From IMG/VR virus record IMGVR_UViG_3300013101_000064, positions 1-28,548 of that record: DNA of 28,548 nucleotides; one strand, 5' to 3'. Numbering within the stretch: position 1 is the first letter of the stretch; each line of letters starts with the position of its first letter. Source of the stretch: a virus. The notes under the pieces are model-generated. The model ran no database searches and was not told the DNA's origin. It was given only the letters and a program-made list of their open reading frames with translations. Positions 1-28,548 of this stretch are shown piece by piece. A program made the position numbers and the translations under genes.

Positions 1-3000
1 CCTGCGGGGCCTGCGGGGCCAGTCTCGCCAGGGACACCGCCGAACGAGACGCAGATTTGGTACGTGTTGTTCTGGACGAGGTTCCCTTGGTCAACGGTGC
101 CCTCGAAGCAGAAGTGCGTGCCGTTGTCTGTGATCGTGCCAATCGTCATCGAGAACGTCGTCCCGATGATCGCGACGGTCATGCCGACTGTGAGTTTCGC
201 CAACTCTGCCGACTGGTCAACCGTGTCCACATCGACGTTGTTCATGCACAGCGTGGTGCCGTCGAATGTCGCGATGCCAGCCAACGCCGGGTCGCCGCCT
301 GCGGTCAAGTTCCAGTTGCCGCACAGACCTTCTGGGAACTCGCCAGGAGCACCAGTCGGGCCGTCGTCACCAGTAGGTCCGGTTGGGCCGGAAGGACCTG
401 GAACGGTGGAGTCAGCGCCGGTCGGACCAGCATTGCCTGTGGGGCCGGAAGGGCCTACGACACCTTGGGGGCCGGAAGGACCAGCGACACCTGTAGGACC
501 GGAGGGGCCAGGGGGGCCGTCTGTTCCGGTAGGACCGGCAGGACCGTCTTGCCCCGGAGAACCGGTGGGGCCGCCAGGACCAGTCGGGCCTGCATCGCCG
601 TCGAACCCTGGAGGGCCTTGCGTGCCTGTGGGGCCATCCACGCCTGTCGGACCTGCATCGCCTGTGGGACCCGCTGGACCGGTTCCCCCGTCGAGTCCAT
701 CCGAGCCAGTCGAACCCGTAGGGCCGTCCTCGCCAGTCGGGCCAGTCGGACCGGGGATTGGATCGCCAGTGATCGGACCCAAGTCAACCCACGCACAGCA
801 TCCCGTCTCAGGGTTGTGCGTCAAGATGTATAGGCGGTTCGTCGTGGTCGAGAAACCAATCGTGCCCTCGGGCGGGCAGTTCTCAGGCTCATCAACCTCG
901 GCTTGCCAATCGAGGAATGTGTCGTTGCGCTCGATGTAGGCGTTGTCGCCGGACGTAGTGATGAACGGGAACACCTGCGGGACGGTGTTCCAGTCGGGAG
1001 GCAACACGAAGTCGTCAGCGTTGTGGATGAGGTCGGGGCCGAGATTCGATGGAGTGAAGTTGAACGAAACGATGCGACCGTCGGAATACGGGGCGTCTCC
1101 CGCCTCACGATCACCGAGCCATATCTCGTTCAGGAGCGGAACACCGAGCGATGTAATCGTTGTGATCTGCGGGGCACCGTTCGGCACCCACAGTTGGGAA
1201 ACGGCGTCACGCAGGTACCACTGAATCTGGCCGATGCTTCCGTCGTAGACGGCACGGTGCCAAGTGAACGTCTCGGACGCCACGGTGCCGGGCATGTTGA
1301 ACGACTCAGACGCCACGCCATCGCTGATCGTCAAGCCGAGGCGGCTCGTCTCTTTGTTGATCGCCAACTGCCACTGAGGCTCGCCGTTGTCCTCCCAGTT
1401 CGACGCCAACACTTCGGGGATCAGGTCACCCGTGTTCAGGCGAGCGCCCCAGAAGATTTCCACATCGAAGTAGTTGGTCGGCGCTGCAATCGAAGTGAAC
1501 GCCACCTTGTTCGCCGGGTTCTCGTCGTTCCAGATCCAGAACGCAGGCGTGCAGTATTCAGGCGGGTTGCCTGGGAAGATTATGTCGATCTCCCACGCCG
1601 GACCCGTCGGGCCAGTCTCGCCGTCGTCGCCCGTAGGACCGGTTGGGCCGTCGTCGCCAGTTGGCCCGGAAGGACCTGGAGGACCAGTTGGGCCGCCAGC
1701 GCCAGTGGAACCGTCGTCACCCGTTGAGCCTGTCGGCCCCGCAGGACCCGTGCCGCCTGTCTCGCCGGTCGCACCAACAGGACCGTCTTGGCCGGGAGGA
1801 CCCGTTACGCCGTCCTCGCCTTGGGGTCCGGTTGGACCGTCGTCACCCGTAGGTCCAGTCGGTCCTGTCGGAGCCTCAAGATCGAACTCACCGAGGTCGA
1901 TGTACTCACAGCAACCAGGCGTACCCGAGTCGGGCGGGCCGATCACATAAATGTGACCGTCGGCTTCGGAATAGATCAGGGTGCCCTCAGGAGGACAGTC
2001 GATGCACGTCTCACCGGTCGGAGGTATCTCAGGGATGACTCCACCGATGCCGCCAGGAGGGCCTATCGGGCCATCGTCCCCCGTCTCGCCTGTCGGACCC
2101 GTTGGACCTGTCGGGCCATCGTCACCTGTGGGGCCTGTCGGGCCAGGCACCGACTCGAACGGGCCAAGGTCGAGCCACGAGCAGCACTGAGTGTCCTCGT
2201 TGAAGATCAGGATGTAGAGATGCCCCGTCTCGGCAGAGAACCCCAGCGACCCCAACGGCGGGCAATCCTCAGGGTTGTTGACGGCATCGAAGTTGTCGAT
2301 GTTCGCGGCAACACGATTGACGTAAGCCTCATGCCCCGACTGAGTTGGGAAATCCGTGCGGCCGTTAGGCCAGAACACAGGCCGGTTGAAATCTTCGGCT
2401 GTGGTGACGACTTCGCCCACGCCGTTGTTCAGGTTGAGCGAGATGATGCGACCGGAGTACTGGTTGGTGCCATCGGCACGCTCGCCCATCCATATCTCTT
2501 GGACGCCTGTCCCTGGCCCGAGCGCAGCCCCGATGGGAACCACGTCGATCGGGTCCCACTGAGCGCCGTCCCATGACCACCACGTCAACGAGGAGGACAG
2601 GCCGTCGAGCGTGAACCGAACGCGGGTGAACACTTCGGACTGGATCGTCCTTGGGTACTCGTGCGTCTCAGCGACGTTCGTGCCGTCGCCCAGCGTCAAG
2701 GTCAGGGTGCCAGTCTCCGAGTCCAGATCGAACGACCACAGGTTCTGGCCCGGCACGCCGGACCACTGCGACACCACCGCCTCGGGAACGAGGTTGCCTC
2801 GCTCCATGTCCGTCCCGAAGAAGATCGCACAGTCAAGAAACGTCGTCGGCCTCGGATAGTTCTCGACCACCACATGGTTGCCGGGGACGAGAGCATCCCA
2901 CACCCAGAACGCCGGGGTGCAGAACTCGGGGGGGCGGCCATCCCAAACGAAGTCCAGATCCCAACCGGGACCTTGCGGACCGGTGTCGCCAGTCTCACCG

Positions 3001-3317
3001 GTCGGACCTACGGGACCCGTCGGACCATCCTCACCCGTGGGGCCTGTTGGCCCTGACGGCGGGAATGTCGGGAACGGGAAATCCGGGGAGCAGTCAGGCG
3101 GCGGAGTACACGAAGGGCACGTTCCGCATCCACCACAGTCCGTAGGACCGGTGTCTGTCGGCAAGATGCCGCCAGACTGCTCCCAGATCAAGAACAACTC
3201 GTCGCTGACCTCAACGCCGTCAGCGCCCAGAACAACGTCCGGGTCTATTCCGTGCGCCTTCGCCTGGTCAACAAGCCAACGGGCCAGGTCCGGGTCGCGG
3301 GAAGGAATCAGGGCCAT
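1..3317 (-). CDS. Collagen-like tail fibre, C-terminus beyond the window edge
   Basis: The frame is open from the ATG at 3317 to base 1 (1105 complete codons) with no stop, so the C-terminus is missing. It begins with about 85 residues of non-repetitive sequence starting [14 protein letters not shown] and then a Cys-rich linker. Collagen Gly-X-Y tracts (GPTGPTG, GDDGPTG), with Thr very common at Y, lie near residues 87-119, 387-420, 481-573 and 850-990, and a new tract starts at the edge. Between them are two related globular modules (about 119-374 and 573-845). Both contain PPE[FY]CTPAFW, an EIW.G[ED]R motif and CPP.G...GFS followed by CC.W.DLGP. A short third copy of the last part lies at about 436-476. 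A different Cys-containing domain sits at about 990-1093. Known for the family: phage collagen-like fibres trimerise and display receptor-binding modules. The location after the minor tail genes fits. Receptor binding is inferred. Confidence 0.85.
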
Positions 3318-3358
3318 GACTCGTCAGCGTAGCCGTCCGCTCAAACCGGAGGCGGTGA

Positions 3359-3784
3359 TCAGACCAGTTGCTTGACGTTGCCGCCCCGGTCCACGAACGT
3401 TTCCGCTGCGCCGGTTGGGGGTGGGCACGGCCATTCAGCAGGCGTGATCTTCCAGACGCCAGTGATCTGGCCGTCCTCCAAGATGCCTTCGAGCGTGTTC
3501 TGCGTGACGGTGAGTGTCGTGACATCGGGGCCGACGACGATCGCGTCGATCGTGACGACCTGGTACCCGGTGTCGGTCAGTACAGCGATCTGGTCGCCAA
3601 CCGCAAGGTCGCGCTCCCAGTCGATCGGCCAACCGGCCGCCGTGTAGTTGCTCAACGTCCACGTACCGGTGCCGTCGAACACGCCGCCACCCATCGGGGG
3701 CGGGGCGGGAAGCGGAGCCACGAACAGGGTGCCCTGGTTCGAGAACTTCACGTCGGAGTTGATGGACTGGCATGGAATCTTCAT
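3359..3784 (-). CDS. Small virion-associated protein, unknown
   Basis: The frame encodes 141 residues from the ATG at 3784 (MKIPCQSINSDVKFS). I do not recognise a family. It has a Pro/Gly-rich linker (LPAPPPMGGGVF) near residue 30 and then a beta-rich segment with alternating Val/Ile/Thr, which resembles an immunoglobulin-like or OB-like sandwich of the kind found in small tail-tip proteins. The C-terminal part contains WPCPPPTG. It sits 6 nt downstream of a short collagen-containing protein and 41 nt upstream of the large fibre, so a role in the tail tip or fibre attachment is the best contextual guess. No membrane segment or signal peptide is visible. Confidence 0.7.
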   Translation of the reverse strand: MKIPCQSINSDVKFSNQGTLFVAPLPAPPPMGGGVFDGTGTWTLSNYTAAGWPIDWERDLAVGDQIAVLTDTGYQVVTIDAIVVGPDVTTLTVTQNTLEGILEDGQITGVWKITPAEWPCPPPTGAAETFVDRGGNVKQLV

Positions 3785-3790
3785 TGGAAA

Positions 3791-4246
3791 TCAGCCTTCT
3801 GTTGGGATCATCTGGGGGAACGCAGCCCGCCATGAATCGGTAAGTAGCCCCAAGCCTTCGAGGCACTCGAACGTTTGGATGAACACCCACGCCACGTCGG
3901 GGTCCATGCTTCCGCACTGCTGGAGTTCGAGATTACACGGCACAGGATCGGGACACTCGCAGGTGCCTTCGGGGCCTTCCAGTCCGTCGCGCCCGACGGG
4001 ACCTGCGGGTCCGACAGGACCTACGCTGCCCGCGCTAGCCCCGCCACGAGGACACGGCTCGGAAGGAACGGAGGCGAAGTTGATCGGGTCGCCAGCCACG
4101 CTGGCGGTGAACAGAGCGAGCAGTTCAGGCGGAACGTGCACGCCGTCGGTGTGGACCTTGATCATGCGTCCGTCGATGTTGTTCATGTAGGCGAGCATCA
4201 CCAGACGCTGGATGACCTGCGCTCGCTTGTCCTTGATGAGTGCCAT
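3791..4246 (-). CDS. Short collagen-motif tail protein
   Basis: The frame encodes 151 residues from the ATG at 4246, preceded by a GGGAG ribosome binding site seven bases away. An N-terminal helical part (MALIKDKRAQVIQRL...) is followed at about residues 70-92 by a short Gly-X-Y tract ([16 protein letters not shown]) and then a Cys-containing tail (CECPDPVPC). The C-terminus is helical and Trp-containing. It shares the MALI start and the Gly-Pro theme with the large fibre downstream, so it may be an accessory fibre subunit or a connector that co-trimerises with the fibre. That role is inferred from position and composition only. Confidence 0.75.
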   Translation of the reverse strand: MALIKDKRAQVIQRLVMLAYMNNIDGRMIKVHTDGVHVPPELLALFTASVAGDPINFASVPSEPCPRGGASAGSVGPVGPAGPVGRDGLEGPEGTCECPDPVPCNLELQQCGSMDPDVAWVFIQTFECLEGLGLLTDSWRAAFPQMIPTEG

Positions 4247-4296
4247 ACGGCTGCTCCCACGTTGAGGGGACCCTCGTCTGGGAGGCTAGTGGATCA

Positions 4297-4611
4297 TCAC
4301 GGGTTCGTGGGTGAACCACCGACGGGTGTCCACGCAGGACCACCGCTACCTGCCGCTGCTTGCACCTGATACCACTGGCCGTCAGCGACCACGTACACCC
4401 AGTCTGTGGGCTGGCTGTAGTCCTCTGGCAGCATGAACGCCAAGGCGTCCACCGTGCCGACACCCACTACGGCGTTCGGCGCAGCCACGTTGCGGCCCTC
4501 CCGCTCCAGACCTTCGATGCGTTCGTTGAAATCCTCCAAGATGCCGAGCGTCTCATTCATCACTCCGCCCACCCGATGGATTACCGGCTGGCCGCTCACG
4601 GGTCGGGACAT
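4297..4611 (-). CDS. Small tail protein with coiled coil and Trp-rich C-terminus
   Basis: The frame encodes 104 residues from the ATG at 4611. The start overlaps the end of the upstream minor tail gene by 16 nt. Residues about 18-40 (MNETLGILEDFNERIEGLER) form a short amphipathic helix that could be a coiled coil. The C-terminal half has PTDWVYVVADGQWYQV and ends with GPAWTPVGG, a Trp/Tyr-rich beta segment resembling small carbohydrate-binding or fibre-attachment modules. The second Met (residue 18) is an alternative start, but its GGAG sequence is too close to be a good ribosome site. The function is unknown. The position between baseplate-type proteins and fibres suggests a tail-tip component. 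Confidence 0.7.
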   Translation of the reverse strand: MSRPVSGQPVIHRVGGVMNETLGILEDFNERIEGLEREGRNVAAPNAVVGVGTVDALAFMLPEDYSQPTDWVYVVADGQWYQVQAAAGSGGPAWTPVGGSPTNP

Positions 4612-5822
4612 CCTGTTCCGTCGGGGAGCACCATGACCGACGGTGCACTGACGAACGACACCGACACCGTTTCGCCGCCTTCACCGGTTTCCGTAACACG
4701 CAACTCGTGGAGGCGTTGGTATTCGGACACTGAGCCTCGGCACAGTCGGTCCACGGTCGCCAGCGTCCACGAACCAGGCATCAACGTGTTCACGTCCCAC
4801 GGAGACGACGGCATCAAGGTCGAACCGGCAGGCACGACGATGTTGCGGCGGACCGGATACAGGTCCTCTAGGCGGCGTTCCGCTGTATCTGTCCACGTCG
4901 CCAACTTTGCGGCCGATGGCGGCTCGGGCAGGATGGGGGAGCCGGGCACTACGTTGCCGTCACCATCCACGACATAGCGAGGCGGGTTGGCGTCGGCCTG
5001 CGACTTCTCCGACGACAGCGTGTCGATCGCCGGACCGTACTTGTCCTGAATCCCCTGCGGGGCGAAGCCGAACCCGGCGTATCCCGAACCGTCAGTGCGG
5101 ATGTACCGGGTGGCGAGCGAGTTGCCGTACTCCACGATGCGTGGATAGTCCGCTATGTCGGCGGGGTCCAGCGGTGCGATCTCATTCCAGTTCAAGTGAA
5201 CATCCCACCAATAGATGTCCCGGCCAACCACCGTGTAGTCGAGGCCGTAATCCTCAGCGAGTTTGTCCAACTCCAGCCAGTACGTCGTCGCCCAAGCGTT
5301 CGCCTGACGAGCCGAGTCCGGATCGCACGGCCCGAATATCGGGTGCAGAAACGGGACCATGTTCCAGTAGTCGCTGACCCCCTCGTAGCACTCGTCCATC
5401 AAGTCTTTGGCGTTCTGGATCGCGTTGATCTTGCCGGTGCCGTACAGCGGGCCAGGGGTGCAGTCTAGGCACGGCTCCATGTGGTTGTACGAATGCGCCA
5501 AGGCTCGCCGCTTCGCAACCCACAGCATGTCCTCCGCGAATATCTGCACTTGGTCCCACTCGAACTCCATGCGGGTGATGACGCCGATCCACACGACTTC
5601 ATCGTCACGATAGATGTGGATTTCGTTCTGGACCGGCTCAATCAGTTCGAGCAGATCGCAGCAAGTGCCCATCGGCACGTCAACTTGCGCCACTGAGATG
5701 TTGTCCCGGATGCGCTGCCAGGTGATCTTGGTCGCCGTCAGGATCTCACCGACAGGGACCTCCCCACCCGACCCCCAGATACCGATTCGGTGCTTTCCGC
5801 AGAACGCTGGAGCGCCGGGCAT
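4596..5822 (-). CDS. Minor tail protein, Gp37-like baseplate hub
   Basis: The frame encodes 408 residues from an ATG whose A is the last base of the previous gene's TGA (1-nt overlap). The N-terminal 110 residues carry a pattern seen in siphovirus Gp37-like tail proteins: WQRIRDNISVAQVDVP, then a Cys pair, then NEIHIYRDDEVVWIGVITR, which matches the hub-domain 'iyRdg..vW.G.it' signature. The middle part is Trp/Tyr-rich (YWLELDKLAEDYGLDYTVVG) and the C-terminal part is beta-rich. Known for the family: these proteins form part of the tail tip downstream of the tape measure. The location two genes after the tape measure agrees. The family assignment is from memory of motifs, not a search. Confidence 0.78.
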   Translation of the reverse strand: MPGAPAFCGKHRIGIWGSGGEVPVGEILTATKITWQRIRDNISVAQVDVPMGTCCDLLELIEPVQNEIHIYRDDEVVWIGVITRMEFEWDQVQIFAEDMLWVAKRRALAHSYNHMEPCLDCTPGPLYGTGKINAIQNAKDLMDECYEGVSDYWNMVPFLHPIFGPCDPDSARQANAWATTYWLELDKLAEDYGLDYTVVGRDIYWWDVHLNWNEIAPLDPADIADYPRIVEYGNSLATRYIRTDGSGYAGFGFAPQGIQDKYGPAIDTLSSEKSQADANPPRYVVDGDGNVVPGSPILPEPPSAAKLATWTDTAERRLEDLYPVRRNIVVPAGSTLMPSSPWDVNTLMPGSWTLATVDRLCRGSVSEYQRLHELRVTETGEGGETVSVSFVSAPSVMVLPDGTGCPDP

Positions 5823-7267
5823 CAGGCGCAGCCCTTCTCGGCGGCCAGTAACTCCACGAGTAGTTCCACGCTCTCTCCCACAGGTTGATCAACTGTCACC
5901 GTGTACGCCTCTCCTGTTTCGAGTTCAGCCCACGGGGCAAACCCATCGCCGTCCCAGCGGCGGGCGAACCCGTTGAGGGTACGCGACTCGCCGTCGTATT
6001 CGGTCGTGATACGGCGAGCCTTCGAGTCCACCTTCACCAGACCGGTGGCGGGGATGAACGGCAGCACGTAACCGCTGACGAGTTCTCCGCCCTTCCACAC
6101 GCCGACACGCACCGGGCCAACCTGAGTATCGACAGCGGCGAGCATGATGCCCGGCACCGTCTCCGACAGTGAGGTCCGTCGTTCCGGGACGAAGGGGATC
6201 GTTGACCGCTCCCACACCGTCGGCAACACCAGCCCAGTGGAGGGGCCGCGAGGGATCGAGGACGCAGACGGCGGGAAGAACGGGTTGACGACCGGCACGT
6301 CCGGGGGCGGGTCGCTGACTTGCACGGTTGGGCCGATCGGCTGCACGCCAGCCACTGCCACTTCCACCGTGTACTCGTGAGGATCGCCACAAGCGACCGT
6401 GAACTCGACCTCTGCGATCTCACCGCCCGAGGGCATCGTCTGCCGGTTCAGGATGATCGGACCCTCAGTGACTCGCACCGATTGGAACTGGCGAAGATAC
6501 GGGACCAGGCACTCACTCACATCGCAGGCGAACTGCGGGAGGCCGTCGAGAACCTGGCTGTAGGTCCCAATCCACGCACACCAGCCACACGACTCGTAGC
6601 CACCAGCGTTCGGGCCAATCACGAACTCGTTGTAGTTGGCGATCCAGCACGTCGCTGGCGGGCAGTCCAAGGGGCCGGTCGCCAGTTCCTCGTACGTGTC
6701 AGGCCAACACGGGCCGACAGGCGGGGCGTTCGGATCGGTCGCACAGATCGGACAGCAGTCCAGAAACCACAGGTAGTCCTTGCCGCACTCTTCAATCTCG
6801 ATCTCGTACTGACAGCGCATCCAGTTCAGCCCGACCTCCATGCCGCAAGAGTCAGCCGCCACAGCGAGGCCGCGCACGATGATCTCACGAGGCCCGAATC
6901 GAAGGCGAGAGATTGCACCCCCGCCTTCGACGGACGCTTCAACGGACGCCGTGCGTGTCGAGTCCTCAGCGCCCTGCACTTCGAGGCCCATCACGCCGAA
7001 GAACTTGTCGGAGTCACGGATGGTCGGGTCGTACCACGGGGCCGGGTCAATCTCGGGCAGGAAGTAGCCCTCGCCATCGGTGAACAGAAACTCAGCAGAG
7101 TCACAGTCGTCGCAGTTCTCCATGAACGACAGGCAGTCATCCTCGCCGTTCTGGCGGACCTTCCTGTTCCAGTTCTCGACGTAGCGTTGCACGCGCATCG
7201 TGTTGATCAACTCGAACGTCTGCTCTTGAAGCGTTGCGCCGCCGAGCGCCATGTAGCCCTGGTACAT
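5822..7267 (-). CDS. Minor tail protein (distal-tail type), cysteine-rich
   Basis: The frame encodes 481 residues from the ATG at 7267, seven bases after the tape-measure stop. The gene immediately after the tape measure in siphoviruses usually encodes the distal tail protein, and the N-terminal pattern (LQEQTFELINTMRVQRYVENW, later FGPREIIVRGLAV) is compatible with that fold. It has 18 cysteines, several as pairs or CxxC (ENCDDCDS, LDCCPICATD, ESCGWCAW). A Pro-rich linker near residues 310-340 separates the N-terminal region from a C-terminal beta-rich domain of about 130 residues, which might contact the fibre or the host. The exact function is inferred from position. Confidence 0.8.
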   Translation of the reverse strand: MYQGYMALGGATLQEQTFELINTMRVQRYVENWNRKVRQNGEDDCLSFMENCDDCDSAEFLFTDGEGYFLPEIDPAPWYDPTIRDSDKFFGVMGLEVQGAEDSTRTASVEASVEGGGAISRLRFGPREIIVRGLAVAADSCGMEVGLNWMRCQYEIEIEECGKDYLWFLDCCPICATDPNAPPVGPCWPDTYEELATGPLDCPPATCWIANYNEFVIGPNAGGYESCGWCAWIGTYSQVLDGLPQFACDVSECLVPYLRQFQSVRVTEGPIILNRQTMPSGGEIAEVEFTVACGDPHEYTVEVAVAGVQPIGPTVQVSDPPPDVPVVNPFFPPSASSIPRGPSTGLVLPTVWERSTIPFVPERRTSLSETVPGIMLAAVDTQVGPVRVGVWKGGELVSGYVLPFIPATGLVKVDSKARRITTEYDGESRTLNGFARRWDGDGFAPWAELETGEAYTVTVDQPVGESVELLVELLAAEKGCA

Positions 7268-7274
7268 CAGTTCC

Positions 7275-9992
7275 TCACTTCATCGTGGCGGCCATACGGT
7301 TCAGCACCTTCTGGGCTGTGGCCTCCGTATTGCCGCTCCGGTCGTTGATCGTCCAGTTGTTCGTCACCTGCTGGCTGCTCGTCGGGCCAGTGTAGGACGA
7401 CGAGTAGCCGCCCTGGTTCTCGCCACGGATCAACGCAGCCATCGCCCGCACCGACGGGTCAACTAGGGCCAACGGCCGAGTCAATGGAATGACCGCCTCC
7501 GCCCCGGCCTCCCCGATGAGGGCCTTTGTGGGACCGTTCACGATTCCACCGGCAGCCAAGCCGATCCGGTCGAGCACCCCACCGACAAGACCTGCTCCAG
7601 GGATATTGTCCAGCACTCCACCGATGCGCCCAGGGAGTCCAGCGATCCAATCCCAGGCCGCCTTGAACGGCGACATGATGATGTCAGCCAGACCCGACAG
7701 AGCACTCGCTATTTCCCCCGGCAGGGCCTTGAAGCCTCCGATGACATCATCGAAGAAACCGAGCAGGAAGTCTTTGATCGCGTTCCAGATTTCATAGGTC
7801 TTGTTCTTCGCAGCGAGCCATTCCCTTGACACCGCGTTCTTGATCGTGCTCAGCGACGTTGTGAACGTGGACTTGATCGAGTTCCAGATACCGACAAAGA
7901 AGCCTTTGATCGCGTTCCAGATTTCATAGGTCTTGTTCTTCGCGGCAGTCCACTCGTTCGTGAGGGCGTTTCGCATCGACAGCAGAAGGCCGTCGAACCA
8001 GTCGCCCATACTCTGCCACGTGTCGATAAAGAAGTCTTTGATCGCAGTCCACGTGTCGATAAAGAAGTCTTTGATCGCAGTCCAAACCGAGATCGCCAAG
8101 TCCTTCATGAAGTTCCACGATGTGTCCCAAGCCTCAGTGATCGCTTCGAGCGCGCCGAGGAACTGATCCCGCATGTCTCCGACATCATCCTCCAGTTTGT
8201 TGAGGACCGACGAGAAGAAGTTGATGGTTCCAGCCAGAGCGATGAAGCCCAGAGCGATGAGGTCCAGAGTGCCCTGCAACGCGAACTCTGTGAGAAGCAA
8301 GAGCGGCGGCCCGATGATGATGGCGAAGTCGATGACCGCTTCGAGCAGTCGAACCATAGAGTCGATGAAGTATTCCCAGTCGATCCCGGCTATCGCATCG
8401 GCCAGCGCTGACCCCATAATGCTCACAAACTCCGTGAGCGGCGGAATCAGCGGTTCGAGAGCCTCCAACACTTCTGCCAGGACCAACGCCATTTCTCCGA
8501 GGATGTCACCCAAGACGACTTCGAGAGTCGCCAACAACGGGTCGAGCGCGACGAGGAAACTGTCGATCGCACCGGCCAACACCGACAGCGGACCCTCGGC
8601 CCGTTCGATGATCCCGCCGACAGTCTCCAGGAGTCGCGCAAAGAAGTTGAGTGCCCCGGTCTGTCCGATCAGCGACAACAGTGTCCCGAGCGCAGGCAGG
8701 ATTTCCCCGAGCGACACGCCAAGGTCCGCGAACCGCTCGACCGCCTCAGGAGTGACGATGTTCTGGAACATCCCCTGGAGTCCTTCGAGGACCGGCCCCA
8801 ACGCACGCATGACTGCCTCGCCGGTTTCCAGGAACTCCAGGAACGCCTCCTGCCCTTCCGGGGTATTCAGCCATTCGTCAAGCCGATTCACGATGCCTGT
8901 CAGTGAGTCGATGAGGCTGTTGCCGGACTCCGATGCGGTCCGCATTACCGTCCCGATCAGGCCGCCCAGCGCGCCGATGAGGTCCATCCACGACCCGAGA
9001 GATTCCACCGCCGTGTCCAGGAACCCCTGAATCGACTCCAAGCCTTCGGTTGAACCCACGAAGTCGGCCATGTTCTCAGCCCACGCCAGGAACTGCTCGG
9101 ACAGCAGTTCCGCAGCGGGTGTTGCCGCCTCCACGAACCCGAAGAATGCCTCGGTCAGCGGAGCAAACGCATCCAACACGTTCTCCGTCACCGGGATCAG
9201 CGCCTCGAAGATGCCAACCAGGTCGATCTCCTGGAGAACATTCAGAACATCAATGAACGCGCCGTTGACCGCCTCAGCAAACCCGACGAGGACGCCCTCC
9301 ATGCCTTCGATCATCGGACCGAAGTCAGTCAGTTCGTCAGCCAGCCCAGCGAACAGGGCTTCCTGTACCGCCAACCGAATCTCGTGGAACACCGGCAGCA
9401 GTTTCTGGAACTCGGTGACGAAGGCGGCTGCGGCCGGAGCCAGATTGCCGAGCGCCTTCTCGATTGCTTCGAGCGTTTCGGCGCTCGTCTCGCCGTCCTC
9501 CAGGAACTCAGCGAATCCCTCGTTGATCGACGTTAGTGCTCCGCCGACGCCCTCCAGACCAATGGCGATCGACCCGAAGGCAGCACCCAGACCGACACCG
9601 ATCGGGATGAGAGCAGCCGACGCTCCGAGCGCCGACAGCAGGGACGCGGACACGGCGGTGATCGCACCAGCAGCGCCGTACAGAGCGACACCGACCGTCT
9701 CACCGAACACCGCAATGATGCTCCCCCACTTGATCAGTTCGCGCCGAAACGCGCCCCGGCGACGGCGGGAGTTCTTCTCGTTGCCCTTCTTCCAGCCCTT
9801 GTCGAACTTGTCGGACGTGTCCTCACCGCTCTTTTCGGCGTCCTTCTGGAAGTTCTTGTCGAGAAGGCCGTCGAACTTGACGTTGATGTCGTCCAGCGAC
9901 TTCTCCATCACCTTCGACGCTGCGAGGATCTGGGCGATCGCCCCAGCGGTGTCAGCATCAACCTGGACTGTGATCTTTGGTATGAGGCCCAC
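7275..9992 (-). CDS. Tape measure protein
   Basis: The frame encodes 905 residues from a GTG at 9992; no strong Shine-Dalgarno sequence is visible. It sets tail length and is held inside the tail tube. At roughly 1.5 angstrom per residue, known for the family, it would span about 135 nm. The N-terminus (GLIPKITVQVDADTAGAIAQ) is followed by a charged stretch rich in Lys and Asp, then long hydrophobic Ala/Gly-rich and amphipathic helices (about 85-600). Residues about 635-735 contain 11-residue repeats with regularly spaced Trp and Phe (WTAIKDFFIDT twice). Near residues 815-835 is the GGIVNGPTKALIGEAGAEAV motif typical of tape-measure C-termini. It directly follows the tail-assembly chaperone frames, as expected. 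No peptidase domain was seen. Confidence 0.95.
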   Translation of the reverse strand: MGLIPKITVQVDADTAGAIAQILAASKVMEKSLDDINVKFDGLLDKNFQKDAEKSGEDTSDKFDKGWKKGNEKNSRRRRGAFRRELIKWGSIIAVFGETVGVALYGAAGAITAVSASLLSALGASAALIPIGVGLGAAFGSIAIGLEGVGGALTSINEGFAEFLEDGETSAETLEAIEKALGNLAPAAAAFVTEFQKLLPVFHEIRLAVQEALFAGLADELTDFGPMIEGMEGVLVGFAEAVNGAFIDVLNVLQEIDLVGIFEALIPVTENVLDAFAPLTEAFFGFVEAATPAAELLSEQFLAWAENMADFVGSTEGLESIQGFLDTAVESLGSWMDLIGALGGLIGTVMRTASESGNSLIDSLTGIVNRLDEWLNTPEGQEAFLEFLETGEAVMRALGPVLEGLQGMFQNIVTPEAVERFADLGVSLGEILPALGTLLSLIGQTGALNFFARLLETVGGIIERAEGPLSVLAGAIDSFLVALDPLLATLEVVLGDILGEMALVLAEVLEALEPLIPPLTEFVSIMGSALADAIAGIDWEYFIDSMVRLLEAVIDFAIIIGPPLLLLTEFALQGTLDLIALGFIALAGTINFFSSVLNKLEDDVGDMRDQFLGALEAITEAWDTSWNFMKDLAISVWTAIKDFFIDTWTAIKDFFIDTWQSMGDWFDGLLLSMRNALTNEWTAAKNKTYEIWNAIKGFFVGIWNSIKSTFTTSLSTIKNAVSREWLAAKNKTYEIWNAIKDFLLGFFDDVIGGFKALPGEIASALSGLADIIMSPFKAAWDWIAGLPGRIGGVLDNIPGAGLVGGVLDRIGLAAGGIVNGPTKALIGEAGAEAVIPLTRPLALVDPSVRAMAALIRGENQGGYSSSYTGPTSSQQVTNNWTINDRSGNTEATAQKVLNRMAATMK
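7773..7943 (-). repeat. 39-bp direct repeat in the tape measure, 132 bp apart
   Basis: The same 39 bases occur at 7773-7811 and 7905-7943, in frame, encoding AAKNKTYEIWNAIK-type helices. The 132-bp offset equals four 33-bp units, so it belongs to the same 11-residue periodicity as the perfect tandem pair at 8016-8081. Confidence 0.85.
8016..8081 (-). repeat. Two perfect 33-bp tandem repeats in the tape measure
   Basis: Two identical 33-bp units (8016-8048 and 8049-8081) each encode one turn of the 11-residue WTAIKDFFIDT repeat. They are perfect at the DNA level, so the duplication is recent or maintained by recombination. Units of 11 residues with a fixed Trp and Phe are known in tape-measure proteins. 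Confidence 0.9.
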
Positions 9993-10010
9993 GTCAGCCA
10001 GTCTGCCAGA

Positions 10011-10343
10011 TCACAGAGACTTTGGCGGAGCAATCCCCATTGCTCCGGCGAAGGCCATGAACGACTGAGCATCGTCGTCCGCCTGTCGATCAGACACCTT
10101 GCTGGCGTTACCAGGGGGCGGTGATTCGAGTTGTCGGAGGGCGGATTCGAGGTCCTCGGGCTTCACGTGAGTCATGAACCAGTACCTGATCGCATTGAAG
10201 AACCGGGCTACCGGGAGGTCGAAGAGGCTTTCTTGACCTTTGCTCGCGGCTTCGCCGTCGATGGCTTGCCAGTGCTGCCCCGCGACGCCGACGAGCCGGA
10301 GACAGACGAAGTAGGGTTGTCGGACCATTCCTCCGATAGCCAC
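10011..10343 (-). CDS. Tail assembly chaperone, downstream frame (frameshift extension)
   Basis: This frame is open from just after a TGA at 10346-10344 to the stop at 10011. It overlaps the upstream chaperone frame (ending at 10208) by about 135 bp and lies in its -1 frame. The C-terminal part, SLFDLPVARFFNAIRYWFMT, then VKPEDLESALRQLE, resembles the second half of siphovirus frameshifted chaperones (the G-T arrangement), and the tape measure follows 18 nt later. It is most likely made as an extension of the upstream product, giving a fusion covering 10615 to 10011. The formal GTG at 10343 has no good ribosome site. No canonical X XXY YYZ slip heptamer was found in the overlap. The slip point should lie upstream of the zero-frame stop and may be near the AAG AAA codons at 10234-10229, but re-pairing there is poor. 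Confidence 0.8.
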   Translation of the reverse strand: MAIGGMVRQPYFVCLRLVGVAGQHWQAIDGEAASKGQESLFDLPVARFFNAIRYWFMTHVKPEDLESALRQLESPPPGNASKVSDRQADDDAQSFMAFAGAMGIAPPKSL

Positions 10344-10615
10344 TCAATGACCTCGGTCACGGTTTCGATGTCGATGTCGCCGTTGCGTAGTTCCGACTCG
10401 AACCACGGATAGTTGTCCTGGAGGACGACGGCCAGCAGTTCGAGCATCGCTTTCGAGATGCTTACCGGGTCGCCCTCGGCCTGGCAGGCCATGAAGTACG
10501 CCAACTGGCCGGACGTAGGCGGGTAGGCAATCAAGGTTTCGCCGTTGATCTTGAACTCGATTTCGTCGGTGGCGATCTGAGCGTCGCGTCTGGCGGCGCT
10601 AGTGAACTCACGCAT
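10208..10615 (-). CDS. Tail assembly chaperone, upstream frame
   Basis: The frame encodes 135 residues from the ATG at 10615, chosen because GAAGGG lies seven bases upstream; the frame is open further upstream but without support. Sequence: MREFTSAARRDAQIATDEIE, then FKINGETLIAYPPTSGQLAY, a pattern common in siphovirus tail-tube chaperones (a small beta strand followed by helices). An acidic helical middle (VTEVIEWLSEEWSDN) is followed by a Ser/Lys-rich tail that ends at the stop at 10208. Known for the family: it coats the tape measure during tail assembly, and a fraction of ribosomes shift into the next frame to add the second domain. Position directly before the tape measure supports the call. 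Confidence 0.85.
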   Translation of the reverse strand: MREFTSAARRDAQIATDEIEFKINGETLIAYPPTSGQLAYFMACQAEGDPVSISKAMLELLAVVLQDNYPWFESELRNGDIDIETVTEVIEWLSEEWSDNPTSSVSGSSASRGSTGKPSTAKPRAKVKKASSTSR

Positions 10616-10656
10616 GTAGGGACCCTTCGGTGTGGTGGTGGACTGTCGTCTGCATC

Positions 10657-11103
10657 TTACGTCGTGGCGGCCAGAGCCGTGGCGATCGACCGCTCGATGA
10701 CAGCATCGCCGTCGCGGGCACCGGTCTTGTCGTGCCACTGCGGGGTGCTGCCTTCGGGAACCCATGAGAACCACTGTTGCTTGAATGACGCATCGCGGCC
10801 GCTCTCTACGATATTGGAGTGGGGAGCCGACGCACTCAAAGCAAAGCCACGACCCCACTTGTTGCCAGTCCGAGCCACGCCAAGGCCGAGCAGGTAGGTG
10901 CCGACGACGCCGCCCCGGTGCACGGCGTTGCCAGGGTTATTGACTGGAGCGATCGAGCGCGCCGTGGAGATCGCGAGTGCCATCGTCGCTTCACGCCAGT
11001 TGTAGACCGGAGTGCCAGGACCACCCGCTATCCATGTCGCCGTCCGGTTGGCGTTGATGTTCGACTTGGCCTTGACCGTGATCTGTCCCTGGTTCAGGGC
11101 CAT
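10657..11103 (-). CDS. Head-tail connector / tail completion protein candidate
   Basis: The frame encodes 148 residues from the ATG at 11103 with AGGGG six bases upstream. It contains NREA-like helical sequence (YNWREATMALAISTARSIAP) and a Gly-rich segment, then WVPEGSTPQWHDKTGARDGD near the C-terminus. The size, the basic N-terminus and the position between the other connector genes and the chaperones are those of an HK97 gp10-like neck or tail-completion protein, but I cannot name the family securely. Its lack of Cys residues contrasts with the two genes upstream. Confidence 0.72.
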   Translation of the reverse strand: MALNQGQITVKAKSNINANRTATWIAGGPGTPVYNWREATMALAISTARSIAPVNNPGNAVHRGGVVGTYLLGLGVARTGNKWGRGFALSASAPHSNIVESGRDASFKQQWFSWVPEGSTPQWHDKTGARDGDAVIERSIATALAATT

Positions 11104-11112
11104 ACGACACCC

Positions 11113-11637
11113 CTACCCATTGGTCGGGTCCACGTAAATCGTCCAGAACCCGGCGTGGCAGTTACCGGCGGGTCCGACAGGCGTCCACGAGCCAAGGCCC
11201 ACGGCATCCACGGAGTCCTTCACACAGCAGCGGATCGCACGGTGTAATGCCATCTGATCGAGGACCATCCCGAGAGCAGCGTCCGTCACCGTCTGAGCGT
11301 CCGGGAGAGTCCCGTCCTCTTCCATCGTCGGCATGCAGCGCACGATGCCAACCTCAACGGCGTGGACCAAAGGCCACGCACACGAAGCGTCGATCTCGGC
11401 GGCGGGGAATATCTGGTACGGACTCGCGTCGCCTGGTCGGATGTACGCCATGCCGCACATGTCGTCGGAGCAGTTGCCGCAGTACTCCCACGACACAGAC
11501 GAGCCGGGATAGATACCGCACCAGCACACTGGGCCTTGGCCGAACTCCGCGATCGTGTCGCACACGCAGTCAAGCAGTTCCAGCAGGAACGGGGCCAACG
11601 GCGGGACCGGCAGAACCGGAAGTTCAGGGTCGCTCAT
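11113..11637 (-). CDS. Cys-rich head-tail connector / tail terminator candidate
   Basis: The frame encodes 174 residues. The ATG at 11637 overlaps the previous stop by 4 nt (ATGA), implying coupled translation. Twelve cysteines occur, including CVCDT, CWCG, EYCGNCSDDMC and IRCC. The first part is a helix (LLELLDCVCDTIAEFG), and the middle has a long helix after the acidic loop (QTVTDAALGMVLDQM). The position between the adaptor-type gene and the 148-aa gene is that of a head-closure or tail terminator protein. That role is inferred from order and size only. Confidence 0.7.
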   Translation of the reverse strand: MSDPELPVLPVPPLAPFLLELLDCVCDTIAEFGQGPVCWCGIYPGSSVSWEYCGNCSDDMCGMAYIRPGDASPYQIFPAAEIDASCAWPLVHAVEVGIVRCMPTMEEDGTLPDAQTVTDAALGMVLDQMALHRAIRCCVKDSVDAVGLGSWTPVGPAGNCHAGFWTIYVDPTNG

Positions 11638-12458
11638 GACGGCTTCTTGATCGCCTGGAACGTCTGGAACCGATGCTTCCCCGACTCCATGTCAGGCGAG
11701 TACACCTTCGGGGCGGTCTTTAGCCCGTGCGGGTTCACGCTGTAGATGTACGCATCGACCTCGCGGATGCCGGTGCCGTTCTCGAAGATGCCCCGTCCGA
11801 GTTCCATAGTGACGCCCTGACGGGCCACAGACGTGACAGATGAAGGCAGACGGCACTTCGCCCCAGTGCATGCCTTGGCGAACTCACAGGCGAGCGTGGC
11901 GGCAGCCCACATCCCAGCCTCGGTCGGGAGGACGCCGGGGATGTACGTGATGCCGAACGTGCCGATCGCTCCGAGCGGAGCGCCCATGTTCTGACAGCCG
12001 GGCCAGCAGCACCCGTCCTGGCGGACGAGAAGATTGCCGTTGTCGATGCGGAACAACTGGATGTCGATGCGGTAGCCATCCACGAGGACTTCCTGGATGG
12101 CGGCGACCGGACCCGGCATGACGATCTCGCACATATCGCAGCACGAGCAGTCACCGTTCTGGCGGCAAGCCGCATTCTTCCAGTTGCCGGAAGCATCCAC
12201 ATACGGCGTCATCCACGACTCACCGAAACAGGCGGTGCACACGTCGGGACGCAAACACGGACGGATCGTCACCGGGCAGTTCCCAGTGCGACCGCCCGTG
12301 AGCGCTCGAATCGTTGACCAGGCCAGAGACAACGCCCGGACCTGCAACTCCGAGGGGTAGTCCGCGAACTCGTCGCAGCACCCCTCGAAGTCAGGCTTCC
12401 AAGGAAGGCAGGTCCCTGGTTCCTGGTTCCCGAAGTCGTAGGTGTCAGAAAGGCTCAC
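11634..12458 (-). CDS. Head-tail adaptor candidate, very cysteine-rich
   Basis: The frame encodes 274 residues from the ATG at 12458, located 21 nt after the tail-tube gene. It has 18 cysteines: TCLPWKPDFEGCCDEF near the N-terminus, then RPDVCTACFGESW, then a dense cluster AACRQNGDCSCCDMCE at about residues 96-112, and DGCCWPGC. The N-terminal helix LQVRALSLAWSTIRALTGG is typical of the four-helix part of HK97 gp6-like connector proteins, where a loop then inserts in the portal. The two CC clusters could bind zinc or form disulfides in the mature virion. A connector role is inferred from helix pattern and gene order. Confidence 0.75.
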   Translation of the reverse strand: MSLSDTYDFGNQEPGTCLPWKPDFEGCCDEFADYPSELQVRALSLAWSTIRALTGGRTGNCPVTIRPCLRPDVCTACFGESWMTPYVDASGNWKNAACRQNGDCSCCDMCEIVMPGPVAAIQEVLVDGYRIDIQLFRIDNGNLLVRQDGCCWPGCQNMGAPLGAIGTFGITYIPGVLPTEAGMWAAATLACEFAKACTGAKCRLPSSVTSVARQGVTMELGRGIFENGTGIREVDAYIYSVNPHGLKTAPKVYSPDMESGKHRFQTFQAIKKPS

Positions 12459-12470
12459 GCCTCAGACCCT

Positions 12471-12499
12471 ACTCCCCGATCACTTCTGGTCGGGGGAGT
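12471..12499 (-). terminator. Hairpin across the tail-tube stop codon
   Basis: The minus-strand transcript can form a stem of about 9 bp (ACTCCCC..GA with TCGGGGAGT, one bulged C) with a loop of about 10 nt. It includes the last codons and TGA of the major tail protein. No U-tract follows. It could attenuate transcription or protect the 3' end of the abundant tail-tube message. Visual inspection only. Confidence 0.45.
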
Positions 12500-13481
12500 C
12501 AGCCCCCGCTGGGGCCGCCGCCTTCGCCGGAGCCTTCCGTGCCGCAGCCGCAGCCGTGGTCGTGGGAGGCACGATGGACGCGATGATGACCGGGAACGAG
12601 TAGGACGGGCAGTCGGGCACCGTCGTTGACACGTCCACATCGTACGAACCGTTCGCGGTGTACGTGTGTAGTGCCTCGGCAACCGGTGCGGCGATCGTCT
12701 CGGGTGCGCTTCCGTCGCCCCAGTCCACGATCACGTCGCCATCCCAACAGGGATCGCCGCTCGCACGAGGAAGCGTGAGAGTGGCATCGGGATCGACCAC
12801 TTCGAGCGTCAAGCCAGGCGGCAGCAAAGCCTCGCAACCGTCGGACGGCTCGGGCGGGTCCACGGTCGTGAAGATCACGTACAGGTGATCGTCCTCATCG
12901 AGCGGCTCGGGGAGCACGGTGTCGGCGTACGGGCCGGAACCCCAACCGTTGCCGTCCTTGGTGGAGGCCCCGGTGATCGTGAACGTGATGGCAGCGTTCT
13001 CGATCGTGAAGTCACCAATGACGCCACCCTGCAAGCAGGGGAGCAGGAGGTAGCCGTATGCGCCAGCGTCACCCTCACAGGCGACACCAGGAACACCCAT
13101 CCAGACTTCGAGAGCGAAACCGGATTGGTCGAGCGTGATGCCCGAGTTCATCTTGAAGCCGACGATCTCGCCCTGATCATCGAGGACGACCGGCTGACCG
13201 GTGATCATCGAGAACAGGCAAGGCTGGACTTCGCAGAATGTGATCTCGACGCCGTAGCCATCGAACGTTGGGGAACCGGCGTCACGGACGCAGGTCTTGC
13301 CGTTGGCGTTCGTGACTGTGATCTCTTCGGCGTCGGTGATGTTGGCGGTGAGTGCGACTGATACGAACCCGTCGGTGACGATCGAGTTGTCGTCGCCATA
13401 CTCCGGGCCACAACAGCCGTCGGTCTTGGTGACTCGCATCGTCCGACCACGGACAAGAGGGAAACTCTTTGCATTTGCCAT
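12480..13481 (-). CDS. Major tail (tube) protein with C-terminal PKD-like domain
   Basis: The frame encodes 333 residues from the ATG at 13481, preceded by a strong AAGGAG seven bases upstream, fitting high expression. Residues 1-210 match the pattern of actinophage tail-tube proteins as I recall it: GRTMRVTKTDGCCG, then FCEVQPCLFSMITGQPVVLD, SGFALEVWMG, YGYLLLPCLQGG and GNGWGSGPY. Residues about 222-302 form an added immunoglobulin-like PKD domain with the hallmark VDWGDGS (252-258) and HTYTANGSYDVDV (272-284). The last 25 residues are Ala/Lys/Pro-rich (AAAARKAPAKAAAP). Such C-terminal domains are known to decorate tail tubes and often bind carbohydrate or cell surface. Gene order is odd, because this lies between the capsid gene and the connector genes. 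Ten cysteines occur. Confidence 0.85.
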   Translation of the reverse strand: MANAKSFPLVRGRTMRVTKTDGCCGPEYGDDNSIVTDGFVSVALTANITDAEEITVTNANGKTCVRDAGSPTFDGYGVEITFCEVQPCLFSMITGQPVVLDDQGEIVGFKMNSGITLDQSGFALEVWMGVPGVACEGDAGAYGYLLLPCLQGGVIGDFTIENAAITFTITGASTKDGNGWGSGPYADTVLPEPLDEDDHLYVIFTTVDPPEPSDGCEALLPPGLTLEVVDPDATLTLPRASGDPCWDGDVIVDWGDGSAPETIAAPVAEALHTYTANGSYDVDVSTTVPDCPSYSFPVIIASIVPPTTTAAAAARKAPAKAAAPAGADSPDQK

Positions 13482-13493
13482 CGGGTGTTCTCC

Positions 13494-14306
13494 TTATGTG
13501 GCGGGGATGGGGCTACCACAGGTCGCTGGACCTGCGTATTTCATGCACTCGTAGAGGCCCACGTAGGGACGTTCCGCCAGTGCTCGGCGCGGATCGCAGG
13601 TGCCATCCGGTCGTACTATTTCGGGGGCGCTCTGCGTCAAGACGGGGCCACGCACCAAGGTGATCCGGCCGGTGAGCCGGATTTCCTCTGCGACGACCGC
13701 GACGTTGGCAACCAGAGTGCCCTGATGGGTCTTGTGGACGCCTTCGAGTGGGTCCCACACGAAGATGTCGTTCGAGTAGCCGCAGGTCACCAAGCCCCGA
13801 GGAACGAGCAGGGTTGCAACCCCGCCGTACTCCTGGGCTGCGATGTCCTCAGCCTCAGCGACAGCCTGCAAGAGGGTGCCGCCTGTGATTGGATCAGCGC
13901 CTGAGCCGACTTCGACCCAGACTCGCTGATCGACCTGGCGAGACTCGACGTAGCCGAGACGCTCTCGCGCTGCGGCTTCGTCAGGCAGATCGCCGGGACG
14001 GGAGCATTCGACTCCGGCGTAGACGGCCCACGGGTCGCCGTTCACGAAATCGGGTTGCTCGTCCAGGTCTTTGTAGCCACCGACCGGAGGCGGTGGGGTG
14101 GTGCCTTCGCAGAGGTTCTGATCCTCGGCGTAGCAGTACTCGTCCCAGATGCCGCCAACGGCGCACGCATTCGTTTGGTACTCAGCCCCCAGGAGCGCAT
14201 GGTCACCATCGCCTACGTCGATGACGTTGGCGACACTGAGCACTCCACCCGGATACGGGGTGACCGGTGAAACTTCGATGTACTTCTTTGCGATCTGAAT
14301 GCTCAT
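13494..14306 (-). CDS. Unknown virion protein downstream of the capsid gene
   Basis: The frame encodes 270 residues from the ATG at 14306, with a perfect AAGGAGG eight bases upstream, so strong translation is expected. I do not recognise the family. An N-terminal beta-rich part (MSIQIAKKYIEVSPVTPYPG) is followed by a Cys- and Pro-rich loop with CEGTTPPPPVGGYKDLDEQP at about residues 65-85, then helical sequence (LPDEAAARERLGYVESRQVD) and a mixed region with LLVPRGLVTCGYS. Eight cysteines are present. Strong ribosome site and position between capsid and tail tube suggest a structural role, for example capsid decoration or cement, or part of the neck. Unverified. Confidence 0.75.
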   Translation of the reverse strand: MSIQIAKKYIEVSPVTPYPGGVLSVANVIDVGDGDHALLGAEYQTNACAVGGIWDEYCYAEDQNLCEGTTPPPPVGGYKDLDEQPDFVNGDPWAVYAGVECSRPGDLPDEAAARERLGYVESRQVDQRVWVEVGSGADPITGGTLLQAVAEAEDIAAQEYGGVATLLVPRGLVTCGYSNDIFVWDPLEGVHKTHQGTLVANVAVVAEEIRLTGRITLVRGPVLTQSAPEIVRPDGTCDPRRALAERPYVGLYECMKYAGPATCGSPIPAT

Positions 14307-14337
14307 CGGGACTGCCTCCTTCGGCTAGTGGGCGAGT

Positions 14338-14377
14338 GTCGTGGCGGGGGAAGGGTCCCTCCGACCCCCACCACGAC
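14338..14377 (-). terminator. Long hairpin after the capsid gene
   Basis: Arms at 14338-14350 and 14365-14377 form a 13-bp stem. The single C/A mismatch on the plus strand becomes a G-U wobble on the minus-strand RNA, so all 13 positions pair in the transcript of the capsid operon. The loop is 14 nt. No U-run follows, which is common in high-G+C phages. A partial terminator here would raise capsid message over downstream genes, as in other siphovirus late operons. Visual inspection only. Confidence 0.6.
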
Positions 14378-14384
14378 TACTTGC

Positions 14385-16091
14385 TCAGGTCGTTGGCGGG
14401 ACCGGTGTGACTGGCGGAACCAGGCACTCGTCGATGTCGTCCAGGACGCCCTTGCCGCTGATGCAGATGGGCAGCGTGATCGCACAGGTGTGAGTGCACT
14501 TCTGGACGGCGAGGATGCCCTCTTCCATGAAGAGCGCCGTGTACTGGTTGGCCTCCAGGTTGGGGGAGTCGTACACAGCGTCCACGTTGATCACGTCGGT
14601 GGTGCCCTTGGCCCAAGTACCGGCGGGGTACATGAGCAAGGTGACCTCGGTCGGGAGCGTGATGTCGCAGCCAACCACGGTCGGGTCCTGGAAGTCGTAG
14701 ACCCACTGGACGCTCATGTTGCGTGAAGTGAACCAGCCGTCAACCTCGGCGTTGGAGACGTTCGCGTTGTCGCGATCGTTCTGCATCGCGAGGTCCATGC
14801 GGACGACTTCCTGGAACCAGTACGGAGCCACGACTTCGAGTTCGGCGTCGGTTGCGAGGCGGTACGAGTACCGCATGCCGATCGCGGTGAACACGATCTG
14901 CTCCAGGGTGAGAGCGACAGCCCCGACTTCTATGCCGACGACCGGAGTACCGGCTGCCATGAGCATGGTGTCGAGAATGTACTTGTTCACCTTGTGGGCG
15001 TGGGCGACGAGCGCACCTTCGATGAAGCGCTGTACCAACTCGGGGTAAGCGTTCTCCGTCAGGAGCGGCGACTTGATGCACAGGCCGATCGCGTCGAGAC
15101 GAATCTCATCGAAAGGCGGGCAGTCCACCATGCAACAGTCCTTGCAGTCTCCCGCAATGGCCTCCGGCTCGGTCTGGAAGAACCCACAAGCGGTGTAGAT
15201 GTCCTCGAACGACGGGCCACTCGTGTAGCGGATGCCGCCACGGTTGACCTGGAACTCGGGGATCGAGAGGACGCCTTCCAGCGTCTCGAACTGGCAGAGA
15301 TCGTAGATCGTCTCGGACGGGGCGCACCAGCCGCCAGCGGCGACGAGTGATCCACCGGGGAGGCGGGCCGGGTCGGTCGCTGCGAACAGCAGATCGAGGT
15401 CCGTCGCTCCACCCTCGGGTGTCTGCGTGGTGGCGTCATCGAAGCCCATCTTCTGGATGAGCGCAGCGCCGTAACGCTGACGAACGCCGCCTTGAGCCGT
15501 GGCGAGGTTGGTCCTGGGCAGACCCTTCGTCCTGGCGAGCAGCGCCTTGGTGACGGCACGCATGCCTTCGAGTTCTTGGCCGTTGCCGTAGCCGGGTACG
15601 TCAGCAGCAGCGATGAGAGTCGCTGTCTGGCGCTGAGGCACGATGACTTCGGGCGCAGCAGCAGCAGCGCGGGCGACGGGGGATGGGCTGGCGGATGCGG
15701 CCACTGGTTGTGCCTCCTGGGCTGGTTCGATGATTTCGTCGGGGGTGACGACCTCTTCGGCGGCTTCGACCGCAGCAGCGACCGGGGCTTCCTCGGCAGG
15801 TGCGTCGGCGGCCTCCGCGACTTCCTCAGCCGGGGCGACTTCCTCAGCCGGAGTGGCCTGGGCTTGGAGCGCAGCGATGCGCTCGGCCTTGGCTTCGGCA
15901 GCGGAGACAGCCTCGGCCTTGGCGGCGCGAAGAGTGTTCAGCGACTCCGACAGGCTTTCGCCGGTCGTGATGTCGTCGTCGGACGAGTCATCCGAGATAT
16001 TCAGGGCCTGGAGGGAATCCAAGGCTTGGTCGATATTGGCGTCGATCTCATCGACGGTAAGTCCTTCGAGGGACTCGGGAAGTTCGTACAT
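14385..16091 (-). CDS. Scaffold-major capsid protein fusion (HK97-fold)
   Basis: The frame encodes 568 residues from the ATG at 16091, with GGAG eight bases upstream. Residues 1-160 are predicted disordered or helical and rich in Ala and Glu (VDEIDANIDQALDSLQALNI at about 13-32; LNTLRAAKAEAVSAAEAKAE at 51-70; a run of PAEEVA-type repeats at 81-130). They look like an internal scaffold or delta domain removed by the prohead protease. The capsid part starts at about 170 with RAVTKALLARTKG, followed by GWCAPSETIYDLCQ and later VAPYWFQEVVRMDLAMQNDR, a pattern of HK97-type capsids. Thirteen cysteines occur, including GDCKDCCMVDCPP. The cleavage point must lie between about 140 and 180 but is not visible. 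It is preceded by the protease gene. Confidence 0.88.
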   Translation of the reverse strand: MYELPESLEGLTVDEIDANIDQALDSLQALNISDDSSDDDITTGESLSESLNTLRAAKAEAVSAAEAKAERIAALQAQATPAEEVAPAEEVAEAADAPAEEAPVAAAVEAAEEVVTPDEIIEPAQEAQPVAASASPSPVARAAAAAPEVIVPQRQTATLIAAADVPGYGNGQELEGMRAVTKALLARTKGLPRTNLATAQGGVRQRYGAALIQKMGFDDATTQTPEGGATDLDLLFAATDPARLPGGSLVAAGGWCAPSETIYDLCQFETLEGVLSIPEFQVNRGGIRYTSGPSFEDIYTACGFFQTEPEAIAGDCKDCCMVDCPPFDEIRLDAIGLCIKSPLLTENAYPELVQRFIEGALVAHAHKVNKYILDTMLMAAGTPVVGIEVGAVALTLEQIVFTAIGMRYSYRLATDAELEVVAPYWFQEVVRMDLAMQNDRDNANVSNAEVDGWFTSRNMSVQWVYDFQDPTVVGCDITLPTEVTLLMYPAGTWAKGTTDVINVDAVYDSPNLEANQYTALFMEEGILAVQKCTHTCAITLPICISGKGVLDDIDECLVPPVTPVPPTT

Positions 16092-16246
16092 GACGTTCGC
16101 TCCACATGGTTCGGGGATTGGGATAGTTACCGATCCCCCGCTTCACGGGTGGACAACCGTCGTGCTTCGCACTGAGACGGTCGGGCGTCTGAGTACACAG
16201 GTTACTCACAGATTGTGGATGAGATGCAAGCATCCCCCGAAGATTC
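16092..16246. other. Non-coding stretch upstream of the capsid gene
   Basis: Between the capsid start and small ORF B there is no supported gene. An imperfect inverted repeat (cgggga... with ...tcccccg, around 16111-16140, containing gggat...atccc) lies close to the capsid ribosome site. No convincing -35/-10 pair was seen. It is the lowest-density part of an otherwise packed operon and would be the natural place for a capsid promoter or RNA element. Confidence 0.5.
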
Positions 16247-16357
16247 TTAGACGCGCCGGGATATCTGGGCGTACGAACCGCCCTTGTCTCGGACTTCTTT
16301 CAGTGCTTCGGTCAGACTGTTCACGACAGTCCGCTCGCCATCGAGGGCGACATGCAC
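16247..16357 (-). CDS. Small ORF B (36 aa), paralogue of ORF A
   Basis: A 36-residue frame from the GTG at 16357 to the TAA at 16249-16247, reading VHVALDGERTVVNSLTEALK and ending SRRV. It aligns with ORF A just upstream through DG.RT, VN[ST], EA and G.Y, so both were probably real coding sequences. The start is uncertain: no good ribosome site precedes the GTG, and the frame is closed upstream by a TGA at 16384-16382. It may be a decayed duplicate. The function is unknown. Confidence 0.35.
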   Translation of the reverse strand: MHVALDGERTVVNSLTEALKEVRDKGGSYAQISRRV

Positions 16358-16403
16358 CCACTCGCGGACGAGGCGCTTGCCTCAGCGGCCGATGACTACT
16401 GCC

Positions 16404-16508
16404 CTACTTCTTCGCTCTTTGGTAGGTGCCTTTGACCCGACGGGCGACAGTGATCGCCTCGGACATGGTGTTCACATTGGACGTACGTCCGTCTGGGTAC
16501 GTGACCAC
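16404..16508 (-). CDS. Small ORF A (34 aa) with in-frame TGA after an upstream ATG
   Basis: A 34-residue frame from the GTG at 16508 to the TAG at 16406-16404 (VVTYPDGRTSNVNTMSEAIT... QRAKK). In the same frame an ATG at 16550 has a near-ideal GAAAGGG six bases upstream, reading MQALRG and then TGA (16532-16530), then GGKGKGY leading straight into the conserved part. Either the product starts at the GTG (AAAGGG ten bases upstream, GGGG three bases upstream), or the TGA is read through, or the gene is broken. Homology to ORF B argues that the 3' part is or was translated. Confidence 0.4.
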   Translation of the reverse strand: MVTYPDGRTSNVNTMSEAITVARRVKGTYQRAKK

Positions 16509-16556
16509 GTACCCCTTGCCCTTTCCGCCTCAACCGCGCAACGCTTGCATGGGGGA

Positions 16557-16563
16557 CCCTTTC
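16557..16563 (-). promoter_or_regulatory. Shine-Dalgarno site for the ATG of small ORF A
   Basis: GAAAGGG on the minus strand, six bases before the ATG at 16550, overlaps the TGA of the protease gene. The same layout (GAAGGG, seven bases, ATG) is used by the tail chaperone gene, which supports its use here even though a TGA follows six codons later. Confidence 0.5.
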
Positions 16564-19306
16564 ACTTGGCTGACGCAGCGATCTTAGCGATCCTGCGTGC
16601 CCGCACTTCGGTCCGTAGTGGCAGAAGATCGGCCAGGCGTTCTGCCCGCTTCTGTTTCGCCGCCAACTTCGCTACCACTGCGTCAGCGATCGCGTCGATG
16701 GACGGGTCCGGCTCGTGGATGACGACACCGGCAGCGACCAGCGATTCTTGGTGTCCGCCTGAGGCTGCGAGTGCTGGACGTGGCACGGGGAAGCCCGGCA
16801 CGTTCACGGCGAGGCCTGCGACGAGTTCGAGTGCCCCACCAATGCTGCGCCAGTCACCGGAGATTCCACCGGCAGCCATGAGGGTGCGGCGTTGCTCGTC
16901 GGTGACGCCATCACACAGTGAGCCTGCGACCCAGATGCCGTGTGCGTCCTCGCCAGCCCGAACCTTGGCGACCGCTGTTCCGGTGTGGTCGTAGTGGCGG
17001 CGGGTATCGGTACCAGACAGGTGGAGGTCGGCGTGGCCGGTCCCCAACGTGAGGGTGCCTACAGCGAGAGTGCCTTCGTCTGACTCGACCGCTCCCAGAT
17101 GGAAGTGGGCGTAGTTCGACTTCGATGTTGGCGGCGTCACGCACTGCCCTTCGATGCCGATGTGGCAGGTTCCCCACTTGGCGATGTGGCCGAACACGCG
17201 ACCGGCCTTGTCCACGACGAGCGCAGTCGGGGCCGAGAACTTCGGATCAGCGAACCAGGCGGCGTTCACCACTGCTGGCGGGGCAGCGGCCACGATGGTC
17301 AGGGCTGGAGCAGCCTCAGGGATGGAAGCGGAAGCGGCGATCATGGCGGTGTCCTCGCAGTCGGTGCATGGTTCGAGTGAGTTCTTCGGGTTGTTGCCCG
17401 GCTTGCCGAGTTCTCCCGGCCAGTAGCCGAGAGCGTCGTGGTGCCACTCAGCGCAGGTGCGGTTGAGGAAGCGGGGTTCGATGTACTTGCGGAGTTGGCG
17501 GGTGCAGCGAGTGAAGTCGCCACCGGTACCCCAGCGAATCTTGGCGGCACCTTTCCCCTTCGTCCAGTAGCGGTGGAGACGGCTCGTCTCTTCGGGGTGT
17601 GTCACCCAGCCGGTGCCACGCTTGAACGTTTCGATCTCTGCGGCGGCCGCCAGCGGCTCCGACAGTTCGGGGTCCACGCCGAGCGAGATGAACGACTCCT
17701 GGAACGCAGGAATCTGCACGATCGTCAGCCCGGAGATGCGGGCTTCCTCGAACACGGTGGTGGGTTCCTCGCCGCCGTCGAGAGCCTGTTCCATCTCGGC
17801 GTCTGTCGGCATCGCGACCTTGCCCTTGTCGCCAGCAATCGACACGCCACGCAGCGCGCCTTGGGCGATGAGGTTGATCACTTCGTCAGTCTCGGGCACG
17901 TCGGTGAGCAGTTCGCCCGTGTAGTGCCACATGTCGTCGTCACGGAGTTCGAGGGTGTCGAGGCGGCCGACCACGACTTCGCCCTCGTGCTCCGAAGCGG
18001 AGGCTCGCTGCCAGGTGAGTGTCAGCGGCAGGTCCCGGTGCGTGATGCCGCCGGGAGCGAACATGCGCTTGTCGCCAGACTCGACGCCTTCGGGAACCGC
18101 CACGCCGTAGACCGGCTGGTTCTGGTCCTCGGCCGGGATCGGCTCGTCAGGGATCGGTGGGGCGTCGTCATCTTCGGTCACGTCATCTTCGAGCGGTTCT
18201 TCGGTCACGGGTTCCCCCAGGTTGAACGTGTGATGGTCGTCTCCGCCAAACCATGCACCGATTCGGTTCATGGGAATCTCGTCACCCGCCTGTGCGTCAG
18301 AGCCGGTGATGTGGCTGATCCAAGTCGGGTGTCCGTTGCGCTCTTCGTACATCGCCATGACAGGCCCGCCGTCGATGGCGAAGTTGTGCATCGCCTGCAA
18401 CTCATCGGCTTCGGTCAGCACGATTTCGTCTTGGTCCTCGCCCAGTGTTCCGCGCCCAGACACACGAGCAGTGAACGGCTCGAAACGTGCGGCCATGCGC
18501 TCTGCCACTTCCAGCACCGCCTCGCGCTCGCCTTCTTGCATCTGGTCGGTCGAGCCGAGATACGCCAGCGTCTGGTGGAGTTCGGTCGAGTCGCCGTCCT
18601 CGTACGTCACTCGCTGATCGCCTGCGGGAAGCGCCACGAGGACCACGCCGGAGAATCCGCCCGAGGCAACCAGATTGGGGTCCATTCGCCCATCGTACGC
18701 ACCGGACGCGACCACGGTGCCGATACTCAACACGCACCGGCAGTTGATCCAGGCGTCCACCGGGCCGACCGGCTCACCCGGATACTGCATCTGCGCAGGC
18801 GGTGTCGTCTTGACCGTGAAGAAGTCGTTGATCTCTTTCGTCTCGCCGTCGAGCGGGGCATGGGTGTCACGAACGGCGTCGTCGCGCATCGTCACCCACG
18901 TCTTGGTCTGCACGGTGCCGGTGGACTCCGCTGCGTACAGGGTGGCGGCTCCGAGAGTCGCCGTCGAGAACCAGTTGGAGATGCGAGCGACCTGTGCCTC
19001 CTGGGCAGCGACCGCCTCTTCCTCCGTCTCGTAGTCGATGTAGTACGTCGAGTCCGTCTCCGGCAACACCGCCTCCATCGCTGCGAGGAACAGGGCGAGG
19101 TACTTCTGCTCTTGGGACTCTTCGCCGCCTTCCTCCCCGTAGGTCAGCAGGAACAGGATCGTGAGTGCCGTGACGAACTCCGCCATCATGTCTCCGCTGG
19201 CTTGTTCTTGGAGAGCACTGTCCACTGCGGGTGCGTACTCATCGGCCAATGCAACGAGGTCCTCGTCTCGTTGGGCGGCGAACGTGTCCAGGTCCATGCC
19301 GAACAC
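16562..19306 (-). CDS. Multidomain MuF-2H phosphoesterase-prohead protease protein
   Basis: The frame encodes 914 residues from the ATG at 19306, nine bases after the portal stop. Residues 1-200 are MuF/SPP1 gp7-like: TKTWVTMRDDAVRDTHAPLD at 134-153 and DAWINCRC at 184-191. Residues 218-335 look like a 2H phosphoesterase with paired H-x-T motifs, HQTL (244-247) and SHIT (331-334). An acidic linker (365-395) leads to a prohead serine protease region at 398-545, with candidate His440 in SEHEGEVVVG, Ser489 in GVSIAG and a C-terminal IVQIPAF strand. Residues 562-650 hold WVTHPEETSRLHRYW and CAEWHHDALGYWPGE. Residues 684-843 form a domain with HYDHTGTAVAKV (771-782) and ISGDWRSIGG (815-824) that looks like a second protease-type fold. 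Capsid maturation is the likely job. Domain calls rest on motif recognition. Confidence 0.85.
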   Translation of the reverse strand: MFGMDLDTFAAQRDEDLVALADEYAPAVDSALQEQASGDMMAEFVTALTILFLLTYGEEGGEESQEQKYLALFLAAMEAVLPETDSTYYIDYETEEEAVAAQEAQVARISNWFSTATLGAATLYAAESTGTVQTKTWVTMRDDAVRDTHAPLDGETKEINDFFTVKTTPPAQMQYPGEPVGPVDAWINCRCVLSIGTVVASGAYDGRMDPNLVASGGFSGVVLVALPAGDQRVTYEDGDSTELHQTLAYLGSTDQMQEGEREAVLEVAERMAARFEPFTARVSGRGTLGEDQDEIVLTEADELQAMHNFAIDGGPVMAMYEERNGHPTWISHITGSDAQAGDEIPMNRIGAWFGGDDHHTFNLGEPVTEEPLEDDVTEDDDAPPIPDEPIPAEDQNQPVYGVAVPEGVESGDKRMFAPGGITHRDLPLTLTWQRASASEHEGEVVVGRLDTLELRDDDMWHYTGELLTDVPETDEVINLIAQGALRGVSIAGDKGKVAMPTDAEMEQALDGGEEPTTVFEEARISGLTIVQIPAFQESFISLGVDPELSEPLAAAAEIETFKRGTGWVTHPEETSRLHRYWTKGKGAAKIRWGTGGDFTRCTRQLRKYIEPRFLNRTCAEWHHDALGYWPGELGKPGNNPKNSLEPCTDCEDTAMIAASASIPEAAPALTIVAAAPPAVVNAAWFADPKFSAPTALVVDKAGRVFGHIAKWGTCHIGIEGQCVTPPTSKSNYAHFHLGAVESDEGTLAVGTLTLGTGHADLHLSGTDTRRHYDHTGTAVAKVRAGEDAHGIWVAGSLCDGVTDEQRRTLMAAGGISGDWRSIGGALELVAGLAVNVPGFPVPRPALAASGGHQESLVAAGVVIHEPDPSIDAIADAVVAKLAAKQKRAERLADLLPLRTEVRARRIAKIAASAK

Positions 19307-19315
19307 GGTAGCGAA

Positions 19316-21082
19316 CTATGCGTCGGCTGTGATGGCTTCGAGATGAGAAGCGGCGAGCAAGCGGCCGAGTGTCGTCCGGTTGTGCTTGCGTTGCGTCGAG
19401 ATCAAACCCCGAACGTAGAAGTCGAGAACCTGTGTGACTTCGGGCACCTTTACGGAGTACTCGGCCAGAATCTCAGGGGCGCAGTCCCATGCTCCTTCGA
19501 GCAGATAGTCGGCTTCGCCGGAGAGCGACGTGTAGACGGTGTGGATCGGCATGGCCGTCACATCGGTGCGGGGGTGCTTGTTCTTCAAGCGGTTCCCCGC
19601 CCGCTCCAACGCCCGGAACACGAGGACTTCGCAGGCGGCAGCGAGAGGCTGTTCGGCCTCGTCCATCTGTGGGATGCCGCGCTGTGTCTCGACCTCGGTG
19701 TCCTCGGCGGTGTGAGTCGGCTGCTCCTGAACATCGTCGGGCACGACGAGCGACGGGTCGATGTTCGCCCCGAGCACCCGGAGGGCTTCGGCTGTGAGTT
19801 CTGGCGTGACGGCACCAGTGGCGATGCGCTGCAACAGCCACAAGGCGTACTCGTCGTCGTCCATCTTGTCCTCGTCCTTGAACCCGGTTTCACGGCGGAC
19901 GGCCTGAGCCTTGATGAGGCCACGGTCACGCAACTCGAATGCCTGCTCGCCCTTGTTCGGCCGGACACGAATCTCACTGGTGTCAGCAATGACGTAGTAG
20001 TCGATCAGTTCGTCGTCGGGCACCACGCCGGTCAGCGCCGGACGCAGGTACGACGTGGACAGCGCGCTGTTGATCACGCCGAGGCGGGGTTCCAGGTGGG
20101 CCTTGATTGCGGACTCTTCGGACAGCCAGGCGTTCCAATGGTTCTCTTCGGCGTTGCCCATCAGGACCGACGGCGGGACATCCATCCCGATCGCGAACCG
20201 CTTGATCGCGGCCTCACGCATCATGATGACGGACTCATCGAGGTCAGACCAGAACGTCAGGTGACGGATCGCTTCGATGTATTCGCCGGGACACGTCACA
20301 ACGATTGGCACGAACGCTGCCGGGGACGATCGGTTCTGCTTCGCAGTCTCCATCGCTTCGTGCAATGACTGCATGAATGTGTCGGCCTGCGTGGCTTCCG
20401 GGTCTGTCTCGGGGGCGGCGGCAAACTCGATCTCCGACGGCATGATCAGGATTCCTGCACCCGCCAGGCGGCTTGTCAACTGGGCCGAGATGTGGTCGTC
20501 GTAGCCCACGATCTGCGAGAGCGTCTTGAGGTTCGAGCGGGTCGGCGCGTCGGCCTCGGACGGATTGGTCGGGTGCGGCGTCCAGACACGGATGAGCAGG
20601 TCGTCCGCTTTCTTCGCGTAGCGAGTCTCACCGTTGCCGTAGTTCATGGTGATCGCGCCGCCCTTGCCCTGCGTCACGTTGCCGGTCGAGAGGACATCCC
20701 AGTTGTCCTGGCCGTCAACGGTCCGGGCGGCGATGTAGCCCTCACCGGACACCGTGGTGTCCACACCGAGTAGATGCAGCATCTGCGACTGCCCCTGCGG
20801 CCCGCCGTACAGGGCGTCCATTGCCTCTCGTGCCGGGCCTTCTGTCAGCGGGATCAGTTCATTTCCGTCACGTTTCGCCGCATGCAACTGGGCACGAGAC
20901 AGCACGTTCCCAATCCAGTTCGACAGGTAACGGAGTTCACCGACCTCATCAAAGAAGTTCCAGGCTGTGCTCTGCCACGACTGTTGTCGGCCAGCGTCGG
21001 CCGCCTTCGCTGTAGGCAGACGGACGGCTGATGCCACGAACCCGTTAGGGGCCTCGGGCTGACGGGTGCGCTGGCGAGCCAT
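19316..21082 (-). CDS. Portal protein
   Basis: The frame encodes 588 residues from the ATG at 21082. The N-terminal part has WNFFDEVGELRYLSNWIGNV, then DALYGGPQGQSQMLHLLG, and later DLDESVIMMREAAIKRFAIG followed by MDVPPSVLMGNAEENHWNAW, a motif set typical of siphovirus portals (wing, stem and clip region, where PP..l.g is common). A glutamate-rich segment (about 470-500) is followed by a helical C-terminus of about 90 residues, making it longer than the usual 450-500 residues. It forms the dodecameric channel where terminase docks. It is followed directly by the MuF-protease gene, as expected, but is separated from the terminase gene by a sugar-modification cassette. Confidence 0.93.
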   Translation of the reverse strand: MARQRTRQPEAPNGFVASAVRLPTAKAADAGRQQSWQSTAWNFFDEVGELRYLSNWIGNVLSRAQLHAAKRDGNELIPLTEGPAREAMDALYGGPQGQSQMLHLLGVDTTVSGEGYIAARTVDGQDNWDVLSTGNVTQGKGGAITMNYGNGETRYAKKADDLLIRVWTPHPTNPSEADAPTRSNLKTLSQIVGYDDHISAQLTSRLAGAGILIMPSEIEFAAAPETDPEATQADTFMQSLHEAMETAKQNRSSPAAFVPIVVTCPGEYIEAIRHLTFWSDLDESVIMMREAAIKRFAIGMDVPPSVLMGNAEENHWNAWLSEESAIKAHLEPRLGVINSALSTSYLRPALTGVVPDDELIDYYVIADTSEIRVRPNKGEQAFELRDRGLIKAQAVRRETGFKDEDKMDDDEYALWLLQRIATGAVTPELTAEALRVLGANIDPSLVVPDDVQEQPTHTAEDTEVETQRGIPQMDEAEQPLAAACEVLVFRALERAGNRLKNKHPRTDVTAMPIHTVYTSLSGEADYLLEGAWDCAPEILAEYSVKVPEVTQVLDFYVRGLISTQRKHNRTTLGRLLAASHLEAITADA

Positions 21083-21093
21083 GATTGGGAATG

Positions 21094-21417
21094 CTACTCA
21101 GCAGGAATGTCGCGCACGTTGATCATGGCGGCAATGTATGCCCCAGCCAGCATCAAGTGCAGGAACCACCATGTCCAATGCAGGTCGGACAGGAACGCCC
21201 ACAGGGTCGAACCGAACGCCAACCAGATGCTCACGCAGAACGGACACACGATCAGTTCAGCCACCGACGGCCGTTCGCGCTTCACGAAGAACATGACCCA
21301 CGTCTCGCGGAACCACTTGAACACCGGCATGTCGTCGTCAACGATCAGGCGGGTGGCCCTGCCGACAGCAGTCGCGCCGATCAGGAATGCGATCAGAAGT
21401 TCGAGCGTCATGGTCAT
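21094..21417 (-). CDS. DUF1360-like small membrane protein
   Basis: The frame encodes 107 residues from the ATG at 21417, overlapping the sulfotransferase stop by 4 nt. Three hydrophobic segments are visible: LELLIAFLIGATAVGRATRL (about 5-24), WLAFGSTLWAFL (about 65-76) and WTWWFLHLMLAGAYIAAMI (about 81-99). The sequence AELIVCPFCVSIWLAF with its CPFC motif (58-61), and the early ATRLI.DD segment, recall DUF1360, a family of small membrane proteins in Gram-positive bacteria and their phages. The molecular function of that family is not known to me. It could anchor or assist the envelope-active enzymes encoded upstream, or be an unrelated membrane factor. Confidence 0.78.
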   Translation of the reverse strand: MTMTLELLIAFLIGATAVGRATRLIVDDDMPVFKWFRETWVMFFVKRERPSVAELIVCPFCVSIWLAFGSTLWAFLSDLHWTWWFLHLMLAGAYIAAMINVRDIPAE

Positions 21418-21989
21418 GGTGATGCCTCCAGAAGTTCAGCCCGCATCTCCCATACTTCGTCCGGGATGCGGTCGAGATCAACGTTAGCGCGCTGGCGGTG
21501 ATTGTACGTCGGGTCCACGGAACGCACCGCCTCAGACAAGGCGACGACATCGAGTTCGAGTTCGACGGCGACCTCCAACCAGCGCATGTCGTCCAGATCC
21601 ATGATGAGCGTGGCGTAGTCGAGTGCCCGCCTGTTCCACATGATGTAGTGCTGACAGCACGCCTCGAACGAATCCAGGTTTCGTAGCGCAGGATTCTTGG
21701 CGAACATGAACGACCGGTACGGCGACGGCCGCCCGAAGAAGTCGATGCCCTTGAATGACGAGATGACCGCCACGGGGTCCCGGTGGACGAGCACGATCGG
21801 TGTCCTCGGATAGTGCGACAGGTACGGCACCGCCATCCACGACGAGTCAGCGTCCAGCCCGTGTTCGTTCGGTTCGACGCCCCTGTGGGTGAACACCTGT
21901 TCATGGCCGCAGGCGAAGCCCGACTCGCACAGAACCTTGCTCATGTACCCGGTGCCTGACCTGCCGGTGCCGGTGACGATGGCTTTCAT
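21414..21989 (-). CDS. PAPS-dependent sulfotransferase family protein
   Basis: The frame encodes 191 residues from the ATG at 21989, chosen over an ATG 13 codons earlier because GGAGGG lies seven bases before it and because it overlaps the upstream stop as ATGA. MKAIVTGTGRSGTGYMSKVL starts with the 5'-phosphosulfate loop (GTGRSGTGY, 7-15) of sulfotransferases. The second signature, VLVHRDPVAVISSFKG (67-81), supplies the Arg and Ser that hold the 3'-phosphate. After HYPRTPIVLV the fold continues with helices, and a Trp/Asn-rich segment (CCQHYIMWNRRALDY) follows. It should transfer a sulfuryl group from PAPS to a hydroxyl or amine, probably on a sugar or protein. It lies in a cassette with a glycosyltransferase and a methyltransferase. 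The acceptor is unknown; a kinase-like P-loop protein is the main alternative. Confidence 0.82.
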   Translation of the reverse strand: MKAIVTGTGRSGTGYMSKVLCESGFACGHEQVFTHRGVEPNEHGLDADSSWMAVPYLSHYPRTPIVLVHRDPVAVISSFKGIDFFGRPSPYRSFMFAKNPALRNLDSFEACCQHYIMWNRRALDYATLIMDLDDMRWLEVAVELELDVVALSEAVRSVDPTYNHRQRANVDLDRIPDEVWEMRAELLEASP

Positions 21990-22201
21990 TCCAGAACCCT
22001 CCAAACGATCTTCGCTTCCGTTGGACATGGCGGCGCTTTGTGGAACTCCTGGTGCTCCATGTCAGCGACTCGAATGATGACCTCGTTGTCGTGCATCGAC
22101 GTGACGCCGAGATATTGAAACCAGTTCTCCGGCCCGATCTGGGACCAGACCTCCACCTTCTCACCGGACTCACAGGCGGGCATCCCGTGACGCCAGACCA
22201 T
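21986..22201 (-). CDS. 71-aa protein of the modification cassette, unknown
   Basis: The frame encodes 71 residues from the ATG at 22201, overlapping the methyltransferase TGA by one base. The sequence (MVWRHGMPACESGEKVEVWS... IIRVADMEHQEFHKAPPCP... WRVLE) is beta-strand-like, with CESGEK near the N-terminus and APPCPTEAKIVWRV near the end. I recognise no family. Position between methyltransferase and sulfotransferase, with overlaps on both sides, suggests a matching or accessory role. Met7 is an alternative start. Confidence 0.65.
   Translation of the reverse strand: MVWRHGMPACESGEKVEVWSQIGPENWFQYLGVTSMHDNEVIIRVADMEHQEFHKAPPCPTEAKIVWRVLE
21997..22002 (-). promoter_or_regulatory. Ribosome binding site fixing the sulfotransferase start
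   Basis: GGAGGG on the minus strand, seven bases before the ATG at 21989 and inside the 3' end of the 71-aa gene. It is among the strongest Shine-Dalgarno sites in the window and decides for the shorter start, which places the PAPS-binding loop at residues 7-15 of the protein. Confidence 0.75.
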
Positions 22202-22794
22202 CAGAACGGCGGAACCCAGCGGGCGAAGATCACACCACGAGGGGTTGGTAGTCGAATGGCTCGCAGGTCGTCTCGCCTCATCAGCGAATGCGACCAGTCC
22301 CCGAAGTGCGGGGCTGTGTCGTGGAACCCGACAACGGTGCGGCTGTGGAAGAACTGGCGGTAGAAGTCAAACTCCTGCTCACGCAGTTGGATGTGCGAGT
22401 CGAACCAAGCGAAGTCGATCGACCCGTGCTCCCACGGCGACATCGACGGCTCGTTGTGGATCACGACAGTGCCCTCCAACTCGCCGTCGTGATGGACGTA
22501 ATCCACGGCTTCGAGCCATGTCGGCTCATCGACCTCGTAACTGTGTAACACCCCTCTGCCATTCTGGAGAAGTGCCCGACCCACGGCTTTAGCCATGAAG
22601 CCACGGCTGGTCCCAGTCTCCAGCACCGTGTCCGGCTGGAGGCCGCGGATCATCCCGGCGACCATCTCGATCACCTGGATCTCGGTGCCTTGAATGTCGT
22701 GCGTCGTGTACCGCTCTGGGTGAGGGCAGTCGGGGCGCGGGCGGGTGAACTGCGACTCTTTGTAGATTCCGACGGGGATGTTCGGGTCCGTCAT
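22201..22794 (-). CDS. Class I SAM methyltransferase
   Basis: The frame encodes 197 residues. The ATG at 22794 overlaps the glycosyltransferase stop by 4 nt. The SAM-binding glycine-rich motif is VLETGTSRGFMAKAVGRAL (57-75), followed by HSYEVDEPTWLEA (84-96), where the acidic residue after the second strand holds the ribose. A later IDFAWFDSHIQLRE (126-139) and VVGFHDTAPHFGDW (154-167) match the 'iD...iDg.H' and 'hD' strands of Methyltransf_24-type enzymes, which often act on sugars or small molecules. The neighbouring glycosyltransferase and sulfotransferase make a glycan O-methyltransferase plausible, although the acceptor is unknown. The N-terminal stretch (TRPRPDCPHPERYTTHDIQG) may be a substrate arm. 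Confidence 0.8.
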   Translation of the reverse strand: MTDPNIPVGIYKESQFTRPRPDCPHPERYTTHDIQGTEIQVIEMVAGMIRGLQPDTVLETGTSRGFMAKAVGRALLQNGRGVLHSYEVDEPTWLEAVDYVHHDGELEGTVVIHNEPSMSPWEHGSIDFAWFDSHIQLREQEFDFYRQFFHSRTVVGFHDTAPHFGDWSHSLMRRDDLRAIRLPTPRGVIFARWVPPF

Positions 22795-23729
22795 TTCAGA
22801 TGCCTTCCGACTCGGGCGATCAGTTTCTCGAACGGGTCACCCCAGCAATCCATGTGCGTGGTGTAGACGCCTTGGTTGGTGCGCGCTGCGGCTTCGAGCA
22901 GGAGGGCGTTGGCCCGGTCCCACTCGTTGGCTTTGATGCGCAACTTGGCGAGATGCACGAACGGCTCACGACGTTCCGGTGCTTCGGAGATCGCCTGCCA
23001 CAGCCAGCGTTCCGGGTTGTCGTCCATCTTGGCGATGTGCATGAGCGCCTCGCCGCGCTCTGGCCCCCACGTGGCGTTGCGGTGGTTCAGGTATTGCCAC
23101 AGGGCAATGCGTGCCCTCTTCCAGTCGCTGCGATACGTGTACTCGCGGCCCAGATAGAACAGCGACCTTGCGTCGTCGGGGTACTCCGCCGACCAATACT
23201 CCAGCATGCCCAGCACGTACCGGCGGGACTTGGACTTGTCGGGCTGGTGCTCCATGACGAGCGTGTCGAGATGAGCGTTCGGCTGGTCGCCCTTGATGAC
23301 CTCGTGGATCGGGTGCTCCCATCGGAAGCCCTTGCCCATCCGCACACAGTTCATGCGTCGTACCCGCCCCCACGAGTTCTGGTTGTTCGTCAGCCAGTAC
23401 GACCACCGGTTGTGTTCCGGGTTGACCTCATCGAGTTCTTCGCGCCAGCCTTCGAGCAGCACTTCGTCGGCGTCCAACTGGAGACAGATGTCGATGTGGC
23501 GGGGGATCGAATACATCGCCACGTTGCGGGCGTCATCGAAACGGAACGGCTCGATCCAGGCCCGGCTGATCTCGATACCGCACGCCTTGGCGACCTCAAC
23601 GGTCGAGTCGTCGGAGCCGGTGTCCACCATCAGCAACAGGTCGGCGTCCTTGGCGGACTCGGCCCATCGTTCGATCTGCTTCGCTTCGTTGAGAACTGGG
23701 GTGTAGACGGCGACGGTTGGCCTGCTCAT
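22791..23729 (-). CDS. Family 2 glycosyltransferase with helical-repeat tail
   Basis: The frame encodes 312 residues from the ATG at 23729, overlapping the upstream stop by 4 nt. The GT-A start is clear: TVAVYTPVLNEAKQIERW (5-22), then LLMVDTGSDDSTVEVAK (32-48) and LQLDADEVLLEGW (83-95) with the metal-binding DAD triad (86-88). RWEHPIHEVIKG (136-147) is typical of GT2 enzymes that begin with this layout. Residues about 180-285 are paired helices with TPR-like spacing (ARSLFYLGREYTYRSDWKRA; REPFVHLAKLRIKANEWDRA), which could bind a protein acceptor, as in other GT2-TPR glycosyltransferases. Such a tail would suit direct glycosylation of a virion or envelope protein. Substrate sugar unknown. 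Confidence 0.88.
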   Translation of the reverse strand: MSRPTVAVYTPVLNEAKQIERWAESAKDADLLLMVDTGSDDSTVEVAKACGIEISRAWIEPFRFDDARNVAMYSIPRHIDICLQLDADEVLLEGWREELDEVNPEHNRWSYWLTNNQNSWGRVRRMNCVRMGKGFRWEHPIHEVIKGDQPNAHLDTLVMEHQPDKSKSRRYVLGMLEYWSAEYPDDARSLFYLGREYTYRSDWKRARIALWQYLNHRNATWGPERGEALMHIAKMDDNPERWLWQAISEAPERREPFVHLAKLRIKANEWDRANALLLEAAARTNQGVYTTHMDCWGDPFEKLIARVGRHLK

Positions 23730-24034
23730 TCGGCGGCCTCGTAGGTCGCCTGGAAGATGTCGGGCTTACACGGATAGAACTCGCCCGCCACGCCCTTGAT
23801 GATCCAGTCACCGATGTCGGCGGTCATCTCGCCTTCGAGCGTCTTGACGATCATGCAGACAGGACCGGGGTCAACTTGGTGGAGTCGGAACAGCACGTTG
23901 TGCTCGTACATCCATCGCCACAGGTCGCCGCCCTTGTTGTCATTCCAACTGGCTGGTGCCTCGCCGTCTTGGTAGCAACCGAACTGCATTGCTTCGATGA
24001 CGACTGGTTTCTTGCGGTATTTGGAGGGACCCAT
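23726..24034 (-). CDS. Conserved phage protein of unknown function
   Basis: The frame encodes 102 residues from the ATG at 24034, 10 nt after the terminase stop. The N-terminal KYRKKPVVIEAMQF and the C-terminal IVKTLEGEMTADIGDWIIKG, with EFYPCKPDIFQATY, are a signature I recognise from a widespread small phage protein found in many siphoviruses and prophages, usually annotated only as hypothetical. Its role is not known to me. It overlaps the glycosyltransferase start by 4 nt, so it is co-translated with the cassette that lies between terminase and portal. Confidence 0.85.
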   Translation of the reverse strand: MGPSKYRKKPVVIEAMQFGCYQDGEAPASWNDNKGGDLWRWMYEHNVLFRLHQVDPGPVCMIVKTLEGEMTADIGDWIIKGVAGEFYPCKPDIFQATYEAAE

Positions 24035-24044
24035 GAACCTGAGT

Positions 24045-25403
24045 CTACGACACGAGAGAGAGCGGCGATGCGAATGTGGCCTTCTGGCGACGTTTCTGCA
24101 ACTCGGTGATCGCGAACACGAGAGCGTCCACCCGGTCAGGCGACTTCGAGTTGCGGTCGCTGGGCACCCACTCGGTCATCTGCGCTTCGAGATCCTCGAA
24201 CACTTCGACGTGGTGAATCTTGCCCTGCTCGTACATGCCGACGACCGGCTCGGCGCGCAACTCTTTGCCACGCGCTGAACGTTGTTCGATGATGCGACCG
24301 TCGATCCCAGAGTTCCGCATGTTCGAGATCACCATGTCGGCACCGAAGTTGACCTCCGCCACGTAGGCGTCAGCGTCCCACTTCTCGTACATCGACTCGG
24401 CCGCCTTCGCCCATCCGTGTGGGCTGTAGTGGCCGGAGCGGTCCTCCAGGACGTACGACTGGTTGTCGATCGAACCGGCGACGATGATCCCTGTTTCGTC
24501 GGCGCTCGTCTTGGATGAACCGGCGGGGTCGATCGCGACGATGATCCGGTCGAACTCGGCGGGACCCGGCGTGACCCGGTGCTCTTCGATCATGTCCCAA
24601 GTCCACAGCGCGCCCTCAACGTCGGTGAGCATTTCGCCGTGGAGTTCCTGGCGGCCGAGCCGGGTGCCTTCGTACCGGGCGATGACCCGCTCTGCGAACA
24701 CAGGCGACAGGTTGTCCAGGTTGGCGTACGTCGAGACGGTGACCGTGCGAGTGCGTGGATCAGCGAGCAGTTCCTTCATCCAGGGGCGCGACTTCGGTGT
24801 GGTCGTGACGAGGATGCGCGGGCGAGCGCCGAGGCGCAGACCGAACAGCAGGTTGTCCCAGCATTCCTGGACGAGGGGCCAGTGGGCGGCCTCATCGAGC
24901 CAGGCGAAATAGTGCTCGGGACCACGCAGGCGGTCAGGTTCCTCGGCGGAGAACAGGGTGCCGACCGAGCCGTTCGGCCAGGTGAGACGCTTCTTCGACG
25001 GCTCGTAGAACGGGCGATGATCAGGCGGCGCAATGGTGAGGATGCCGGACTCGCCTTCGAGCATGACCTCTCGTGCGTCGGTGGAGGTACCCGCCACGAG
25101 AGCGATACGAGGCAACTTCTTCGTGGCGCGATGAACGAACTCTGTGCCGCAGCGTGTCTTGCCGGTGCCACGTCCTGACATCTGGTTCCAGACCAACCAC
25201 TCCGTGTCGGTCGGCGGGCGCTGGTCGGCTCGGGCGTGATGCCAGTCCCAGTCACCGTGAGGGCTGCCGTTGCAGATCGGGTTCGGGCAGTAGAACGGTC
25301 GCCATTCCTTGGCGGTCCGTTCGCGCAGCGCCTGCAACGCTTTCTCTTGGGCGGCTGGCGTCCATTTCTTGTAGGCGTCTGTCTCGACTGTCACTTCAAC
25401 CAT
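24045..25403 (-). CDS. Terminase large subunit
   Basis: The frame encodes 452 residues from the ATG at 25403, overlapping the small 97-aa gene by 13 nt. It packages DNA into the prohead. The Walker A P-loop is SGRGTGKT (76-83), Walker B is HYFAWLDEAAH (164-174), and the motor coupling motif VTTTPKSRP follows at 199-207. The RNase H-like nuclease begins with IIVAIDPAGSSKTSADETG (287-305), with Asp292 as a catalytic candidate, and continues with AEVNFGAD (349-356) and DRVDALVF (423-430). A Cys/His-rich N-terminal segment (CPNPICNGSPHGDWDWHHARADQ, around 39-61, with the two Cys four residues apart) may bind a metal, and I recall it from actinophage terminases. Length is typical. Confidence 0.95.
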   Translation of the reverse strand: MVEVTVETDAYKKWTPAAQEKALQALRERTAKEWRPFYCPNPICNGSPHGDWDWHHARADQRPPTDTEWLVWNQMSGRGTGKTRCGTEFVHRATKKLPRIALVAGTSTDAREVMLEGESGILTIAPPDHRPFYEPSKKRLTWPNGSVGTLFSAEEPDRLRGPEHYFAWLDEAAHWPLVQECWDNLLFGLRLGARPRILVTTTPKSRPWMKELLADPRTRTVTVSTYANLDNLSPVFAERVIARYEGTRLGRQELHGEMLTDVEGALWTWDMIEEHRVTPGPAEFDRIIVAIDPAGSSKTSADETGIIVAGSIDNQSYVLEDRSGHYSPHGWAKAAESMYEKWDADAYVAEVNFGADMVISNMRNSGIDGRIIEQRSARGKELRAEPVVGMYEQGKIHHVEVFEDLEAQMTEWVPSDRNSKSPDRVDALVFAITELQKRRQKATFASPLSLVS

Positions 25404-25684
25404 CCCTCGATCTCTGAGGCGGGAACGCCGTCTCGCAACATCTTCTCACCGATGGCACGGCGGAAGAAGGTGCCGATGTTCGTGTCGAGCGAATCGGTGT
25501 GCTGTTTCATGCGCCGCCACAACACGATCGACACCCGGCAGGTGGCTTGCCCGAAACGAGGAACGCCCTTCATTGCCTCAGGCTTGTTCATCCCGATCGA
25601 GTCCCGCTTCCACATACGGGCCGACTTCGGGTCCTCTTCTAACAGCAGGTCGTCCAACCAGTCGTCGTCAGTCGTCCCAGCCAT
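25391..25684 (-). CDS. 97-aa protein between terminase subunits, possible ribbon-helix-helix
   Basis: The frame encodes 97 residues from the ATG at 25684, chosen because it leaves only a 17-nt overlap with the small terminase gene; the frame is open further upstream. The acidic N-terminus (MAGTTDDDWLDDLLLEEDPK) is followed by TCRVSIVLWRRMKQ and NIGTFFRRAIGEKMLRDG, a strand and two helices with the spacing of a ribbon-helix-helix DNA-binding fold. It could modulate terminase recognition of packaging sites or autoregulate the operon. The fold is a guess from the pattern. Confidence 0.65.
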   Translation of the reverse strand: MAGTTDDDWLDDLLLEEDPKSARMWKRDSIGMNKPEAMKGVPRFGQATCRVSIVLWRRMKQHTDSLDTNIGTFFRRAIGEKMLRDGVPASEIEGWLK

Positions 25685-26159
25685 CGCTCTCGTCCTCCAC
25701 GATGTCGGCGTCGATGATGTCGGGTTCCTCCAGCGCCTGGCGGGGAATGGCATGACCGACCATCGTCGCCACCCACTGATCCAACTCGGTCTGTGTCGGT
25801 GTGTGGATCGTGACTTCGGTTGGAGCGTCGAGTCCGTACAACTTGATGCGCCGGTCGATGACGGTGACGGCGGCACGCACCGCGATGATGTGTTCGGTGT
25901 GTTCGGTGTTGGTCGCCTTCTCCATCAGGCCGACCAGGAGTTCATCGAGGCGGGCCGCTTCAACACGGCGCATCTCGTCTCGTTCTTCGGTCATCCCTTC
26001 GCCCTGCGTGGCGAGTTCTCGTGACACGAGAGTCAGGGCGGCACGGGGACTGGACAGCCCGAGCGTCATGGCGATGTCCTCGTACGACGTTCCGTGGACC
26101 CGGAGTTGCACGGCGGCTGCACCCATTCGTGCCGGTGCGTTGGCGATGGTGTCGGTCAT
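25668..26159 (-). CDS. Terminase small subunit
   Basis: The frame encodes 163 residues from the ATG at 26159, whose ATGA overlaps the end of the RHH gene. The N-terminal region (AVQLRVHGTSYEDIAMTLGL, then SSPRAALTLVSRELAT) is a helix-turn-helix of the kind used by small terminases to bind pac or cos DNA. A long acidic coiled-coil-like helix follows (TEERDEMRRVEAARLDELLV, VGLMEKATNTEHTEHI), and the C-terminus is acidic (EDESDGWDD), probably contacting the large subunit. Location one gene upstream of the large subunit agrees. Family assignment is by layout. Confidence 0.85.
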   Translation of the reverse strand: MTDTIANAPARMGAAAVQLRVHGTSYEDIAMTLGLSSPRAALTLVSRELATQGEGMTEERDEMRRVEAARLDELLVGLMEKATNTEHTEHIIAVRAAVTVIDRRIKLYGLDAPTEVTIHTPTQTELDQWVATMVGHAIPRQALEEPDIIDADIVEDESDGWDD

Positions 26160-26350
26160 GCGTTCACATCCTCGCGAATGTCAGCACCAACGCTGCCCGT
26201 CTCGACCCGCACGAACTTGCGTAGCGCCTCGCACACCACGTCGTTGAGCGTCAGGTGGCGGCGGGCTGCGACCCCCACGGCCGCACGGTGCAGGTCAGCG
26301 GGGATGCGGGTTGTGTGCTGGACTCGGACGCCCTTGTGTGGCTGCGGCAT
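26156..26350 (-). CDS. Ribbon-helix-helix DNA-binding protein
   Basis: The frame encodes 64 residues from the ATG at 26350, overlapping the small terminase start by 4 nt. Residues 9-20 (VQHTTRIPADLH) form a strand followed by a helix (RAAVGVAARRHLTLNDVVCE) and an Arc/CopG/HicB-like second helix with the LTLND turn (about 33-37). Such small proteins bind operators as dimers and usually repress their own or neighbouring genes. No operator palindrome could be assigned in the 30-nt gap upstream. No ribosome site is strong before the ATG. Confidence 0.72.
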   Translation of the reverse strand: MPQPHKGVRVQHTTRIPADLHRAAVGVAARRHLTLNDVVCEALRKFVRVETGSVGADIREDVNA

Positions 26351-26380
26351 GCGTCCAGTATGGCACCAACCTGAGTCTGA

Positions 26381-26713
26381 CTACAGGAATCCACCGACAC
26401 GCAAGCACTCGTCTACCTCGTCCATGTTGATTGAAGGGTTGCACCAGCCGGACACGAAGTGGTCGGTCGGCTGGCGGCGCAGGCCCCGCAGGCGGTGAGC
26501 GCCGATGGGGACGGCGTACACGATCTGGCGTTGGTCGGCAACCACGATGCCTTGATCGCGGAGCGCCGCGCTGGCGGCGTGGTGTGTCCCGGCGTGAACG
26601 ATGAAGCGTGTCTCAGCGTCGATCTCGACCGGGGTGATGAGCGTGGCGAGGGTGCGCATCGAACTGGTGGCGTCTCGGGCCGCCTCAGCCACCGTCTGGA
26701 AGGCGCGCTTCAC
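26381..26713 (-). CDS. Unknown 110-aa phage protein
   Basis: The frame encodes 110 residues from the GTG at 26713, which overlaps the stop of a tiny upstream frame. Helical N-terminus (MKRAFQTVAEAARDATSSMR), then beta-like sequence (PVEIDAETRFIVHAGTHHAA), and a basic stretch (GAHRLRGLRRQPTDHFVSGW) near the middle. I recognise no family. No signal peptide or membrane segment. It lies upstream of the packaging genes and could be a regulatory or structural accessory. Confidence 0.6.
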   Translation of the reverse strand: MKRAFQTVAEAARDATSSMRTLATLITPVEIDAETRFIVHAGTHHAASAALRDQGIVVADQRQIVYAVPIGAHRLRGLRRQPTDHFVSGWCNPSINMDEVDECLRVGGFL

Positions 26714-26769
26714 TTAGGCCTTCCCTTCTGCACGATGAGCCAGAACCAGCCGAGAAGGGCGGTGATCAT
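26710..26769 (-). CDS. Possible 19-aa membrane peptide
   Basis: ATG at 26769 to TGA at 26712-26710 gives MITALLGWFWLIVQKGRPK, a hydrophobic stretch with a basic end like tiny holin- or toxin-type peptides. Its stop overlaps the GTG of the next gene (GTGA). A competing 20-codon frame starts with a GTG overlapping the upstream TGA. No homology can be judged, and neither may be expressed. Confidence 0.22.
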   Translation of the reverse strand: MITALLGWFWLIVQKGRPK

Positions 26770-26772
26770 GAG

Positions 26773-26988
26773 TCACAGGTTTACCTCTTCGGGGTCGGGA
26801 TGTCGTTCACCCCAGCGGTCGGTAAACCTGAACACAGCGGCGACGATCACGACAGAGCCGAAGATGCCGAGCGCGGCGTTGTGGTACGCCTGGTACCTGT
26901 CGTTGTCCCACCAGTCGTCCGTGACGAGGAGTATGAGGTAGATCGCAAACCAGTTCTGGAACGCCGACCGCTTGAACAGCCACTTCAT
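26773..26988 (-). CDS. Small membrane protein, two helices
   Basis: The frame encodes 71 residues from the ATG at 26988, overlapping the previous gene's stop as ATGA. Two membrane segments are visible: NWFAIYLILLVTDDWW (about 12-27, with acidic residues at its end) and LGIFGSVVIVAAVF (about 40-53), followed by a basic/charged tail (RFTDRWGERHPDPEEVNL). The layout, with an acidic loop between helices and a hydrophilic end, fits a class II holin-like protein or other small phage membrane protein. No endolysin is in the window to support a lysis role, so the assignment stays open. Confidence 0.6.
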   Translation of the reverse strand: MKWLFKRSAFQNWFAIYLILLVTDDWWDNDRYQAYHNAALGIFGSVVIVAAVFRFTDRWGERHPDPEEVNL

Positions 26989-27143
26989 TGCTGGCTGCGC
27001 TCGATCATCTCGGACAGGGCATGCACGATCGCCAACTGCGAGTGGGCACGTGACCGGCCGGGTTCGCTATCGACCAACTCGTCCGCCTTTATCATGTGCC
27101 GGTATCGGGCGTCTGCGTGGGTGTCGGGATGGATGTGGGTCAT
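26985..27143 (-). CDS. Short 52-aa protein in an overlap chain
   Basis: A 52-residue frame (MTHIHPDTHADARYRHMIKA... EMIERSQQ) from the ATG at 27143. Its ATG overlaps the stop of the zinc-finger-like gene upstream and its TGA overlaps the ATG of the membrane protein downstream, so it fills the gap exactly. GAGAAGG lies seven bases before the ATG. The sequence is His-rich at the start and helical later. The function is unknown, but the tight overlaps and ribosome site argue that it is real. Confidence 0.6.
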   Translation of the reverse strand: MTHIHPDTHADARYRHMIKADELVDSEPGRSRAHSQLAIVHALSEMIERSQQ

Positions 27144-27796
27144 TCGGGTACCTTCTCGACTTGTAGTGCGTACATGCCAGGTTTGGCGTTAGCGGGGCGG
27201 GTGATATCCGATATGTCGCTACCGTCGACGATCCATGTCGATGTGTGGCCGACGACCATCCGTGGCGACGTCTGGTCATGGATCGAGGTGTATTCACTAT
27301 CCACAATCGGCATCACCTTGCCTACAGCGGTCACCGTCGCAGCGTGGACTTGTCGGCCAGGGGTGCAGTTCTTCGTGCATAGCCAGTCGCCTAGGTCGGA
27401 AAGGTCTGTGCTTTGGTAGTGGTCGCCGTCACAGTCCACCATCAGGTCGATACGGGGTTTCCCGTAACCGTCGCACTCCCCACAGTCAGCCGCTACGTAT
27501 GCGTATTCGCTGGACACGTCCACGTCATCTAGATCGTCAACGTTGGCGGCTGCTCCGTCACCCTCACACGTAGCACAGGGCACGGTAGCAGCAACCAGGT
27601 CAGCGGGCGGGTGAGGCGCTAGATATTCACACATCATTTGATGGGTGGTCTTGCCCCTCTCGATCCCAACCGAGGCACATGCCGCCTCAAGCGTGAGCAT
27701 GTCTGATACGTGTGGCTGTTTGCCCTCCCCCACGATCCAGGCGTTGCCCGACTCGTTCAACAGGGCGATCACGTCGCGGGTTACGGTGATGTTCAT
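27140..27796 (-). CDS. Tandem zinc-finger-like protein, copy 1
   Basis: The frame encodes 218 residues from the ATG at 27796, chosen by the ATGA overlap with the upstream paralogue; a longer frame extends upstream inside that gene. The start MNITVTRDVIALLNESGNAW is shared with the next copy. Two DnaJ-type CxxCxGxG motifs are seen, CATCEGDG (74-81) and CGECDGYG (105-112), plus isolated Cys residues near 122-144. A conserved core HAATVTAVGKVMPI (151-164) and the ending KPGMYALQVEKVPE also match the other copies. It probably binds zinc and acts as a chaperone- or anti-repressor-like factor; nothing specific is known. Confidence 0.72.
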   Translation of the reverse strand: MNITVTRDVIALLNESGNAWIVGEGKQPHVSDMLTLEAACASVGIERGKTTHQMMCEYLAPHPPADLVAATVPCATCEGDGAAANVDDLDDVDVSSEYAYVAADCGECDGYGKPRIDLMVDCDGDHYQSTDLSDLGDWLCTKNCTPGRQVHAATVTAVGKVMPIVDSEYTSIHDQTSPRMVVGHTSTWIVDGSDISDITRPANAKPGMYALQVEKVPE

Positions 27797-28430
27797 TCGG
27801 ACACCTTCTCGACTTGTAGTGCGAACATGCCAGGATTGGCGTTGGCGGGGAGGGTGATCTGTCGGGTTATCGACCGCCCTATGTCGTCGCCCCGTTTGTA
27901 ATGCGCTCGCCATGTGGGGTCGGTTGGCGAACCGATGGCGATGAACTCGTCGAGGCTTGCGACCGCTTTCTGATCGTCCCAAGCGATGATCGGCACCACC
28001 TTGCCTACAGCGGTCACCGTCGCAGCGTGAACGAGGCCGTCGTCACATTGGCCGCACAGGAAATCGGAGAACTCACATTCGGGGCACCCCACCATCATGT
28101 TGAGGCGGGGTTTCCCGTTGTGACAGTCGGGGCAATCTTTCGTTTCCCAGAACGACCCATCGGTCAACAGGACATCCGTTATCAAGACCGCAGTGCCCTT
28201 GCACGTCGCACACGGCTCGGTGGCGGCAAGGAAGTCAGCGGGCGGGGCGGGATGCTGCTCGGGTGGGAAACCACACACAGCGCAGCGGTGGTCGGCCTGG
28301 CCGGTCGGAAACGAGTGCCCCTCCCCCACGATCCAGGCGGGGCCATCGTTCAACAGTTCAATCACGTCGCGGGTTACGGTGTAGTTCATTCGGGCACCTT
28401 CTCGACTTGCAGTGCGAACATGCCTGGCCG
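27141..28430 (-). repeat. Conserved 3'-end repeat shared by three tandem genes
   Basis: Near-identical stretches of about 45 bp occur at 27141-27185, 27794-27838 and 28387-28431, covering the ...ALQVEKVxE C-terminus, the stop/start overlap and the ribosome site (GAGAAGG) of the next gene. The spacing is about 653 and 593 bp. They result from gene duplication and may allow copy-number change by recombination. Confidence 0.8.
27793..28389 (-). CDS. Tandem zinc-finger-like protein, copy 2
   Basis: The frame encodes 198 residues from the ATG at 28389 with an ATGA overlap to the copy upstream. It starts MNYTVTRDVIELLNDGPAWI. Five CxxC pairs are visible: CAVC (36-39), CATC (60-63), CPDC (86-89), CPEC (102-105) and CGQC (112-115), more than in copy 1. 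The core LVHAATVTAVGKVVPI and the end PGMFALQVEKVSE are as in copy 1, but the middle has diverged. The paralogues evolve fast in the Cys-rich part while both ends are conserved. Zinc binding is likely; the target is unknown. Confidence 0.72.
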   Translation of the reverse strand: MNYTVTRDVIELLNDGPAWIVGEGHSFPTGQADHRCAVCGFPPEQHPAPPADFLAATEPCATCKGTAVLITDVLLTDGSFWETKDCPDCHNGKPRLNMMVGCPECEFSDFLCGQCDDGLVHAATVTAVGKVVPIIAWDDQKAVASLDEFIAIGSPTDPTWRAHYKRGDDIGRSITRQITLPANANPGMFALQVEKVSE

Positions 28431-28548
28431 GGCGTTGGCGGGGAGGGTGATGCGGCAAGGCACTTCATTCGGAATGAAGCGGTACCAGTCTCCGTTATCT
28501 GCTCGACCGACACACGGCCCCCTAGATAGCAAGGCGGATAGGTTGTCC
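28386..28548 (-). CDS. Third tandem zinc-finger-like copy, truncated by the window edge
   Basis: An open frame enters from the right edge and stops at the TGA at 28388-28386. The last part (CRITLPANARPGMFALQVEKV, PE) matches the C-terminus of both downstream copies almost exactly, and its stop overlaps the next ATG. The N-terminal, probably Cys-rich part lies outside the window. It shows that the duplication comprises at least three members. Confidence 0.7.
   Translation of the reverse strand, partial: DNLSALLSRGPCVGRADNGDWYRFIPNEVPCRITLPANARPGMFALQVEKVPE

Follow-up and report, generated by a model that had tools for sequence, protein, structure and literature searches.

A 2H phosphoesterase domain within a MuF and prohead protease polyprotein of a tailed phage, and a module-border signature shared with the major capsid protein

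The window analyzed here is the whole 28,548-nucleotide stretch of IMG/VR virus record IMGVR_UViG_3300013101_000064. It contains a minus-strand open reading frame (ORF) that encodes five modules on one chain, between the portal gene and the major capsid gene (Table 1); the plus-strand reading of the same interval is interrupted by stops. The genes are arranged in the order terminase, portal, fusion, and major capsid gene, with the major tail protein and the tape measure protein also encoded downstream of the fusion gene, and this order of head genes was found as well in the isolates Hyperion, Odyssey395, and Kithara. The fusion ORF encodes a polyprotein for head assembly in a tailed phage, the relatives of which infect mostly actinobacteria. 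The PHROG label "portal protein" for phrog_859 was set aside because the portal is a separate gene upstream.

Several neighboring genes were recorded in passing. A beta-1,4-glycosyltransferase-like gene (22791-23729, minus strand; phrog_13126, E 1e-66) lies between the terminase and portal genes, and an ORF beside the terminase (25668-26159, minus strand) hits phrog_645 (E 1.8e-19), a PHROG that bears the name RNase E, which may not denote the enzyme. Among the matches listed, the major capsid protein is closest to that of the cyanobacterial Pseudanabaena phage Pam4 (42.5%), ahead of those of actinobacterial phages.

Table 1. Features of the fusion gene and of the head genes around it (window positions; residues refer to the fusion protein)
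Feature	Residues	Position	Strand	Evidence or remark
Whole ORF: MuF, 2H, prohead protease, phrog_6439 domain, second protease-like domain		16562..19306	minus	914 aa, GTG start
MuF-like minor capsid region	1-196	18719..19306	minus	Pfam PF04233 and PHROG head morphogenesis
Signature LVASG	212-216	18659..18673	minus	just ahead of 2H
2H phosphoesterase domain	218-368	18203..18655	minus	AlphaFold pLDDT 87.5, pTM 0.82; VIA-align Z 12.8 to 1iuh
First H-x-T motif, HQTL	244-247	18566..18577	minus	H244 and T246 invariant in 68 aligned domains
Second H-x-T motif, HITG	332-335	18302..18313	minus	H332 invariant; T334 in 65/68
Prohead protease (S78, herpes/T4 gp21 fold)	394-549	17660..18127	minus	Pfam PF04586, fold, S489
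Signature LAAAA	552-556	17639..17653	minus	between protease and phrog_6439 domain
phrog_6439 domain	564-635	17402..17617	minus	phrog_6439 E 3e-23 at 572-634
Signature MIAASA	655-660	17327..17344	minus	
Signature IVAAA	671-675	17282..17296	minus	ahead of last domain
C-terminal head maturation protease family domain	~676-850	16757..17281	minus	phrog_18402 E 1.4e-68, match spanning 677-909
Signatures LAASG and LVAAG	846-850, 856-860	16727..16771	minus	end of last domain
Signature IAASA	909-913	16568..16582	minus	C-terminus
Portal protein		19316..21082	minus	phrog_776 E 1.8e-140; directly upstream of fusion gene
Major capsid protein		14385..16091	minus	568 aa; phrog_777 E 1e-145
Terminase large subunit		24045..25403	minus	Pfam Terminase_6N E 2e-29

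An earlier, sequence-only reading of the ORF had named MuF, 2H, and prohead protease domains. All three stand on Pfam and PHROGs matches, and the 2H and protease domains also on structural models; two further domains, the phrog_6439 domain and the C-terminal one, had been overlooked. At the N-terminal end, Pfam MuF (PF04233) matched residues 120-193 at 27.5 bits (E 5.6e-6), just below the cutoff of 29.6, and a PHROGs head morphogenesis family matched at 116-194 (E 1.4e-14); together with the adjoining portal gene, these matches identify a MuF minor head protein. The prohead protease was matched by Pfam Peptidase_S78 (PF04586) at 439-541 with 27.2 bits, above the cutoff of 21. In the full-length model its fold aligned with T4 gp21 (5jbl, Z 10.4) and with the VZV protease (Z 10.6), and the catalytic serine, S489, is invariant across 18 sequences. 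The last domain, whose pattern resembles that of the first protease in alignment, is read here as a putative second protease-like module; a C-terminal helix follows it.

Pfam 2_5_RNA_ligase2 matched residues 242-334 at 21.7 bits, short of its cutoff of 27, and a PHROGs RNA ligase family matched 240-340 (E 1.4e-5). Because the Pfam scores for both MuF and 2H were below cutoff, the 2H assignment was tested by other routes. A profile built from 17 sequences matched solved structures of 2'-5' RNA ligase type 2H enzymes (E 2.3e-6), and profile alignments placed both H-x-T motifs of the window protein onto both H-x-T motifs of 1vdx, a solved 2H enzyme. The conservation of the motif residues across 68 aligned domains (Table 1) demonstrates that the motifs are not chance occurrences.

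An AlphaFold model of the domain, built from the 68-sequence alignment, predicted with high confidence a 2H fold, in which two similar lobes surround a cleft. Its top structural matches were exclusively 2H enzymes: Thermus 2'-5' RNA ligase (1iuh, Z 12.8), Arabidopsis CPDase (1jh6, 11.7), LigT and Usb1 (11.2), and the rotavirus VP3 2'-5' phosphodiesterase (PDE; 10.7), with weaker matches to phage Acb1 (8.2) and the penguinpox cGAMP PDE (7.9). The full-length model gave the 2H fold again, at residues 219-367. The paired motifs that the sequence-only reading had assigned to a 2H phosphoesterase are thus borne out by conservation, by the predicted fold, and by the 1vdx alignment. Its expectation that the motifs face each other in a shared cleft is favored, as far as that test was taken, by the predicted 2H fold and by motifs that fall on the 1vdx pair.

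Within the superfamily, the 2H family profile matched 2'-5' RNA ligase type enzymes (8.6e-6) and, over the half containing the second motif, the penguinpox cGAMP PDE (2.6e-4); the match to Acb1 was weak (0.023). A Pfam search of the window protein extending to E 10 gave no match to the Acb1 family (PF23474), and some relatives match it weakly (E 0.0015 to 0.12). Membership of the window protein in the Acb1 family was dropped for want of sequence support. In the 68-domain alignment, the window copy deviates at several near-invariant positions (R307 to H, P331 to S, L335 to G, G336 to S, Y337 to D, and D347 to N). These changes around the second motif may reflect an altered substrate specificity or a decay or weakening of the enzyme.

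Homologs of the fusion protein, mostly of its protease part, were found in 914 phage records, with hosts including Mycobacterium, Gordonia, Microbacterium, and Arthrobacter. The 2H segment was matched by 59 phage records from isolates, which are annotated as capsid maturation protease, as MuF-like fusion or, in some cases, as RNA ligase; the domain is missing from many relatives. In viral contigs, with P1 and P2 denoting the first and second protease-like domains, the orders that include 2H were MuF-2H-P1-6439-P2 (35 proteins), MuF-2H-P1-P2 (14), MuF-P1-2H-6439-P2 (2), and P2-6439-2H (1), and 2H-P1 and P1-2H-P2 forms are also present. Elsewhere, 2H forms a separate gene between the MuF gene and the protease gene (L038), closes the gene immediately upstream of the protease (L048 and L059), or, in ReqiPepy6 gp013, occupies a gene with neither MuF nor protease. 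The place of the 2H domain differs among related capsid-protease polyproteins, with several positions in use. For a tree of the last domain, at least 16 changes between presence and absence of 2H were required; branch support was low and the well-supported branches force only a few of these changes, so the number of gains and losses is not firm, and repeated gain or loss of 2H is likely as judged from this tree. For scanning the collection, a pattern was derived from a subset of the 17-sequence 2H alignment, as all 17 sequences yielded none, and a scan with the 2H domain of L045 recovered just one further locus.

The relatives also include proteins of other composition. A second set of 2H proteins (L129-L158) carries an HxGVKGMKWGVRK motif (DUF7211) shortly behind 2H, which might be a targeting signal. 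In L066 (ORF 3760-7287), an intein splits the MuF domain of the polyprotein (Pfam Intein_splicing, E 5e-9). The 1859-aa capsid protease polyprotein of L068 (ORF 3694-9270) contains a Dps/ferritin-like domain at residues 1307-1442 (Pfam E 5e-15), located after the second protease-like domain and directly preceded by VVASG, a string resembling the border signature; this domain is possibly another head cargo.

The module borders of these polyproteins are marked by a short signature, [LIM][VTAI]A[SA][AGS]. In 73 non-redundant polyproteins, linkers held 174 signatures in 19,344 residues, compared with a mean of 9.9 and a maximum of 18 after shuffling, a comparison for which the signature had been picked from the window before its test on relatives that share ancestry, so that the shuffles control for composition and not for descent. 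Domains in the same proteins held 44 in 40,201 residues, mostly inside the last domain, and the copy in the last domain of the window protein is located at that domain's C-terminal edge. Of 31 MuF-2H-protease proteins, 16 have a signature on the N-terminal side of 2H (0.6 expected) and 9 have one on its C-terminal side (0.3 expected). Odyssey395 has 2H flanked on both sides (ITAAA-2H-LTAAG), and a signature again stands beside the relocated 2H domains of L045, L042, and L125. The window protein itself has none between 2H and protease.

The strict signature also links the polyprotein to other head proteins. Of 16 head, tail, and neighboring genes tested in the window, it occurs only in the fusion protein (eight copies) and the major capsid protein (two copies, at residues 159-163, LIAAA, and 249-253, SLVAAGGWCAPSE). 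Almost all capsid homologs retain it at the SLVAAGGWCAPSE site, and in many of them another copy lies some 85 residues upstream. In five isolates the portal carries it close to the N-terminus, where the window portal shows a near-match only (FVASA at 15-19); other structural genes rarely have one. The view that the signature is merely alanine-rich linker composition was rejected, as shuffled sequences gave about 10 copies against the 174 observed and the 905-aa tape measure protein contains none. This distribution suggests that the prohead protease probably cleaves at the signature. A solved structure that would give a mature N-terminus to set against the capsid site was sought by sequence, and none matched the major capsid protein. 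As to published capsids, the main text of the Rosebush capsid paper (a related cluster) does not mention cleavage, Corndog proteomics does not give the cut site of the capsid subunit, and a text search of capsid papers for LVAAGG found no match.

Fusions of this general type have been described. According to the available excerpts of two papers by Iyer and colleagues (2017, PMC5512222; 2022, PMC9503650), 2H domains fused to MuF or portal proteins probably travel in the virion, are injected, and could act against nucleotide-based immunity; a Nudix domain fused to the capsid-processing peptidase is reported there as well. As in the window protein, 2H is carried there on a head protein, with action on nucleotide immune signals or RNA proposed. 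The excerpts describe MuF or portal fusions and make no mention of the MuF-2H-protease order, of 2H movement, or of a border signature, although the order may appear in the figures or supplements. The idea of virion delivery is not new, because it is already in both papers. The suggestion, made from the sequence alone, that the phage carries an anti-defense 2H enzyme in its virion is hence an independent rediscovery of a largely anticipated interpretation, and the present analysis supports it in part. As far as these texts show, three points are additions to the literature: the MuF-2H-protease order, the shifting place of 2H in the polyprotein, and a border signature that is shared. The polyvalent proteins of Iyer 2017 are defined by several effector domains that are packaged and injected; in the window chain, one effector-type domain was found.

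Other known systems resemble parts of the chain. The consulted portions of PMC7302621 report MuF-protease fusions in Microbacterium cluster EG and MuF-VIP2 fusions elsewhere; the fusion in cluster EG and related phages is homologous to the window protein and matches it in gene position, and its description there does not mention 2H, while some homologs are annotated as RNA ligase. In MuF polymorphic toxins and MuF-VIP2 fusions (PMC5576092 and PMC7302621), an effector is likewise carried on a MuF head protein, but that effector is a toxin, whereas the window protein has a phosphoesterase with a protease on the same chain. LigT-like PDEs are used by many viruses against immune signals (PMC11410667). 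Acb1, rotavirus VP3, and the avian poxvirus cGAMP PDE share with the window domain the 2H fold and the H-x-T pair; unlike it, they stand alone as enzymes or belong to other proteins, and their activity has been demonstrated.

Taken together, the reading that we favor, with a probability of about 0.55, is that the polyprotein enters the head and is cut at the signature, and that the 2H piece leaves with the DNA and hydrolyzes a phosphodiester. The chain would get into the procapsid through MuF at the portal, and the signature would then direct cutting by the protease of the chain itself, of the portal at its N-terminus, and of the major capsid protein. Packaging of the 2H-bearing protein is plausible, because its gene sits among head genes and is fused to MuF and a prohead protease. 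The 2H piece would then remain in the head. As no signature lies between 2H and protease in the window protein, cutting at the signature would free 2H together with the protease and not 2H by itself, and in the window phage the piece is probably still attached to the first protease domain. It would exit with the DNA and, in the new host, may hydrolyze a cyclic or 2'-5' phosphodiester.

The 2H fold family includes both RNA-end enzymes and immune-signal PDEs. The 2H profile reaches immune-signal PDEs, yet the nearest folds are ThpR, LigT, and CPDase; we therefore place a nucleotide immune signal first among the candidate substrates, at slightly less than an even chance, and 2',3'-cyclic phosphate RNA ends left by defense nucleases second, as an unlikely one. 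The corresponding alternative to the favored reading is that 2H heals RNA ends, opening 2',3'-cyclic phosphates on defense-cut tRNAs for religation, with no role against immune signals. Its best structure and sequence matches are indeed to ThpR/LigT/CPDase type enzymes acting on such ends, and PHROGs and several database entries call the domain an RNA ligase. Against this, the searched subset of ORFs in the 28.5-kb fragment yielded neither an RNA ligase nor a kinase, the 2H profile matches an immune-signal PDE too, and Iyer 2017 (PMC5512222) reports that the 2H versions of polyvalent proteins and their solo counterparts never occurred with RNA ligases. We consider RNA-end healing unlikely on balance.

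A different possibility is that 2H serves head assembly as a structural or binding module whose catalysis is dispensable, as its fusion to structural proteins and its absence from many relatives would allow; the drift of the window copy at several conserved positions and three relatives without the second threonine point the same way. Both catalytic histidines are, however, invariant in 68 divergent domains in which most other positions vary, and the differing positions of 2H suit cargo better than a fixed structural role, which makes this reading distinctly improbable. The enzyme might also act in the producing cell late in infection, its packaging being incidental: its gene lies with the late head genes, and defenses that signal late in infection exist. 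We regard such action as very unlikely, given that the fusion to MuF and protease indicates processing within the head, as do the signatures next to 2H in many relatives.

The favored reading, in which a 2H piece is processed in the head and delivered with the DNA, can be extended. The polyprotein may be a loading system for enzyme cargo, in which modules such as 2H, or a Dps/ferritin-like domain in one relative, take up variable places between signatures that also occur in the capsid protein and the portal; maturation would then ripen the capsid and at the same time free head-packaged effectors. We put this extension forward tentatively, as possible and somewhat doubtful. If it is true, capsid maturation in a large, mostly actinobacterial phage group would process an enzyme cargo as well. 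Cut sites would be readable from sequence, allowing a computational listing of the cargo of unstudied phages, and laboratory-strain phages of Microbacterium and Arthrobacter would permit a direct test of the delivery of a virion-borne nucleotide-degrading enzyme.
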